DNA from: Neolewinella xylanilytica
GTDB lineage: Bacteria; Bacteroidota; Bacteroidia; Chitinophagales; Saprospiraceae
NCBI RefSeq assembly: GCF_002934605.1
Contig: NZ_PTJC01000007.1
Location: 62,001 to 126,000 of the forward strand
Direction: 5' to 3'
DNA length: 64,000 nucleotides
The notes beneath the pieces were generated by a model. The model was not told where the DNA came from, did no database searches, and was given only the letters and a program-made list of their open reading frames with translations. Below are positions 1-64,000 of this stretch, piece by piece. The position numbers and the translations under genes are program-made. Every line of letters begins with the position of its first letter. Positions within the stretch are counted from its first letter, which is position 1.

Positions 1-462
1 GGCGGGCAGCTGGCTAGCATCGGCCTGAGTAAATTTATAACGTCCGGCTCTGTCGACCTCGGCGGGCACTACTTTTTGACAAAGCGCTGGGCGGTGGGGC
101 TGTCGCTGGGAGTTGCCGTGGGACGAGTAGACCTTCAACCCACCACGCGACCTGTAGAATGGCCTTACCGGCTCTCTGCATCGTTAAGCAGTCGCTATTA
201 CCTGGTTCCCGTTGGAAGATTGCTTTGGTACGCGGAGGCGGGCGCCGGGTATAGTATATTTCATTCTGACCGGAGTGACCAGAGTAGCATCGGGACCCCT
301 GAATCGAGGCAGCACGCCTATACGGCAGCAACAGGAGGTCAGTATTTCCTCCAGGATAACATCGCGCTGGAATTTGGCCCGCAGTTGCGGCGGTATTCCC
401 AGGATGGCGACGGCTATACAAACATTGGTGTGACGGGCGGGGTGCGGTTCTTTTTGCGGTAG
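1..462 (+). CDS. Outer-membrane beta-barrel protein, 5' end outside window
   Basis: The reading frame is open from base 1, so the start lies upstream and only the last 153 residues are seen. The sequence alternates short hydrophobic and polar strands and ends in GGVRFFLR, a terminal aromatic strand typical of outer-membrane barrels. It aligns by eye with the second half of the next gene (663-1715): GGHYFLT near the beginning, a YYxxPVGRLLWYAEAGAG-like stretch in the middle, then YFLQDNIALE and VRFFLR. The two genes are therefore tandem paralogues. A TTG at 76 could be misread as a start, but the upstream codons match the paralogue. The role is unknown; the likely location is the outer membrane. 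Confidence 0.75.
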   Translation, partial: GGQLASIGLSKFITSGSVDLGGHYFLTKRWAVGLSLGVAVGRVDLQPTTRPVEWPYRLSASLSSRYYLVPVGRLLWYAEAGAGYSIFHSDRSDQSSIGTPESRQHAYTAATGGQYFLQDNIALEFGPQLRRYSQDGDGYTNIGVTGGVRFFLR

Positions 463-662
463 CCGGCAGGATCGTGCAACTACTTTCCGTCACAAGGGGC
501 TTGGTCGTCGGCTGGCGAATGGAAACCGGGATAGTTTACGCGCGCTTCAGGAGGCCCCCTGTTACCCGCCCGGTATTGGCCGCCACCACCTATATTTTTA
601 ACGCATCAACCAACTGACCCCTTACTTTCGGAAGTCTTTTGGTTGCAACAACTACAACCCTT

Positions 663-1715
663 ATGCAAAACACCTTTACCCTTCTTTTCTTTTTGCTGTC
701 CCTCTTTGCCCACGCCCAGATCCAACGGGGCGATCACATCGTAACCCTTGGCAACCAATCCTCAGCCTCGACGTCCAGTGACCTGGGGGGGATATATTAC
801 GACTTCGATACCAAAGTCAGCCAATTTTCCCTTCAGCCGACCTACGGTTACGCCCTGACTAATCGGTTGGTGGTGGGCGGCACCCTCGGTATTTTGACCA
901 CTCGCTACCCGGCCGCTACCGCTTCGAGTGAATTCAACTACTGGAACGTTTATGTAAATCCTTACGTACGGTATTACGCCATCAACGGCGAGCGCCTCGG
1001 CGTGTACGGACAGCTTGGTACCGGAGTGGGCGTGAACAAGGATGGTGTGTACGGTCTGGAAGAGCTGAATTTGGGGGCGGGCCTGCAGTTTCCCCTCTTG
1101 GCCGGTATCCGGGTCGGACCGACCCTTGATTATACCCTACGCAGCCGGAGGAATGTTCTCGTACTTGGCGGCCAAATCGAGATTGTCCTCGGTCGACGGT
1201 CCGGCGAAGGCAAGCCGGCCGGTAATTTCAGCGCCGGATCGGTCATGCTGGGTAGTCAGCTTTTGCAGACTACATTCGCCCGGGACGTCACTTACGGCGC
1301 GGTAAATATCGGCGGCCATTACTTCCTGACCGACCGCATCGCGGCGGGCCTCTCCGTCGGGGCGGGCGGGGGCCGGTACAACTTCGGTACGACCTCCGTT
1401 GACCGTTCCTTCCGAAGCTCGCAGATCCTGGCCTCGCTGAGTGGCCGCTATTACTTTACGACGAACCGCAACCTGGTCTGGTACGGAGAGGCCGGTGCCG
1501 GGGTAGGGCGTTTAGTATATCGGACCGATGCTGCCCTAGGCGACCTACCCGTTGACCGGAATGATTTTTCCCTCTTCGGCGGCGTGGGCGCACAGTGGTT
1601 CGTGCGGGACAACCTGGCGCTGGAAACGGGCGTAACCCTCAACCGGAACGCGGTCAACGGAGACTGGGGTACGGCGGTCAGCGTGCCGGTCGGGGTACGA
1701 TTCTTTTTGCGGTAA
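663..1715 (+). CDS. Outer-membrane beta-barrel protein with two related halves
   Basis: A protein of 350 residues. The start is placed at the ATG at 663, which gives a clean signal peptide (MQNTFTLLFFLLSLFAHAQ); a TTG at 639 in the same frame adds nothing useful. Residues about 22-185 and 195-350 are each about one small barrel long, with alternating strands and repeated Gly-Tyr motifs. The second half matches the truncated gene at 1-462 and has the same ending (VRFFLR). This looks like a duplicated porin-like or OmpA-barrel-like domain. It has no peptidoglycan-binding domain and no T9SS tail. It converges with the metallophosphoesterase gene 10 bases downstream. No specific function is assigned. 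Confidence 0.8.
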   Translation: MQNTFTLLFFLLSLFAHAQIQRGDHIVTLGNQSSASTSSDLGGIYYDFDTKVSQFSLQPTYGYALTNRLVVGGTLGILTTRYPAATASSEFNYWNVYVNPYVRYYAINGERLGVYGQLGTGVGVNKDGVYGLEELNLGAGLQFPLLAGIRVGPTLDYTLRSRRNVLVLGGQIEIVLGRRSGEGKPAGNFSAGSVMLGSQLLQTTFARDVTYGAVNIGGHYFLTDRIAAGLSVGAGGGRYNFGTTSVDRSFRSSQILASLSGRYYFTTNRNLVWYGEAGAGVGRLVYRTDAALGDLPVDRNDFSLFGGVGAQWFVRDNLALETGVTLNRNAVNGDWGTAVSVPVGVRFFLR

Positions 1716-1725
1716 TAATTATCCG

Positions 1726-2571
1726 TCAGGCTTCCCCCCGCAACCGAAACACCGTAATCTCCGGCCGCACGTTAAACCGCACCGGCCACAGGTGGCCCAG
1801 CGCCCGGTTGATGTACAGCGTACGCCCGTCGTACAGGTCGAAGGTGCCGGCCGTATACCGTTCGTTCTCTACGGGGAGTAAGGGCGGTGGCAGGAAGGGC
1901 GGCTTGCACTGGCCGCCGTGGGTGTGCCCCGCCAGGATCCAGCCCCGGTAGCCGTTCCACACGTCGAGGTCGCAGACGTCCGGATTGTGGCAAAGGGCTA
2001 CGGTGGGCGCCGCGGGGTCGTGGTGCTCCATGATCAGTTGGGGCGCGAAGTTCGGACTGTAATAGTCGTCGATACCGAGGAAGGTGAGATCGGCCACCGT
2101 CGTTCGCGCATTTCGGAGCACGGTGATGCCCGCAGCGGTCAGCTGTTCGTTAATGCGCTCGGCCACGTCGATCTCCGACCAGTTCTTTCCGTAGTCGTGG
2201 TTACCGAGGATGCCTACGGTGCCCAGTTTCCCCCGTACGGTGTGCGCCAGTACCTCGTCGAGTTGCCGGTGTTGCTCCGGACCTTCGTAGCTGACGTAAT
2301 CGCCGGTGTAGACCACGAAATCGGGGTCGAGGGCCTGGGCTTCCCGGAAGGAGTCGATGAGGTACTGGTAATCAAAACGGTTACCCACGTGGATGTCGCT
2401 GATCTGCAACAGTGTTTTGCCCTCCAGCGCTGGGGGTAGATTCCGGATGGGCATATCCCGGCGGACGAATTCCAGCCAGTACGGCTCGATCCGCCAGGTG
2501 TACAATCCGGTGACGGCGGTGATTCCGGCGGTAGTGAGCGCGGCGGCTTTGAGGAAGGTTCTTCGCTGCAT
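1726..2571 (-). CDS. Metallophosphoesterase with Tat-type signal (YkuE-like)
   Basis: A protein of 281 residues starting MQRRTFLKAAALTTAG, a twin-arginine signal followed by a short hydrophobic segment. It is therefore probably exported folded by the Tat system, whose tatA-like gene lies at 6353. The calcineurin-like metal-binding motifs occur in order: SDIHVG, GDYVSYEG, GNHDYG and, near the end, GHTHGGQ. These bind the two-metal centre used to hydrolyse phosphoesters. The family resembles YkuE, some members of which act on lipid A or UDP-sugar phosphates, but the substrate cannot be read here. It lies 72 bases downstream of an unknown gene on the same strand. Confidence 0.88.
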   Translation of the reverse strand: MQRRTFLKAAALTTAGITAVTGLYTWRIEPYWLEFVRRDMPIRNLPPALEGKTLLQISDIHVGNRFDYQYLIDSFREAQALDPDFVVYTGDYVSYEGPEQHRQLDEVLAHTVRGKLGTVGILGNHDYGKNWSEIDVAERINEQLTAAGITVLRNARTTVADLTFLGIDDYYSPNFAPQLIMEHHDPAAPTVALCHNPDVCDLDVWNGYRGWILAGHTHGGQCKPPFLPPPLLPVENERYTAGTFDLYDGRTLYINRALGHLWPVRFNVRPEITVFRLRGEA

Positions 2572-2643
2572 ACGGTAAAGTAAAGGAGCGATGGCCGGTC
2601 GTCATTTAGTATTCCGCCGTCTACATTGGGTACCCGGTCGTTC

Positions 2644-3516
2644 CTAAACCAGGGTATTGCCCTCGAAAATTACCCCCGCCGCTTCACAGGGCCGGTCGCG
2701 TACCGCTTTCCAGGCCGGTCGCAGGCACTGGCGGAGCGAGAACAGGTGGGAAGCCGTTCCGCCGAGGAGCCCCGCCCCCACGCCCGGTTCGCCGAGGGCG
2801 GCGGCCACTACCGCCCCGAGTCCGAGTACGGTGGTGACGGCGATCTTTTTCCGGTCGAAGCGGCCGTTACCGAGTTCCTCCTCGTAGCGCCCGAGGAGGT
2901 ATTCGAATTCCTCGCGGATTAGGTTGGCATTCCGAACGGGCGCGTCGCCCAGCAGCTCCGGCAGCCGGTCGGTCTGCCAGCTCCGGAAAGCGCGCAGGGC
3001 GGAGCGGAAGCTTTCGCGTTCCCGCAAGCGGACGATCGCTTCCAGCGGGACCGGGCCGTCCGGAACGCTGAGGAGTTGGGCGATTTCGATCATGGCCGTC
3101 TGGTCGTCCACCTCCGTCAGCTGGGTATAGGCTTTGCGGTAGTCCGCCCGGGCACCGTATACCGGCACGGCCGTTATGGCGTTCGTGCCGGCGGGGCGGA
3201 GCGCTTCCGTCCGTTGTTGGAGCAGCAGGCGGGTGTCGTAGCTGGTGTCGGTTTTTCCCACGGCCAGCGCTTCCCGCAGAAAATCGGTCTGCCATTCCTG
3301 AAAGGCCTCCGTTTTCCAGGGGTAGATCACGGCCGCTTCGTGGCTGGCCAGGTAAGCCGCGTCCGCGTGCAGGCGGTCGAGTTCTTCGGACGTCTGGTTG
3401 CCGAGCGGGTGGTCAGGCAGCGGGATCACCAACCGGTCGAACAGGATAAGGGATTTCAGGAAAACGGGCTCGCGGTGGTCGTAAATGGACAGCGTGCCCC
3501 ACCATTCGTTGGCCAT
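2644..3516 (-). CDS. Unknown protein, possibly soluble, with a Gly/Ala-rich hydrophobic stretch
   Basis: Not recognised. The ATG at 3516 (MANEWWGTLSIYDH) is chosen; a GTG at 3564 in the same frame would add 16 residues of poor quality. The product is about 290 residues with no signal peptide. It is rich in Arg, Glu and Leu in the middle (several likely helices, for example LREREXFRSAL-like). Between about residues 237 and 265 it has a Gly/Ala/Val stretch (VTTVLGLGAVVAAALG) that could be one membrane segment or a buried helix. It has no catalytic motif I can name. Its codon usage matches its neighbours and no strong competing frame is present, so it is probably real. Confidence 0.6.
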   Translation of the reverse strand: MANEWWGTLSIYDHREPVFLKSLILFDRLVIPLPDHPLGNQTSEELDRLHADAAYLASHEAAVIYPWKTEAFQEWQTDFLREALAVGKTDTSYDTRLLLQQRTEALRPAGTNAITAVPVYGARADYRKAYTQLTEVDDQTAMIEIAQLLSVPDGPVPLEAIVRLRERESFRSALRAFRSWQTDRLPELLGDAPVRNANLIREEFEYLLGRYEEELGNGRFDRKKIAVTTVLGLGAVVAAALGEPGVGAGLLGGTASHLFSLRQCLRPAWKAVRDRPCEAAGVIFEGNTLV

Positions 3517-3852
3517 GCGGTGGGAGTTTGGGAGGTGAATTCCTTGATGCACCGGGCAGGCCACCGGTTACTGCGGGGTGTTTTGGGCGGCGGGGCGCGG
3601 GTGCAAGGGAGTAGGATCCTCGGCCCGTTTACGGGATAGGGTGCTTCCCGCGCTCCGGCGCAAAAAACCTGCACCGTTTGATCCCCCCAGGATGCGTACC
3701 AACCACCGATAAACCCCGGTTAAGTTCTGAAATACCGGATATTTTAGCCTATACTTGTCGGCACGGCCACCGGTAGCTCCGATTTTCTTACCGCCGGCCG
3801 TACCGAGATCCCGCCGCGGCGGGACCTGAGCCTAAACCCGTAATTGAAACCC
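3517..3852. other. Intergenic region upstream of the cellulase gene
   Basis: 336 bases with no plausible gene, between the divergent unknown gene and the GH5 gene. It holds a copy of the short CCYGCGCTCCGGCGC repeat (3647-3661). It also has a TATACTTG around 3750, which resembles a Bacteroidota -7 box (TAnnTTTG) though no clear -33 box accompanies it. In the leader of the GH5 gene there is a perfect short palindrome, CCCGCCGCGGCGGG, near 3811-3824. Confidence 0.4.
3647..3661 (+). repeat. Short GC-rich repeat, copy 1 (one mismatch)
   Basis: CCCGCGCTCCGGCGC, one base different from the 15-mer CCTGCGCTCCGGCGC found exactly at three other places at gene ends and once inside a gene. It is followed by AAAAAA. 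Confidence 0.5.
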
Positions 3853-6033
3853 ATGCTATCGCGAATTTTTACCCCCTTCGGGAGGGCCACCCTGTTGACG
3901 GTGCTGCTCTTCTCCCTATTCCCCGTTGCCGCAACCGCCCAGGACGTCGTGAGCCAGTACGGTCGCCTGCAGGTCGACGGCAACCGCATCGACGGTGCCG
4001 ACGGAAACCCGGTCAGCCTAGCCGGCAACAGCCTCTTCTGGAGCAACGCCGGCGATACCTACGACTACTACCGCGCCGAAACCGTCGATCACCTCGCCCA
4101 GGACTGGAATGCCTCCCTCGTGCGGGCCGCTATCGGGGTGAAGGAGAGCTGGGACGCGGGCCGCGGTTACGTCGACTCCCCCGCGGCACAGCTCGCAAAG
4201 GCGCGCGCCATCATCGACGCGGCCATCGCCAACGACATCTACGTGATCGTCGACTGGCACACCCACGAAGCCGAACGCTACCGGAGCGAGGCGATCACGT
4301 TCTTTACCGACATCGCGCGGCTCTACGGCGACCGCGACAACATCATCTACGAGATCTATAACGAGCCCATCGATCAGTCGTGGAGCACGATCAAGACCTA
4401 CGCCGAGGCCGTGATCGCCGCCATTCGCGCCGAGGATCCCGACAACCTGATCGTGGTGGGTACGCCCTTTTACTCTCAGCGCGTGGGACAGGCCGCTGCC
4501 AATCCGATCCAGGATAACAACGTCGCCTACACCCTCCACTTCTACGCCGGTACCCACGGCGACGGATTGCGCAACGAGGCCCAGGGCGCCCTGGACAGCG
4601 GTATCCCCCTCTTCGTGACGGAGTGGGGCAGCGTGGATGCCAGCGGTAAGGGAGCCCCGGACGTCGCCGCCACCGAGCGGTGGATGGATTTTCTGCGGGC
4701 TAACGACCTCAGCCACGCCAACTGGTCGGTGGCGGACAAGGCCGAGGAGCCGGGTACGGCTTTTCCCTCCGGCGCCTCCATCGTGCGCCCGGGCCTCGGG
4801 TTGCCAGGACTGTTAAACAACCAACTTTCGGCCGCCGGGGAGCTGGTCAAGCCGATCATCGAGGGGTGGACGACCGACGATGGCGGCGGCGAACCGGAAC
4901 CGACGGAACCCTGTACGGAAGCCGGGGCATCCATTTCCGGCCGCATCCAGGCCGAGGACTACTGCGCCATGCAGGGCATCCAGACCGAAACCACCAGCGA
5001 CGGCGGCGGCGGCACGAACGTCGGCTGGATCGACGCGGGGGATTACCTCGATTACCGCCTGAACGTACCGTCGGCGGGGACGTATACCGTCAGCTACCGC
5101 GTAGCCAGTACGGGCTCCGCCGGTCGGGTAAGCTTTCGGGCAAACGGGAATGCACTGGCTACGACGGCTATTCCAAATACGGGTGGCTGGCAGAACTGGG
5201 AAACCGTTACGGCTACGGTCGACCTGTCAGCGGGCGATCAAACGGTTCGCCTATACGCCGCCGGCGGGGGGTGGAACCTCAACTGGTTTACGCTCGGCGC
5301 GGGTGGGGTGACGAACCCCGATCCGGAACCCGATCCCGATCCCGATCCGAACCCGGGTACCGCCACCTGCGACTTCGGTACTCCGACGTCCGGTCCGCTA
5401 CCGAATATCGGTCAGGCTTCCTACGGCAATGCCTACGTGCTCGGTAGTGGTGGCCCGAACCTTGGCAACCTACGCAACCTGACCATCAACTGGGATGCAC
5501 CCAACAACGGGCTCTACCAGTTCGCCATTAACACCGACAATGGCTCGCCGAACTGGTACGTGGATCTGCGGTCTACCATGACCTGGAATTTCGGCACCGC
5601 CCAACCGGACCTGACCCTGACCGGTAGCGGCTTTCCCGGCCTCGACGGTAGCTACTGGGTGACCGTAGACGGCGGCAACTTCGTGATGGTATCGAAAGCT
5701 GGCGGCTACACGATTTACTTTACCGATGCATCGACCGTCCCCAGCTGCTCCGCGGCACTCGCCCAGCCGGCTACGATCAAGGCCAGTGCGCAAGCGGAGG
5801 TCCTACGCGTATATCCCAATCCCAACACCGGGGATCGGCTTACCCTTGACGGACTATCCGGCAGCGGGGGCACCTACCGCCTCACCGACCTGCAGGGCCG
5901 GAGGCTGCTGACCGGCCGCCTTACGGAGCAACGTAGCCAGGGCATCGATCTACCCGATCTTTCCGCCGGCGTCTATGTGCTCACGGTCGTGCAGGGTAGC
6001 GATTTGCAGAGTCTGCGGATCGTCCGGGAATAG
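3853..6033 (+). CDS. Secreted GH5 endoglucanase with CBM6, unknown module and T9SS tail
   Basis: A multidomain secreted cellulase of 726 residues. The start is the ATG at 3853; a TTG three codons upstream is possible. A signal peptide ends near VAATAQ. The GH5 domain (about 35-345) has the acid/base Glu171 in YNEP and the nucleophile Glu257 in FVTEWGS, both at the expected places for subfamily 2 endo-1,4-glucanases. A CBM6-like domain follows (about 355-480, RIQAEDY start and WNLNWF end), then an Asp-Pro linker ([11 protein letters not shown]). Residues about 500-632 form a module I cannot name. The last 80 residues are a type A T9SS sorting domain (VYPNPNTGD ... SAGVYVLTV). It probably cuts cellulose or mixed beta-glucan outside the cell. 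It stands alone, not inside a PUL. Confidence 0.93.
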
Positions 6034-6352
6034 TCGGGCGACGGAGAAGGTAGCCATCTTTGGGCGTTTCCGTACCATACGCGGAACCGGCGAACGGGGC
6101 TCGCGCGAAGCTGCGGGTAAGGAAGGCGGAGTTGATCCGGTGATCGGTGGCCGATCGCGCTAGCAGCTACGTTTCACCCAATTTTTTGCTTTTAAAAACC
6201 GATCGCCCCCGTTCCGTCGTATTTCCCGGTACACCCGCGCACCGCCGCCCCGGTGGCAATACATATCGTGCCGCCTAAACAACTCAACCCCAATCCCGCA
6301 CGTTAGTGTAAAATATGCGCTACCTTTGGTTCCGCTTTCAACTACGAAACAG
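6034..6352. other. Intergenic region between the cellulase gene and tatA
   Basis: 319 bases with no supported gene. The only signals seen are a T-rich stretch near 6180-6200 (AATTTTTTGCTTTTAAAAA) and the candidate promoter box just before tatA. No clear terminator hairpin follows the cellulase gene. Confidence 0.4.
6321..6328 (+). promoter_or_regulatory. Candidate -7 box of the tatA promoter
   Basis: TACCTTTG matches the Bacteroidota -7 consensus TAnnTTTG exactly and lies 25 bases before the tatA start. A -33 box (TTG) is not clear at the expected spacing, so this is only a candidate. Confidence 0.45.
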
Positions 6353-6673
6353 ATGAATACCACGCTACTTTTCCTTAACGCCATTGGCCCGGAGATGATC
6401 CTGGTCTTCTTTGCTATCCTGCTCCTCTTCGGCGGCAAGAAAATCCCCGAACTGATGCGTGGCATTGGCAAAGGCATCCGAGAATTCAACACCGCCAAGG
6501 GCTCCCTCGAGAAGGAACTCCAGGACGGGATGAAGGAAGAAGAAGAACGCGAAAAGCGCAATCGCGAACTCAAAGAGCAACGCGAACGCGATGCCCGCGA
6601 GCTTGCCGAACTGCGCGAACGCGAAGCCAACCGCCAGCGGGAGGAGTCCTTCATTACGCGTAATAACGACTAG
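6353..6673 (+). CDS. tatA: TatA/TatE-family twin-arginine translocase subunit
   Basis: A protein of 106 residues. It has one N-terminal membrane helix (ILVFFAILLLFGGKKIP) followed by an amphipathic helix (ELMRGIGKGIREF) and a long, highly charged Glu/Arg tail. This is the standard TatA plan, with the FGGKKIPEL hinge typical of TatA. TatA forms the pore for folded proteins with twin-arginine signals. A likely client in this window is the metallophosphoesterase at 1726-2571. The ATG at 6353 is chosen over a TTG at 6326. The charged tail is longer than in short TatA proteins, so a TatB-like role cannot be excluded. No tatC is nearby. Confidence 0.88.
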   Translation: MNTTLLFLNAIGPEMILVFFAILLLFGGKKIPELMRGIGKGIREFNTAKGSLEKELQDGMKEEEEREKRNRELKEQRERDARELAELREREANRQREESFITRNND

Positions 6674-6695
6674 GCTTCCGAAGCCGATTTCGGTC

Positions 6696-6733
6696 AAAAA
6701 AGCTTCTCTGCCGGTCGGCGGGGAAGCTTTTTT
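6696..6733. terminator. Bidirectional terminator between tatA and the beta-lactamase-like gene
   Basis: An 11-base stem, AAAAAAGCTTC (6696-6706) with GAAGCTTTTTT (6723-6733). Inside the loop is a second small stem, GCCG-GT-CGGC. A-run and T-run ends let it work for both converging genes. Confidence 0.85.
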
Positions 6734-6758
6734 GTTGTCTCCGCTTTCGGGTCTTCAA

Positions 6759-7865
6759 TCATTCCCGGGGCGGGGCGGGCAGCAGGAGTTTGAAGCCGGT
6801 GCGGTCCACGATCGAATCGTAGCTGAACACATTCGTCAGCACCACGACACCCCGTGCGCCCTCGACGTCGATGGCCATAAAGGACCGGTAGCCCCCCACC
6901 GCGCCATTGTGCCAGTATACGGTTTGGCCTGGTGCCGAGGATAGGATTTGCCAGCCCAATCCTACGGCGTGCTCGGCGTCGTTCTCGGCGTGCCGTTCCC
7001 GCGTGAGTACGAGGGTCGCTTGGCCGGGGTCCAGTTGTGCCCGCAGAAAACGTACTACATCCCGGGGGGTGGAGACGAGTGCGCCGCCGCCGCCCAGGGC
7101 CTCGGTGAAGGTCCAAAAGGTAGCGGCGGAGCCATCGGCATTCAGTCCGGCTACGGGGGAGCGGGCGTCTTCGATGCCGAAGGAGGTGTGCGCCATGGCC
7201 AGGGGCTCGAATACCCGTTTCCGGAGGGCTTCCGCGTAGCCGACCGTATCGAAGCGGCTGCCGAGGGTGTAGCCGAGGAGACCGAACCCGAGGTTGGAAT
7301 AGCCGCCGTTGCCAGCGGGGAGTACGTAGAGATGATCCCGCAGGTAGGTTTCCAGTTGGTCGGGGGTGAAGCTCGCGTAGGGATTATCGGGAGTTAGCCA
7401 CACGCCCGGCATGATATGTGGCAGGCGGGGCAGTCCGCTGGTATGGGTGGCCAGCTGGCGGTACGTAAAGGCGATGTTGTCGGCAAAGGAGAAGCCATAG
7501 GCGGCGGTCACGGTGTCGTCGAGGGATAGCGCTCCGTCCGTCACCAGGTCGGCGAGCAGGGTGGCGGTAAACACTTTGGTGATGGAGCCGATACGGAAGC
7601 CGCGGTCGGCATTGTCGACGGTGATCAGCTTGCCGTTCTGGCGGCGTAGGCCCTGGAAAATGGTTTCGTGGCCGTCGATCAGGGCGAAACCGAGCTCGCC
7701 GCCGTCCGGTAGCGTCCGCATCAGATCGTAAAGGATGGCTTGTTGGAGGGTATCCAGCGGACTGCGATCCCGAGCGTCGATCAGGGTATCGGGCTGGGCG
7801 GACACCAACGAGAAGAAGCAAAAGAAGGCGGGGAGCAGGCGGTAGCGACGCGGTAGGGCAAACAT
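6759..7865 (-). CDS. Serine beta-lactamase / PBP-like hydrolase, secreted
   Basis: A protein of 368 residues. The start is the ATG at 7865 (MFALPRRYRLLPAFFCFFSLVSAQ), a good signal peptide. The frame stays open far upstream but runs into the intergenic repeat and then antisense to lysS, so longer versions are rejected. It carries the class C beta-lactamase/DD-peptidase motifs: SITK (SxxK, nucleophile Ser), YSN (YxN) and HNG (in the place of KTG). Relatives include esterases, D-aminopeptidases and cell-wall carboxypeptidases, so true beta-lactam resistance cannot be claimed. It is transcribed away from lysS and converges on tatA with a shared terminator. Confidence 0.87.
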   Translation of the reverse strand: MFALPRRYRLLPAFFCFFSLVSAQPDTLIDARDRSPLDTLQQAILYDLMRTLPDGGELGFALIDGHETIFQGLRRQNGKLITVDNADRGFRIGSITKVFTATLLADLVTDGALSLDDTVTAAYGFSFADNIAFTYRQLATHTSGLPRLPHIMPGVWLTPDNPYASFTPDQLETYLRDHLYVLPAGNGGYSNLGFGLLGYTLGSRFDTVGYAEALRKRVFEPLAMAHTSFGIEDARSPVAGLNADGSAATFWTFTEALGGGGALVSTPRDVVRFLRAQLDPGQATLVLTRERHAENDAEHAVGLGWQILSSAPGQTVYWHNGAVGGYRSFMAIDVEGARGVVVLTNVFSYDSIVDRTGFKLLLPAPPRE

Positions 7866-7921
7866 GCTGCTAAAGGTAGGCCCGGGGCGGCGGGGCGCGG
7901 GAGGAATGATTTTGGCGGGGG

Positions 7922-7997
7922 TAGACATCGGATGTGTCAGGTGAGATTTTCGGGGCCTGTCATTTTGGCGGACCTGACACATCGGATGTGTCAGGTC
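7922..7997. repeat. Paired-palindrome intergenic repeat, locus a
   Basis: Two copies of the core ACATCGGATGTGTCAGG lie in one gap. The second (7971-7997) is a perfect inverted repeat with 13-base arms (GACCTGACACATC / GATGTGTCAGGTC) around a single G. Between them is TGTCATTTTGGCGG. The outer edge reads GTAGACATCGG. It sits between the divergent beta-lactamase-like gene and lysS, so it could contain or block their promoters. Confidence 0.8.
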
Positions 7998-8102
7998 CGC
8001 CACCCGAGGAGAAAAGCCGCGGCCGGCGTACCTTCGCGGCCCCATCGATTCGGTATGCGCGCATTGCCCGTACCAGCCTTTACAACCTAGAGCATACTCC
8101 CC

Positions 8103-9626
8103 ATGGAACTGACCGATCAGGAAAAAACCCGACGTGAAAACCTCGCCAAGATTCGCGAGCTCGGCATCGAGCCCTATCCCGCGGCGCTCTTTCCCGTGAC
8201 GCATCTGGCCACAGAGATCACGGAGCAGGTCGAACTGGACGCCGAGGGTGAGGTCACCAACCTGCAGGAAGTAGCGCTGGCCGGCAGGATCATGTCGCAG
8301 CGCATCATGGGCAAGGCCGCTTTCGCCAACCTGCAGGACAGCAGTGGGCGCATCCAGCTCTACGTGAGCCGCGACGATATCGCCCCCGGCGAGGACAAGA
8401 CGATGTACAATACCGTCTTCAAGAAGCTGGTCGACCTGGGCGACTTCATCGGGGTGAAGGGCTTCGTATTCAAAACCCGCACCGGTGAGATTTCGGTGCA
8501 CGTGAAGGAATTCACCTTCCTTGGTAAGTCGCTGCGGCCCCTACCTGTACCCCGTGAGGATAAAGAGGGCAATATTCACGATGAGTTCAAAAATCCCGAG
8601 CTCCGCTACCGGATGCGCTACGTGGACCTGACCGTCAACCCCAAAGTAAAGGAGGTCTTCCGGAAACGGAGCCGGCTGATCACCGCCATGCGCCAATTCC
8701 TCGATGACCTCGGACTGATGGAAGTGGAAACCCCGGTATTGCAGCCGATCCACGGTGGAGCGGCGGCCCGTCCCTTCAAGACCCACCACAATACACTGGA
8801 CGTACCGATGTACCTCCGCATCGCCAACGAATTGTACCTGAAGCGCCTCATCATCGGCGGCTTTGACGGGGTGTACGAATTCGCCAAGATCTTCCGGAAC
8901 GAGGGGATGGACCGGACCCACAATCCGGAATTCACCATGGTCGAATTCTACGTAGCCTACAAAGACTACAACTGGATGATGGACACCTGCGAGCAATTGC
9001 TCGAGCACGCGGTAAAGGCCGTCAACGGCGGCACCACTACCAAAGTGACCATCGGCGAAAACGAGGTAGACTTTAAAGGTCCCTACCGCCGGCTCAGCAT
9101 GGCCGACGCCATCCGCGAGCACACCGGCGAAAATATCGACGGTGTCGACGAGGCCGAGCTCCGGGCCATCGCCGATCGACTGGACGTCCACGTAGACAAA
9201 ACCATGGGCCGCGGCAAGATCATCGACGAGATCTTCGGCGAAACCGTGGAGGCGAAGCTAATCCAGCCTACCTTCATCACCGACTATCCGGTGGAAATGT
9301 CGCCCCTCACCAAAAAGCACCGCAGCAAGGAAGGGCTGGTGGAGCGCTTCGAACTCATTGTCAACGGCAAGGAACTGGCCAACGCCTACTCCGAACTTAA
9401 CGACCCCATCGACCAGCGGGAACGCTTCGAGGAGCAACTCGAACTGGGCAAGCGCGGCGACGAGGAAGCCATGGCCCTGGACGAGGATTTCCTCCGCGCC
9501 CTCGAGTACGGCATGCCCCCCACCGCCGGCATCGGCATCGGCATCGACCGGCTGGTGATGTTGCTGACGGGGCAGCGGACCATTCAGGAGGTGCTCTTTT
9601 TCCCACAGATGAAACCGGAGAAGTAG
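8103..9626 (+). CDS. lysS: Lysyl-tRNA synthetase, class II
   Basis: A protein of 507 residues, the usual length for bacterial LysRS. It charges tRNA-Lys in the cytoplasm. The N-terminal OB-fold anticodon-binding domain covers about residues 60-160. The class II catalytic core follows. Motif 2 is visible in the region [15 protein letters not shown], and motif 3 near the end is [14 protein letters not shown], followed by the normal LysS ending [10 protein letters not shown]. The ATG at 8103 gives MELTDQE, a usual start. A TACCTTCG sequence at 8029-8036 could be its -7 promoter box. Its stop codon begins an octamer repeat that fills the gap to lgt. Confidence 0.98.
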
Positions 9627-9818
9627 GCTGTTAGGCTGTTAGTCTTTTAGGTGGCATGGATGGTAGTTGGTCAGTTAATTATAGAATCCTTGGTGAATGC
9701 AGACACTGCGAAATGGTACAAAAGCTGTACTGGTGGGAATAATTTTCGGCTGCAGCCACTTTGGGTTCAGCAGACAGCGGACCGGGTAATGTCTAAAAGA
9801 CTAAAAGACTAAAAGACT
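9624..9818. repeat. Octamer-repeat spacer between lysS and lgt
   Basis: The left end, starting at the lysS stop, reads TAGGCTGT twice and then TAGTCTTTTAG. The right end is three copies of CTAAAAGA (9793-9816) followed by CT and the ATG of lgt. TAGTCTTTTAG on the left is the exact inverse of CTAAAAGACTA on the right, so the spacer is bracketed by 11-base inverted repeats. No Shine-Dalgarno site remains in front of lgt; the repeat occupies that place. Confidence 0.8.
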
Positions 9819-10655
9819 ATGTTTCTCTACATCACCTGGGACGCCTCCCCCGAAATCTTCTCCGTCGGTCCGATCACGCTGCGGTGGTATGGCATGATGT
9901 TCGCCCTCGGTTTCCTGTTGGGATTCATGATGGTGCGGCGGATGTTTTTGCGCGACGGAGCGCCGGAGTCTTGGCTGGATTACTGTTTTTATTTCCTGAT
10001 CGCGGGCACGGTACTCGGTGCGCGGCTCGGCCACATCCTGTTTTACCAGTGGGATTACTACAGCTCCCACCCGGAGGATATTTTGAAGATCTGGGAGGGC
10101 GGACTGGCCAGTCACGGGGGCGTGATCGGGGTGGTGACCGCGCTGTGGCTTTTCAGCAAGTTCGTGAGCAAACAATCCTTCTTCTGGATCAGCGACAAGG
10201 TGGCCGCGCCGATCGCGTTGGTAGGCGCGATGATCCGCTTCGGGAACCTGATGAACAGCGAGATCGTAGGCACCCCGAGCGATGCGCCCTGGGCCTTCCT
10301 CTTCGTCAACGCCCGACCCGCGATACTGGCCGAAGTACCCCGCCACCCCGTCCAGCTCTACGAAAGCATTAGCTACTTAGCCGTTTTCGGCTTGTTACTT
10401 TGGCTGTACTGGAATACCGAACTGCGCAAGCGACCGGGCTTCCTTACCGGTCTGTGGTTTGCGCTGATCTTCGGCTTCCGGTTTATCTGGGAGTTTTTCA
10501 AAAGCCAGCAGGGTGGATTTGCCGCCGAAGGGGCATTGCAGACGGGGCAGTGGCTAAGTGTACCCTTGGTGGCACTCGGACTTGGATTGATGGCGTACGC
10601 TTACAGCCGGAAGCCTCGGGAGACTGCTGTCAAGGGGTTAGGGGGTAAAGGCTGA
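9819..10655 (+). CDS. lgt: Prolipoprotein diacylglyceryl transferase
   Basis: A membrane protein of 278 residues with about seven hydrophobic helices. It moves diacylglycerol from phosphatidylglycerol onto the lipobox cysteine of prelipoproteins, the first step in making the lipoproteins seen elsewhere here (SusD proteins, Dabb protein, GH144-like lipoprotein). Family motifs are present: GGLASHGGVIG with the essential His, IRFGNLMNSEIVG (the Lgt signature with Arg and Asn), and HPVQLYE. A second, different lgt gene lies at 13452-14642. The start codon directly follows an octamer repeat, which is unusual. Confidence 0.96.
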   Translation: MFLYITWDASPEIFSVGPITLRWYGMMFALGFLLGFMMVRRMFLRDGAPESWLDYCFYFLIAGTVLGARLGHILFYQWDYYSSHPEDILKIWEGGLASHGGVIGVVTALWLFSKFVSKQSFFWISDKVAAPIALVGAMIRFGNLMNSEIVGTPSDAPWAFLFVNARPAILAEVPRHPVQLYESISYLAVFGLLLWLYWNTELRKRPGFLTGLWFALIFGFRFIWEFFKSQQGGFAAEGALQTGQWLSVPLVALGLGLMAYAYSRKPRETAVKGLGGKG

Positions 10656-10849
10656 AAGGGGGCTAGGGGGTAAGGGTTGAAAGCGGCTGCGGGGCTGCGG
10701 AACTTTGTAAACGAGGGTAACCTTTGGGAGACCGTTGCCGGCGGGGGCTTTCCAGGTTGCATTTTCGCTTCCTGAATTACCTTGGACCTGCGCGCCGGCG
10801 CCCAAGCTGCCGCCCTTAGCCCCTTCACCCCGTAAGCCCTTAGCCCCTT
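10632..10849. repeat. G/C-rich phrase-repeat spacer between lgt and the HAD gene
   Basis: The left part (about 10632-10680, overlapping the end of lgt) repeats AAGGGGTTAGGGGGTAA-like phrases. The right part (about 10811-10849) repeats CCCTTAGCCCCTT twice. The two are rough inverted copies and enclose about 130 unique bases. The TTG start of the HAD gene lies in the last repeat copy. Confidence 0.6.
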
Positions 10850-11474
10850 GGAAATACATACCATCATCTTCGACCTGGGAAACGTGCTCATCGGCTGGCA
10901 GCCGCGGGCGCTGTTTGAGCGGGTGTTCGACACAAAAGAAGAGGTCGACCACTTTCTGCAAAACGTAGCTACGCTGGAGTGGAACGAAAAACAGGACGCC
11001 GGCCGGACGATCGAGGAGGGGACGCGAGAACTGATCGCCCAGCATCCGGAGTTCGAGCGGGAGATACGCATCTACTACGACCGTTGGACGGAGACGATTA
11101 CCGGGCCCATCGAGGGGACGGTGGAAATACTCAAGGAACTGAAAGCAAGTGGAAAGTACCGCCTGTTGGCCTTGACCAACTGGTCGCACGAGCTTTTTCC
11201 CTGGGCGCGGGAGACCTTTGACTTTTTGGAGTTGTTCGAGTCCATTATGGTCTCCGGCGAGGTAGAACTCCAAAAGCCGGACCCCGCCATCTACCGGCTG
11301 CTGCACGAGACCTACGATCTGAAAGCATACGGTGGCTGCGTATTTATCGACGACAGCCTGCGTAACGTGGAGGCCGCGCGGAAAGAAGGGCTGGATACGA
11401 TTCGCTTCGAGAGCCCCAAACAGCTACGGGAGGAATTGGTGGCTCGGGGGGTGGGGTTAGGGGGTAGCAGGTAG
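10848..11474 (+). CDS. HAD-superfamily phosphatase (HAD-IA, YihX-like)
   Basis: A protein of 208 residues starting at a TTG at 10848 (MEIHTIIFDLGNVLIGW). No ATG fits because the first conserved motif is already at residue 9. HAD motifs occur in order: DLGNVL (motif I; the second Asp of DxD is Asn, as in YihX-type proteins), LTNWS (motif II), LQKPDPAIY (motif III Lys), and FIDDSLRNVEAA (motif IV acids). Such enzymes remove phosphate from sugar phosphates or similar small molecules; the Asn in motif I is common in this subgroup. The cytoplasm is the likely location. The gene follows lgt after a repeat-rich gap and converges with purQ. Confidence 0.87.
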   Translation: MEIHTIIFDLGNVLIGWQPRALFERVFDTKEEVDHFLQNVATLEWNEKQDAGRTIEEGTRELIAQHPEFEREIRIYYDRWTETITGPIEGTVEILKELKASGKYRLLALTNWSHELFPWARETFDFLELFESIMVSGEVELQKPDPAIYRLLHETYDLKAYGGCVFIDDSLRNVEAARKEGLDTIRFESPKQLREELVARGVGLGGSR

Positions 11475-11500
11475 CGGGTCGATCACCGGCTACCTGCTAC
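11464..11500. terminator. Hairpin between the converging HAD and purQ genes
   Basis: A perfect 12-base stem, GTAGCAGGTAGC (11464-11475) with GCTACCTGCTAC (11489-11500), and a 13-base loop. The HAD stop codon is in the first arm. No T-run follows on either side, so it may be a repeat-derived hairpin rather than a true intrinsic terminator. Confidence 0.45.
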
Positions 11501-11510
11501 CTGCTAGATA

Positions 11511-12215
11511 CTACTCCACAGCTACCGCTTCGACCAATCCCTGAAAGATGGTGAAGCCGTCTCGGTTCCCGAGGATGTCCTCGCTGGCGCGCTCGGGGTG
11601 GGGCATCATGCCGAATACGTTGCGTTGGGCGTTACAGATACCGGCGATGTTACCGATGGAGCCGTTGTAGTTGCTGTCCAGATTGACGTCACCGGCGCCG
11701 TCGCAGTAGCGGAAGAGGACCTGGTCGTTCTGGTTGAGCTCGTAGATGGTCTGCTCGTCGGCGTAGTAGCGGCCTTCGGCGTGGGCGATGGGGATGCGGA
11801 GCACCTGGCCGGGAGAGAGCCGGCGGTTGGTGGGCGCATTGTCGGTTTCGGCACGAATGAAGACGTTCTTGGCGATAAATTTCTGCTCGCGGTTGCGCAA
11901 CAGGGCGCCGGGGAGCAGCCCGGCTTCGCAGAGAATCTGGAAACCGTTGCAGATACCGAAGACGTAGCCGCCGCGGTTGGCGAAGTCGATCACTGACTTC
12001 ATGATCGGGGAAAAGCGGGCTACTGCTCCGGCGCGGACGTAATCACCGTAGCTGAAGCCACCGGGCACGATGATACAATCGTCGGTAGTGAGGTCGCCCA
12101 GGCTTTCCTCCTTATGCCAGAGCTTGACGGTTTCGCGGCCGAGGACGGTGCCGAGGACGTGTATCATATCGTCGTCGCAGTTGCTGCCGGGGAAAACGAT
12201 TACGCCGAATTTCAT
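11511..12215 (-). CDS. purQ: Phosphoribosylformylglycinamidine synthase subunit I (glutaminase)
   Basis: A protein of 234 residues. It is the glutamine amidotransferase subunit of FGAM synthase (purine pathway step 4), supplying ammonia to PurL. Class I glutaminase features are clear: FPGSNCDDD at the start, PGGFSYGDY (oxyanion region), the nucleophile Cys89 in GICNGFQIL, and MMPHPERA with the catalytic His near the end. The ATG at 12215 is chosen; the frame continues upstream only through a palindromic repeat. This separate subunit plan needs purS and a short purL elsewhere. The gene is downstream of kdgK on the same strand, with a repeat between them. Confidence 0.96.
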
Positions 12216-12264
12216 GTCGCTGAATTTAGGGTGTGAAGATAGGGCGGAAAATGCTGGGGGGTAT

Positions 12265-12318
12265 CTGACACATCGGATGTCTGTCAAAATGACAGTGCCT
12301 GACACATCCGATGTCTAC
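12265..12318. repeat. Paired-palindrome intergenic repeat, locus b
   Basis: CTGACACATCGGATGT, then CTGTCAAAATGACAG (itself a palindrome, CTGTCA/TGACAG), then CTGACACATCCGATGTCTAC. The right edge is the inverse of GTAGACATCGG at locus a. It lies in the 111-base gap between purQ and kdgK. Confidence 0.8.
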
Positions 12319-12326
12319 CGGGCAGT

Positions 12327-13340
12327 TTACCGGCTCACCCGCCCGCTACCGTCGCCCTCCATCAGGGTGACGACCTCCTCGACGGTCACCAGGTTCACGT
12401 CGCCGGGAATGGTGTGTTTTAGGGCCGAAGCCGCCGTAGCGAAGCGGACCGCCGCAGCCGGATCGTCGGGCCAGGTGATAAGGCCGTAGATGAGCCCGCC
12501 CATGAAGCTGTCGCCGCCGCCCACCCGGTCTACGATGTGGGTGAGTTGGTAAGTAGGGGCAGTGTGGAGTTCTTGCCCGTCCCAGAGCAGGCCGCTGTAG
12601 GTGTTGTGGCTGGCCGAAACGGTTTCCCGGAGGGTGGTGGCCAATTTTGAGGCTTTGGGAAAGCGGTCCTGCATGGCGCGGGCTACTACGGAAAAGTCGT
12701 CGTCCGGGGGGCGGGGGATGCCGAAGTAGCTCTCCGCTTCCCGAGTGCCGCCTACGATCAGGTCGCAGTGCTCGACGAGGGCGGGCATGACCTCGCCGGG
12801 GGATTTGCCGTACTGCCAGAGTTTTTCCCGGTGGTTGAGGTCGACGCTGATGGTGAGGCCCTTCGCGGTGGCGGCTTCACAGGCTTCGAGGCAGGCGTCG
12901 GCGGCCGACTGGCTCAGGGCCGGGGTTATGCCCGTCCAGTGGAACCAGCTCGCCCCCTCGAAGGCGGCGTCCCAGTCGATCTGCCCCGGGCGAATGGTCG
13001 CCATACCCGAATCCTCGCGATCGTACACGACCTTGGATGCCCGCTGTACGGCGCCCTTTTCGAGGAAATACAGCCCGAGCCGTTTGCCGCCCCGGACCAC
13101 GTGTTCCGTTTCGATGCCGGCTCCCCGCAGGGCGTGGAGGGCGCACTCGCCCAGGTCGTTATCGGGTAAGCGGGTGACGAAGGTTACGCCCAGTCCGAAG
13201 TTAGCCAGGGATACGGCTACGTTGCTTTCCCCGCCGCCGTATTCTACCCGGAAATCGTGGGCCTGGCGGAAGCGCTGGTGACCCGGCGGACTGAGCCGGA
13301 GCATGATCTCGCCAAATGTGACTACCTGGGAACGTTTCAT
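12327..13340 (-). CDS. kdgK: PfkB-family sugar kinase, probably 2-keto-3-deoxygluconate kinase
   Basis: A protein of 337 residues of the ribokinase/PfkB family. It starts MKRSQVVTFGEIMLRLSPP, the usual KdgK opening. Family signatures are EYGGGESNVAVSLANFG near residue 35 (PfkB signature 1) and VDRVGGGDSFMGGLIYG near 275, which holds the catalytic Asp and anion hole. KdgK phosphorylates 2-keto-3-deoxygluconate to KDPG in uronate breakdown. This would fit the inositol oxygenase at 26070, which makes glucuronate, although the two are far apart. Other PfkB sugar kinases are the alternative. It lies between lgt2 and purQ on the same strand. Confidence 0.85.
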   Translation of the reverse strand: MKRSQVVTFGEIMLRLSPPGHQRFRQAHDFRVEYGGGESNVAVSLANFGLGVTFVTRLPDNDLGECALHALRGAGIETEHVVRGGKRLGLYFLEKGAVQRASKVVYDREDSGMATIRPGQIDWDAAFEGASWFHWTGITPALSQSAADACLEACEAATAKGLTISVDLNHREKLWQYGKSPGEVMPALVEHCDLIVGGTREAESYFGIPRPPDDDFSVVARAMQDRFPKASKLATTLRETVSASHNTYSGLLWDGQELHTAPTYQLTHIVDRVGGGDSFMGGLIYGLITWPDDPAAAVRFATAASALKHTIPGDVNLVTVEEVVTLMEGDGSGRVSR

Positions 13341-13451
13341 GGTGAGCAGGGGATTGGGTGGGTAAGGACGTTCTACCGATTGCTATCGGAAACCGGCGGT
13401 CAAAGGTTGGCTGAGGAAGCGCTCCAGACGGGTATCCCTTCCGGTGGCCGG

Positions 13452-14642
13452 TTAGCGTGGCTCCTGCGCTCCCGGCGCCCCCCTATTGTACACGACCCTG
13501 CCGCGGCGGTATACCCAAATTCCGCCGACGATGCCCGCCAACATGAAGCCGAGGGCGATGATTTGGGCCTGGGTGAGGCTGAAACCGAGGAAGTCGTACT
13601 GGTCGTTGAGGCGGACGTACTCGATGAAGAAGCGCTCTACTCCGTTGAAGAACAGGTAGATGCAGAAGAGCATGGCCGGAAAGACGGTCAGCGGTTTGCG
13701 GACCGCCCAGAGAATGCCGCCGATCGCGAAGGCCATCAGCGTCTCGTAGATCGGGGTCGGGTAATGCAGCTCGGGAAGCACGCTGCAGTACTGGTCGGCA
13801 CAGCCGGGAATGGGGACGCCCCGGTTCAGCACGTTGTTCGGGTAATCGAAGCCGTAGAGCCAGTCGGGCAGGAACCAGCCGTCGGGGATCGCGGTGATGG
13901 CCGTCCCCCAGTCGCCGTCGCCGCTGAGCTGGCAACCGATCCGCCCCACCCCGTAGGCCACGATGAGGGCCGGGGCCACCGCGTCCATCACGGGCAGCAC
14001 CGGAATTTTGTGCTTCCGCAGGTAGAGGAAAACCGCTACGCCGCCGCCGATGAGGCCGCCGTAGATGGCCAGTCCGCCGCCGCTGAATAGCTCCTGGATG
14101 GGGTTCTGGAGGAAGCGATCCCAGTATTCGATCACGGCGAAAAACTTGGCGCCGAGCAATCCGCCAAGTGCCGCCATCATCGTGATGGGCCCGACGCGGT
14201 CGCTGGGGTAGACTACGACCGGCTGCGGTTCCGGCAGCTCCCCCTGTTTGCGGCCGATCTGGTAGTAGTAGCCGAAGAAGAGGGCGGCTCCGAGGAGCCC
14301 GGTAAGGAAATAGCCGTCCGTGGAGAGCAAGGTGCCGGAGGGGTCGAGCTGCCAGGCTTCGAAGTTGGCGATCGCGTAGGGGATCTTATAGCCGAGTAGG
14401 AAACCGAGGATGGTGTTGGTGACATAGTCCGCCGCAGTGACCGTATGGCCGGGCACGCGCAGGGTGCTTTCCCCGCGCAGCTGGCCGATGCGTTCCCGGC
14501 GCTGTAGCTCCATTTTGACCAGCTTTGCCGCCACGATAAAGGCGAGCAGCAGGAAGAGCCCGAAGGTTTTGACGATGCTAAAACCGTTATCGCGGGCGGT
14601 GCCGATCAGGTCGTAGAGCAGGTAGGAAAGGTCCGGATACAT
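13452..14642 (-). CDS. Divergent second Lgt-family membrane protein
   Basis: A protein of 396 residues, longer than the usual 270-300 because of an N-terminal extension of about 90 residues with a membrane helix. The Lgt pattern is clear but altered. GGLAIYGGLIGGG has Tyr where the classic gene (9819) has the essential His (SHGG). GVGRIGCQLSGDGDWG replaces the GRxxNFxN signature. HYPTPIYE replaces HPVQLYE. It may be a diacylglyceryl transferase with different substrate choice or a protein that has lost this activity. The ATG at 14642 is preferred over a GTG two codons upstream. It follows the thioredoxin-like gene with a 30-base gap, so they are probably co-transcribed. Confidence 0.85.
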   Translation of the reverse strand: MYPDLSYLLYDLIGTARDNGFSIVKTFGLFLLLAFIVAAKLVKMELQRRERIGQLRGESTLRVPGHTVTAADYVTNTILGFLLGYKIPYAIANFEAWQLDPSGTLLSTDGYFLTGLLGAALFFGYYYQIGRKQGELPEPQPVVVYPSDRVGPITMMAALGGLLGAKFFAVIEYWDRFLQNPIQELFSGGGLAIYGGLIGGGVAVFLYLRKHKIPVLPVMDAVAPALIVAYGVGRIGCQLSGDGDWGTAITAIPDGWFLPDWLYGFDYPNNVLNRGVPIPGCADQYCSVLPELHYPTPIYETLMAFAIGGILWAVRKPLTVFPAMLFCIYLFFNGVERFFIEYVRLNDQYDFLGFSLTQAQIIALGFMLAGIVGGIWVYRRGRVVYNRGAPGAQEPR

Positions 14643-14672
14643 GGCCACAAAGCTACGCCACAGGTAGTTGGC

Positions 14673-15851
14673 TTATTCCGTCTGGGCGCGGAGTTGGTCA
14701 ACGAGGTCCTGGATCGCGCGGCGGTAGTTGTCCTGACCGTCGGGCCCGAGGGAGGTGAGCGAGCGTTCGGCGGCCTCCAAGCCCTGCTCGTAGCGTTGCC
14801 GTTTCTGCAGGAAGCGGGCGAGGTTGTAGTAGTCGCGCCAGCCCTCCTCGGACAGCTCGGCGGCCGCACCCAGCGACTCGGCCGCCAGGTCGATGATGAC
14901 GGAGTAATCAATGAACTCGGAGTTCTCCAGCGCCCCGAAGAGATCGCGGAGACGATCCTCGTCGCCGGCTGCTCCCTTCTTCAGGTAATTTTTGGCGGCT
15001 TTGTAGACGTCCTTGTGCTCCTTACCCTGCAGCGCGAAGGCGAATTCTCCTTCGGATTCGAGGCGTTTGGCTTCGTCCTTGTCTACGAGGGCCATCTTAT
15101 TCACGGCGGTCCCCATTAGTTCCTGGCTGCGAAATTCGAGTGCTTTATTGAAGGTGGCGCGCACGGCGTCGCGTACTTTTTCGTCGTAGGCCTGGCGGCC
15201 CTCCAGCTCGATGATGCCATCCCGTTGCTCGATAAGGAGGTCGAAGAGCCGGCTATCCGCTTCCGTCGTAGCAAGAAAAATAGTGCGCCGGGGCGCAGGA
15301 GAAGCGAGGTCGAGTCCGGGTGTCCGTAGGTAATCGTTGGCAATCTTCAGGTGGGGTTCGCCGCGTCGGATCAGGGCACGGATCAGTTTGTAGGCGGCTT
15401 CCGGTTCCTTATTCGCGTAGGCTTTTTCGAGGACGGCCATGTTATCGATGCGTTCCAGGGCGGTGCGGGCGTCGCTGATCAGCTGCTCGGCCTGGCGGGC
15501 ACCGATGATGCGGTGTACGGGCTCGTTGTCGGCGTTGATGAACAGCAGGGTGGGGAAAGCGGGCGCCCGGTGGAATTCGCGGAAGTCCGCCGACTCCGGC
15601 TTTTCCATATCGTACTGGACGCTGATGAAGTTGGCGTTGAAGAAATCGCCGACCTCCTCCCGGGGGAAGACGCTGTTGGCCATCATCTTGCAGGGGCCGC
15701 ACCACTCGGCGTAGGCGTCGACGAAGATGAGCTTGTCCTCGGCTTCGGCCTTGGCGAGGGCTTCGTCCCAGGTGCCTTCGAAGAACTCGATGCCCTGCGC
15801 GGAAAGACCGGCGGAAAGCAGCAGGAGAAGGAAGGGTATTAGATAACGCAT
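14673..15851 (-). CDS. Secreted thioredoxin-family protein with helical repeat C-terminus
   Basis: A protein of 392 residues. It has a signal peptide (MRYLIPFLLLLLSAGLSAQ) and a thioredoxin domain at about 22-130 with the active site WCGPC at residues 50-54 and the cis-Pro in APAFPTLLF. The remaining 260 residues are mainly helical and Glu/Arg/Ala-rich, resembling TPR-like repeats. It is probably a periplasmic thiol reductase or disulfide exchange protein of the DUF255/thioredoxin_7 type seen in Bacteroidota. The gene is followed closely by the divergent lgt, which may hint at a shared role in envelope protein maturation, but this is only inference. Confidence 0.87.
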   Translation of the reverse strand: MRYLIPFLLLLLSAGLSAQGIEFFEGTWDEALAKAEAEDKLIFVDAYAEWCGPCKMMANSVFPREEVGDFFNANFISVQYDMEKPESADFREFHRAPAFPTLLFINADNEPVHRIIGARQAEQLISDARTALERIDNMAVLEKAYANKEPEAAYKLIRALIRRGEPHLKIANDYLRTPGLDLASPAPRRTIFLATTEADSRLFDLLIEQRDGIIELEGRQAYDEKVRDAVRATFNKALEFRSQELMGTAVNKMALVDKDEAKRLESEGEFAFALQGKEHKDVYKAAKNYLKKGAAGDEDRLRDLFGALENSEFIDYSVIIDLAAESLGAAAELSEEGWRDYYNLARFLQKRQRYEQGLEAAERSLTSLGPDGQDNYRRAIQDLVDQLRAQTE

Positions 15852-15963
15852 AAGTATTGGGGTAAAGCGGTGGGAAGCCTTAAACTAACATACACCTGAG
15901 TATACAAGTTACCCACCGGCGAGTGGAACGGCAAGCGATGTTTAACCCCCGTTTAACGCCACC

Positions 15964-16206
15964 TTACTCGCTCTTGGGTGCGCGGCGCGGATTTTTAGGC
16001 ACCGGATCCGGCCCGAACCCGCCCCACGGATGACAGCGGCCGATGCGCTTCAGCCCGAGCCAGCTTCCCTTCAGCACGCCCCATTCCTTGATCGCTCCGA
16101 TGGCGTAGTGGCTGCAGGTCGGCGTGTACCGGCAGCGCGCTCCGATCAGGGGCGAGATCGCGACCTGGTAGAAGCGGATGGGTAGGATGAAGAGTTTATT
16201 AAGCAT
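15964..16206 (-). CDS. yidD: Membrane protein insertion efficiency factor YidD
   Basis: A small protein of 80 residues with the family pattern: [20 protein letters not shown], then [14 protein letters not shown], and [15 protein letters not shown] near the end. It carries the conserved cysteines of YidD. YidD helps YidC put proteins into the inner membrane. In many genomes it is beside rnpA/yidC; here it stands alone upstream of the thioredoxin-like gene on the same strand, with a 112-base gap. Confidence 0.95.
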
Positions 16207-16438
16207 TTAGGGGATAGGAGATAGTATGCATCAAGCATAGCTTAAACGGCTGGTGAAAATGTAAAGTTTTTGCGTCCGATGGGGGGCTGCGAGTGGCGAG
16301 GGCGGCGGCCGGGGAACCGTTATTTAAATTTTAAATCGGGGGCGGGAGGGAGTTTCCGTGCAGCGGGGCGACTACATTCAGGTTCCTTTTGCGGGTAGTC
16401 GCTTGGCTGCTGCCGGTATCACCTAGAACTCTGGATGG

Positions 16439-16993
16439 ATGAAATCGCATAGTTATTTACTATTCTTCTCTTTTTTGTGCTTTTCAAACTGGGCCAACGG
16501 GCAGTCTGCGGAATCGCCGGCTGCGGTCGAATCGGTGTATGGGGCGCAAATTGGTTTTTTTGGCGTTTGGGGATATACGGAGCTTCCGTTGGGTCGTTCG
16601 GTCGTAGCACGTCTGGAGGCCGGGCTGGATGCGGGCTACCGCAGAAGCAACGATATGCTGACAGGGGCACCGGTGATTGCGGCGGGCCCGCGGTGGTACT
16701 ATAATCTGGACAAGCGGGCGGCGAAGGAGAAACGCATTGCCGGCAACGCGGCGAACTTTCTGTCACTGCCCATTGCCTATCGCCCCGGTTGGTTTACGCT
16801 CTCGAACGGAGATGATGCCTACACCGATAAGGAAATCACCTTACTGCCCACCTGGGGGATCCGCCGCAACCTAGGGAAGCACCTCAATTTTGAGGTGGGC
16901 GTGGGGATCGGCTATCGGGTCCGGTGGTTAGATTTTGGGGTGAAGCGATTTGGCGATGTTGCGGCTTGGGTTCCGTTGCGGATCGGGTTCTAG
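16439..16993 (+). CDS. Small outer-membrane barrel-like protein, first of a duplicated pair
   Basis: A protein of 184 residues with a signal peptide (MKSHSYLLFFSFLCFSNWANGQ). The mature part alternates strands and has motifs shared with the next gene: LARLEAGLD-like, AGPRWYYNL, GNAANFLSLPI, LPTWGIRR and the ending WVPLRIGF. It ends in an aromatic residue, as outer-membrane barrels do. It is a clear paralogue of 17158-17718, and both genes end exactly where a palindromic repeat starts, so the stop codon TAG is the first part of the repeat. Function unknown. Confidence 0.75.
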   Translation: MKSHSYLLFFSFLCFSNWANGQSAESPAAVESVYGAQIGFFGVWGYTELPLGRSVVARLEAGLDAGYRRSNDMLTGAPVIAAGPRWYYNLDKRAAKEKRIAGNAANFLSLPIAYRPGWFTLSNGDDAYTDKEITLLPTWGIRRNLGKHLNFEVGVGIGYRVRWLDFGVKRFGDVAAWVPLRIGF

Positions 16994-17044
16994 ACATCGG
17001 ATGTGTCAGGTGTGTCATTTTGACAGACATCGGATGTGTCAGGT
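16991..17044. repeat. Paired-palindrome intergenic repeat, locus c
   Basis: GACATCGGATGTGTCAGGT occurs at 16993-17011 and again at 17026-17044, in the same direction, with GTGTCATTTTGACA between. The left edge TAGACATCGG overlaps the stop codon TAG (16991-16993) of the upstream gene. Confidence 0.85.
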
Positions 17045-17157
17045 CCTTTAAGGCAGTAGTTGCCGGCAATTCCGGGTGCCCGGCACGGGTTATACTCCCG
17101 TCAACTGAACCGCCCACCTTGTTTTCTACCTCGCTCAGAGCTGTCGTGCCTGTTCGC

Positions 17158-17718
17158 ATGCAGCGCCCATTTTTTATTGTCGGCCTGTTGCTGGCGCTGG
17201 CGAGTACCATCTCGGGTCAGGCGCCGACGGAGAATGCCACCGTAACCCGCCAACTGGGCGTACAACTCGGCTATCTGGGAACGTGGGCCTATGGCGAATG
17301 GCCCCTCGGTAACCAACTCGTAGCGCGTGCCGAAGCGGGGCTCGATCTGCGCATGCGCGAAGGTGGCTGGACTACCCCGGCGGCCTTTCGGTTCACGCCG
17401 GTGGTTACGGCCGGTCCGCGGTACTACTACAATTTGGTCCGGCGGGCCCGGCGCGGACGGGATACCTACGGGAATGCCGCCAATTTCGTGGCGCTGCCGG
17501 TCAGCTTTGAGACGGGCTGGGTCGTATGGTCGGTACCCGAAGGAGCGGTAGCGGAGCGCGCTATGACCGTACTCCCCACCTGGGGGCTGCGCCACGGCAT
17601 CCACCGGCGGTACAGTGTCGAAGCGGGGCTCGGGCTAGGCTACTCCCACCGCTGGATGCCGGGGACGGCGGCGCGGGGCAATTTGGCGATCTGGGTGCCC
17701 TTCCGGATTGGCTTTTAG
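17158..17718 (+). CDS. Small outer-membrane barrel-like protein, second of the pair
   Basis: A protein of 186 residues starting at the ATG at 17158 (MQRPFFIVGLLLALASTISGQ, a signal peptide). The frame is open upstream through the palindromic repeat, but that stretch is not coding. The mature part follows the paralogue at 16439: LGYLGTWAYGEWPLG, VARAEAGLDL, AGPRYYYNL, GNAANFVALPV, LPTWGLR, and WVPFRIGF at the end. The duplicated unit seems to include the downstream repeat. Outer membrane is likely; no function is assigned. Confidence 0.75.
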   Translation: MQRPFFIVGLLLALASTISGQAPTENATVTRQLGVQLGYLGTWAYGEWPLGNQLVARAEAGLDLRMREGGWTTPAAFRFTPVVTAGPRYYYNLVRRARRGRDTYGNAANFVALPVSFETGWVVWSVPEGAVAERAMTVLPTWGLRHGIHRRYSVEAGLGLGYSHRWMPGTAARGNLAIWVPFRIGF

Positions 17719-17767
17719 ACATCGGATGTCTATTAAACTGACAGCACTGACACATCCGATGTGTCCG
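17716..17767. repeat. Paired-palindrome intergenic repeat, locus d
   Basis: TAGACATCGGATGTC starts with the stop codon of the upstream gene. After a spacer (ACTGACAG) follows CTGACACATCCGATGTGTC in inverse orientation. It sits between converging genes just before the Dabb gene end. Confidence 0.8.
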
Positions 17768-17777
17768 GCCCTAAACC

Positions 17778-18212
17778 TTAATCCTCCCGCGCCCAGTAAT
17801 CCACCACGAACACGTCCTTGACGATCGGCTGCAAGACCTCCACGAAGGCCTGGTGCGCGGGGTGCGGCAGGTAGGTGGCCCGGTCTTCCTCGCTCTCGAA
17901 GGTGACGAAGAAGGCATGGGTGAAGCCTTTATTTAGGCCTTCGGGGCTGTTGTTGGTGCCCCATTCGTAGTCGCGAATCTCCTCGATCTCGTTCGGCAAA
18001 TTGCTGAAGGCCTGTTGGACTTCCGTGATTTGCTCATCGGTAGCGTCGTCCTGGAAGGCAAAGAAGACGGCGTGGCGCAGGACGCTGTCGGGGGTAGTCA
18101 CGGTCGCTAGTTCTTCCGTTTGCAGGTCATCCATGGTTTGCGGGGTAGGTTCTTCCTGGCAGGCGATGAGCGTGACGGCCGTCAGGAGGAGGAGGAGTAG
18201 GATACGCTTCAT
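17778..18212 (-). CDS. Dabb-domain (stress-responsive alpha/beta barrel) lipoprotein
   Basis: A protein of 144 residues. A lipobox signal ends LIAC, with the acylated Cys at residue 18. Residues about 45-140 form a Dabb domain: LRHAVFFAFQDDATDEQI at its start, then LPNEIEEIRDYEWG, HAFFVTFESEEDRATY, and HPAHQAFVEVLQPIV with DVFVVDYW at the end. This pattern is typical of small dimeric alpha/beta barrels in the Dabb family. Most such proteins have no known reaction. It is likely anchored in the periplasm or outer membrane after Lgt processing. Confidence 0.88.
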   Translation of the reverse strand: MKRILLLLLLTAVTLIACQEEPTPQTMDDLQTEELATVTTPDSVLRHAVFFAFQDDATDEQITEVQQAFSNLPNEIEEIRDYEWGTNNSPEGLNKGFTHAFFVTFESEEDRATYLPHPAHQAFVEVLQPIVKDVFVVDYWARED

Positions 18213-18270
18213 TGGTGTAATGTACAGTTCCGGTGCGGATGCTGCGACCGGCGTCCGGAAAATCTTCCGC

Positions 18271-18564
18271 CTATTTGCCCACTACGACGCGGTAGGTGCG
18301 GGCCTCCCCGTCGGCGTAGGCCGTGCGGAGTACGTAGGCCCCCTCCTTCCAGGTGAAGAAATTCGGGATCACCCCGCTGCCCGCGGCCGCGCGCATGCGG
18401 AATTCGATCCGGCCGTACGGCACGCTCAGGGTCGTAAAGACCTCCGCCGCCCGGCAGGCCTCGGTCGACGGTCCGGGTTTTCCGCCCCGCTGGGCCAGGC
18501 AGACCGTAGAAAGGAGCAGCGCACCCGGCAGGAGCCACGCGCCGCGCGACAGGTAGTTGTACAT
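18271..18564 (-). pseudogene. Internally deleted GH16 (lichenase-type) gene remnant
   Basis: A 97-residue reading frame. It starts with a good signal peptide (MYNYLSRGAWLLPGALLLS...LAQ). Then comes a piece that looks like the N-terminal part of a GH16 glucanase (AAEVFTTLSVPYGRIEFRM followed by AAAGSGVIPNFFTWKEG). Directly after it, the last 22 residues (AYVLRTAYADGEARTYRVVV) resemble the final strands of a T9SS type A tail. The catalytic EIDIE/EIDWE region and more than 150 residues are missing, but no frameshift is seen. It looks like an in-frame deletion product. It could still make a secreted peptide. The family reading is by eye only. Confidence 0.6.
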
Positions 18565-18583
18565 GATCGATGGGAAGCTTTTT

Positions 18584-18598
18584 GCGCCGGAGCGCAGG
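18584..18598 (-). repeat. Short GC-rich repeat, copy 2
   Basis: Exact CCTGCGCTCCGGCGC on the minus strand, just upstream of the GH16 remnant start. Confidence 0.55.
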
Positions 18599-18800
18599 TG
18601 AAAAGCCCCTCGCTACAGCTAAGCGGTCTGGTACCGATTTCCAGTCCTCGTACCTAGGGTTCATCCGTTACGCTGGATTGTAGGCCCCAGGCCAAAATCC
18701 GTTGCGGTGGACCGGTAAAAGAGCCGCATCTTTAGTGTAGTGCTTACACCTGATTACCCACCCAGCTTGCGCCTCTGGCAAGAGCTTCTCCGGCTATCCC

Positions 18801-19643
18801 ATGCTTCGCTTCCTCTCCCTCCTTGTCCCCTGCTTCCTGGTCACCGTAGCCGCCAGATCCCAGGGCGGTTGTCAGATCCTGGACGAGGACGGCGAACCGG
18901 TACCCTACGCCCACGTCTACCTGCCAACCGTGCAGCAGGGCGCGCTCACGGATGAGGAAGGTCGGTTCGAACTGCCCTGGGACGCGCTTGCCGCCGGCAC
19001 CCCGATCGTTTTTTCGTGTCTGAATTTCGAATCGGTCGAATCTACCGTCGGGGAAGCCCGGGCCCCGGGTGCGGCGGCGTGCACCGTACGCATGCAAAGC
19101 AAGCCCTACGAGCTCGGGGGGGTAGAAGTGCGGGCGGACAAGATTAACTTTAAAGCCAGGACTCTGGGCGTGCCGCCGCCTAGCCGCTTTTCCCGATTGG
19201 GGTACAATATTTCGGGCCGGGGTTGGGAGTTTGGGCTGCTGATCGAAAACGAGGGGCGCTGCCGGCTACGGGACATCAATGTATTCGTAAGCAACGTGAG
19301 TGATATCGATTCTTTTCACGTGGAGGTCAATCTCTACGCGTATGCAGACGGGACGGTCGGGGAAAAGCTGCAGTCAGAACGCATCTTCGCGACCATCAAA
19401 AAGGAAGACGCCAATACGCTCTTCCCGGTCCCGCTTCCGCCCACCTTCCATAATCTGTACGTGGACGGTCCCTTCGTGGCTACCGTCACCATGCTGGATG
19501 ACTCGAAAGAGGTAACCACCATGCTGGAGGCCAACCCGAAAAAGAAGTACCAAGGATACCACCACCGGCTCGACGGTACCTGGGTGCGCCGCGATGCGAG
19601 CCCTTCTATCTCAGTGGTGATGGAGTGCCCGGAGGCGCGGTAG
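18801..19643 (+). CDS. Secreted protein with carboxypeptidase-regulatory-like domain
   Basis: A protein of 280 residues. Signal peptide (MLRFLSLLVPCFLVTVAARS) and then a CarboxypepD_reg-like domain at about 22-100: CQILDEDGEPVPYAHVYLP, GALTDEEGRFELPW and a C-terminal LGGVEVRADK. This domain is common at the N-terminus of TonB-dependent receptors, but no receptor barrel follows. The second half (about 115-278) has a mixed strand pattern that I do not recognise (for example NVSDIDSFHVEVNLYAY). A Bacteroidota family of stand-alone proteins with this layout exists; the role is unknown. No lipobox and no T9SS tail. Confidence 0.72.
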   Translation: MLRFLSLLVPCFLVTVAARSQGGCQILDEDGEPVPYAHVYLPTVQQGALTDEEGRFELPWDALAAGTPIVFSCLNFESVESTVGEARAPGAAACTVRMQSKPYELGGVEVRADKINFKARTLGVPPPSRFSRLGYNISGRGWEFGLLIENEGRCRLRDINVFVSNVSDIDSFHVEVNLYAYADGTVGEKLQSERIFATIKKEDANTLFPVPLPPTFHNLYVDGPFVATVTMLDDSKEVTTMLEANPKKKYQGYHHRLDGTWVRRDASPSISVVMECPEAR

Positions 19644-19676
19644 GTATTGGCGCTTGCGATACGGTGGCGGGGCGCC

Positions 19677-20288
19677 CTAATCCTTACGTTCCTGGTCCAC
19701 CAATTGTAACCGACCAACGACGGTGCCGGGCCACAGGATCGTTCCCGGACTGAGCACGGCGTTCGCCCCGATCCGGCAGCCGTCGCCGACCACGGCCCCG
19801 AATTTAGTTACACCGGTAGGGATCCGCCGGCCGTCTACCAGCACGGAGATGGATTTATCCGTCCGTTCGTTGAAGTGGTTGGCGGTGATCGACCCGGCCT
19901 CGAAGTTGACGTCGGCCCCGATGAGGCTGTTGCCGATGTAGTTGAAGTGCGCGATGGCGGTGCGGGCGCAGATCAGGCTGCTTTTGATCTCGCAGCCCGG
20001 CCCGATGGTCACATCCTCCCCCAGCCATACGCCTTCGCGGAAGTAGGCATTTGCCTTGACGTGGCAGCCGGCACTTACGATGGTCGGGCCTTTGAATACG
20101 ACGCCCGCTTCCACCTCCGCATCCACGTGGATGGCCGCCCCGCCGCGCCGGGTGTAGGTCGCGGGCAGCTTAGCTATCTCGCTCCGAACAACACCCTCCA
20201 TATCGCGGGCGATGATCCAGGGCGGGTGGGGTACATCCCGCAGGGGCTGCGGAAGGAGCCGGAGGAAGGATTGAATGGGAAATTCCAT
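19677..20288 (-). CDS. Left-handed beta-helix (hexapeptide repeat) protein, nucleotidyltransferase/acyltransferase-like
   Basis: A protein of 203 residues. From about residue 50 on it is made of hexapeptide repeats (for example IHVDAEVEAGVVFKGPTIVS, then CEIKSSLICARTAIAHFNYI), the trimeric left-handed beta-helix fold. The series GNSLIGADVNFEAGSITANH resembles the C-terminal part of GlmU and similar sugar-nucleotide proteins. No nucleotidyltransferase domain is present, so it may be a stand-alone acyltransferase or a binding protein. Its start is 13 bases from a palindromic repeat that covers the likely promoter area. Confidence 0.75.
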   Translation of the reverse strand: MEFPIQSFLRLLPQPLRDVPHPPWIIARDMEGVVRSEIAKLPATYTRRGGAAIHVDAEVEAGVVFKGPTIVSAGCHVKANAYFREGVWLGEDVTIGPGCEIKSSLICARTAIAHFNYIGNSLIGADVNFEAGSITANHFNERTDKSISVLVDGRRIPTGVTKFGAVVGDGCRIGANAVLSPGTILWPGTVVGRLQLVDQERKD

Positions 20289-20300
20289 GGGTGATACACA

Positions 20301-20330
20301 CTGTCAGACATCGGATGTCTGTCATTTTGG
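20301..20330. repeat. Paired-palindrome intergenic repeat, locus e left
   Basis: CTGTCAGACATCGGATGTCT followed by GTCATTTTGG. The core CAGACATC-G-GATGTCTG is a perfect dyad. It lies just upstream of the beta-helix gene start. Confidence 0.75.
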
Positions 20331-20401
20331 CAATCGTGCAATTTCGGGCAATATCTCCGGGTAGCGTCAACTTTTACGTACTAAAATGCCGAAACTACGG
20401 C

Positions 20402-20437
20402 CTGTCATTTTTCAGACATCCGATGTCTGTCAAAATG
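20402..20437. repeat. Paired-palindrome intergenic repeat, locus e right
   Basis: CTGTCATTTTTCAGACATCC and then GATGTCTGTCAAAATGG. It is the inverse partner of the element at 20301, 72 bases away. This pair is spaced wider than at the other four loci. It ends 10 bases from the stop of the lipoprotein gene. Confidence 0.75.
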
Positions 20438-20446
20438 GTGGCCGCC

Positions 20447-20842
20447 TTAATTCCGAAGTTTCTCGTACCGCTCCGCGCATCCCTCAAAGCACAAGTAAGA
20501 AATTGTCAATTCCCGCCCGTCAACTGAGTAGGTGTATTCCGCCCCGATGCGGCATTCGGTTGGGAAGATCACGTCTTCCCCGGGACTGTACCGGCCCGTG
20601 CCGGGACCTTCATCTTGGTCCAGGATGGTACAGATCTGCCGCGAGGTCCGGTAAGTTGAATCTGCATAAAAGGTGATCTCCCGCTCGTAGTCCGCCGGCT
20701 CAAAGGAGCCCGACCCATCACCGGGGTCGAGGTAGACCTCGGTCAATTTCCAGGTACCCAGAATTTCGTCGGGGGTGATGGAGTCGTCCTTACTACAGGC
20801 AATGAAGAGCAGGGCAAGGAGCGGGAGCAAGCGATGGGGCAT
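20447..20842 (-). CDS. Small lipoprotein, lipocalin-like
   Basis: A protein of 131 residues. The ATG at 20842 gives MPHRLLPLLALLFIACSKDD with a lipobox and Cys16. After the anchor it reads ITPDEILGTWKLTEVYLDPG, a common start of lipocalin-like domain proteins of Bacteroidota, and then strands such as YEREITFYADSTYRT and YTYSVDGRELTISYLC. Four cysteines near the end may form disulfides. It probably sits on the periplasmic face of the outer membrane. Function unknown. Confidence 0.78.
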   Translation of the reverse strand: MPHRLLPLLALLFIACSKDDSITPDEILGTWKLTEVYLDPGDGSGSFEPADYEREITFYADSTYRTSRQICTILDQDEGPGTGRYSPGEDVIFPTECRIGAEYTYSVDGRELTISYLCFEGCAERYEKLRN

Positions 20843-20999
20843 GGCGGCGCGAGGGTATCGGTTTAACCGACAGACGTTTGTGGTGGCGCGGGCGTTGGTC
20901 AGTCCGTTTCGGTCTGACTGGCTTATATAGCGAAAATATCGATGCCAATTTCGGTCCCTTTCCGAATGCTTGCTATCTTCCCCACTTATCCCCGACCAA

Positions 21000-23900
21000 A
21001 TGAACCGACTCCAGCAACTACTCACCTTAGTTCTATTCTCCTGCGCCCCGGCGCTATGCTTCGCCCAGGAACTCAACGAAGACCACTGGAAGGCCCTCGC
21101 GCCCCGCAACATCGGCCCGGCGGGCATGTCCGGACGCGTAACCGGTTTTGACGTCCACCCCGAGGACCGCGACCAGATCTACGTAGCCACGGCCTCCGGC
21201 GGCCTGTGGAAAAGCACCAACGGCGGCATCAATTTCCAGCCGCTCTTCGACGACGAAAAGTACCTCAGCATCGGCGCGGTGGCCGTCAGCGACGCCAACC
21301 CGAACATCGTCTGGGCCGGTACCGGCGAGGGTAACCCCCGTAACTCGGCCAACTACGGCGGCGGCATCTACCGCAGTCTGGACGGCGGCAAGAACTGGGA
21401 GCTTATGGGTCTCGAAGATACCCGCCACATCTACCGCATCCACCCCCACCCGACCGACGAGAACACCGTCTACGTAGGCGCCATGGGCAGCATGTGGGTC
21501 CCCAATCCCGAGCGCGGCGTGTACCGCACCACCGACGGCGGCAAGAGCTGGGAAAAGGTACTGTACATCGACGAGGGTACCGGCATCGCCGACTTCGTGA
21601 TGGACCCCACCAACCCCGACAAACTGGTGGCCGCTACCTGGACCTTCGATCGCGACCCCTGGTTCTTCAACTCCGGTGGCCCGGGCTCCGGTATCTGGGT
21701 AAGCAAGGACGGCGGCGACAACTGGGAGCGCCGCACCGCCAAGGACGGTCTGCCGAAAGGTAACCTGGGTCGCATCGGACTGGCCATCGCCGCCAGCGAC
21801 CCCGATATCATCTACGCCCTGGTAGAAGCGAAGGAGAACGGCCTGTACAAGTCCACCGACGGCGGCGAAACCTTCGAGCTGGTCAGTAAGAAGAACATCG
21901 GCACCCGCCCCTTTTACTACGCGGAATTGTACGTTGACCCGACTAATCCCAACGTCATCTACAACGTCCACACCTACGTGGATAAGTCCACCGACGGCGG
22001 CCGCACTTTCGAGGAGATCGCCAACTACGGCAACAGCGTCCACCCCGACCACCACGCCTTCTGGATCGACCCGGAAGACCCCGAATTCCTGATCGACGGC
22101 AACGACGGCGGCATGAACATCAGCCGCGACGCCGGCAAGACCTGGCGCTTCATCGGCAACCTGCCGCTGGCCCAGTTCTACCACATCAACTACGACATGA
22201 GCTACCCCTACCTCGTGGGTGGCGGCCTGCAGGATAACGGCAGCTGGGTAGGCCCGAGCCAGGGACTGAAGAGCGGCGGCATCACCGGCGCCGACTGGCA
22301 AGAGGTCTACTTCGGCGATGGCTTCGATATGATCTTCAAGCCTAACCAACCCGACGTGGTCTACGCCGCTAGCCAGGGCGGGGCGCTAGGGCGGGTGCAC
22401 CGGTCGACCGGTAAAACCATCTCGATCAAACCGATTCACCCCGACGGCGAGTTTCTCCGCTTCAACTGGAACGCCCCGATCGCGCAATCGCCCCGCGACA
22501 ACAATACCATCTACATGGGCAGCCAGTTCGTCCATAAGAGCACCGACGCCGGCGACAGTTGGGAGATCATCAGTCCCGACCTGACCACCGACGACACCAC
22601 CAAGCAGCGGCAGGACATCAGCGGCGGCCTCACCATCGACGCCACCCAGGCGGAGAACCACACCACCCTGCTGACCATCGTACCGGAAGCGAGTGGCTAC
22701 ACCATGGGCGATAGCGTGCTCTGGGTAGGTAGCGACGACGGACTGCTGCACCTCACCCGCAACGGCGGCAGGACCTGGACCGAGCTGAGCGGCAAGCTCA
22801 CCGGCATGAACCCCAACAGCTGGATCCCCTACATCGAATCTTCCCCCACCAATCCGGGAGAGGCCTTCGTAGTAGTGAACGACTATCGCCGCGGCGATTA
22901 CCGCCCGATGGTGTACCACACCACCAACTACGGGGAAAGCTTCACCCGAATCGTGGACGAGAACAAGGTAATGGGCCACGCCCAGGCCATCGTGCAGGAC
23001 CCGGTGCAGGAGAATTTGCTTTTCCTGGGTACCGACCAGGGACTGTGGTTCAGTCTGGACTACGGCGACACCTGGACCCGCCACGACGCCGGCTACCCCC
23101 ACGTGAGCACCCGCGACCTCAAGATCCACCCCCGCGACCACGATCTGATCATCGCCACCTTCGGCCGCGCGGCCTGGATTTTGGACGATATCCGTCCGTT
23201 CCGGGAACTGGCCCGCGAGGGGATGGAGATCCTACAGGATAGCTTCGTCGTCTTCGACGCCCCCGATGCCTACCAGTGGGAGTATCGTTCCTACCAGGGT
23301 GTCCGCTTTTACGGCCAGGCCGACTTCCAGGGCGAGGACCGGCCCTACGGCGCCATGCTGACCTACTGGGTGCGGCCCGGCGGCCCGTCGGAAATCGTGG
23401 ACGCCGACTCGGTGGACGTGAGCCGGATGGTCGGTTACTCGATGATCGACCCCGAGATCAAGGAAGATATTCCCGGCCGGGAAACGGGTAGCATGCGCGC
23501 CGCCTACGCGGATCTCGACGATCCGGTGGAGCCGGTAGCCGCGCCCAAGGAGAAGGTGACCATTCAGGTGATCGACGTACAGAGCGGGGACACCATCCGC
23601 ACCTGCACCGAAAAGCCGAAGTGGGGCATGAACCGGACTACCTGGAATATGCGCCGCGACGGCGTGGAGTCCCCCAGCCGGCGGGAGCGCAGCGAGGATG
23701 CCGATACCCCCAGTGGCATGGCCGTCGTGCCGGGTACGTACCGTCTTATACTGACGTACGGCGACCATACCGATGAAACAATGGTCACCGTACACGCCGA
23801 TCCGCGGGATAGCTTTACCGGCAGCGGCCGCTACGCACAGCGGGATGCGCTGTACCAAGAATTCGAGGACAAAACCGAGCAAGTCACTGCCGCCTTCAAC

Positions 23901-24299
23901 CGGCTGCAGGAGGCCCGGAAATCACTCTCCCGGGTAGCCGAAGTGATCAAAACCGCCCCCAAGGAGGTGAAAGATTCGCTGGACGCCGACCGCAAGGAAA
24001 TCGTCAAACAGATCGACGACCTCGAGGAAATCCTGATGGAGCCCGAGGACCTCAAGGGCATCCAGCGTAACCCGACAAACCTGCAAGCGATGATGTACAC
24101 CGCCCGCCGGTATGTCTCCCAAACCGAAGGACGACCCAACCAGCTGGCTACGCTGGCGATGGATCAGTTCACGGAGATGGCGGACGATTTCATCGAGCGG
24201 GTGAATGACTTCCTGACGGGGGATCTTCGGGCGTTCCGGGAGGAGGTCCAGGCTGCGGACCTGACCTTGTTTGGTGACCTCGAACCGGTAGGGAAATAG
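21000..24299 (+). CDS. Large secreted beta-propeller protein (sortilin/VPS10- or BNR-like)
   Basis: A protein of 1099 residues with a signal peptide (MNRLQQLLTLVLFSCAPALC). Residues about 30-760 consist of BNR-type repeats (SxDGGxxW), for example SLDGGKNWELM, TTDGGKSWEKV, SKDGGDNWERR, STDGGETFELV and SLDYGDTWTR. These form one or two beta-propellers like those of sortilin or sialidase-type proteins. The region around 800-930 is beta-rich, and the last 150 residues are helical and charged (for example FNRLQEARKSLSRVAEVI). It is often auto-named glycosyl hydrolase, but no catalytic residues are evident. It has no T9SS tail. It stands alone; the start at 21000 fits the signal peptide. Confidence 0.85.
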   Translation: MNRLQQLLTLVLFSCAPALCFAQELNEDHWKALAPRNIGPAGMSGRVTGFDVHPEDRDQIYVATASGGLWKSTNGGINFQPLFDDEKYLSIGAVAVSDANPNIVWAGTGEGNPRNSANYGGGIYRSLDGGKNWELMGLEDTRHIYRIHPHPTDENTVYVGAMGSMWVPNPERGVYRTTDGGKSWEKVLYIDEGTGIADFVMDPTNPDKLVAATWTFDRDPWFFNSGGPGSGIWVSKDGGDNWERRTAKDGLPKGNLGRIGLAIAASDPDIIYALVEAKENGLYKSTDGGETFELVSKKNIGTRPFYYAELYVDPTNPNVIYNVHTYVDKSTDGGRTFEEIANYGNSVHPDHHAFWIDPEDPEFLIDGNDGGMNISRDAGKTWRFIGNLPLAQFYHINYDMSYPYLVGGGLQDNGSWVGPSQGLKSGGITGADWQEVYFGDGFDMIFKPNQPDVVYAASQGGALGRVHRSTGKTISIKPIHPDGEFLRFNWNAPIAQSPRDNNTIYMGSQFVHKSTDAGDSWEIISPDLTTDDTTKQRQDISGGLTIDATQAENHTTLLTIVPEASGYTMGDSVLWVGSDDGLLHLTRNGGRTWTELSGKLTGMNPNSWIPYIESSPTNPGEAFVVVNDYRRGDYRPMVYHTTNYGESFTRIVDENKVMGHAQAIVQDPVQENLLFLGTDQGLWFSLDYGDTWTRHDAGYPHVSTRDLKIHPRDHDLIIATFGRAAWILDDIRPFRELAREGMEILQDSFVVFDAPDAYQWEYRSYQGVRFYGQADFQGEDRPYGAMLTYWVRPGGPSEIVDADSVDVSRMVGYSMIDPEIKEDIPGRETGSMRAAYADLDDPVEPVAAPKEKVTIQVIDVQSGDTIRTCTEKPKWGMNRTTWNMRRDGVESPSRRERSEDADTPSGMAVVPGTYRLILTYGDHTDETMVTVHADPRDSFTGSGRYAQRDALYQEFEDKTEQVTAAFNRLQEARKSLSRVAEVIKTAPKEVKDSLDADRKEIVKQIDDLEEILMEPEDLKGIQRNPTNLQAMMYTARRYVSQTEGRPNQLATLAMDQFTEMADDFIERVNDFLTGDLRAFREEVQAADLTLFGDLEPVGK

Positions 24300-24799
24300 A
24301 CGCAGTCGCTTTGCTCCTGCATGGTAGACGGCCTGACGGCTTTGGTAGACGCGGGGTCGCTGCGCTTCCCGCCTGGTAGGCAGCCTGCGGCTTGAGGTTT
24401 TCTCAACACAGATGTACACAGATTTCTTGCACGGATTGAACACAGATTGGCTGCGCCGCTACTTCGTGGTTTCTTGCAACGCTCTGGATCGACTTCGTCG
24501 CTGCTTCGCGAAGCTGCGGTTGCTATGCGGCTTAAAAGGTCGACTTACGGGTCGAGCTGCCGATTGCGAAGGGCTTGCCATCTATCTTGCCAGGAAAACT
24601 TTGGTGGTAGCAGGCGGTTAGTTCGACTTTATCTGCGGAATACGTTGGGGACTGCGAAGCAGACCAGAACAAGAAACACTATGTGCTGCGGGAAAATCCG
24701 TGTACATCCGTGCCCGAAATCCGTGAAATCTGTGTTGAGAAACCCCGGCGAGCGAAGCGAGCCAAATAAGAGACCAGAAGTCGATACAAACCAATCCAA
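24300..24799. other. 500-base gap between the propeller gene and the MFS gene
   Basis: No supported gene; the short open frames lack family signals. It holds the inverted-repeat element at 24396-24743 and, on its left, degenerate phrases such as TGGTAGACGGCCTGACGGCT and TGGTAGACGCGG. Confidence 0.5.
24396..24743. repeat. 347-base element bounded by inverted repeats
   Basis: The left end GGTTTTCTCAACACAGAT is the inverse of the right end ATCTGTGTTGAGAAACC, with one base inserted. Further in, both sides repeat CACAGATT / AATCCGTG-type words (ATCCGTGTACATCCGTG on the right, GTACACAGATTTC and GAACACAGATT on the left). There is no coding sequence inside. It is either a MITE-like non-autonomous element or a recombination relic; no target-site duplication is obvious. 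Confidence 0.6.
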
Positions 24800-26062
24800 A
24801 TGACGGACCCCCAACCCCGTCCGGGTATCCTCACCCGCCAGAACGGTAGGTACCTCGGCTTCGGCTTCCTACACTTCTTTTTCAGTTTCGTCGGGCAGAC
24901 CTTCTTCATCAGTCTTTTCGTGGCCCGCATGACGGAGCGGATGGACTGGGCCGACAACACCTTCGCAGCCATCTACTCCACGGTGACCCTAGCAGCGGCC
25001 TTCGTGCTACCGGTGATCGGGAACCAGGTGGATCGGCTCAAGGTGCGTTACGTGAGCACCGTGGCGGCCGCCTTCCTATTGATCGGTACGGCCCTATTGG
25101 CGTTTACCGACCATATCGCGCTGCTGGTGGCCGGCCTGTTCATCGTGCGCCTGGGCGGACAGGGCGTACTGCCCCTCATCGGCTCCACCACCATCGGGCG
25201 ATACTTCGATAAGCGGCGGGGGCGGGCCCTTGCCTTGTCTATCATTGGCATCTCGGCGGCGGAGGTGCTGCTACCACCGCTGGCTACCTACGCCATGACG
25301 AGCTACGGTTACGCGCCGGTCTGGTTGATGGCGGGCTGCGCGGTGCTCTTCGTATTCGTTCCGCTGGTGTGGGTGTTGGTGCGGCGCTACGATGATTTTC
25401 AGAAAGCGGCTACGGTGGCGGAAGCTCAGTTGAAGCGCGATCCGGGGGCGGCGGAGGTCACTTCCTGGTCGCGGGGGGACGTGCTCCGCGACCGGCGCTT
25501 CCAGCTCGTCCTACCGATCGTTTTATTCATTCCCTTCGTGTTTACGGGGCTGGTCTTTAACCAGTCGGTGATCGCGGAGGAGCGCGGCTATACGGCCGAG
25601 ACCATGGCGTACGGGCTGAGTACCTACGGACTGGTGCGGGTGATCTTCCTGCTGTTCGGCGGGGATCTGATCGACCGGATCGGTCCCGGTCGTCTACTCC
25701 GCTTCGTGCTGATGCCGGCGGTGGCGGGACTGCTGGTATTGATGCTCGTGGAGGCCAGCTGGGCGGTGCCCGTGTTCTTCGGGCTGATGGCGGTAAGTGG
25801 AGGCACGGACTCGGTAAACACCCCGGCGCTGTGGGCGGAGCGGTACGGACCGAGGTTTTTAGGTAGTATTAAAAGTACCGTCCGCCTGTTCGTTGTTGTT
25901 TCCAGCGCTGCGGCGCCCATCCTTTTCAGCTACGGATTGGGGTGGAGCTTACGCGGCTGGTTGATCATCCTGGTGGTTTACGGCATAGCCTGCATCGCCC
26001 TGGCTATGGGCGAGCGACGGGTAGACCGGAAGGGCGGGGGAATGGCGGCGGAGCGCAGGTGA
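24800..26062 (+). CDS. Major facilitator superfamily transporter
   Basis: A membrane protein of 420 residues with about 12 hydrophobic helices. MFS hallmarks are the loop 2-3 motif GNQVDRLKVR, a related loop DRIGPGRLLR in the second half, and the RLGGQGVLPLIGSTTIGRYF helix. It resembles the oxalate/formate or monocarboxylate branch of the MFS (OFA-like), but the substrate is not readable. It sits in the inner membrane. It ends 7 bases before the converging inositol oxygenase gene. Confidence 0.85.
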   Translation: MTDPQPRPGILTRQNGRYLGFGFLHFFFSFVGQTFFISLFVARMTERMDWADNTFAAIYSTVTLAAAFVLPVIGNQVDRLKVRYVSTVAAAFLLIGTALLAFTDHIALLVAGLFIVRLGGQGVLPLIGSTTIGRYFDKRRGRALALSIIGISAAEVLLPPLATYAMTSYGYAPVWLMAGCAVLFVFVPLVWVLVRRYDDFQKAATVAEAQLKRDPGAAEVTSWSRGDVLRDRRFQLVLPIVLFIPFVFTGLVFNQSVIAEERGYTAETMAYGLSTYGLVRVIFLLFGGDLIDRIGPGRLLRFVLMPAVAGLLVLMLVEASWAVPVFFGLMAVSGGTDSVNTPALWAERYGPRFLGSIKSTVRLFVVVSSAAAPILFSYGLGWSLRGWLIILVVYGIACIALAMGERRVDRKGGGMAAERR

Positions 26063-26069
26063 ACGGAAA

Positions 26070-26885
26070 TTACCAGTAAATAGGCCCCGAACCCAAATAT
26101 TTTTCCGCGATCGGCTGGTAGTAATCCAGTACCTCCTCTAGGTCGTAGACCTGCTGGCTCTTGGTGTAGAGGTCGTACTTGTTGAAGTCCCGGATAAGCT
26201 CCAGGTAGCGCTGATCTCCCGCGTTGGTCAGTTCGGTGTAGGCGCCACCGGAATGCCAGGGGTAGAAGGAGTGGTAGCGGATCATGATCATCGCTTCCTC
26301 GGGGAGGGTATTCGTCGCGTGGTGGTTGAGTACCTGGTAGAGGTACTCGTCGTGGCCCCAGGCGAGGTCCACGTTGTCGATGCCACAGCCCGGCTCGTAT
26401 TTGCCGGTCGGGGTATTGTAGCGGGGATCCTGCATGTCCGGATTCAATGGGTTGAATTCGGGGTAAACGCAGGAATCGGGCAAGGCACAGCCCACTACGA
26501 AAACGTCACCGACCGTACCCCACTGCTCGTCCTGGCTGGTGCCGTCTTCGTCGCTCCCCCACAGGAACATGACTTTCCCGAGGTCGTGGATCAGTCCGGT
26601 CAGTTGCATCCAATCCGGGCGATCGTCGGCGCGGATGGCCTCGGCGCTCTGGATGAGGTGCTGGACGTTCGGGAGGTCGAGGTCCGGATCGCTGACGTCG
26701 ATGAGGCGGTTCAGGTGGCGCATGGCTTCCCACAGGTCCATCGGCTTATCGAAGGTCAGGTACTTCTCTTGCATACGTTGCACGTAATCGACCGTCTGAT
26801 TTTTGCGCATCTTCCGATAATGTTCCCGGACGGCTACCGAGACGTCGGGGGCATCGTAGTTTCTAAAGACTTTTGCTTCCGCCAT
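26070..26885 (-). CDS. Inositol oxygenase (MIOX-like)
   Basis: A protein of 271 residues covering the full MIOX domain. MIOX is a di-iron HD-domain enzyme that opens myo-inositol with oxygen to give D-glucuronate. The metal ligands appear in order: His in NVQHLIQSAEAIR, His-Asp in TGLIHDLGKV, His in WGHDEYLYQVLNHH, His in RYHSFYPWH and Asp in FNKYDLYTK. The family is best known from eukaryotes and is patchy in bacteria, so transfer is possible, though codon use matches the neighbours. It is 31 bases downstream of a sodium:solute symporter on the same strand, a clear two-gene operon. Confidence 0.93.
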   Translation of the reverse strand: MAEAKVFRNYDAPDVSVAVREHYRKMRKNQTVDYVQRMQEKYLTFDKPMDLWEAMRHLNRLIDVSDPDLDLPNVQHLIQSAEAIRADDRPDWMQLTGLIHDLGKVMFLWGSDEDGTSQDEQWGTVGDVFVVGCALPDSCVYPEFNPLNPDMQDPRYNTPTGKYEPGCGIDNVDLAWGHDEYLYQVLNHHATNTLPEEAMIMIRYHSFYPWHSGGAYTELTNAGDQRYLELIRDFNKYDLYTKSQQVYDLEEVLDYYQPIAEKYLGSGPIYW

Positions 26886-26916
26886 AGTGGGTTGACTTAA
26901 TGATTAGGTACAACGC

Positions 26917-28521
26917 TTACACGTTTCCTAAGGAAAGATAGAGAAAAAGGGTAAGCAGCACCAGAAAGATACTGAATCCTTTCGCGTACTTCCAGGGCTG
27001 CAGATCGAGCAGGCCGGCATCCGCCATGATAAAGGTTGGTTCTTTCGATCCCCAGTGGGAAACCAAGTGCATCACGATCAGGTTGAGCACGAATTCGATG
27101 CCCCAGATGTGGACGAAATGTAACGGTACTTCGAGTCCGTAGTCCATGACCACGTAAAACACGAGGCCGAAAAGTAAGCCGGCCTTGGCCCCCGTTGCGG
27201 ACACCCGCGGAAACAGGAAGCCCGCTATGATGACGCTGGCGATCGGGATGAAGAAAATCCCGTTCAACTGCTGAAGCAACTGGTACAGTCCGTCCGGAGC
27301 GTTAGCCACGAAGGGAGCGATGCCGATCGCGAACAGGGCCAGCAGGGCGGAGGTCCATTTCCCGATCGTCACCAATCGTAGCTCGCCCGCATCCCGGTTA
27401 ATGTACCGTTTGTAGATACCGAGACTGAAGACGGTAGCGGCACTGTTCAGCGTACTGTTGAAGGTGCTGAAGACGGCCCCCATCATGACCGCCACGAAGA
27501 AGCCCGTCAGCCACAGCGGCAGCACCCGTTTGACGAGCAGGGGGTACACGCTATCGGGGTTGTCGTACAGGCTTTCCCCGTAGTAGTAGAAGCCGATCAG
27601 GCCGGGCAGCACGATGATGAGGGGGATCAGGATCTTGAACAGCCCGGTCAGCAGCAGCCCCTTCTGCGCCTCCTTCAGGCTCACCGCCCCGAGTACCCGC
27701 TGGATGATGGACTGGTGCATCGTCCAGAAATACAACTGGTTGATCACCAGGCCGGTGAACAGTACCTCGAAGGGGAGAATCGCCGAGCGGGCGCCGGGCC
27801 CGATGCCCGGCTCGTCGCTGATCACGTTGAACTTTTCGGGGGCGTGCCGGAACACCGTTCGCAGGCCCTCCAAGGGGTCCCCATCGCCAATACTGAGCAG
27901 CGCCAGCAGGGGAACCAGTAGCCCCGCCGCCACCAGGCCGAAGCCGTTCAGCGTATCCGTATAGGCTACCATCTTCAGCCCGCCGAAGATGGCGTAGACG
28001 GCTCCGATCACGCCGACTATGACTACCGTCACGATGATCCCCTCCTCCACGCTGACGTCGAGTAGCTCGGAGATGCCGAAGATGGCCTCGATATTCAGGG
28101 CACCGGTATAGAGGACGATCGGGAGCAGGGTGGCTACGAAAGACACGATCAGCAGCAGGGCAACAAGGGTGCGGGTCAGTCCGTCGAAGCGTTTTTCCAG
28201 GAATTCGGGAATGGTAGTCAAGCCCATTTTCAGGTACCTCGGGGCGAAGTACAGCGCCCCCACGATCAGCGCCAGGGCGGAAGTCACTTCCCAGGCCACG
28301 ATAATGGCCCCGTTGCGGTAGGCCGAGCCGTTCATGCCCACGAGGTGCTCGGTGGAGATGTTGGTCAGCAGCAGGGAGCCCGCGATGACGATCCCTGTCA
28401 GGGATCTTCCGCCGAGGAAGTACCCATCCTGGGTGTTCACCTCGTCCCGGCGCAGCTGCCAGCTGGCGTAAAGGGCTACGAAGCCAGTGTAGAGTAAGAA
28501 GGTGAGCAGGGTGATTCCCAT
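26917..28521 (-). CDS. Sodium:solute symporter (SLC5/SSS family)
   Basis: A membrane protein of 534 residues with about 13-14 helices. The start (YFLGGRSLTGIVIAGSLLLT) has the GGRSLxxxxxxxSL pattern of SSS carriers such as SGLT, and the region STEHLVGMNGSAYRNG fits the family. It takes up a solute with sodium. As the partner of inositol oxygenase, the likely cargo is myo-inositol (SLC5 includes human SMIT inositol carriers), but this is inference from context. The operon's promoter should lie in the large gap upstream. Confidence 0.9.
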   Translation of the reverse strand: MGITLLTFLLYTGFVALYASWQLRRDEVNTQDGYFLGGRSLTGIVIAGSLLLTNISTEHLVGMNGSAYRNGAIIVAWEVTSALALIVGALYFAPRYLKMGLTTIPEFLEKRFDGLTRTLVALLLIVSFVATLLPIVLYTGALNIEAIFGISELLDVSVEEGIIVTVVIVGVIGAVYAIFGGLKMVAYTDTLNGFGLVAAGLLVPLLALLSIGDGDPLEGLRTVFRHAPEKFNVISDEPGIGPGARSAILPFEVLFTGLVINQLYFWTMHQSIIQRVLGAVSLKEAQKGLLLTGLFKILIPLIIVLPGLIGFYYYGESLYDNPDSVYPLLVKRVLPLWLTGFFVAVMMGAVFSTFNSTLNSAATVFSLGIYKRYINRDAGELRLVTIGKWTSALLALFAIGIAPFVANAPDGLYQLLQQLNGIFFIPIASVIIAGFLFPRVSATGAKAGLLFGLVFYVVMDYGLEVPLHFVHIWGIEFVLNLIVMHLVSHWGSKEPTFIMADAGLLDLQPWKYAKGFSIFLVLLTLFLYLSLGNV

Positions 28522-29361
28522 ATAAGTGGTCGGCTACTTCACGGTGAGGGAGGGCGATACGGAACGCCCCCGGTGCGCTTTTAAAAGTAGGATTTTTTGG
28601 AACTCGGGCGGAAGATCACTCGCTATCGTAGCGACTTTCGCCCGTCACCCATCGAGAACCCCGCGGATTCAGGGCAGTGTTGTATTGGATTTCGCCGGAT
28701 GATGGGTCGGGTCGGACTTAGGACGGCGCCCGTGGTCGGTAGGGGTACCAGCAGCGGTGTGGCACGAAGATCCGGTAAGGTCGCCGGTACCGCCCCAGCG
28801 TTCTGGAAACGGGAAATCCGAACCTATCGGAAAAAATCTTAAAAAAACTTTTTCGGGCTTCCCGTAGCGGATCCGAGCGGCCGTATTCCTGAAACCCAGG
28901 TAGTGCAGGCCATCTCGGCCACGTTTGACTAAAAGGATTTAGTTAAGCCCAAAGCCTGGGGCAGTCTCACTCGCCTTGAAAACTTACTGTGGCTTGCGGG
29001 CGGTGGCACAAACGTATTATATTGGTAACCGTTACGAAATGACACGATGTTTTGTGGGGAATTACCATACTTAAAACCACTTCCCGGCATGGTTTCTCCC
29101 CTCCGTTTCGGGTGGTTGCTTCCACGCATTCGGTCCCATGTATTCCCCGCTACGGCTGTTCCCGTGGGATCTACGACCCCAGGGAGGACACGCGAAACGC
29201 GGCTGGAGGACAGCTTCCGCACACTAACACTGATGGGTAGGTTGCGCCGCTACGCGGGAATAACGATCGACCGGGACACCGGTCCCATTCTCTCGCTTTA
29301 TGCATTCGGCCCGGCCCGCTCCCCTGCTTTCCTTTCGACCAAAATCTAACGGCCCACGCGT
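28522..29361. other. 840-base non-coding gap between divergent genes
   Basis: No gene is supported on either strand. The gap holds the divergent promoters of the symporter/inositol oxygenase operon and of the GtaA-like gene. Visible signals are an A/T-run region near 28830-28850 (GAAAAAATCTTAAAAAAAC) and a candidate -7 box TATATTGG near 29015-29030 on the plus strand. A small RNA is possible but nothing in the sequence proves it. Confidence 0.4.
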
Positions 29362-31812
29362 ATGAGACAATTCTTCCTTTTGTTCCTTGCCACCTGTAGC
29401 GCTTTGGGGGTGTCCGCCCAAAACGCTCGACAGGCACCCGCCTATCCCCTCATCGTACACGATCCCTACTTCAGTATCTGGGCGATGGACGATGAGATTA
29501 CCGCATCATCAACGGCCCACTGGACCGGCGCACCGCACGCACTCGTCGGATTGATCAAGGTGGATGGGGTACCCTACCGATTTTTGGGTAAGGAGCCAGC
29601 GGCTTACCGCGATATCGTCCCGACTTCCGGGCTCGGGCGTTACCGCGAATCGAAGCCCGCGGAAGGATGGCAAAGCGCCGGCTTCCCTGACGCCGACTGG
29701 CAGGAAGCAGCCGCCCCCTTCGGGAATGCGGGGCAGGCAACCACGGCCTGGACTTCGGAGGAGATATGGTTCCGGAAAACCTTCGATCTACCGGAGCAGG
29801 CATTCGAGGAACTCTACCTCAAGCTCTCCCACGACGATGACGTAAAAGCTTACCTGAACGGCCAACTCCTGTACGAATGCGCGGAATGCTGGACCGACCC
29901 CGATAAATTCCAGTACCACCGGATTTCGGAAGCAGCGCTCAACACCCTGCAGGAAACGGGCAACGTGCTGGCGGTGCACGTTAAAAACAACCGGGGCGGA
30001 CAGTGGCTGAACGCCGGTATCGTAGATCTCGTTCGGCCCGAAACGACGCCCGAGCCGGCCCGGCAAACCGCGCTGGATTTTACCGCGACCCAAACGGCCT
30101 ACACCCTGGAGTGCGGCGGGATCGACGTGACGCTTACGTTCACCTCGCCGCTTTTGCTAGACGATCTGGACCTACTGTCCCGACCCGTTTCCTACGTATC
30201 GGTCAAGACGGCCGCGAACGACGGCAAGGCCCACGACGTACAAGTTTACTTCGGCGCTTCCTCGTTGATCGCGGCTGATGAGGACGGGCAGGAAATGATT
30301 GCGGAAACGGGTTCGTCCGATGTCCTGGATTACCTGAAGGTCGGGACCCGGGAACAACCGGTGCTGGAGAAGAAGGGGGATCTCATTGGCATCGACTGGG
30401 GATATCTCTACGTAGCAGCGCCCAAAGCGTCGAACGCCCTGCAGCAGGTGGTTGGCTACGAGGATGCCGTGAGCAACTTTGTGACCGGAAAACGCGGCGC
30501 GCTCCAAGATTCGGGCCAGCGGCTGGTATTAACCACCGTTTTCCCGGAAGAACGGGTCGAGCAGGAAAAGGAATACCTGGTTCTGCTGGGCTACGACGAC
30601 GTATATTCCATCAACTTTTTCGGCGAAAAGCTGCGTCCGTGGTGGAATAAGGACGGTCAAAACTCTTTACCCCAGGAACTCGGCCGGGCTTACGTGGATT
30701 ACGCGAAAGTGATCGAAAAATGCCGGACGTTTGACGACGAACTCCGGCGGGACGGCCTGGCTTCCGGGGGCGAAGCATACGCCGAACTATTGGAAATCGG
30801 CTACCGCCAGGCCATTGCCGCCCACAAGCTGGTGGAAAGCCCGGACGGAGAACTGCTTTTCCTGTCGAAGGAAAACAACAGCAACGGGTCCATCAATACG
30901 GTGGACGTTACCTATCCTTCCGCCCCCCTTTTCCTGGCCTACAATCCGGATCTACTGAAGGGCATGCTGAACGGCATCTTTTACTATAGCGAAAGCGGAA
31001 AGTGGAAAAAGCCTTTCCCGGCCCACGACCTGGGTACTTACCCCATTGCGACCGGGCAGACGTACGGGGAAGACATGCCGATCGAGGAGGCCGGTAATAT
31101 GGTCGTACTCGCCGCGGCAATCGCCAAAGCGGAAGGCAACGCCGACTACGCCGCCCAACACTGGGAAAGCCTCACCGCCTGGGCCGATTACCTGGCGAAG
31201 GAGGGGCTCGACCCGGCCAATCAGTTATCCACCGACGACTTCTCCGGCCATTTGGCCCGCAACGCCAACCTTTCGGTGAAGGCCACCGTGGGCGTGGGGG
31301 GCTACGGCTACCTGGCCGCCCAGTTAGGTAAAAAGGACGTAGCGCGGAAGTACACCAAAAAAGCCAAGGAGATGGCCAGGAAGTGGATGAAACTCGCGGA
31401 TGCGGGCGATCACTACGTGCTGGCCTTCGGAAACCCCGACACCTGGAGCCAGAAATACAACCTCGTCTGGGACAAGCTCATCGGGCTGAACCTCTTTCCC
31501 CGGGAAGTATACGACAAGGAACTGGCGTACTACGCGACCCAAAATAACCCGTACGGCCTGCCGCTCGACAACCGCTCCGATTACAGCAAATCGGACTGGA
31601 TCCTGTGGACGGCCACGCTCACGGATTCCCCGGAAAGCTTCCAGGAATTCGTCGACCCCGTCTACAAATTCGCCCTCGAGACCAGGGACCGGGTGCCGAT
31701 GAGCGACTGGCACTGGACCACCAGCGGTGACCAACGCGGCTTCAAGGCCCGCAGCGTCGTCGGGGGATACTTTATCAAACTGGTGGCGGATCAGTGGGCG
31801 GCTGGCAAATGA
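29362..31812 (+). CDS. Secreted GtaA-like glutaminase family protein (DUF5127/DUF4965)
   Basis: A protein of 816 residues with a signal peptide (MRQFFLLFLATCSALGVSAQ). The order of regions matches fungal GtaA-type glutaminase-like proteins common in Bacteroidota: an N-terminal stretch YPLIVHDPYFSIWAMDD (DUF4964), a galactose-binding-like insert at about 90-225 (WFRKTFDLPE, LYLKLSHDDDVKAYLNG), a beta-sandwich DUF5127 part, and a helical toroid (about 470-810, for example SDWHWTTSGDQRGFKARSVV at the end). The toroid resembles glycosidases, so a glycosidase role is as likely as glutaminase. It stands alone, upstream of the M20 gene on the same strand. Confidence 0.85.
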   Translation: MRQFFLLFLATCSALGVSAQNARQAPAYPLIVHDPYFSIWAMDDEITASSTAHWTGAPHALVGLIKVDGVPYRFLGKEPAAYRDIVPTSGLGRYRESKPAEGWQSAGFPDADWQEAAAPFGNAGQATTAWTSEEIWFRKTFDLPEQAFEELYLKLSHDDDVKAYLNGQLLYECAECWTDPDKFQYHRISEAALNTLQETGNVLAVHVKNNRGGQWLNAGIVDLVRPETTPEPARQTALDFTATQTAYTLECGGIDVTLTFTSPLLLDDLDLLSRPVSYVSVKTAANDGKAHDVQVYFGASSLIAADEDGQEMIAETGSSDVLDYLKVGTREQPVLEKKGDLIGIDWGYLYVAAPKASNALQQVVGYEDAVSNFVTGKRGALQDSGQRLVLTTVFPEERVEQEKEYLVLLGYDDVYSINFFGEKLRPWWNKDGQNSLPQELGRAYVDYAKVIEKCRTFDDELRRDGLASGGEAYAELLEIGYRQAIAAHKLVESPDGELLFLSKENNSNGSINTVDVTYPSAPLFLAYNPDLLKGMLNGIFYYSESGKWKKPFPAHDLGTYPIATGQTYGEDMPIEEAGNMVVLAAAIAKAEGNADYAAQHWESLTAWADYLAKEGLDPANQLSTDDFSGHLARNANLSVKATVGVGGYGYLAAQLGKKDVARKYTKKAKEMARKWMKLADAGDHYVLAFGNPDTWSQKYNLVWDKLIGLNLFPREVYDKELAYYATQNNPYGLPLDNRSDYSKSDWILWTATLTDSPESFQEFVDPVYKFALETRDRVPMSDWHWTTSGDQRGFKARSVVGGYFIKLVADQWAAGK

Positions 31813-31946
31813 TGGAACGGAATCCGAATGGATCACCACCCCCGCTTACGATAAATGCGAGGTCCGGAATCGGGCCCGTATTTTTGGACGGTGTAGGGCG
31901 ATCCGGTCCGTGTGATGACGGGATCCATCTAGTCAAATAGGCCAGT

Positions 31947-33521
31947 ATGAAGGTGGAAGGCGGGTTGGGTAAAAGGATTCGCACGCGGTTCGGACAACGC
32001 GCTTCCCTGGCGCTGGCTATGGTGCTGTCAGTCGGGTTGTCCGCCCGGATGCCTGCCCAGCCTCCGTCGCCGTCCTTCATCGCATCCGTGACCGACCGGG
32101 CCCTACCCGCCGCCCTCGAGGAACTAACCGCCTTCCTGGCCATCCCCAACGACGGCAACTACGCCGAGCAGGTGGAAGCCAACCTTACCTGGTGCCGCGA
32201 TAGATTTACCGAATTAGACTATACCGTCATTCGCCTGGAGACGCCCGGCCAGCCCCTGCTCTTTGCGGAGCATACGGTCGACCCGGAACTGCCCACCGTG
32301 CTCTTTTACCTGCAGATCGACGGCCAGCCCGTCGACACCAGCGCCTGGGACCAGCCGAACCCCTACCGGGCGGTGTGGAAGCGGAAGAATGAAGATGGCC
32401 GCTACACCACCTTCGATCGGGATCCCGCCGACCTCGACCCCGAACTCCGGCTCTTCGCCCGCTCGGCCTCCGATTCCAAAGGGCCGGCGATAAGCTTTAT
32501 CACGGCCCTGGACATCCTGCGGAGCGAAGGGATTGCCCCGGCCTTTAACGTCAAGGTAATTATGGACTTCCAGGAAGAGATGGGGAGCGACGACCTGCCC
32601 GGGGCGGTGGCGGCTAACCGGGAACGCTTCGACGCTGATTTCCTGGTGATCATGGACGGCACCCGCCACGTCAGCAACGAACCGACGCTGACCTTCGGGG
32701 CGCGGGGTATCGCTACGGTGACGATGCGGTTGTTCGGCCCGGCATATGCGCTGCACAGCGGCCAGTACGGCAACTTCGCGCCCAATCCGGTATTTGCCGC
32801 TTCCCGGCTGCTGGCGGCGATGAAGGACGAGAGCGGCAGGGTGCTGATTCCCGGATTTTACGACGGGGTGAAGCTGACGGAGGCGGAGAAGGAGGAGATG
32901 AACCGCGTGCCCGAAAGCCGGGAAGCGATCCGGGCGATGGTGGGCATCGCGGAGAACGAAGCGCTGGGAGACTCCTACCAGGAAGCGTTACAGTATCCCA
33001 GCCTGAACGTGCGCGGACTGCGCAGCGGTTGGACGGGCAAGGAGGTCCGGACGCTCATCCCCGAGGACGTGGTGATTGAGCTCGACATGCGGCTGGTGCC
33101 CGAAACACCGGGGGAGCGGCAAGTGAACTTGCTGCGGCAGTTCGTCGCCGAGCGGGGCTACCACTTCGTGGATTCCATCCCGACGGAGGAAGAACGCCTG
33201 CAATACCCTAAGCTAATTTGCTTCACTTCCAGTCTGGGCTCCGTCCCCTTTCGTACGGACCTTGGCACGCCCATCGATCGCTGGCTGACCGCGGCGATAA
33301 GGCGGGGACTGGGCCGCGAACCGGTCCGCATGCGCACCACCGGCGGGTCCCAGCCGATGGGCCCCTTCGTCAATCTGTTGGGGTTGCCCGCGGTCAGCCT
33401 GCGGATCCCGAACCCGGACAACAGCATCCACGCGCCGAACGAGAACCTGCGGCTCGGCAATTTCCGGGAGGGGATCGCGGAGTGTCTGGCGGTGCTGACG
33501 CAAGCGGTTCCCGGCGGTTGA
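31947..33521 (+). CDS. M20-family metallopeptidase/amidohydrolase, exported
   Basis: A protein of 524 residues. The N-terminus has a hydrophobic stretch at about 18-37 after a basic start (GKRIRTRFGQRASLALAMVL), so export is likely. The M20 core follows. The usual first metal ligand motif HxD reads YLQIDGQPVD, with Gln in the place of His. The bridging Asp is in SDSKGP, the catalytic Glu-Glu in FQEEMGSDD and the last His in SIHAPNENLR. The Gln variant is seen in some Bacteroidota M20 proteins as well. Metal use may differ. The family includes dipeptidases and aminoacylases; the substrate is unknown. Confidence 0.85.
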   Translation: MKVEGGLGKRIRTRFGQRASLALAMVLSVGLSARMPAQPPSPSFIASVTDRALPAALEELTAFLAIPNDGNYAEQVEANLTWCRDRFTELDYTVIRLETPGQPLLFAEHTVDPELPTVLFYLQIDGQPVDTSAWDQPNPYRAVWKRKNEDGRYTTFDRDPADLDPELRLFARSASDSKGPAISFITALDILRSEGIAPAFNVKVIMDFQEEMGSDDLPGAVAANRERFDADFLVIMDGTRHVSNEPTLTFGARGIATVTMRLFGPAYALHSGQYGNFAPNPVFAASRLLAAMKDESGRVLIPGFYDGVKLTEAEKEEMNRVPESREAIRAMVGIAENEALGDSYQEALQYPSLNVRGLRSGWTGKEVRTLIPEDVVIELDMRLVPETPGERQVNLLRQFVAERGYHFVDSIPTEEERLQYPKLICFTSSLGSVPFRTDLGTPIDRWLTAAIRRGLGREPVRMRTTGGSQPMGPFVNLLGLPAVSLRIPNPDNSIHAPNENLRLGNFREGIAECLAVLTQAVPGG

Positions 33522-33525
33522 TGCT

Positions 33526-33540
33526 CCTGCGCTCCGGCGC
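33526..33540 (+). repeat. Short GC-rich repeat, copy 3
   Basis: Exact CCTGCGCTCCGGCGC, starting 5 bases after the M20 stop codon. Confidence 0.55.
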
Positions 33541-33638
33541 CCTAGACTTTTGTGTGATTTGTATACGGATTGCGGCGCTTTGTGCTCGTGCCCCGGGTGG
33601 ACGGTGGCGGACCTTTGTACTTCAACAAACCGAATACA

Positions 33639-34634
33639 ATGAAAGCGATTAAACAAGTAGCCCTCGGGAGTGAGGGATTGATGGTTTCCCAGGAAGGCCT
33701 GGGGTGTATGGGGATGTCTACCTTTCAGGGAGGTACCATGTACGGTACCCCCGATGAGGCGGAGGCCCTGGCTACGATCCACCGGGGCATCGAGCTGGGC
33801 ATCACCATGCTGGACACGGCGGATATGTACGGTCCCTACGACAACGAGCGGCTATTGCGCAAGGCACTCGCCGGTGGTAAGCGGGATTCCGTTACTCTAG
33901 CCACCAAATTTGGCTGGGAGATCGATGAGGCGGGGATGGTCACCTATCAATTCAGGGGTGACCCTGCTTACGTCCGTAAATCCATCGACCGCTCCCTGAC
34001 CAACCTGGGCACCGACCACGTCGATCTGTATTACCTGCACCGGCTCGACCCCAATACCCCGATCGAGGATACGGTAGGCGCCATGAGCCGCCTCGTCGAG
34101 GAAGGCAAGGTCAACTACATCGGGCTCTCGGAAGTGCCGGCCGACATCATCCGCCGCGCCCACGCCGTTCACCCGATATCCGCCATACAGACGGAATATT
34201 CCCTCTTCGAGCGGACGGTCGAAGAAAACGGCGTGCTTGCCTTGTGCCGCGAACTCGGCATCGGTTTTGTGGGCTATTCGCCTCTGGGCCGGGGTTTTCT
34301 CTCCGGCGAGATTACGTCCCCGGATGATTTCGAGGAGAACGATTCACGTCGGATGTTCCCCCGTTTCCAGGGAGCGAACTTTTACAAGAACCTGGAATTG
34401 GTCAATCAGCTTGGGTTGATGGCCGAGGAAAAGGGCATTACCCCGGCCCAGCTGGCGCTTGCCTGGGTGCTCGCGCAGGATGTCGTAGCCATTCCCGGAA
34501 CCAAACGCCGGAAGTATCTTGAGCTCAACCTGGCGGCCGCCGAGATTCAACTGACGACGGGGGAGTTGGAGGCCATCGATGCCGTGCTACCGCTCGGCAG
34601 CGCCGCCGGAGCCGCCTATCCTACTTTTTCCTGA
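33639..34634 (+). CDS. Aldo/keto reductase
   Basis: A protein of 331 residues starting at the ATG at 33639; a frame extension upstream lacks homology. It has the AKR barrel with the tetrad: Asp in LDTADMYGPY, Tyr within the same segment, Lys in TLATKFGWE, and His in DLYYLHRLDP. The cofactor loop (AIPGTKRRKYLELNL) marks it as an AKR13-like (YakC/PLR-type) NADPH enzyme. It reduces aldehydes or ketones; the natural substrate is not evident. The downstream AraC gene begins 2 bases after its stop, so the two are one transcription unit. Confidence 0.92.
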   Translation: MKAIKQVALGSEGLMVSQEGLGCMGMSTFQGGTMYGTPDEAEALATIHRGIELGITMLDTADMYGPYDNERLLRKALAGGKRDSVTLATKFGWEIDEAGMVTYQFRGDPAYVRKSIDRSLTNLGTDHVDLYYLHRLDPNTPIEDTVGAMSRLVEEGKVNYIGLSEVPADIIRRAHAVHPISAIQTEYSLFERTVEENGVLALCRELGIGFVGYSPLGRGFLSGEITSPDDFEENDSRRMFPRFQGANFYKNLELVNQLGLMAEEKGITPAQLALAWVLAQDVVAIPGTKRRKYLELNLAAAEIQLTTGELEAIDAVLPLGSAAGAAYPTFS

Positions 34635-34636
34635 CG

Positions 34637-35566
34637 ATGAAGAAACCGACCGACAACATCCGGGTGATCGATACGCTGGCCGACTACGCCCGGCTATGTG
34701 GTCACCCGGCGCCGGCCCATCCGCTGGTCACCCTGCTGGACCTGAAGAAAACGCGGGAACGGATGGCCGGGGAACCGCCCCGCCCCTTCGAGCCGATCGT
34801 GCAAAACCTTTACTCGATCGCCGTTAAACGCGGACTGAAGGGCACCATCTATTATGGCCGGCGGACCCACGACTTCAGTTCGGGCGTCCTGACGTTCATG
34901 GCGCCGGGGCAAATGTTCTCCGTGGATAAGAATCTGGATATTTCCGAAATGGCGGGTTGGTCGCTGCTCTTTCACCCGGACCTGCTGTACAGCTATCCGC
35001 TGGGCCGAAAGATTGCCGAGTACGGCTTTTTTCACTACGACACCACGGAGGCGCTGCATCTGTCGGCGGAGGAGGAAGCCATCCTTGACGACGTACTACG
35101 GGGTATCGAAAGAGAGTATCTCCGGCCCATCGATTCCTTTAGTCAGGACGTAATCGTATCGCAGCTGGAAGTACTGCTTACCTACGCCGATCGCTTTTAC
35201 CACCGGCAGTTCGTAACCCGGGCAAAAGTGCCCCACGATTTGCTCTCCCGCTTCGAAAGCCAACTGCGGGCGCATATGGTCGGGGAGGATGGCCACCCGG
35301 TCCCCACGGTCGGTGTGCTGGCCGGAGAGCTAGGGGTTACACCCGCCTACCTCAGTGACATGCTGCGGTCGCTGACCGGTCTGACCACCCAGCAGCACAT
35401 TCACCAGGCCGTCATCGAGAAAGCGAAGGGGATGCTGTTAAGTAGCTCCCGCACCGTAGCCGAAACGGCCTATGCGCTGGGATTTGAATATCCGCAGTAC
35501 TTCAGTCGGCTTTTTCGGCAGAAGACCGGAATTTCGCCTACGGAATTTCGCCGACAGTCAAATTAG
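34637..35566 (+). CDS. AraC-family transcriptional regulator
   Basis: A protein of 309 residues. The N-terminal two thirds form an AraC-binding cupin-like region (for example FSSGVLTFMAPGQMFSVD and MAGWSLLFHPDLLYSYP). The C-terminal 100 residues carry two helix-turn-helix motifs: VGVLAGELGVTPAYLSDMLR, and VAETAYALGFEYPQYFSRLF before FRQKTGISPTEFRRQ. It binds DNA near a promoter and responds to a small molecule. It is translated right after the aldo/keto reductase gene and most likely controls it. It also lies directly upstream of the PUL, but the 220-base gap and a separate promoter suggest it is not the main PUL regulator. Confidence 0.93.
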   Translation: MKKPTDNIRVIDTLADYARLCGHPAPAHPLVTLLDLKKTRERMAGEPPRPFEPIVQNLYSIAVKRGLKGTIYYGRRTHDFSSGVLTFMAPGQMFSVDKNLDISEMAGWSLLFHPDLLYSYPLGRKIAEYGFFHYDTTEALHLSAEEEAILDDVLRGIEREYLRPIDSFSQDVIVSQLEVLLTYADRFYHRQFVTRAKVPHDLLSRFESQLRAHMVGEDGHPVPTVGVLAGELGVTPAYLSDMLRSLTGLTTQQHIHQAVIEKAKGMLLSSSRTVAETAYALGFEYPQYFSRLFRQKTGISPTEFRRQSN

Positions 35567-35693
35567 GAGCGGAAGCCGCTAAATTCCTACTCCCGTGACC
35601 AAATAACAAGGGGAAAGGAAGGCTGCGGCGCGTTAACGTAAACGCATCGCGACGGGAAGGGTGTGTAAAATTTTGCCATGAGGGAGCACAATA

Positions 35694-35725
35694 TTTGAAA
35701 GGTTATTCCAAATGGCCTATATTCA
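35694..35725 (+). promoter_or_regulatory. Candidate promoter of the PUL
   Basis: A TTTG at 35694-35697 and TATATTCA at 35718-35725, 20 bases apart, match the Bacteroidota -33/-7 plan (TTTG and TAnnTTTG) with one or two changes. The surrounding 150 bases are much richer in A and T than the window average. It is 61 bases before susC1. Confidence 0.55.
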
Positions 35726-35786
35726 CCGTGACTAAATCGTTTAAGTACGATTCGAAACTTAATCTGACACCGTAAATTGTTTATCA

Positions 35787-38700
35787 ATGGTCATGCAATG
35801 CCAGGCCTGGATAGGAACGCTCCTATTCAGTGCAGCACTCCTAACGCCGGGTACCACCGGTTTACTTGCTGCTGATAATTTTCTCACCACGCTAGATCAT
35901 GCGCATTCAGAACGCTATTCCCTTACAGTGGAAAGCGAAGACGAGCGTGTTCTTACCGGTAAGGTCGTCGACGCCGAAACCGGTGAGCCGTTAATCGGAG
36001 CGACGATACGGGTGAAGGGGAGTAGCGGCGGTACGGTCACGGACCTCGACGGGAATTTTACGCTTACGGTGCCGGATGGTCCGGTGACCCTGGTGATTTC
36101 TTCGATCAGCTACGCCACCGAGGAAATTCTGGTCGACGAGCAGTCGGAAATCGTTATCGAGTTGTCTACCGACGTGCAGTCGCTGTCCGAAGTGGTAGTT
36201 GTGGGGTACGGTACCCAGCGCAAATCGGACGTAACCGGCGCCATCGGTACCCTCAGTTCGGAGGAACTGCTCAAGGCACCCGTCACCAACGCCATCCAGG
36301 GCCTGCAGGGCAAAGTGGCCGGCGTGAACGTCTTCCTGAACTCGGGGGCACCCACCGGAAGCCCGCGGGTACTGATTCGGGGCCTCGGTACGATCAACTC
36401 CAGCTCTAGCCCGCTGTACGTCGTTGACGGGGTGGTCATGGAGGACATTCAGTTCCTGAACCCCAACGACATCCAGAGCATGGAAGTACTGAAGGACGCT
36501 TCGGCCACCGCCATCTACGGGGCGCGGGGGGCCAACGGGGTCATCCTGGTTACTACGAAACGCGGACCCAACACCGAGGGCATCGTGGTCGGCTACGACG
36601 GCTACGTCTCGGCGGGCAATCTGCGGAAAAAGATGGACGTACTGAACGCCGAGGAATGGCTGGAGGTAGTCCGCCGCGGCATGGAAAACGCCCCGCTGTA
36701 CGGCGGCACGGACCCGGGATTCACTACGGATAATCCGCTCTTCTTCGACGAGAACGGCGACCCGCTATACGATACCGATTGGCAGGAGGAGACGACGCGC
36801 ACGGCGATCTCCCACAGCCACCAAATCTCCATCCAGCAGCGGACGGGCAAATCCTCCTACGGCGTATTCCTAAACTACACCGGTACCGAGGGCATCATGC
36901 TAAACAACTACCTCAACCGCATCTACGGTAAGGTCGCCTATGAGGGTACGCCCAAAGACTGGCTGACCTTCGGCTTCAACCTGCTGACCAACCGCACGAA
37001 GGAAAACAGCTTCGAGGAAGGCGGTGGCGGCCAGTCTCCCCGCCGGACGATGATCGAGATGCCGGCCATCTTCCCAATCCGCTTTCCGGACGGAACCTAC
37101 TCCCGCAGCACCGACCTGGGGGGCAACTTCAACCTGGAGGCCATGGCCAACCCGGTGCACGTACTGGAAACCCAGGACCGGCTGGCCAAGCGGACCCAGA
37201 TTTTCGGAAACGCCTACCTGGTCTTCAACATCGCCGAGGGCCTCAACTTCCGCACCCAGTTCGGTTTCGACAACCACGACCGGCTGTTCCAGAATTACAG
37301 TCCGCGCGACCTGATCAATATCTCCGACCCCCTGGGTTTCGCCAGCCAGAGCAACCAGCAGGTGAGCTACTGGCAGCAGGAGAACTACCTCAACTACAAT
37401 AAGCTGATCGGCGTCCACAGCATCAGCGGGGTGGCAGGCTTCAGTTTCCAGAAACGCACCGACGAGAGCTACGGCATCGGCGTACGGGGCTTCGCCGACG
37501 ACTTCTTCCGCTTCAATAACCTCGGCGCCGCCAGCCAGCCCGAGGCACCCTCCTCCGGCTACAGCGACTGGACCCTCAACTCCTACTTCCTCCGCGGCAG
37601 CTACAGCTACGACGACCGCTACCTGCTGACTCTTACGGGTCGGGTGGACGGCTCCTCGCGCTTCGGTGCCGGTAATAAGTACGGCTGGTTCCCCTCCGTG
37701 GGCGTGGGCTGGGTGCTGTCGAACGAGGAATTTCTGCAAGGTAGCCCCACCATCAGCCAGCTGAAAATCCGCTCCAGCTTCGGTATCACGGGGAACACCG
37801 AAATCGGCTCCTACCAGTCGCTGGCTACCGTCGGCTCCGGAACGACCCTGATCAACGGCCAGCGCGTGACCAGCACGGTCATCAACGGACTGGCGAACCC
37901 CGACCTGCAGTGGGAAAGAACCCAGCAGTTCGACGTGGGCTTCGACCTGTCGCTGTTCAACTACCGCGTCGGCCTGGAAATGGACTACTACTACAAGCTG
38001 ACCACCGACCTGCTGCTGGCCCGACCGCTGCCCCAGACGACCGGCTTCGGATCCATCTTCGATAACATCGGCTCCGTGTCCAACCGCGGGATCGAGGTAT
38101 TGCTGACCACCCAAAACGTGGTGACCAACAACTTCACCTGGAGCTCCAACCTGAACTTTAACTACAACAAGAACCGGATCGAGAAACTCGGCGAGAACGA
38201 CGAGGACATCGAGTCGGGCCCCTTCTGGGTATCCGGTAGCCAGACCATCCTGCGGGTGGGCGAGCCGCTATCTTCCTTCTGGGGTTACCGCCGCCTGGGC
38301 ACCTGGAACACCGACGAGGCCGACGAGGCCGCAGAGGTAGGCCGCATCCCCGGCGAGGCCAAGCGGACCACCGAAAAAGAGATTATCGGCAGCGGCCTTC
38401 CCGACGTGACCGGCAGTTTCATCAACGACTTCACCCTTGGCAACTTCGACCTGTCGATCAACCTGCAGTTCGTCCTGGGTGCCGACATTATGCAGCAGTA
38501 CTACCATTCGGTCGAGGACCGCTCGGGCATCGCCAGCGGCCTGCGCACCATCCTGACCGACGCCTGGACGCCGGAAAACCAGAACACCATGGTGCAGCAG
38601 ATTCGCCACCAGGCCTGGGCCGGCCAGAACAGCGAGGTCGACGACCACTGGGTCGTCGACGGCTCCTACCTGCGGGGCAACGCCTTCACCCTCGGATACA

Positions 38701-38912
38701 ACCTGGGCGGCGGCGCGCTGGATCGCCTGAACCTGAACCGGCTGCGTGTTTACCTGTCGGCCCAGAACCTTTTCGTCGTCCACAGCGACGAATTCCAGGG
38801 CCTGGACCCCGAGGCGACTTCCTGGGGGGGGAATCAGTGGGGACAGAACATCTTCTTCTTCCAGTACCCCCGCCCCCGCACCTTCACTTTCGGCCTTAAC
38901 GCACAATTCTAA
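35787..38912 (+). CDS. SusC-type TonB-dependent receptor, first of the PUL
   Basis: An outer-membrane receptor of 1041 residues. A signal peptide lies in the first 30 residues. The carboxypeptidase-like domain is at about 55-135 (LTGKVVDAETGEPLIGATIR and GTVTDLDGNFTL). The TonB plug follows (VVVVGYGTQRKSDVTGAI, then SEELLKAPVTNAIQGLQGKV and LKDASATAIYGARGANGV), and a 22-strand barrel covers the rest, ending TFGLNAQF. It imports oligosaccharides with TonB energy. It is paired with the SusD gene 6 bases downstream. It is the first gene of the PUL. Confidence 0.95.
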   Translation: MVMQCQAWIGTLLFSAALLTPGTTGLLAADNFLTTLDHAHSERYSLTVESEDERVLTGKVVDAETGEPLIGATIRVKGSSGGTVTDLDGNFTLTVPDGPVTLVISSISYATEEILVDEQSEIVIELSTDVQSLSEVVVVGYGTQRKSDVTGAIGTLSSEELLKAPVTNAIQGLQGKVAGVNVFLNSGAPTGSPRVLIRGLGTINSSSSPLYVVDGVVMEDIQFLNPNDIQSMEVLKDASATAIYGARGANGVILVTTKRGPNTEGIVVGYDGYVSAGNLRKKMDVLNAEEWLEVVRRGMENAPLYGGTDPGFTTDNPLFFDENGDPLYDTDWQEETTRTAISHSHQISIQQRTGKSSYGVFLNYTGTEGIMLNNYLNRIYGKVAYEGTPKDWLTFGFNLLTNRTKENSFEEGGGGQSPRRTMIEMPAIFPIRFPDGTYSRSTDLGGNFNLEAMANPVHVLETQDRLAKRTQIFGNAYLVFNIAEGLNFRTQFGFDNHDRLFQNYSPRDLINISDPLGFASQSNQQVSYWQQENYLNYNKLIGVHSISGVAGFSFQKRTDESYGIGVRGFADDFFRFNNLGAASQPEAPSSGYSDWTLNSYFLRGSYSYDDRYLLTLTGRVDGSSRFGAGNKYGWFPSVGVGWVLSNEEFLQGSPTISQLKIRSSFGITGNTEIGSYQSLATVGSGTTLINGQRVTSTVINGLANPDLQWERTQQFDVGFDLSLFNYRVGLEMDYYYKLTTDLLLARPLPQTTGFGSIFDNIGSVSNRGIEVLLTTQNVVTNNFTWSSNLNFNYNKNRIEKLGENDEDIESGPFWVSGSQTILRVGEPLSSFWGYRRLGTWNTDEADEAAEVGRIPGEAKRTTEKEIIGSGLPDVTGSFINDFTLGNFDLSINLQFVLGADIMQQYYHSVEDRSGIASGLRTILTDAWTPENQNTMVQQIRHQAWAGQNSEVDDHWVVDGSYLRGNAFTLGYNLGGGALDRLNLNRLRVYLSAQNLFVVHSDEFQGLDPEATSWGGNQWGQNIFFFQYPRPRTFTFGLNAQF

Positions 38913-38917
38913 CGACC

Positions 38918-40513
38918 ATGAATACGATCAAATCAGTCTTCCTACTGCTACTGTGCGGGGCGACCTATTCCTGCTCCGATTTTCTGGAGGAGGAGCCGCG
39001 CAGCGAAGCCAGCCTGAATCAATTCTTTACCGAACCGGCCCACGCCGAGAACGCCGTGAACGCCCTTTACCGTGACGGCGCCCCCGCCCTGTGGATGAAC
39101 GGCGGCGTCTATAACGGGCGGGATATCATGTACGGCCCCTATCTATCGGGCTTTTTCGAAAACAATTACAAGGGGCAGTACGCCTACATCGGCTTTGCCC
39201 AGCAGTTGCAGCTTAATGCCATCAACTCGAACTCGATCCTGAATACCTACTGGTCGCAGATGTACCGGGAGATTAGCCGGGCCAACAACGCCATCAAGTA
39301 CATTCCGACCACCGAAGGGGTCAGCGAGGCGCAGGCCAACCGCCTGCTCGGCGAAGCCCGCTTCTTCCGGGCCTGGGCTTACTTCATGCTGGTGCGCCAC
39401 TTCGGCGACGTGCCCCTGATCGTAGAACCCTACGAGTCGCTGAACGACATTTACCGGCCCCGGAATTCAGCGGACGAGGTCTATGCCCTCATCGTACAGG
39501 ACCTGGAATTCGCCGTGAATTCCGCCGGGCTCGCCGAAGAGAACATGATCGAGAACGGCTACCGTGTCTCCAAACCGGCCGCCGCGGCCCTGCTGGCCGA
39601 CGTGCAGCTGACCCGCAGTGGATTCCCGCAACAGAACGATAACTACGCCGCCGCCGCGGCGGCGGCCCGCACCGTGATCAACGGTGGAAGCCACTCCCTG
39701 GCGCAGAACGATCTGGACGGAAGCGGCGATGTCGATCCGGAAAACAGTGCCTACAATAAGATCCGCCGGCAGGAGCTGACGGCCATTGCGCAAGAGTTCG
39801 TCTACCCCATCGAATTTACCATCGGTATCGCCGGTTCGGGCTACCCGGCCTATACCTATCCGGTGACGCTTACCAACCAGACGAACTACAGCATCACGAA
39901 CCAGGCCTACGAGCCCCGCGACGAGTTCCTGGCGATGTACGACGACGAGGCGGATCTCCGTATCCAGAACAAGCAGCTCTGGCATAATACCTACACGAAC
40001 GAGGACGGCGAAACGACCACCTTCCGCTTCCAGCCGTATCTATGGCACGACGACCAGGCGCTCTTCGGAACGACCAACCGCGCCAACTCCGAACTGGAAG
40101 TCGCCGCTTACACCTACGCGGAAGTCCTCCTGATCGCCGCCGAGGCCATTGCCCGCTCCGAGGGCGTCACCGCCGAGGCCGTCGACTACCTGACCCAGGT
40201 CCGCAGCCGCGCCTATTTCATGCAGGATGCCGAGGATATCCGTGCCGAATTGGCGGGGCTCTCCGTCCAGGAATTTGTCGAGGAAGTCTGGACCGAGCGG
40301 AATCGCGAACTGGCGCTGAACTTCAAGATCTGGTTCGATATGGTCCGGACCCGAAAGTACCCGGAAGCCAATGACGGTAACGTTACTTTCGTTGACCTGG
40401 TCGGCCGCGAAAATACCTGGGGATCGACCTACCAGGAACGCAACCTGCTCCTTCCCCTGCCCGACCAGGAATTGCAGCGGAATACCAACCTGGGACAGAA
40501 CACGGGATACTAG
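38918..40513 (+). CDS. SusD/RagB-family glycan-binding lipoprotein, first pair
   Basis: A protein of 531 residues. Lipobox signal MNTIKSVFLLLLCGATYSC with Cys19. The start after the anchor, SDFLEEEPRSEASLNQFF, is typical of SusD. TPR-like helices follow (for example LGEARFFRAWAYFMLVRHFG, DVPLIV), and the C-terminal SusD domain has WTERNRELALNFKIWFDM and ends LPLPDQELQRNTNLGQN. It sits over the SusC barrel on the cell surface and hands glycan fragments to it. It forms a pair with susC1. Confidence 0.95.
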   Translation: MNTIKSVFLLLLCGATYSCSDFLEEEPRSEASLNQFFTEPAHAENAVNALYRDGAPALWMNGGVYNGRDIMYGPYLSGFFENNYKGQYAYIGFAQQLQLNAINSNSILNTYWSQMYREISRANNAIKYIPTTEGVSEAQANRLLGEARFFRAWAYFMLVRHFGDVPLIVEPYESLNDIYRPRNSADEVYALIVQDLEFAVNSAGLAEENMIENGYRVSKPAAAALLADVQLTRSGFPQQNDNYAAAAAAARTVINGGSHSLAQNDLDGSGDVDPENSAYNKIRRQELTAIAQEFVYPIEFTIGIAGSGYPAYTYPVTLTNQTNYSITNQAYEPRDEFLAMYDDEADLRIQNKQLWHNTYTNEDGETTTFRFQPYLWHDDQALFGTTNRANSELEVAAYTYAEVLLIAAEAIARSEGVTAEAVDYLTQVRSRAYFMQDAEDIRAELAGLSVQEFVEEVWTERNRELALNFKIWFDMVRTRKYPEANDGNVTFVDLVGRENTWGSTYQERNLLLPLPDQELQRNTNLGQNTGY

Positions 40514-40616
40514 GTCTCCCGGGCGAAATCGCCCCGCGACGGACGATTGGGCGATGAATAGCGCCCGTTGGTACCGGATTTGCTAGCTTGCCCGCCAAGT
40601 CTAATGCCATCCACCG

Positions 40617-43355
40617 ATGCGTCCGTTTACCCTATTGCTGTTCGTACTGCTGGCCGGTGTAACCACCGGCCAGCAGTGGAACACGGAGGACGGTCCGCAA
40701 CTCACGCCGCGCATACGTCAATACGCTAAGTCGGACTACGGCGCCGATAACCAGAACTGGGACATCACCCAATCGCCCGAGGGCGTCCTCTACGTGGCCA
40801 ACTCCGGCGGCGTACTGCGCTTCGACGGACTCAACTGGAGCGTCCATCAGTTACCCGGCCGGCCGTCGGTGCGCTGCGTCACCCGCTACGCGGACCGCCT
40901 CTACGTGGGAGGGTACGGGGAATTCGGTTACTTCCGCCTGCGGGAAGGCCAGTTAGGTTCCTATGTATCCCTGAGCGCGACGCTTCCCCCGGAGGAACAG
41001 GGGGAGGAGATCTGGAACATCGAATTACTCGACGGAGGGGCGGTGGTCTTCCAATCCTTTTCCCGGCTGTACTGGTACGTCGGTGACGCGCTCCGCGTAG
41101 CGGTACCCGGCGATATCATGTTCGCCCACGCCGCCGGGGAAGCCTTACTCTACCCCGTAACGGGGGCGGGCATCTACCGGCAATCGCCGGGTAAGGAGGC
41201 CGTCCCGTTGCCGAACAGTGACCCGGGCGGGCAACCCATCGTCGGCCTGGCGGGTTCGGCTGACGAGCTGTTGGTCGCTACCGCGGGCGGCGTCTTCCGG
41301 TACGGGCACGACGGCTACGGATCGTGGTCCACCGTGGCCGATAGCCTGCTGTTCGGGCAGCAGATCAATCGACTGATTCGGCTCGGCGGGGGCGAGGTCG
41401 CCGTCGGTACCATTACCAGCGGGGTATACGTGTTCGACTCGGGAGGCAAACTGCTGCATCACCTGAGCTACGGACGGGGACTGAGCAACAACACGGTATT
41501 AGCCCTTTTCGAGGATCGGGACGGGAATCTATGGACGGGGCTTGATGGGGGGTTGAACCTCATCGTCCGGAGCGAGCCCCTGCTTTTTTACCGGTCCGGG
41601 GTCCGTCCCATCGGCTCGGCCTACGCGGCGGCGCACTACGGGGGCAGCTTTTACGTCGGCACCAACCAGGGCTTGTTCCGCTACCGACCGGAACCCGGCC
41701 AGTTTATCCTCGTGCCCGGTACGGCCGGGCAGGTATGGGAACTGAGGGCTACCCCCTACGGGCTACTGTGCGGTCATAACGACGGGACCTTCCTCGTCGA
41801 GGAAGATCGGGCAAACCTCATCTCCCCGCGCTCCGGTGGCTGGCAGAGCGTTTTCGTCGATGGTGACAGCACCCGGCTGCTACAGGCCAACTATGCCGGA
41901 CTCAGCCTGATCGATCTTGCTAAAGCGACGGGAAGCGGCGCAGCGGAAGCGGAGCACCGGTTGGAAGGGCTGCTCGCCCCCCTGCGGTACCTCGCGTTCA
42001 CCGGGCCACGGCGGGTACTGGCCCTGCACGGGTCCCGGGGTGCTTACGACATCAGGTTGTCGGCGGACCTCCGATCCATCGAACGGGTAGATACCCTGAC
42101 TAGCCCGGATCTCATCCGGCCGCTGCTGGTGCGTTTTGGGGATACGCTGCTGGTTCAGACCGACGACGGGATCTATCGCTACAGGGACGGAGCATTCAAC
42201 GAGCTGACCGCTTTTCGGGGGGCCGCCCTGACGCCGGGCACTTACGTGCTTCCCGGTCGGGAGGGCAGTGGGGAATGGTTCAAAGTGGATCCCGACCGCA
42301 TCGTACCCTACCGGAAGGAGCGGGCCCTGGCAGCCTACCCGGTTACCCTAAGACGAAGCTTTCCGGCGCTGGTGGCCACCACCGATTCGACCTACCTTTT
42401 TTGCCTGGATGACGGCTTCGCGCTTTTCGACGCTACGGGCGCAGCGGCGGAGCTGGACAGACGGGAGTTGCTACTGGATTATGCCGGGGTGACGGGGCGG
42501 CGGGTGGAAGGAGCAGCGGTCAGCATCCCTTACGCGGAGAATGATTTGCGGTTTGCTTATGCGCTACCGGTACTCGATCGTCCGATCCGGTATCGGTCCC
42601 GGTTGCTGGGCTTTAGCGACGCCTGGTCCGAGTGGTCGACGCTCGGGGCAAGAGAGTTCACCAACCTGGAAGAAGGCGCTTATCGCTTCGAGGTGGAGGC
42701 CGACTGGTTCGGCGCCGGGGCCACGGCATCCTTCTTCGTGCGCCCGCCCTGGTACCGCACGGGACTGGCCTACACGGCGTATGCGTTGTTCCTGGTCGGC
42801 CTGCTCTACGCCCTCTACCTGCAGCACCGGAAGCGACTGCGGCTACAGGCGCGGAAACTGGAAGCACTACGCCAGCGCCAGCTACAACGGCAGCGGATAG
42901 AGGCCCGTAACGAGCAACTGGAAGCGGAGAACAGGCGCAAGAGCCGGGAGCTGGCGAACACCACCCTTACGCTGGCCAAAAAAAACGAGATGCTGCTGGA
43001 CCTAAAGGGGGAGTTGTCGAAGTCTTCCGGTAGCCCCACCATCGGAAAAAGCTCCCAAAAACTGCTGCGGCTGATCGACCGGAACCTCAACAACGAAGAA
43101 GACTGGGCGATCTTCGAGTCGCACTTCAACGAGGTACACGAGGCTTTCCTGAAACGGTTGCGGGGGGAGCACGCCGATCTGACCTCCGGCGACCTGCGGT
43201 TGGCCGCGTACGTCCGGATGGATCTGAGTTCGAAGGAAATCGCGCCCCTGCTTCACATTTCCATTCGTGGGGTGGAGAACAAGCGATACCGGCTGAGAAA
43301 GAAGCTAGGGTTAGAAAGTAATGACAACCTGAATCAGTATTTGCATGATTTCTGA
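40617..43355 (+). CDS. Membrane-bound PUL regulator: propeller, Y_Y_Y domain and LuxR-type HTH
   Basis: A protein of 912 residues. A signal peptide (first 18) leads to a periplasmic sensor of beta-propeller repeats at about 20-640 (for example LFEDRDGNLWTGLDGGLNLI, LYVGGYGEFGYF). A Y_Y_Y-type domain (about 650-710) precedes one membrane helix (about 714-736, YTAYALFLVGLLYALYL). A coiled coil (about 740-800) ends in a cytoplasmic LuxR-type HTH at about 850-905 (SKEIAPLLHISIRGVENKRY). There is no histidine kinase or receiver domain, so it is a one-protein sensor and transcription factor like some SusR-type proteins. It most likely detects the glycan in the periplasm and turns on the PUL around it. 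Confidence 0.9.
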   Translation: MRPFTLLLFVLLAGVTTGQQWNTEDGPQLTPRIRQYAKSDYGADNQNWDITQSPEGVLYVANSGGVLRFDGLNWSVHQLPGRPSVRCVTRYADRLYVGGYGEFGYFRLREGQLGSYVSLSATLPPEEQGEEIWNIELLDGGAVVFQSFSRLYWYVGDALRVAVPGDIMFAHAAGEALLYPVTGAGIYRQSPGKEAVPLPNSDPGGQPIVGLAGSADELLVATAGGVFRYGHDGYGSWSTVADSLLFGQQINRLIRLGGGEVAVGTITSGVYVFDSGGKLLHHLSYGRGLSNNTVLALFEDRDGNLWTGLDGGLNLIVRSEPLLFYRSGVRPIGSAYAAAHYGGSFYVGTNQGLFRYRPEPGQFILVPGTAGQVWELRATPYGLLCGHNDGTFLVEEDRANLISPRSGGWQSVFVDGDSTRLLQANYAGLSLIDLAKATGSGAAEAEHRLEGLLAPLRYLAFTGPRRVLALHGSRGAYDIRLSADLRSIERVDTLTSPDLIRPLLVRFGDTLLVQTDDGIYRYRDGAFNELTAFRGAALTPGTYVLPGREGSGEWFKVDPDRIVPYRKERALAAYPVTLRRSFPALVATTDSTYLFCLDDGFALFDATGAAAELDRRELLLDYAGVTGRRVEGAAVSIPYAENDLRFAYALPVLDRPIRYRSRLLGFSDAWSEWSTLGAREFTNLEEGAYRFEVEADWFGAGATASFFVRPPWYRTGLAYTAYALFLVGLLYALYLQHRKRLRLQARKLEALRQRQLQRQRIEARNEQLEAENRRKSRELANTTLTLAKKNEMLLDLKGELSKSSGSPTIGKSSQKLLRLIDRNLNNEEDWAIFESHFNEVHEAFLKRLRGEHADLTSGDLRLAAYVRMDLSSKEIAPLLHISIRGVENKRYRLRKKLGLESNDNLNQYLHDF

Positions 43356-43477
43356 GCAAATCGTACACATGGCGTAGTCGCGGTGAGGTGAATTTATAGG
43401 TTTTAAAGGGGTTTCGGGAGAACTTTGGTGAAGTGATGGTGGATTATATCCTGCACACGCTGCCAAGTCGATCGTAC

Positions 43478-45352
43478 ATGAAACTAGCTTTACTTCCTTA
43501 CCGAGCCGCCTATCTGGGGTTGCTCCTTACCGTCACCACCGCTGTTTTGCGAGCCCAGGCCGGCACGGTGACCGGCGTAACGGCTACGGCCTACGACCAC
43601 CACGTGGAGATTAACTGGGAGCAGCCCGCCGACCCTTCCATCGATCGGGTACGGATATACGGATCTACCGACGGGGAAACCTTCAATCTGATCGGCTCGA
43701 CCAACAACGTGGAGACGCGGCTGGTGCACTTTGTCGGCGACCAGGGCGTGACGGGCCGCTACTTCCTCCGGGCGACCGGCAGCGGTGGAACCCTCGGGGA
43801 GCCCTCGGATACGGTTTCGGCGACCACCTACGCCATGAGCGATTCCGCCCTGCTCGACATGGTGCAGGAATATACCCTCCGTTACTTCTATGACTTCGGG
43901 CACCCGGTATCCGGCATGGCCCGCGAACGCAACGCCGGTAACGTCGTGACCACCGGCGGCACCGGCTTCGGCCTCATGGCCCTGATCGTGGGCGCCGAGC
44001 GCGGGTTCATTACCTACGACCAAGCCCTGGAGCGCACCAACAAGATCGTCGACTTTCTCGGGGAAATTCCCCGATTCCACGGTGCCTTCGCCCACTGGTA
44101 CAACGGCTCCACGGGGGAAGTGATCCCATTCAGCGCGCCCGATAACGGTGGCGACCTGGTGGAAACGGCCTTTCTTATGCAGGGGCTGCTGACCGCGCGG
44201 CAGTACTTCGCCGGCGACGGGGAAGCGGAAAGCGGCCTGCGCGACAACATCAACGAGCTCTGGGCCGGGGTCGATTGGAACTGGTACCGCAACGGCGGGG
44301 ACGTGTTGCTCTGGCACTGGTCGCCGGACTTTCGCTTTCAGATCAACCTGCCGATCCGCGGATTCAACGAAACCCACATCGTATACCTACTGGCTGCCGC
44401 CTCCCCGACGGAGGAGTACCGCATTCCGGCTTCCCTCTACCACACCGGCTGGGCGGGCGGCAGTTATGAGACTAACAATGTCTACTACGGCATTCCCCTG
44501 CTGGTGGGCGAACTGAAGGGCGGCCCACTCTTCTTCAGCCACTACAGCTATATGGGATTCGACCCCCGTGGCATCACGGACGATTACGCGAACTACTTCG
44601 TCCGCAACACCAACCACACCCGCATCAACTACCAGCACGCCCTGGACAACCCCTACAACCGGGAGGGCTACGGCCCGAACGTATGGGGCATCACGGCGAG
44701 CGACGACCCCGACGGCTATGCGGCCCACTCGCCGAACAGTTCGGCCCTGGACAACGGTACCATCGCGCCGACCGCCGCCCTGGGCAGCATGCCTTACACC
44801 CCGGAGGAAAGCATGAACGCGCTGAAGTATTTCTACCGGGAGCTCGGCGACCGGATGTGGGGGCCCTACGGCTTCTACGATGCCTTCAACCTGGACCGCG
44901 ACTGGTACGCTGACAGCTACCTGGCCATCGACCAGGGGCCCATCATCAACATGATCGAGAACCACCGCAGCGGGTTGCTGTGGGATGTATTCATGACGAG
45001 CCCGGAGATTGACCCTGCCCTTACCGCCGTGGGATTCGTGGTGGATACGACCACGACTACCGCCGTAGCCGAAATGCCCGCTTTTATGAAGGAGCGGCCC
45101 ACGGTTTTTCCGAATCCCGCGACCGACCGCGTCACGCTATCCCTGCACCCCGTCCGTGCCACCACCGTAAGCGTGGACCTCCTGGACGCCAGTGGTAGAC
45201 CGATTCGGAACCTGATCCCCAACACGGCCCTGACGGCCGGGCGCACGCGACTGCCCTTGCACCTGCGCTCCGGCGCAACGAGTGGCCTGTATTTCCTCCG
45301 TATCCGCAGCCCGGATGGCACCACCGCGGTGCCCCTGCTGCTCAACCGATAA
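43478..45352 (+). CDS. T9SS-secreted GH144-like glucanase (glucoamylase-like domain)
   Basis: A protein of 624 residues. The ATG at 43478 (MKLALLPYRAAYLGLLL) is preferred to GTG/ATG codons 14-15 codons upstream. After the signal peptide comes an FN3-like domain (about 25-115), the catalytic (alpha/alpha)6 domain of PF10091/GH144 type (about 125-525), and a type A T9SS tail (VFPNPATDRVTLSLHP ... SGLYFLRIRSPDG). Conserved regions shared with the gene at 48157 are GTGFGLMALIVGAERGFIT, DYANYFVRNTNHTR and YLAIDQGPIINMIENHRSG. GH144 enzymes studied so far are endo-beta-1,2-glucanases. The T9SS tail puts it on or outside the cell surface, a good place for first attack on the polymer. Confidence 0.9.
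   Translation: MKLALLPYRAAYLGLLLTVTTAVLRAQAGTVTGVTATAYDHHVEINWEQPADPSIDRVRIYGSTDGETFNLIGSTNNVETRLVHFVGDQGVTGRYFLRATGSGGTLGEPSDTVSATTYAMSDSALLDMVQEYTLRYFYDFGHPVSGMARERNAGNVVTTGGTGFGLMALIVGAERGFITYDQALERTNKIVDFLGEIPRFHGAFAHWYNGSTGEVIPFSAPDNGGDLVETAFLMQGLLTARQYFAGDGEAESGLRDNINELWAGVDWNWYRNGGDVLLWHWSPDFRFQINLPIRGFNETHIVYLLAAASPTEEYRIPASLYHTGWAGGSYETNNVYYGIPLLVGELKGGPLFFSHYSYMGFDPRGITDDYANYFVRNTNHTRINYQHALDNPYNREGYGPNVWGITASDDPDGYAAHSPNSSALDNGTIAPTAALGSMPYTPEESMNALKYFYRELGDRMWGPYGFYDAFNLDRDWYADSYLAIDQGPIINMIENHRSGLLWDVFMTSPEIDPALTAVGFVVDTTTTTAVAEMPAFMKERPTVFPNPATDRVTLSLHPVRATTVSVDLLDASGRPIRNLIPNTALTAGRTRLPLHLRSGATSGLYFLRIRSPDGTTAVPLLLNR
45262..45276 (+). repeat. Short GC-rich repeat, coding copy
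   Basis: Exact CCTGCGCTCCGGCGC inside the T9SS tail of the GH144-type gene. It may be chance or a sign that the repeat inserted into the gene end. Confidence 0.4.
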
Positions 45353-45378
45353 TTATTAGCGCTTAAATCGATTCTACC

Positions 45379-48084
45379 ATGCAAAGACTTTTACTTCTTT
45401 TATGCTGCCTTGCCGCCGGGTTCGGCCTGCGGGCGCAAACAACCGTCCTCTCCGACTTCGAGGGCGATGACGATCTGGTTACCTGGGAAGCCGTGGACGG
45501 CACCTATAACGGGGTGGTGGAAAACCCCGAGGATACCACCGGGATCAACCCCAGCGCCAGCGCGGGATCGTACACGAAGAGCGGCGAACATGCCTATAGT
45601 CAGTTCGTCGGCAACTTCGCCGAGCCACTGGACCTGGCTACCCAGAACGTCTTCACGATCCAGGTGTACGCCGACACCAACACCTCCTTCATTCTGAAAC
45701 TGGAGGGTGCGGTGCCGGCCGAGAACATCGAGAGGAAACAGAACATCGCCACGGCCAACGTGTGGCGGACCTACACCTTCGACTTCAGCGCGGCGGCCGA
45801 GCAATTTGACGCCACGCGGGTGCTGATCTTCTTCGACGAGAACGTCGAGACGACCACCAATACCTACCTGATCGACAACTTCACGGTGCGTGAAGGCGGC
45901 CCCTGCGCGGGCACGCCCGTAGACCCGCTGGTGATCGACAATTTTGAGTGCCAGCGCAACGCGACCTACGGCATCGGTTACAACGACGTGGAAGTGATTG
46001 CCAACCCCGAAAAGAACGGCATCAATACCAGCGACAGCGTCGGACGCTACACCGACCAGGCAGAAGCCTACCACGCCTTGGTCATCGACTACGACGAACC
46101 GATCGACCTGCGGGAGAATGCCCAATTCTGTATTAAAGTGTGGGCTCCGGTGGCCGGTGAACTGCTCTTCAAACTGGAGAGAACCGGCGGCCAGTATGAG
46201 GAAGGCGTCCAGATCACGGAAACCAACACCTGGGTGGAAGCCTGCGTCGACTTCAGCGGCGAAGCGGGCGAGGACTATACCCGCTTCGTGCTCTTCTTCA
46301 ATGCCGGCCAGGATGGTACGGACGACGTTTATTACATCGACGACATCACCCGCTCGGAGGCCCCCGTGGCCGAGGCCATCGAGGACTTCGAGGACGGTGC
46401 CTCGCTGAACTGGATGGCCGGCGGCAACAACGGTACCTTCAACGGGGTAATCGCCAACCCGAATATGACCGGTGCGAATACCAGCGAGAACGTCGGTAGT
46501 TATACCCGCGGCTCGGCGCAATTCGCCTTCCTACAGGCGGAACTGCAGGAAGCGCTTGATCTAAGTACGGAGCCCCAGATGAATCTGGATGTGTGGGCGC
46601 CGGAGGGAGCCACCAGCGTGACCATGCAATTGGTAAGCGCCTTGGACGGCGCGGTCAGCGTAACCGTTCCCCTGACCGCAACGCAAAGCTGGCAAACACT
46701 TAGCTTCAACTTTGCAGCGAACGCCGGCACCACCGATTTCAGTTCGATTCGGTTGCTATTCGATTCCGGCACTACCGGCACCGGTACGTACTACTTCGAC
46801 AATTTGTTTCAGGGAGCAGGAACGACGGATGAATGCGCGGACGTGGAGACCGATCTGCGGATACTCGATGACTTCGAGTGCCAGCGCAACGCCAACTACA
46901 CCGTCGGTGCCGGCGACCTGAGCGTGGTGGATAACCCCGACGGGGAGGAGGATAGTGGAAACGAGAGCGATCGCGTCGGCCGGTTCGACGATCCGGTCGG
47001 TATGTTCAGTGCGCTGGCCATCGGCTTCGACAGTGCCATCGACCTGAGCCTGAACAATCAGTTGCTCGTCGATATCTGGGCCCCGGTCGCCGGTGACATC
47101 ATCTTTAAGCTGGAGGGCGGTACGGCCGCTCCCGTGGAAATCCGCCGGACCATTCCCCAGACGGAGGCGTGGGTGATGTACTCCGTCGACCTGTCGGAAT
47201 ACGAGGGCGACGGCTACGAGACCCTGGTCATGTTCTTTGACGGAGGTGCCGGCAGCACCGTGGTGAATACCTACTACGTGGACAACATCCGGCTGAACCG
47301 GCCGCCGTACACGACCAGCTGTCTCTCTACCTTCGAGGATGAAGACTACACGCTGAGCGATTGGACCTATTTCGCGAACGGGGGCTTTGAGGGCAACGAC
47401 TTCCTGATCGTGGAAAACCCTGACCCCTCGGGCATCAATACGAGCGCCGAAGTAGGGCAATTCGAAGAGGCCAACGATGGCCTGGCCTTCGCCGGGCTGG
47501 CTGCGGACCTGTCCTCGCCGGTCCAGTTAGTCAATGGAGCCAAGACCGGCACGGTAAAGGTTTGGATGTCCGTTGCGGGCGAAGTCTGGTTGAAATTGGA
47601 ACGACCACGCGGCGATGCTCCGGGTAGTGGAGACGTTAAAGCGCAATACACGACACCCGGCGAATGGCAGGAACTGACTTTTGATTACAGCGCCCTCCCC
47701 GATGGTGCGATGTACGACCGCGTTTCGATCCTGATGAATGCCGCTGCCGTACCCGCTCAAGCGCAGACCCACTACTTCGACGACCTGGCTTTCGGCGGTG
47801 GCGACTGCGCCAACCTGACCGGCATCTTCACGCCCGTGCGCATCGACGCCCTCCGGGCCTTTCCGAACCCGGTGACCAGCCAATTGACTATTGACAACCC
47901 GAACCAAGCCGTCCGCTTCACCCTGACCAATATGCTCGGCCAGCAGGTGAAGGAGCTGGTAGCGGCTGGCGACGGAGCGCAGGTGTACTGGTCGGTAGAT
48001 GATCTCCGCCCCGCCACCTACGTGCTCGGTGCCTACGATCGCAGCGGTCGCCTGGTGGCCCGCTCCCTCATCGTCAAGCGCTAA
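45379..48084 (+). CDS. T9SS-secreted protein of five tandem unknown modules, possible glycan-binding protein
   Basis: A protein of 901 residues. Signal peptide, then five related modules of about 150 residues starting near 24, 184, 333, 494 and 647, and a type A T9SS tail from about 815 (AFPNPVTSQLTIDNPNQAV). Each module has the order DFE-start, a NPxxxGINTSxxVGxY-like loop, a central FxIxVWAPVAGxxxFKLE strand pair, a WxxxxxDFS strand, and a closing TYYxDNI-like strand. Modules 2 and 4 begin FECQRNA and resemble each other more than modules 1, 3 and 5, so the order is A-B-A-B-A. The fold is probably a jelly-roll CBM-like sandwich. No catalytic motif is evident. Its place between two GH144-type genes suggests binding of the same glucan. 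Confidence 0.82.
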   Translation: MQRLLLLLCCLAAGFGLRAQTTVLSDFEGDDDLVTWEAVDGTYNGVVENPEDTTGINPSASAGSYTKSGEHAYSQFVGNFAEPLDLATQNVFTIQVYADTNTSFILKLEGAVPAENIERKQNIATANVWRTYTFDFSAAAEQFDATRVLIFFDENVETTTNTYLIDNFTVREGGPCAGTPVDPLVIDNFECQRNATYGIGYNDVEVIANPEKNGINTSDSVGRYTDQAEAYHALVIDYDEPIDLRENAQFCIKVWAPVAGELLFKLERTGGQYEEGVQITETNTWVEACVDFSGEAGEDYTRFVLFFNAGQDGTDDVYYIDDITRSEAPVAEAIEDFEDGASLNWMAGGNNGTFNGVIANPNMTGANTSENVGSYTRGSAQFAFLQAELQEALDLSTEPQMNLDVWAPEGATSVTMQLVSALDGAVSVTVPLTATQSWQTLSFNFAANAGTTDFSSIRLLFDSGTTGTGTYYFDNLFQGAGTTDECADVETDLRILDDFECQRNANYTVGAGDLSVVDNPDGEEDSGNESDRVGRFDDPVGMFSALAIGFDSAIDLSLNNQLLVDIWAPVAGDIIFKLEGGTAAPVEIRRTIPQTEAWVMYSVDLSEYEGDGYETLVMFFDGGAGSTVVNTYYVDNIRLNRPPYTTSCLSTFEDEDYTLSDWTYFANGGFEGNDFLIVENPDPSGINTSAEVGQFEEANDGLAFAGLAADLSSPVQLVNGAKTGTVKVWMSVAGEVWLKLERPRGDAPGSGDVKAQYTTPGEWQELTFDYSALPDGAMYDRVSILMNAAAVPAQAQTHYFDDLAFGGGDCANLTGIFTPVRIDALRAFPNPVTSQLTIDNPNQAVRFTLTNMLGQQVKELVAAGDGAQVYWSVDDLRPATYVLGAYDRSGRLVARSLIVKR

Positions 48085-48100
48085 CCCCCGACCCGTAACC

Positions 48101-48132
48101 CCCGGAGGATGTAGCCCATCCTCCGGGTTTTT
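48101..48132 (+). terminator. Intrinsic terminator inside the PUL
   Basis: An 11-base perfect stem, CCCGGAGGATG (48101-48111) with CATCCTCCGGG (48117-48127), a 5-base loop and TTTTT. It lies between the five-module gene and the lipoprotein GH144-type gene. It would reduce expression of the distal genes unless they have their own promoter. Confidence 0.85.
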
Positions 48133-48156
48133 GCCACCTAACTACCCTAAAGAAAT

Positions 48157-49542
48157 ATGAGACTACTTCCCGTACTGTTGTTGTTGATCCTGGCTGCCTG
48201 TCAGCGCGCTCCGGCCGATACGACCGATGCCGGGACGGTAGCGGAAAACCGCGACTTCAGTCTTGACGAACTGCAACGCCGCACCTTCGGCTACTTCTGG
48301 GAGCGCGCCCACCCGGAAACCTACCAGGTCCCCGACCGCTGGCCCACCGACCGCTTCAGCAGCATCGCGGCCACCGGCTTCGGCCTGACGTCCTACATCG
48401 TCGGGGCCGAACGCGGCTACGTGACCCGGGCCGAGGCCGCCGAGCGGACGCGGAACACGCTGGAAAAGCTGTGGACCCTGCCCCAGGGACCGGAGATGAG
48501 CGGTGTGGCCGGCCACAAGGGCCTGTTCTACCACTTCCTGAACAACGACGATGCCCTCCGCTACGGCGACGTGGAGCTTTCCACCATCGACACCGGCCTG
48601 CTCATGGCGGGCGTGCTGTCGGTGATGAGCTACTTCGACGGCGACGGCGAAGACGAGCGCCGTATCCGCGAACTGGCCGACCAGCTCTACCGCCGCGTAG
48701 AGTGGGACTGGAGCCTGAACGAAAAAGGCCGCATGAGCATGGGCTGGCGCCCCGACCGCGGGTTCATCCCCGCCGAATGGAACGGCTACAACGAGGCCAT
48801 GATCCTGGTCATCCTCGGCCTCGGCTCGCCGACCCACCCGCTGCCCGACGACGCCTGGGAGCGCTGGACGGAGGGTTACGACTGGCAGGAGTTCCAGGGC
48901 TACGAGCACCTGAACTTCACGCCGCTCTTCGGCCACCAGTACAGCCACATGTACGTGGACTTCCGCGGCATTCAGGACGACTACATGCGCGAGCAAGACA
49001 GCGACTACTTCGAAAACAGCCGCAAGGGCACCCTCAGTAACCGGGCCTACTGCGTCGATAACCCCGAGAACTTCGCGGGCTACGGACCCAATCAGTGGGG
49101 CCTGACCGCCTGTGACGGTCCAGGTGGACTGGACACCATTGTGGACGGGGTGCCCAGGGAATTCTATTCCTACCGGGCACGCGGTGCCTCCGCCGACCAC
49201 ATCATCGATGACGGCACCATCGCGCCCACCGCCGCCGGCGGATCGGTGCCTTTCGCCCCCGAGGAAAGCATCGCCGCCCTCGAGCATATGTGGACCACCC
49301 AGTACGACAGCCTCGTCGGGCCCTATGGCTTCCGCGACGCCTTCAACCCGACCTACACCTATGGTGAAGGAAACGAGAACGGCTGGTACGACGTCGACTA
49401 CCTCGGCATCGATCAGGGCCCGATCCTGATCCAGATCGAAAATCACCGCTCGGAACTGATCTGGGAGGTGATGAAGAAAAACCCCTACGTACGGCGTGGC
49501 CTGGAACGGGCCGGGTTCACCGGGGGATGGATGGAGGAGTGA
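48157..49542 (+). CDS. Lipoprotein GH144-like glucanase
   Basis: A protein of 461 residues, catalytic domain only. It has a lipobox with Cys15 (LILAAC), so it is anchored in the outer membrane or periplasm. The domain is the same (alpha/alpha)6 GH144 type as in the gene at 43478: ATGFGLTSYIVGAERGYVTR, FVDFRGIQ-like DDYM region and YLGIDQGPILIQIENHRSE. It lacks FN3 and T9SS parts. The two proteins therefore share an enzyme type but differ in delivery (T9SS against lipoprotein). A likely job is further cutting of fragments taken up by SusCD. The gene follows a terminator and is followed by GH3 at 67 bases. Confidence 0.9.
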   Translation: MRLLPVLLLLILAACQRAPADTTDAGTVAENRDFSLDELQRRTFGYFWERAHPETYQVPDRWPTDRFSSIAATGFGLTSYIVGAERGYVTRAEAAERTRNTLEKLWTLPQGPEMSGVAGHKGLFYHFLNNDDALRYGDVELSTIDTGLLMAGVLSVMSYFDGDGEDERRIRELADQLYRRVEWDWSLNEKGRMSMGWRPDRGFIPAEWNGYNEAMILVILGLGSPTHPLPDDAWERWTEGYDWQEFQGYEHLNFTPLFGHQYSHMYVDFRGIQDDYMREQDSDYFENSRKGTLSNRAYCVDNPENFAGYGPNQWGLTACDGPGGLDTIVDGVPREFYSYRARGASADHIIDDGTIAPTAAGGSVPFAPEESIAALEHMWTTQYDSLVGPYGFRDAFNPTYTYGEGNENGWYDVDYLGIDQGPILIQIENHRSELIWEVMKKNPYVRRGLERAGFTGGWMEE

Positions 49543-49609
49543 ATGGCTGAATTTTTGAATTACTGAATTGGGCCGGCTCGCTGGCCTGCTTAGCTGAATT
49601 AACCGAATT

Positions 49610-51802
49610 ATGAACAAAGCTTTATTACTGATGCTGGTCCTGCTATCCGCGGGGCTGCGCGCCCAGCAGGTACCCGACTGGTACGACGCCGGGCACGAGC
49701 GGCGCATCGACAGCCTGTTGGACATCATGACCCTCGAGGAGAAGGTGGGGCAGATGACGCTCTTCACCAGCGACTGGGACGTGACCGGTCCGACGATCCG
49801 CGAGGGCTACCAGGATGACATCAAGACCGGCCGGCTGGGCGCCATCTTCAACGCCCATACCGCCGAATACAACCGCAACCTGCAGCGCATCGCGGTGGAG
49901 GAGACCCGACTGGGTATTCCCCTGCTGTTCGGCTACGACGTGATCCACGGCTACCGGACCATCTTTCCCATTCCCCTCGGCGAAGCCGCCAGCTGGAACG
50001 CGGAGGCCGCCGAGGAATCCGCCCGCATTGCGGCCCGCGAATCCGCCGCCGCCGGCCTGCACTGGACCTTCGCTCCGATGGTCGACGTCGCCCGCGACCC
50101 CCGCTGGGGCCGGGTCATGGAAGGCGCCGGCGAGGACGTGTACCTGGGCAAGGTCATGGCCGCGGCCCGGGTAAAGGGCTTCCAAGGCGACGACCTGACC
50201 GATCCGCTCACCATCCTGGCCTGCGCCAAGCATTTCGCCGCCTACGGGGCGGCCCAGGCGGGGCGGGATTACCATACCGTAGACATCTCCGAGCGGGTAC
50301 TGCGCGACATCTACCTGCCGCCCTTCAAGGCCGCCCTGGACGCCGGGGTAGCCACCTTCATGACCAGCTTTAACGAGCTGGACGGGGTGCCCGCCAGTGG
50401 CAACGAACACCTGCTCACGGAGATCCTGCGCGACCAGTGGGGCTTCATGGGCTTCGTGGTGACCGATTACACCAGCATCAACGAGATGGTCCCCCACGGT
50501 ATCGCCACCGATTCGGCCGCCGCCGGGGAGCTGGCCATCGAGGCCGGGGTGGACATGGATATGCAGGGCGCCATCTTCTACGAATACCTCGCTGAGCAGG
50601 TCCGCAGCGGCGCGGTAGCCCAGTCCCAGATCGATGAGGCCGTGCGCCGTATTCTCCGCATGAAGTACGCGCTGGGCCTTTTCGACGATCCTTACCGCTA
50701 CTCCGATACGACCCGCGAAAGCGAGAACATCCTGACCGAAGCCAACCGGGAAGCCGCACGGCGGATCGCGCGCGAAAGCTTTGTGCTGTTGAAGAACGAG
50801 GACAATGTGCTGCCGCTAGCGAAAGACGGCGGCCGCATCCTGATCACCGGGCCACTGGCCGACAGCCAGGAAGACATGCTCGGCGCCTGGCACGGAGACG
50901 GGCGGGCCGCCGATGTCATCACCCTCCTGACCGGTATGCGGGAAGCAGCGGGCGACAAAGCGCAGGTGCAATACGTTTCGGACATGACCGAAGCCATCCG
51001 CGCCGCCCGACGTGCTGACGTGATCGTTGTAGCCGCCGGCGAAACCTGGGAAATGAGCGGGGAAGCCGCCAGCCGGGCCGACATCGGCCTGCCGGGCGAC
51101 CAGGGGGCAATGATCCGCGAGCTGGCCGCCATCGGCAAGCCCGTCGTGGTGGTGCTCTTTAACGGCCGGCCCCTAGCGATTCCCGGCGTGGATTCCACGG
51201 CCACGGCCATTCTGGAAGCCTGGTACCCGGGTACGGAAGCCGGTCATGCCCTGGCTGACGTGCTCTTCGGTGATCATAACCCCGGCGGCCGGTTGCCGAT
51301 GACGTTCCCGCGCTCCGTCGGCCAAGTCCCCATCTTCTACAGCATGAAGAACACCGGGCGCCCCATGGACCCGAACAACAAATACACCAGCAAGTACCTC
51401 GACGAAAGCAACGACCCGCTGTATCCCTTCGGCTACGGCCTGGGCTACACCACCTTCGAATACGGTGCCCCGAGCCTGGAATCGGCTACCATTACCCGCA
51501 ACGACACCGCCCGCGTGTCGGTGGAATTGACCAATACGGGCTCGGTGGCCGGCACCACCGTGGTGCAGCTGTACGTACAGGACGTGATCGGCTCCGTCAC
51601 CCGCCCGGTACGCGAGCTCAAGGCCTTCGAACGGGTCGAACTGGCCGCCGGCGAAAGCCGCACCGTGACCCTGGAACTGACCGAGGAGGACCTGTCCTTC
51701 TACCGCCGCGACATGACCTACGGCAGCGAACCCGGCGCGTTCCGCATATACGTCGGCGCCGACGCCACCACATCCAACGCTATCTCCCTGACATTAGAAT
51801 AA
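49610..51802 (+). CDS. GH3 beta-glucosidase (BglX-like)
   Basis: A protein of 730 residues with signal peptide (MNKALLLMLVLLSAGLRAQQ) and no lipobox, so probably periplasmic. GH3 N-terminal barrel: KVGQMTLFTSDWDVTG, then WTFAPMVDVARDPRWGR, and the nucleophile Asp286 in FVVTDYTSI. The C-terminal domain and FN3-like end are complete (GYGLGYTTFEYGAP, VQLYVQDVIGSVTRPVRELK). GH3 enzymes remove glucose from oligosaccharide ends. In Bacteroides and Chitinophaga, GH3 genes next to GH144 act on sophoro-oligosaccharides, which supports the beta-1,2-glucan reading. The gap upstream has GAATT-rich phrases. Confidence 0.95.
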   Translation: MNKALLLMLVLLSAGLRAQQVPDWYDAGHERRIDSLLDIMTLEEKVGQMTLFTSDWDVTGPTIREGYQDDIKTGRLGAIFNAHTAEYNRNLQRIAVEETRLGIPLLFGYDVIHGYRTIFPIPLGEAASWNAEAAEESARIAARESAAAGLHWTFAPMVDVARDPRWGRVMEGAGEDVYLGKVMAAARVKGFQGDDLTDPLTILACAKHFAAYGAAQAGRDYHTVDISERVLRDIYLPPFKAALDAGVATFMTSFNELDGVPASGNEHLLTEILRDQWGFMGFVVTDYTSINEMVPHGIATDSAAAGELAIEAGVDMDMQGAIFYEYLAEQVRSGAVAQSQIDEAVRRILRMKYALGLFDDPYRYSDTTRESENILTEANREAARRIARESFVLLKNEDNVLPLAKDGGRILITGPLADSQEDMLGAWHGDGRAADVITLLTGMREAAGDKAQVQYVSDMTEAIRAARRADVIVVAAGETWEMSGEAASRADIGLPGDQGAMIRELAAIGKPVVVVLFNGRPLAIPGVDSTATAILEAWYPGTEAGHALADVLFGDHNPGGRLPMTFPRSVGQVPIFYSMKNTGRPMDPNNKYTSKYLDESNDPLYPFGYGLGYTTFEYGAPSLESATITRNDTARVSVELTNTGSVAGTTVVQLYVQDVIGSVTRPVRELKAFERVELAAGESRTVTLELTEEDLSFYRRDMTYGSEPGAFRIYVGADATTSNAISLTLE

Positions 51803-51812
51803 CTACCCTATT

Positions 51813-54794
51813 ATGCAACGATCATTTACCATCCTATTCGCGCTGCTCGTCAGCCTGGGGCTATCGGCCCAGGTGACGGTAGACGGTATCGTCACCGACG
51901 GTACCGAACCGCTCATCGGCGTCAGCGTGCAGGTGCCCGGCACGACCAGCGGCACCATCACCGACATTGACGGGCGCTACGAACTCACGGTTCCCGAAGG
52001 CGGCGACACCCTCTCTTTTTCCTACATCGGTTTCACCACCCAGGCGGTGGCGATCAACGGCCGGACTACCGTCGACATCGTCCTTGGCGAAGCCAGCGAA
52101 GTCTTGCAGGAAATCGTAGTCGTGGGCTACGGTATCCAGCAGAAGGACGACCTGACCGGCGCCGTCGGTGTGGTCGAATCGGACCAGCTGACGGATATTC
52201 CAACCCAGTCGCTCGGCCAGTCGCTGCAGGGTAAGGTCTCCGGCCTGCAGATCATCCCGGGTTCCGGCGCGCCGGGTGCCGACGCGATCTTCCGGATCCG
52301 CGGAGTGGGTACGCTCAACAACGCTGACCCCCTCTTCGTGGTGGACGGCATGATCCTCAACGACATCTCCTTCCTTAACCCCCAGGACGTGGAGAGCGTC
52401 TCCGTGCTTAAAGACGCCAGCGCTACGGCCATCTACGGTGCCCGCGGTGCCAACGGGGTGATCATCGTGACGACCAAGCAGGGCGACGGCGAGGGCCAGC
52501 TCACCATCAACGCCTACGCTGGCACCCAGGAAGTGGTGCGGCAGATCGACGTGCTGAATGCTACGGAGTACGCCACCCTGGTCAACGAGGCCGACGTGAA
52601 CGTGGGCCGCCAACCGCGCTTCCCTAACCCGGAGCAGTACGGCGAGGGTACCAACTGGCAGGACGTGATCTTCCAGCAGGCCCCCATTTATAATGCCCAA
52701 ATATCCTTTCTGGGAGGTGGCGAGGAATCCAGTTTTAACCTCAGTGCTAACTACTACAAGCAGGAGGGCATCATCCGGGGCTCGGGCTACGACCGCTTCA
52801 CGGCGCGCCTCAACAACACCCGCCAGGTGAAGGACTGGCTCACCGTAGCCGGCAACCTGAACCTGGGCTACAATACGTCCGATAATATTCCGACCGGAGG
52901 TGTGCTGCTGACCGCCTACCGCGCCGACCCCATCTCGGTGCCCCGCGACTCGGCCGGCAACTTCGCCGATGCCTCCGCGATCGGAAACACCGGCAACCCC
53001 CTGGCTACGATCAACTACACGAACGACCGCAGCCAGACCTACCGGGCGGTGGGGAATACCTACGCCGACGTGACTTTCCTGGACGGCTTCCGCTTCCGGA
53101 CCAACTTCGGTCTCGACTTCGTATATGACCGGAACCGAAACTTCTCGCCGGTATTCCGCGTCGGCCCCAGTCAGCAGAACCTGGAAAGCGACATCAGAAT
53201 AACTAACGCGTACCGCCGTAACTGGCTCTGGGAGAATACCCTGAACTACAATAACACCTTCGGTGTCCACCAGGTGGATGGCGTAGTGGGTATTACATAC
53301 CAGGACAATTTTGGCGAATTTATCGAGGGAGCCCGCCAGCGGGTGATCGGTGATGACCCCAGTTTCTACTATCTCGACTCGGCCGACCCCACCACCGCTA
53401 CCAACGCCAGCGGAATCCGCGGTGGCGACTGGGGACTGGTCAGCTACCTCGGCCGCCTGAACTACACCTACGATAGCCGCTACCTCCTCACGGTGTCCGG
53501 CCGGGTGGACGGATCGAGCCGCTTCGGGCAAAACTACCAGTACGGCTTTTTCCCCTCCGTCGGCCTCGGCTGGAACGTCAACCGCGAAGCCTTCTGGAAC
53601 GACGGCGGACCCATCAGCCGCCTGAAGCTCCGGGCCAGTTGGGGGCAGACCGGTAACGACCGCATCGGTGACTACCGCTACGTTCCCCGGGTAGCCAGCG
53701 CGCTCGGCGCGGTGTTCGGTAACGAACCCGTACTGCTGCCCGGCGCTACCCTGACCAGCCTCGCTAACCCCGATCTGCGTTGGGAGGAAACTACCCAGAC
53801 CGACGTCGGAGTGGAACTCGGCCTGTTCAACAACCAGTTTCTCTTCGAGGCCGATTTCTACCGCAAACTGACGAGCGATATCCTGTTCGAGGCGCCCATC
53901 CCCGATTACATCGGCGCTAATCCTGCCGTGCGCAACGTAGCCGAAGTGCTGAACCGCGGCGTCGACCTGAGTGCCAGCTGGCGCGCCGGTAACGATGCGT
54001 TCCGCTATAATCTCGGCGCCATCGCCAGCTTCGTGCACAACGAGGTGATCAGCCTCGACGGAGACACCGAAAACTTCTTCGGTGGTGCACTAGGGGTAGG
54101 CGGCCAACTCGGTACGAACTCCCGGGTAGGTTCCGCAGCCGGCTCTTTCTACGGCTACGAGGCCATCGGCGTGTTCCAGAACGAGGAGCAGCTGGGTCAA
54201 TTCGCGCAGCTTGGTAACCAGGGCGTCGGCGACATCATCTTCCGCGACGTTAATGACGACGGCGTGATCGACGCCGCCGGCGACCGGGTCGTACTCGGTT
54301 CGGCCATCCCGGACATGATCCTCGGCATCAACGGCTCCTTCGCCTATTCCGGACTGGAGCTGAGCTTCGACATCACCGGCCAGTTCGGCAGCGAGGTCAT
54401 CAACGCCAAGCAGATGGCCCGCTTCGGTGCCTATAACTACGAGGATCGCTGGCTCGACCGCTTCACCGGCGAGGGGACCAGCAACACGATCCCGCAGGCG
54501 ACCATTGGCGGACAAAACTTCGAGCGCTTATCCTCGCTTTACGTAGAGGATGGCTCGTACATCCGCCTGCGGAACGTGACGCTCGGTTACCGCTTCGCTT
54601 CCGACCTAACCGACCGCCTCCGGATGCAATCGCTGCGGGTATACGTCAACGGTACCAACCTGGTCACCAGCCAGGAGTACAGCGGCTACAACCCCGAGAT
54701 CTACAACGACAACGTTTTCGACAACGGCATCGACGGCGGCACCATTTACCCGATCGCCCGCACCATCACGGCCGGTATCGACATCACCTTTTAA
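51813..54794 (+). CDS. SusC-type TonB-dependent receptor, second pair
   Basis: A receptor of 993 residues. Signal peptide MQRSFTILFALLVSLGLSAQ. Carboxypeptidase-like domain (about 22-95, DGIVTDGTEPLIGVSVQVPG and GTITDIDGRYELTV), plug domain (IVVVGYGIQQKDDLTGAVGV, LKDASATAIYGARGANGV) and a 22-strand barrel that ends TITAGIDITF. It has the same family as susC1 but is clearly different in the barrel. The partner SusD starts 11 bases downstream. Two pairs in one locus may import fragments of different length or linkage. It starts 10 bases after the GH3 stop, so it is in the same transcription unit. Confidence 0.95.
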   Translation: MQRSFTILFALLVSLGLSAQVTVDGIVTDGTEPLIGVSVQVPGTTSGTITDIDGRYELTVPEGGDTLSFSYIGFTTQAVAINGRTTVDIVLGEASEVLQEIVVVGYGIQQKDDLTGAVGVVESDQLTDIPTQSLGQSLQGKVSGLQIIPGSGAPGADAIFRIRGVGTLNNADPLFVVDGMILNDISFLNPQDVESVSVLKDASATAIYGARGANGVIIVTTKQGDGEGQLTINAYAGTQEVVRQIDVLNATEYATLVNEADVNVGRQPRFPNPEQYGEGTNWQDVIFQQAPIYNAQISFLGGGEESSFNLSANYYKQEGIIRGSGYDRFTARLNNTRQVKDWLTVAGNLNLGYNTSDNIPTGGVLLTAYRADPISVPRDSAGNFADASAIGNTGNPLATINYTNDRSQTYRAVGNTYADVTFLDGFRFRTNFGLDFVYDRNRNFSPVFRVGPSQQNLESDIRITNAYRRNWLWENTLNYNNTFGVHQVDGVVGITYQDNFGEFIEGARQRVIGDDPSFYYLDSADPTTATNASGIRGGDWGLVSYLGRLNYTYDSRYLLTVSGRVDGSSRFGQNYQYGFFPSVGLGWNVNREAFWNDGGPISRLKLRASWGQTGNDRIGDYRYVPRVASALGAVFGNEPVLLPGATLTSLANPDLRWEETTQTDVGVELGLFNNQFLFEADFYRKLTSDILFEAPIPDYIGANPAVRNVAEVLNRGVDLSASWRAGNDAFRYNLGAIASFVHNEVISLDGDTENFFGGALGVGGQLGTNSRVGSAAGSFYGYEAIGVFQNEEQLGQFAQLGNQGVGDIIFRDVNDDGVIDAAGDRVVLGSAIPDMILGINGSFAYSGLELSFDITGQFGSEVINAKQMARFGAYNYEDRWLDRFTGEGTSNTIPQATIGGQNFERLSSLYVEDGSYIRLRNVTLGYRFASDLTDRLRMQSLRVYVNGTNLVTSQEYSGYNPEIYNDNVFDNGIDGGTIYPIARTITAGIDITF

Positions 54795-54805
54795 GCACCC
54801 TAATC

Positions 54806-56272
54806 ATGCACAACATGAAATCGCTATATCAAATTCTCGGGCTGGTCGTCGTACTGGGCGCCACGGCCTGTACCGACGTACTCGACCGCACCCCCCAGGG
54901 CGAATACACCCTGGAAAACTTCTTCCAGAGTGAGGAACAGGCCGTGCAGTCCGTCAACGCCGTCTACAATCAGTTGCGGCAGTGGGAAACCCACGTATTC
55001 AGCTTCATCGGCATGACCGACATCGTCAGCGACGACTCCGACAAGGGCAGTACCACCTCCGATGGTTTCTTCCTCCAGGAGGTCGACCAGTTCACCCACA
55101 CGCCGAGTAACGTGGCCCCGGCCGCGGTGTGGTCCGGCTACTACACCGGCATTTTCCGGGCCAACCTCGCCATCACGCGCATTCCGGACGTACCGGAAAT
55201 GGACGAGGGGCTAAGGCAGCGCCTCATCGCGGAAGCCTCCTTCCTGCGGGCCTATTACTACTTCAACCTGGTACGCTGGTTCGGAGGGGTCCCCCTGATC
55301 CTGCAGCCCTTCCCGGATGACTTCGAAATCCCCCGTACCCCGGTGGATGAGGTGTACGCCCGGATCGAGGCCGATCTCACCTTCGCCATGGACAACCTGC
55401 CGGCGAGCTACAGTGGCACGGACATCGGCCGCGTAACCAGCGGGGCCGCCACGGGTCTGCTGGCGAAGGTAGCGCTGACCCGGATGGACTACGACCAGGC
55501 CGCCAATCTGGCCCTGGAAGTGATCAACGGCGGTGAATACGCGTTGCTTCCCAACTATTCCAACATTTTCACCCTCGACGGGGAAAACAGCCGTGAAAGC
55601 CTTTTTGAAGTCCAAGCCGCGGCCTTCGAAATCGGTGGCGGCGGAAGCCAGTACAACGAGGTGCAGGGCGTACGCGGGGTGCCCAACCTGGGCTGGGGCT
55701 TCAACCGTCCCAGCGACGACCTCATTGCCGAATTCGAGCGCGGTGATCCCCGCCGGGAGGCGACCATCCTCTACGTAGGGGAAATCCTTCCCGACGGTTC
55801 CGGTATCGTCGAGGGTGACGAAAACATCGACGGCGAACGCTTCAATCAAAAAGCGTTCGTCGCCGAGCACCCCGGCGGCAACGGCAACGGACCCGGAAAT
55901 ATCCGCATCCTGCGCTACGCCGACGTGCTGCTCATCGCCGCCGAGGCGCTCAACGAGCTTGGCCGGCAGGAGGAAGCCCGGATGTACCTCAACATGGTAC
56001 GGGAACGCGCCCGGGGTGGCGCCAATGTCCTGCCCGACGTGACCACCACCGACCAGGGCGAATTGCGCGAAGCCATCTGGCACGAGCGCCGCGTGGAGCT
56101 GGCCCTGGAGCAGCACCGCTGGTTCGACCTGGTGCGCACCAACCGTTCCTTCGAGGTGATGAACCCCCTGCGGCCCAACTTCACCGCCAATAAGAACGAG
56201 CTCTTCCCCATTCCCCAGGTCGAGATCGACCTCAGCGAGGGCGTCCTGGAGCAGAACCCCGGTTACAATTAA
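54806..56272 (+). CDS. SusD/RagB-family glycan-binding lipoprotein, second pair
   Basis: A protein of 488 residues. The lipobox is LGATAC (Cys22 from the ATG at 54806; the ATG at 54815 is possible). It opens TDVLDRTPQGEYTLENFFQS, has the SusD helical core (AEASFLRAYYYFNLVRWFGG, VPLIL) and the C-terminal domain (WHERRVELALEQHRWFDLVR, ending LEQNPGYN). It is the surface glycan-binding partner of susC2. It is the last gene of the PUL; a strong terminator follows. Confidence 0.95.
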   Translation: MHNMKSLYQILGLVVVLGATACTDVLDRTPQGEYTLENFFQSEEQAVQSVNAVYNQLRQWETHVFSFIGMTDIVSDDSDKGSTTSDGFFLQEVDQFTHTPSNVAPAAVWSGYYTGIFRANLAITRIPDVPEMDEGLRQRLIAEASFLRAYYYFNLVRWFGGVPLILQPFPDDFEIPRTPVDEVYARIEADLTFAMDNLPASYSGTDIGRVTSGAATGLLAKVALTRMDYDQAANLALEVINGGEYALLPNYSNIFTLDGENSRESLFEVQAAAFEIGGGGSQYNEVQGVRGVPNLGWGFNRPSDDLIAEFERGDPRREATILYVGEILPDGSGIVEGDENIDGERFNQKAFVAEHPGGNGNGPGNIRILRYADVLLIAAEALNELGRQEEARMYLNMVRERARGGANVLPDVTTTDQGELREAIWHERRVELALEQHRWFDLVRTNRSFEVMNPLRPNFTANKNELFPIPQVEIDLSEGVLEQNPGYN

Positions 56273-56297
56273 AATCGGCGTAAACCTGGAAAAGGAG

Positions 56298-56334
56298 CGG
56301 GAGCGACGGTTTAAGGACCGCGCTCCCGTTTTTT
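56298..56334 (+). terminator. Intrinsic terminator at the end of the PUL
   Basis: Stem CGGGAGCG (56298-56305) plus CGGT (56307-56310) with ACCG and CGCTCCCG (56317-56328), one bulged A, loop TTAAGG, then TTTTTT. Confidence 0.9.
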
Positions 56335-56363
56335 ATTCACCCGGAACCGCTTACCTTGCTCCC

Positions 56364-57140
56364 ATGCAACGTCGATCCACAACCCCCTTTCTGCTGGCCC
56401 TCTGTGCCTGCCTGCTTCCTGCCCTGCTGTCCGCCCAGCAGTTCCGCGCGCTACTCGTTACCGAGACCGCCGGTTGGCACCACGGGTCCATCACTTCCGG
56501 TATCCCCGCCCTGGAAAAGTTGGCCGAACGCCACCAGTTCGCGATCGATCGCCAGCAACATGCGCTGCCCATCTCGGACGCCTCCCTGGAGAAATACGAC
56601 GTCATCATCATGCTGAATACCACCGGCGACCTTTTCAACGACGAGGAGCAGGCTGCGTTCGAGCGGTTCATTCAGTCGGGCAAGGGATGGGTTGGTATTC
56701 ATTCCGCCTCCGATACCGAGTATGACTGGGCCTGGTACACCCAGCTGGTGGGGCACATGTTCAACGTGCATCCCCACAACCAGACCGCCATGCTGCAAGT
56801 GCGTGACGGTAATTTCCCGGGCCTCGAGCGCTGGCCGGAGCGGATGCTCTGGACGGACGAATGGTACGATTTCCAGGACGCCACCGTCGACGACCTGAAT
56901 TACATCCTGACCGTCGACGAGACTACCTACGACGCTACCGCCGACTGGGGAGCCAAGAAAACGGACGGCATGGGCGAACTGCACCCCATCGCCTGGTACC
57001 ACGACTTCGACGGCGGACGTGCCTTCTACACGGCCCTCGGCCACATCGACCAAACCTTCGAGGACGCCTTCTTCCTCGAGCACCTCTACGGCGGCATCTA
57101 CTGGGCGGCAACGGGCAAGGGCCTGCCAACCAAGAAGTAG
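56364..57140 (+). CDS. Secreted ThuA-like protein
   Basis: A protein of 258 residues with a signal peptide (ending LLSAQQ). The rest is a ThuA/glutamine amidotransferase-like Rossmann domain: LLVTETAGWHHGSI, DVIIMLNTTGDLFNDEEQ, GKGWVGIHSASDTEYDWAWY, and late AWYHDFDGGRAFYTALGH. ThuA was named for trehalose use and homologues bind or process sugars, but the reaction is not settled. It follows the PUL terminator, so it is expected to have its own promoter; TACCTTGC near 56352 is a possible box. It may assist in sugar use but is not clearly part of the PUL. Confidence 0.88.
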   Translation: MQRRSTTPFLLALCACLLPALLSAQQFRALLVTETAGWHHGSITSGIPALEKLAERHQFAIDRQQHALPISDASLEKYDVIIMLNTTGDLFNDEEQAAFERFIQSGKGWVGIHSASDTEYDWAWYTQLVGHMFNVHPHNQTAMLQVRDGNFPGLERWPERMLWTDEWYDFQDATVDDLNYILTVDETTYDATADWGAKKTDGMGELHPIAWYHDFDGGRAFYTALGHIDQTFEDAFFLEHLYGGIYWAATGKGLPTKK

Positions 57141-57173
57141 GATTTTGACGGCGAGCGGCGCGCGGGAAACGGG

Positions 57174-57809
57174 CTAACCCCAAAGCCGGTACGCCTGAAT
57201 GCCGGCGAGCAGCACGAACAGGGAACCCACCAGCAGGTGAAAATGGTGGGTAATGTAGTGGGCGTGGCGGTCGATCCAGATCGCACCGAACGCATACCCA
57301 CTTAGAATAACCATGCTGCCCGCCCCCGTGCCGACTACGAACAGCACCTTCGCCATCACTGCGGTAGATAAGGCGTCGTCGGACATCAGCCAGCTACCAA
57401 TAGCGAAGTAGTAGGGAATGGCGATGAAATTCAGTAAGGCTACGCTGACACCGGAAGAAAAGGGGTTTTCCACCTTATGTTCCGCCCGTTGCTCCTCCAC
57501 GCTTTTATCGGACCGGCTTTCGCGGTACCACTTGAAGAAGAAAAACATCGCCAGGAAAACGAGTACCGGAACGGCCCACCAGCTGAGCAGCTCCACGATG
57601 TCGGGATTTTGCCGGAGGTAGTTGGCCCCCACGATTGCGATACCGGCCTGCACGGTCATGATCACACTGATGCCCGCGGCGTAGCGGACCGCCGCCCACT
57701 TGTCCGCGTCCAGGCTACAGTTCACTACCGACATATTCAGCATACCCGGCAGGAGAACTGCACCCAGCGATGCAGCCAGGCCGAGCAAAAAGGCAATCGG
57801 GTAGTCCAA
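57174..57809 (-). CDS. LysE-family carrier
   Basis: A membrane protein of 211 residues with about six helices. Start at a TTG at 57809 (MDYPIAFLLGLAASLGAVL, near the LysE signature: GPGML-like LLPGMLNMSVVNCSLD). LysE-type proteins export amino acids or other small solutes. A charged loop around residues 95-115 (ESRSDKSVEEQRAEHK) separates the halves. The substrate is unknown. It converges with the ThuA-like gene. Confidence 0.72.
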   Translation of the reverse strand: MDYPIAFLLGLAASLGAVLLPGMLNMSVVNCSLDADKWAAVRYAAGISVIMTVQAGIAIVGANYLRQNPDIVELLSWWAVPVLVFLAMFFFFKWYRESRSDKSVEEQRAEHKVENPFSSGVSVALLNFIAIPYYFAIGSWLMSDDALSTAVMAKVLFVVGTGAGSMVILSGYAFGAIWIDRHAHYITHHFHLLVGSLFVLLAGIQAYRLWG

Positions 57810-57875
57810 GGAAGCGGTTTTAGACAGAAATTAAAGGTGCCCCCTGATAACTACGCCGATTCCGACTATGTTGGA

Positions 57876-58553
57876 TTACCGGCCCTGGCGGTCGAGTTGA
57901 TCCACGATTGGTCCGATGGCCGCCTCCCAGATATCGTAACCGGCGGCGTTCATATGCAGGTTATCGCCTACGAAGATGTCCTTGCGTACGGTGCCGTCGG
58001 GCAGCAGCGCCGGAGTCCATACGTCGACGAAGTAGGTGTGATCTTTCGATTCGGCAAACGACGCCAAACGGTCGTTGGCGGCTTCGTAGGCTTCCTTCAG
58101 ATCCCAGCGGGCCACGCTCGGCTTGGGGGAGATGAAGACGACGGGCACCTCCCCGCCCAGGTTTTTGGCGATCATCTTCCGTAGCTTCCTGGCGGCCTGG
58201 AGTACGTTCTTGGGCGAGCTGCCGGCGGCGATGTCGTTATCCCCCTCGTACACGAACACGGCCTTGGGCTGGTAGGGGTAGATAACGCGGTCGGCGTAAT
58301 GGAGGAGGTCGTTGAAGTTGGAGCCCCCGAACCCGCGGTTAAGTACCCGGTGGCCTTCCAGGTCTTCGGCGAGCGTTTTCCACATTACTACCGAGGAACT
58401 GCCTACGAAGAGGATAACCCCCGGAGCTACGGGATCTTCCGCGTCGGCGGCTTCGAAATTTTCGATGGCTTCTTCGAAACGGGTGGGATCGGGAAGCTCC
58501 TGGGCGGTTAGGCCCGCGGTCAGTAGGCAAAGGAAAAGTATCGAGCGGATCAT
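57876..58553 (-). CDS. Secreted SGNH/GDSL-type hydrolase
   Basis: A protein of 225 residues with a signal peptide (MIRSILFLCLLTAGLTAQE). The SGNH blocks are visible: LFVGSSSVVMW (block I with the nucleophile Ser), RGFGGSNFND (block II Gly), VYEGDNDIA (block III Asn) and DNLHMNAAGY (block V Asp-His). These enzymes are esterases or acetyl esterases, often acting on decorated glycans. It probably works in the periplasm or outside. It is upstream of the LysE-like gene on the same strand with a 66-base gap. Confidence 0.92.
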   Translation of the reverse strand: MIRSILFLCLLTAGLTAQELPDPTRFEEAIENFEAADAEDPVAPGVILFVGSSSVVMWKTLAEDLEGHRVLNRGFGGSNFNDLLHYADRVIYPYQPKAVFVYEGDNDIAAGSSPKNVLQAARKLRKMIAKNLGGEVPVVFISPKPSVARWDLKEAYEAANDRLASFAESKDHTYFVDVWTPALLPDGTVRKDIFVGDNLHMNAAGYDIWEAAIGPIVDQLDRQGR

Positions 58554-58621
58554 GCGCCTAAATTACTACGAACCGGGTTAGCGGGTGCTTGGCAAGACAG
58601 TGTTTTGGATTCCGTGCGGTT

Positions 58622-58636
58622 CCTGCGCTCCGGCGC
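58622..58636 (+). repeat. Short GC-rich repeat, copy 4
   Basis: Exact CCTGCGCTCCGGCGC in the gap between the SGNH gene start and the GNAT remnant end. Confidence 0.55.
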
Positions 58637-58652
58637 CAAAATAGCGTGCCGC

Positions 58653-59048
58653 TCAGGGCGCGGGCAGGATGACGTAGGAGGTGTAGTCCGGCGCGTCTTT
58701 GCGCAGGGTAGCCAACGGGCCTGCCGCGGGTACGGGAAGCCCGCCGATTTGGCGTTTCGCCCGATGGCTGCGGAAATTGTCGCCGGTTTCCACCGCGTCC
58801 GCCCGCCCGGGCACCGGAGCCAGCCGGGCGTGTCCGGTCGGCCGATCCTCGATGACCAGGACTTCGCCCGACGCGAGGTTGCCCGCGAAGAATTGGCGGA
58901 AAACCGGTTCCCGGTGGCGATCGGAACTCCGGTGCTGCTGCCACAACTCCGGATCCCGCGCGACCGCGAAGCCTGCCGGACGATCTTCCGCTTGTAGGGG
59001 GCGGAGGCGAACTAAATCGTCTTGCAAAATCGCCGGGATAGGAAGCAT
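58653..59048 (-). pseudogene. GNAT acetyltransferase remnant with internal deletion
   Basis: A 131-residue frame starting at the ATG at 59048. The first half resembles RimJ/RimL-type GNATs (LQDDLVRLRPLQAEDRPAGF, then ARDPELWQQHRSSDRHREPV and GEVLVIEDRPTG). It then jumps to DNFRSHRAKRQIGGL, which fits the end of the same domain (the NxxSxxAxxKxG region). About 40 residues carrying the acetyl-CoA binding loop (V/IGWTFL...RGxGxN) are missing. No stop or frameshift is seen. A non-working enzyme is most likely. The alternative is that it is an unrelated short protein; confidence is limited because this is a by-eye match. Confidence 0.5.
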
Positions 59049-59079
59049 GGGAACGAGCGCGCCGGCCAAAAACGCAGCT

Positions 59080-59123
59080 AAAAACGGCAAGCGCGCACCG
59101 AAAGGATCGGTGCGCGCTTGCCG
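59080..59123 (-). terminator. Strong terminator of the surface-protein cassette
   Basis: A 16-base perfect stem, CGGCAAGCGCGCACCG (59085-59100) with CGGTGCGCGCTTGCCG (59108-59123) and a 7-base loop. On the minus strand TTTTT follows. It ends the fibre-protein gene 26 bases after its stop. Confidence 0.92.
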
Positions 59124-59148
59124 GTAGCGGAGAAGTCGGGGAGTTGGA

Positions 59149-61494
59149 TTATTCGTTTTCCAACGCCATCACCCGTACTTCCAGCGCCGCGTTCTGCTCG
59201 GCCAGGGTTTCGAGGGCCGTTTGCATGTCGGCGGCCTTGGTGGTTTGCTCGTCGATCAGGTTTTGGAAGTCCATCGCCTGCTGGGTCAGCGTTTGGATGG
59301 TAGCCTCCAACATATCGGCCCGTTCGATCTGGTCGTTGATGATGCTTTCGTAAGTGGCGGCCGTTTCCGTCAGTCCCTTGACGAGGGCCATCTGCTCTTC
59401 CATCAGGGTGATGTAGGGACGTATGAAGCCTTCCACGTCGAACTCGCCACCGTCCTGGCTCATTTTGAGGATGCCGTTTTCAAAGGTGAACTGCTGCAGC
59501 TCGTTCGTGGGGTCGCCGTCGCCGTCCGTACCACCGCTGCCGGAGGGAAGGGTGATGCTGCCACCGCCGTTGGTCAGAACGATCTTGTTGCCGTCGAGGT
59601 AAATCTCCTGAAGTTCGTTGGTGGGGTCGGTATCGGGGTCTTCCTCGCCGGGGATGTACACGGTGTTTCCGCCCTCGATACTGAGCTGCCGATTCATAGG
59701 GTCGAAGCTGAGCTCCTGGTTGTCGGTATTTTCTACGGAGCCGCTGCTGGGCAGGGTAACGGAGCCGCCGCCGTTGGTCAGTTCGAGTTTGTTGCCATTG
59801 ATTTTCAGTACCTGAATTTCGTTGGTCGGATCCGGGTCGGCGTCGCTGCCACCGGTGGGGAGCACGATCGTACTGCCGCCGGTGATACTGAGTTTGTTGG
59901 TGGCGATGTCGAAACTGATATCCTGCAATTCGTTCGTCGGGTCGGCGTCGGCGTCTTCCCCGGCGGGGATGTAAATGGTGTTGCCCCCGTCGATCGAGAG
60001 CTCGCGGCTCAGGGCGTCAAAGCTAAGCTCCTGGTTGTCGGTATTGGATACGGAACCTTCGCTGCTGGGCAGGGTGACGGAGCCGCCGCCGTTGGAAAGT
60101 TCGAGTTTATTCCCGCTTAAACGCAATACTTGAATTTCGTTTTCCGAGTCGCCGTCGCCGTCGGTACCTACGGGGATGTTCACTTCGTTGCCTTCGCTGA
60201 TGGAGAGGTTACGCGTCACGGGGTCGAAGGAAAGGGTCTGATCGTCGGTATCTACGCCACCGGGAAGTTCGACGCTGCCGCCGTCGCCGCTCAGGATCAG
60301 GGTCGTTCCCTCGATGCGGATTTTTTGCAATTCGTTGCTGGGGTCGGCATCGTCGTCCTTACCCGCCGGGATGTAAACGGTGTTGCCCCCGGCGATGCTG
60401 AGTTCGCGGCTTACGGCGTCGAAGTCGAGTTCCTGGTTGTCCGTGTTGACCACGGAGCCCTCTCCGCTGGGCAGGGTAACCGTTCCGCCGCCGTGGGAAA
60501 GTTCGAGTTTGTTGCCGGTCAGCTTGATTTGCTGGATTTCGTTTTCCGAGTCGCCGTCGCCGTCGCTGCCGACCGGAATGAAGACGTTGTTTCCTTCACT
60601 GATGGACAGCGCCCGGGTGGCGGGGTCGAACGTCAGTTGCTGCACCACGCCGCTGCCGTTAGCCTGTGGCAGTTCGACGCTGCCGCCGTTGCCGCTCAGG
60701 CTAAGGGTATTGCCGGAGAGGCTGATTTGCTGGGGCGCTTCGGAAGGTAGGGTAACGGTCGAGCCGCCGGTGATGGTAAGCTCGCGGCCGGTGAGGCTGA
60801 TATCCTGGAGTTCGTTGGTTGGATCGGCGTCGGCATCTTCGCCGCCCGTGGTCGATAGCAGGGGTTGCAGATCTACCGTGTTGCCGTTGGAGATTTCCAG
60901 CGTGGTTCCGGAAAGGCTTAGGGTCTGTTCGTCGGTTCCGGTTTTGAGCACTACGGAATTTCCGTCCGTCAGCGTGAGCGTATTCGTCACCGGGTCGTAG
61001 ATCAGTGCCTGTAGTTCGTCGGTCGGATCCTCGGTGGTGCCTACGCCGTCACCCTGGTCCTGCCCGCCGTTGCCGGCCGTGTTGGCATACAGAGCATAGG
61101 GTACCGAAAGCAGTTGAGTGGCCCCCATGTTTACGTAGTTGCTGCCGCCGTTCGGATCGAGGTCGATCTTGAGGTAGTAGCTGGCCGATTCCCAGTCTAC
61201 GCCCGCGAAGGAGCCGCTGACGGTTTCGCCGGTTCCGACCGCGAGGTCGAATACGCCATGATTGCTGGTGCGTACCTCGTGCCGCTCGCTGTAATCGGCG
61301 GGGCCGGAGTCGCTGCCCCGGAGCAGGCTGACCCGTACGGCAATGGTTTGATCGGAGAGAATATTATCGCTGGTGCCGCGGGCCACGGCCTGGAAGTTGA
61401 ATCCTAAAGGTGCCTGAGCCGCTACACCGAGTGACACGCCGAGTAAAAGCAGGAGCGTGAGGCACGCCCGCGCCGGGCTGTTGAATGAGTACAT
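59149..61494 (-). CDS. Repeat-rich surface fibre protein with coiled-coil end
   Basis: A protein of 781 residues. Signal peptide (ending GVAAQAPLGF). An N-terminal domain (about 27-145) has the common Bacteroidota pattern GFNFQAVARG, HEVRTSNHGVFDLAVGTGE and TQLLSVPYALYA. From about 155 to 690 the sequence is made of short repeats (NELQDISLTGRELTITGGST and GSVTLPSSE types), with DADADPTNE and DGDGDSENE acidic links that could bind calcium. The last 80 residues form a coiled coil (for example MLEATIQTLTQQAMDF and LETLAEQNAALEVRVMALE). The layout resembles phage tail-fibre or trimeric adhesin stalks. No T9SS tail is present. It may be an outer fibre or a sticky protein. It is the third gene of a minus-strand cassette. 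Confidence 0.82.
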   Translation of the reverse strand: MYSFNSPARACLTLLLLLGVSLGVAAQAPLGFNFQAVARGTSDNILSDQTIAVRVSLLRGSDSGPADYSERHEVRTSNHGVFDLAVGTGETVSGSFAGVDWESASYYLKIDLDPNGGSNYVNMGATQLLSVPYALYANTAGNGGQDQGDGVGTTEDPTDELQALIYDPVTNTLTLTDGNSVVLKTGTDEQTLSLSGTTLEISNGNTVDLQPLLSTTGGEDADADPTNELQDISLTGRELTITGGSTVTLPSEAPQQISLSGNTLSLSGNGGSVELPQANGSGVVQQLTFDPATRALSISEGNNVFIPVGSDGDGDSENEIQQIKLTGNKLELSHGGGTVTLPSGEGSVVNTDNQELDFDAVSRELSIAGGNTVYIPAGKDDDADPSNELQKIRIEGTTLILSGDGGSVELPGGVDTDDQTLSFDPVTRNLSISEGNEVNIPVGTDGDGDSENEIQVLRLSGNKLELSNGGGSVTLPSSEGSVSNTDNQELSFDALSRELSIDGGNTIYIPAGEDADADPTNELQDISFDIATNKLSITGGSTIVLPTGGSDADPDPTNEIQVLKINGNKLELTNGGGSVTLPSSGSVENTDNQELSFDPMNRQLSIEGGNTVYIPGEEDPDTDPTNELQEIYLDGNKIVLTNGGGSITLPSGSGGTDGDGDPTNELQQFTFENGILKMSQDGGEFDVEGFIRPYITLMEEQMALVKGLTETAATYESIINDQIERADMLEATIQTLTQQAMDFQNLIDEQTTKAADMQTALETLAEQNAALEVRVMALENE

Positions 61495-61537
61495 AACAGT
61501 TATTTAGGTAGAGGTGGGGATTATGGGACGGGCGTCG

Positions 61538-62014
61538 CTACTGACGCACTACCCGAAGACTGCGCAGGGGGCGGCCCGCACGACTGATGGTTAATAAGTA
61601 GGTGCCGGAGGGATATTCCCGTAGGGAGAGGTGAGCGGTCAGTGGCGTGAGCGCCACGTCCAGTACGCGACGGCCCAGGATGTTGGTGATGGTTACCCGA
61701 TCCCCCGTGTCCCAGGCGCCGGTCAACGTAAGTTCGCCGGGGGTGGGGTTGGGATATACGGAAAGCGCCAGGTCGATGTCGGGTACCGACCAGGAGGAGG
61801 TACTGATCACTTCGGCCTTGGCCCGGTGAAAGCCACGGGCCAGGGAGAGGGTATTGTCCGTTCGTTCGACGGCCACTTCGCCCACGGTGAACTGTAAGCT
61901 ACCGACCCGACCGGTTAGTAGGGTGCCGGCATTACCGATCACGCTCCGCTCGATGGACTGGGCGGGCAATTGCAGGGCGATAAGGCAGCAGCATAAAAAT
62001 GTAAAAAGGCGCAT
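61538..62014 (-). CDS. Small T9SS-sorted protein
   Basis: A protein of 158 residues. Signal peptide (MRLFTFLCCCLIALQLPAQS). The central part has VGSLQFTVGEVAVERTDNTL and LARGFHRAKAEV, a pattern of small Bacteroidota secreted proteins. The C-terminal 75 residues are a type A T9SS sorting domain: LALSVYPNPTPGELTLTG, and PSGTYLLTISRAGRPLRSLR. It is 43 bases before the fibre-protein gene and 20 after the larger upstream gene. It may anchor or accompany those proteins; its own role is unknown. Confidence 0.85.
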   Translation of the reverse strand: MRLFTFLCCCLIALQLPAQSIERSVIGNAGTLLTGRVGSLQFTVGEVAVERTDNTLSLARGFHRAKAEVISTSSWSVPDIDLALSVYPNPTPGELTLTGAWDTGDRVTITNILGRRVLDVALTPLTAHLSLREYPSGTYLLTISRAGRPLRSLRVVRQ

Positions 62015-62034
62015 AGGCGGTGGGGTTAAAGGGG

Positions 62035-63648
62035 TTAGCGAATCAGCGTGATGACCCCGCTGATCTGTTCGGTCCGGCCCTGTTTCAGGTGTAGCGTAGC
62101 CACGTAGATGTAGGTGCCGGTATCGACCTTCTTACCGAAACTGGTACCGTCCCAGCTGAGCTGCTCGTCGTAGTAGGGCAGCTTGCCTTCCCGGAGCATG
62201 TGCAGTTGGCCCCAGCGGTCGTATACCCGCAGGTTCTCAACGGATTCCACCCGCTTGCCGGCCACGAGCTGCCACACGTCGTTCTTGCCGTCGCCATTCG
62301 GACTGAAGGCCGAAGGGGCATACGATCGCTCGGTTTCGAATACGATCACTTTGAAGCTTTCCCGCACCGTACATCCCTCGGGGGAGGTGGCCTCCATTTC
62401 GTATTCCTCCGTGAAGGGCGGGTCGAGATATACCTTCGGACAGCTAGTGCACCCCAGGCCGGCCGCCTCGGAAAAGTAAAGGCTGTCGTAGGCGAAATTC
62501 GGGTTCAGCGGCAGCAGTACGCTATCGCCCCGTTCTAGCTGGGCCGTCCGCTTGCCGGGCTCGAGGAGGTGCAGGGCTTCGGCATCCTCGATGGTCGTGC
62601 TCGCGGTGGCCACGCAGCCGTTGACGTTTTCCACGTAGACGTCGTACTCTCCCGCGGTGAGGGCGTCGAAAAGGCCGTCTTGCTGCAGACTGTCCGTTCC
62701 GGAGATGCCGTACCGCAGCGGGCCGTCACCGGAAGCGATGACCCCGATGCTGCCCGTAGCCGTACCGTGGCATACGGTGGCGGCGGGATCGACGGTCACG
62801 ATATCGACTTCGGTGAGGATGACGTCGTGCGAGAGGGTTTTGCTACAACCCTGGAAGTTGGTGACCGTAACCTCGTAGGTGCCGGCCTTGCTTACGGAGA
62901 TCCCCGCGGCATCGCTTCCGTCCGACCAGGCATAAGCCGCCATGGATTGGTTGACGGTCAGGTCGACCGACCCGCCCCGACAGAGGTAGTCGTCACCGGC
63001 AATGGCTAGGTCGTCTCCGGTGAAGGCTACGTTGATCTCAAAGTTCAGGATGCTATCGCAGCCGTTGGCCGTTTGGTACCGCTCGGTGAGCAGGGTGTCC
63101 CGGGTGAACGTCGCGCCGCGAAATGGCTCGCCGGGGCATAGATCTACGAAATAATATTCATCGGGGGAAGGCAGCACCGTCAGGGAGGTAAGCACGATGC
63201 TGTCGCAACCCGTGGCGGTCTGCAGCACGCTCCGGTAGTCGCCGGTACGCGTCAGCGCTTCGGCCCCTACGAAAAGGGTATCGCGCCCGCAGATAGTTAC
63301 CGATTGATTTATCGTGGGGATAGCGACCTGAAGGAGCGTGCCGTCGGTGGTCCTCCGGCAGTCGGGAAGGGTGTCGCACGGCTCTAATCTGCCGAAGCGA
63401 AAGCGGTAGCTGATGCCCGACTGCGGCCGGTCGATGGTGATGCTGGAGGTGTACACCCCGGCGGACTGCCAGCTTTGCTGGCCGTCGTAACTGATCTCCC
63501 ACTCGTAGGTGGAGGGGTCGTCGTCGGATACGGGCGACTGCAGTACGAACGGTCCGTCGGTACACACTACCGTTACGGGGTCGAAGGCCTGAGCGGATAG
63601 CAGACAGCTCAGTAGCAGACTACTTGGGAGTAGAAGGGCTCGAAACAT
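62035..63648 (-). CDS. Surface protein with gliding-motility-associated (T9SS type B) C-terminal domain
   Basis: A protein of 537 residues starting at the ATG at 63648 (MFRALLLPSSLLLSCLLSAQ). The middle contains PKD/SprB-like parts (for example TYEVTVTNFQGCSKTLSHDV and AGEYDVYVENVNGCVATAST), with many paired cysteines. The C-terminal domain has APSAFSPNGDGKNDVWQLV, LRVYDRWGQL and DTGTYIYVATLHLKQG, the hallmarks of the gliding motility-associated C-terminal domain, that is, T9SS type B export and surface attachment. It is the first gene of the three-gene cassette. Similar proteins serve adhesion or gliding. Confidence 0.9.
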   Translation of the reverse strand: MFRALLLPSSLLLSCLLSAQAFDPVTVVCTDGPFVLQSPVSDDDPSTYEWEISYDGQQSWQSAGVYTSSITIDRPQSGISYRFRFGRLEPCDTLPDCRRTTDGTLLQVAIPTINQSVTICGRDTLFVGAEALTRTGDYRSVLQTATGCDSIVLTSLTVLPSPDEYYFVDLCPGEPFRGATFTRDTLLTERYQTANGCDSILNFEINVAFTGDDLAIAGDDYLCRGGSVDLTVNQSMAAYAWSDGSDAAGISVSKAGTYEVTVTNFQGCSKTLSHDVILTEVDIVTVDPAATVCHGTATGSIGVIASGDGPLRYGISGTDSLQQDGLFDALTAGEYDVYVENVNGCVATASTTIEDAEALHLLEPGKRTAQLERGDSVLLPLNPNFAYDSLYFSEAAGLGCTSCPKVYLDPPFTEEYEMEATSPEGCTVRESFKVIVFETERSYAPSAFSPNGDGKNDVWQLVAGKRVESVENLRVYDRWGQLHMLREGKLPYYDEQLSWDGTSFGKKVDTGTYIYVATLHLKQGRTEQISGVITLIR

Positions 63649-63880
63649 AAGGATCTGAGCGAGAAGGTTTACTGTATGAGAGGCGGCGCTCATAAAAAGC
63701 GCCTGATACAAGTTCCCCAACGGCGAAAACGGAAACAATCTTGTACCGGGAGGGGAAGATGTATGTTTTCAGGTCTAATTTTCCTTCGATCCGCCTCGGG
63801 TTCTTCGCTCCCGCGCCCCGGCGCCATCGGAAACTTCTCCCGGAAGCGGGGCGTTGTTCCTGCTCAAACGCTACTCCCCC

Positions 63881-64000
63881 TTGCTGGCAAAGAGAATTAT
63901 TCCCTGTCTGGATATAAAAGATGGTCGTACCGTAAAGGGCGTCAATTTCGTCAATCTCCGCGACGCGGGCGACCCCGTCGAACTCGGAGCCAAATACAGC
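63881..64000 (+). CDS. hisF: Imidazole glycerol phosphate synthase subunit HisF, 3' end outside window
   Basis: Only the first 40 codons are in the window. The TTG at 63881 gives [19 protein letters not shown] followed by [16 protein letters not shown], the well conserved HisF start with the catalytic Asp in CLDIKDG. A second TTG nine codons upstream is possible but less likely. HisF, with HisH, makes the imidazole ring in histidine synthesis. The gene runs off the right edge, so the rest of the his operon is expected beyond it. Confidence 0.93.

Follow-up and report, generated by a model that had tools for sequence, protein, structure and literature searches.

A putative glycan-binding array with a T9SS-type tail in a β-1,2-glucan PUL of Neolewinella xylanilytica, built from relatives of a laminarin-binding CBM

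Introduction

Bacteria make β-1,2-glucans, polymers that take part in osmoregulation and symbiosis (PMC12102758), and PULs with GH144 belong to the abundant types according to PMC6499787. A CBM dedicated to β-1,2-glucan was not found among the matches listed in a search of open-access literature, subscription papers being mostly outside the scope of this search. A PUL of Neolewinella xylanilytica raises the question of what captures such a polymer at the cell surface. In the 64,000-nucleotide stretch of contig NZ_PTJC01000007.1 that was analysed (the window), a gene for a five-module protein with a T9SS-type tail lies between two GH144 genes. The initial annotation took this protein for a member of an unnamed and possibly new CBM family, exported by the T9SS and perhaps doing the job of the surface lipoprotein usually encoded beside SusD. 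Here we describe what the modules are, with which enzymes they travel, and how the protein is probably displayed.

The β-1,2-Glucan PUL Around the Array

Judging from its genes, the setting is a β-1,2-glucan PUL, with two GH144 enzymes that retain key residues, a GH3 enzyme, and a SusC/SusD pair, which agrees with the glucan PUL recognized in the initial annotation. All of its genes are on the forward strand. A sensor-regulator of the kind often found at the head of a PUL (40617..43355; Reg_prop above its cut-off, Y_Y_Y and LuxR-type HTH below theirs) is followed by a CpSGL-type GH144 endo-β-1,2-glucanase with a T9SS tail of its own (43433..45352; PDB 5gzh, E 4.1e-140), in which D237, D241, E244, and E313 align with D135, D139, E142, and E211 of CpSGL. 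Downstream of the array is a GH144 of the XcSGL (XCC2207) type (48157..49542; 8xul, E 8.5e-139), a candidate lipoprotein by its signal (...LILAAC, read by eye), which has Glu at the site of a Gln in the 8xul chain; this Gln is probably that of a mutant crystal. The PUL continues with a GH3 β-glucosidase (49610..51802; NCBIfam BglX 842 bits, cut-off 666, a family match without linkage assignment), a SusC-like TonB-dependent transporter (51813..54794), and a SusD-like protein (54806..56272), the last two assigned by profile matches. The array gene is not adjacent to SusD.

Both CpSGL and XcSGL are treated as GH144 β-1,2-glucanases by Nakajima et al. (2025; PMC12102758), and GH194 was rejected for the second PF10091 enzyme because XcSGL is a GH144 member in the same text. 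The genome has two PF10091 genes, both in this PUL. Marine GH144 PULs with an added sulfatase, and possibly a sulfated polymer as target, are described in PMC6499787. No sulfatase match was obtained among the scanned proteins of the PUL; the ligand of the window array could be decorated.

Other genes of the window are mentioned here for completeness. A second SusC/SusD pair (35787-40513) is located immediately upstream of the regulator, with close relatives in L053 and L141 (one genome), L133, L136, and L143, and was not seen in most other pieces of this PUL. A ThuA-domain protein (56364-57140) is encoded directly 3' of SusD, as in L139 and L142, and a 781-aa ORF on the reverse strand (59149-61494) has no Pfam match at E≤0.01. 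Outside the array's PUL, a GH5 cellulase with CBM6 and a T9SS tail is encoded at 3844-6033.

Layout of the Array

The ORF at 45379..48084 (+) encodes 901 aa. Its product starts with a signal peptide that has no lipobox, continues with five modules of ~147-165 aa, and ends in a C-terminal domain; we annotate it as a putative five-module glycan-binding protein with a T9SS-type tail on the basis of alignments, profile and fold searches, and a model. It is the only protein with these modules inside the window; one further protein is encoded in the genome, in another PUL. The signal peptide noticed earlier covers aa 1-20 (45379..45438), ends in ...LRAQ, and is a helix at residues 2-16 in the model. 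Module 1 (M1; aa 22-173, 45442..45897) and module 3 (M3; aa 333-479, 46375..46815) are of type A, module 2 (M2; aa 183-330, 45925..46368) and module 4 (M4; aa 490-640, 46846..47298) are of type B, and module 5 (M5; aa 642-806, 47302..47796) is of type C. Profiles and the tree place all five, joined by module alignments for M1, M2, and M4, by the best Pfam CBM_4_9 stretch (aa 335-461) for M3, and by a structure model for M2. The C-terminal domain, read as a T9SS-type sorting domain from profile scores below cut-off, orthologues, and the model, occupies aa 828-901 (47860..48081).

In local alignments of module against module, all ten pairs far outscored their 200 shuffled versions (z 12.3 to 51.4), so M1-M5 form one family, as the initial annotation had supposed from shared strand patterns. 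The closest pair is M2/M4 (61/139 identical). D(N/D)FECQRNA opens each of them and contains the FECQRNA already read from the letters. The full-length model (pLDDT 83.1, pTM 0.41) is rich in strands in the modules and the tail; because the pTM is low, its domain placement is unreliable.

The Modules are Relatives of a Laminarin-Binding CBM

By sequence and predicted fold, M1-M5 are carbohydrate-binding-type β-sandwich modules distantly related to a laminarin-binding CBM. Pfam CBM_4_9 matches the window protein above its cut-off (29.3 bits, cut-off 25.9); it also matches 9/23 members of the orthologue alignment (E≤0.01), and SGBP_B_XBD matches 11/23. In a phmmer search of the PDB the match was 8qx6_A (E 2.9e-11). 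A profile of eight modules, five from the window protein and three from a paralogue in the same genome, matched 8qx6 from position 9 to position 147 of 148 (E 1.4e-24), indicating homology over the whole module; the next match was 1gui, from laminarinase 16A (E 0.0019). The initial annotation had also proposed structure prediction of a single module with a fold search. This was done for module 2 only, using an alignment of 128 B-type modules: the model (pLDDT 95.8) is a sandwich consisting almost entirely of β strands, and Foldseek placed both 8qx6 chains first (E 3.8e-10, probability 1.00, 30% identity, TM 0.73 by query length), before CBM16, CBM4, CBM22, and CBM11 structures. That the modules are instead catalytic or spacer domains without sugar binding is hardly credible, since their best fold and sequence matches are CBMs and no enzyme family of Pfam or NCBIfam matches the window protein at E≤1.

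The PDB title of 8qx6 is "Novel laminarin-binding CBM X584." We take this structure to be a CBM102 module, presumably from Christiangramia forsetii and the work of Zuhlke et al. (2024), and the lipoprotein and SusD-GH16 setting of its relatives fits this assignment. The best identity to 8qx6 in searches of 397 and 16 genomes was 74%, the exact parent not being found. The family is thus not unnamed, and the suggestion of a new CBM family is not supported; what appears to be new is a subfamily of this known laminarin CBM that belongs to β-1,2-glucan PULs. The title of 8qx6, the closest solved homologue, also speaks for a different reading, in which the array has kept its binding to laminarin or some other β-1,3-linked glucan and is merely carried in a GH144 PUL for a mixed or decorated glucan.

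Module Types and Array Grammar

Our phylogenetic analysis (IQ-TREE; 67 of a total of 341 modules, 66 of them taken from 16 chosen loci and the other being 8qx6) gave a split with a support of 98/95: on one side are the A, B, and f5-type B modules together with two from L100, and on the other are 8qx6, the C modules, and the modules of laminarin loci. M1 and M3 belong to one type, M2 and M4 to another, and M5 clusters with those of laminarin loci. The arrangement is therefore A-B-A-B-C, and the A-B-A-B-A order read earlier had to be abandoned for its last module. Judging from the same tree, type-B modules, which bear the FECQRN motif, are a clade of their own (B plus f5-type B, 92/96) found in Saprospiraceae and in a second family, f5, which we infer to be Flavobacteriaceae on the strength of named loci that share its type of PUL. 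The distinct array strings were A-A-B-A-B-C (34), A-B-A-B-C (33), A-B-A-B-A-B-C (8), and A-A-A-B-A-B-C (2), as typed by profile HMMs built from the same material; the remaining strings consisted of f5-type B modules alone or laminarin-type modules alone, or were fragments.

These data bear in both directions on the laminarin reading. In the tree, module C goes with the laminarin modules, and at position 44 the A modules have in 74% of cases the Lys that is common in laminarin-locus modules. Against it, nearly all modules of laminarin loci are separated from A and B in the tree, and B modules differ from the laminarin-locus type by shifts including K44 to D44 (Asp in 94% of B modules) and G51 to A51.

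A few modules cross the line. Two modules from the GH16 locus L100 fall with A and B in the tree, and one of the four modules of an 8qx6-like lipoprotein in L226 was typed A by the profiles, so that membership of the A/B side does not strictly imply "β-1,2-glucan." In a larger FastTree, one laminarin-locus module from L097, partial and on a long branch, was placed among the A modules. The L100 modules belong to a two-module T9SS protein (L100:7891-9216, reverse strand) in a locus with GH16 and GH3 and without GH144, and this protein may mark an intermediate specificity.

Association with GH144

Within its own family the window protein had matches in 110/199 genomes (E≤1e-8), and across the phylum in 25/198 genomes (E≤1e-10), the neighborhoods of the weaker phylum-wide matches being examined in part, chiefly in the own and f5 families. 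Among 34 other loci with matches at E≤3e-150, GH144 was found in all 34 pieces (CpSGL type in 31, XcSGL type in 28) and GH16 in none. The recurrent order is regulator - GH144 - array - GH144 (XcSGL type) - GH3 - SusC - SusD, and in many relatives' loci genes of this order are missing or the contig ends.

A scan of named genomes for the type-B motif found at least 79 loci, and those listed come mostly from Lewinella, Neolewinella, and Saprospiraceae MAGs, and also from Gillisia, Lutibacter, and another Flavobacteriaceae. The family had been expected to keep to glycan loci, and for type B it does: GH144 is present in 77/79 listed loci (67 with the CpSGL type and 10 more with the XcSGL type only) and GH16 in 0/79, this set overlapping with the 34 loci in some genomes. 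In the two listed loci with neither type, L155 and L182, the array is at a contig end, and in L182 the nearest recognized gene before it is a regulator. Conversely, 20 loci chosen by similarity to 8qx6, from 20 of 28 matching genomes, had GH16 in 15/20 and GH144 in 0/20. The listed motif loci and the 8qx6-similarity loci are the two sets chosen by sequence alone. In pooled sets, which were assembled partly with gene context in view, 85 of 87 type-B loci had GH144 and none had GH16, and 46 laminarin-type loci had GH144 in none, GH16 in 35, and neither in 11.

In f5, 13/249 genomes matched the lipoprotein of the GH144 locus in genome G103 (E≤1e-30). The seven best (E≤3.5e-55) are all in GH144 loci and the other six (E≥1.7e-42) are all in GH16 loci. 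In one f5 locus, an 1821-aa protein (L119:5395-10860) with a T9SS tail (Pfam 47 bits, cut-off 27) is made up of 11 B-type modules, of which ten have very similar starts. Next to it in this GH144 PUL is a protein with four modules that resembles a lipoprotein.

The absence of GH16 from the listed type-B loci argues against laminarin as the ligand, as does the genome's laminarin-type PUL, which has its own lipoprotein of the same module family; we leave the laminarin reading only a small chance. The suggestion that A and B modules bind β-1,2-glucan comes from the way in which module type goes with enzyme in two families; in the case of B alone, the position shifts point the same way.

Cysteine Pattern

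The FEC motif was present in 225/228 typed Saprospiraceae B modules, and a Cys exactly 15 residues upstream of the FEC Cys in 225/225 motif-bearing modules (genomes found in both collections are counted twice; 172 B modules are distinct). FECQ was considered as a mark of the binding site and rejected on this count, since the invariant spacing makes the Cys look structural. Among f5-type B modules the motif occurred in 62/67, with a Cys within 30 residues upstream in 62/62 (36 at 15, 18 at 10, 7 at 17, and 1 at 8). C modules have a Cys near each end in 105/106, repeats between collections included. In the window protein the corresponding residues are linker Cys176 and module Cys191 for M2 (spacing 15), Cys486 and Cys501 for M4, and Cys648 and Cys810 flanking M5. 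The linker Cys with the FEC Cys, and the pair around module C, are probably disulfide staples.

Predicted Display at the Cell Surface

The T9SS tail claimed in the initial annotation is supported by relatives and not by the window protein alone, the tail of which (aa 828-896) scored below both cut-offs (Por_Secre_tail 24.3 bits, cut-off 27; TIGR04183 18.4, cut-off 23). Por_Secre_tail matched 23/23 members of the orthologue alignment at E≤0.01, the window protein included (best 1.8e-11), and the genome has genes for SprA (2272 bits) and for four members of the PorV family. With the orthologues taken into account, we read the tail as a predicted T9SS sorting domain. In the 79 listed motif-found loci, 68/82 module-bearing ORFs had a T9SS tail as called by a profile built from GH144 tails (4/68 also trip a loose lipobox rule), 5/82 end C-terminally at a contig end, and 9/82 are tail-less. 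The nine comprise intact lipoproteins in L196, L207, L210, and L211, fragments in L199 (two), L198, and L161, and the ORF of L197, the end of which resembles a T9SS tail without a profile score. The 56 ORFs for laminarin-locus proteins in 46 loci divided into 27 with a lipobox, 15 with a T9SS tail, and 14 with neither by our rules (2/56 are cut at the C-terminal end), and the two forms adjoin each other in L097, L098, and L103. Because laminarin-locus proteins come in both forms, T9SS display is not special to β-1,2-glucan.

The claim that a T9SS protein stands in for the lipoprotein beside SusD was only partly sustained: the PUL setting and the T9SS-type tail agree with it, and against it the GH144 PULs of f5 have a lipoprotein form, which in 3/7 loci (L119, L120, and L122) lies beside a T9SS array, so that the T9SS form need not be a partner of SusD. 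These adjoining forms, the T9SS-type tail, arrays of up to 11 modules (L119), and the conserved Cys spacing would also suit a protein that is mainly a T9SS surface scaffold or adhesin, keeping the cell attached to other bacteria or to particles that bear glucan and not feeding SusC/SusD. This reading is a shade less probable even than the laminarin one in our judgment; its difficulty is the position of the gene inside the PUL, the nearest recognized upstream gene being a CpSGL-type GH144 for 65/92 and the nearest downstream gene an XcSGL-type GH144 for 57/92 module-bearing ORFs in 86 type-B loci, counts that include fragments and contig ends.

Proposed Function

We consider it likely that the window protein is an array that captures glycan at the cell surface for a β-1,2-glucan PUL and binds β-1,2-glucan through its A and B modules. 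The best reading of its sequence is a T9SS-exported array of a β-1,2-glucan-specialized laminarin-CBM subfamily, which would do or supplement the job of an SGBP. The A and B modules would bind linear, cyclic, or decorated β-1,2-glucan, and the T9SS would hold the array at the surface, where it would concentrate the polymer close to both GH144 enzymes, the one with a T9SS tail and the one of lipoprotein type; their products would pass through SusC/SusD to GH3. The Cys 15 residues before the FEC Cys and the Cys pair around module C would act as staples that turn the array into a stiffer rod. Module C could retain a broader or β-1,3-glucan-like affinity, and since it groups with laminarin-locus modules, binding by the array may not be confined to a single glucan. 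The fuller proposal, that A and B are a dedicated β-1,2-glucan CBM subfamily, split from the laminarin CBM, linked to GH144 in at least two families, and presented in Saprospiraceae as Cys-stapled, T9SS-displayed A-B rods, is one we lean toward with less assurance.

The pairing of laminarin-type modules with GH16 and of B-type modules with GH144 offers a comparison of a possible switch in CBM linkage specificity, and one module family is found as a lipoprotein or with a T9SS tail. Looking for a lipoprotein next to SusD would miss T9SS-tailed glycan-binding proteins.

Comparison with Known Systems

The SGBPs of Bacteroidota are characterized by a lipoprotein signal and a gene directly after SusD. 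The window protein has no lipobox, and its gene is located between the two GH144 genes. CBM92 is multivalent like the array and binds β-glucan oligosaccharides including sophorose (KD 882 μM) according to PMC11039641, which also describes it as a β-trefoil preferring β-1,6-glucan; it is unrelated to the window modules.

8qx6 shares the fold and full-length sequence homology with the window modules, although the A and B modules are in a separate part of the tree. Its relatives, like the window array, have several copies per protein (one to five modules; four in L226), but 16/22 of their ORFs are flagged as lipoproteins by rule, and they lie between SusD and GH16 in 12/20 loci, whereas the window protein has a T9SS-type tail and belongs to a GH144 PUL. 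The paralogue in the same genome (L005:12314-14374, reverse strand) is of the same module family (27-34% identity), but it has a lipobox instead of a T9SS tail, three laminarin-type modules, and a PKD domain (Pfam PKD_4 40.9 bits, cut-off 27), and its gene comes directly after SusD and before two GH16 genes. The laminarin-type PUL to which it belongs (L005:9762-18993) consists of SusC, SusD, this PKD lipoprotein, and the two GH16; one GH16 ORF (10575-12635) overlaps the lipoprotein ORF, so that its true start is probably further in.

Further counterparts are the GH144-PUL lipoproteins of f5 (L119-L121, L123, L132) and of Gillisia and Lutibacter (L196, L207, L210), which have type-B modules in SusC/SusD/GH144/GH3 loci as the window protein does; CBM_4_9 was above its cut-off in the two tested (L132, L119). 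They differ from the window array in being lipoproteins with four B-type modules and neither A nor C, and L119 and L120 have an extra T9SS array of 11 or 5 modules.
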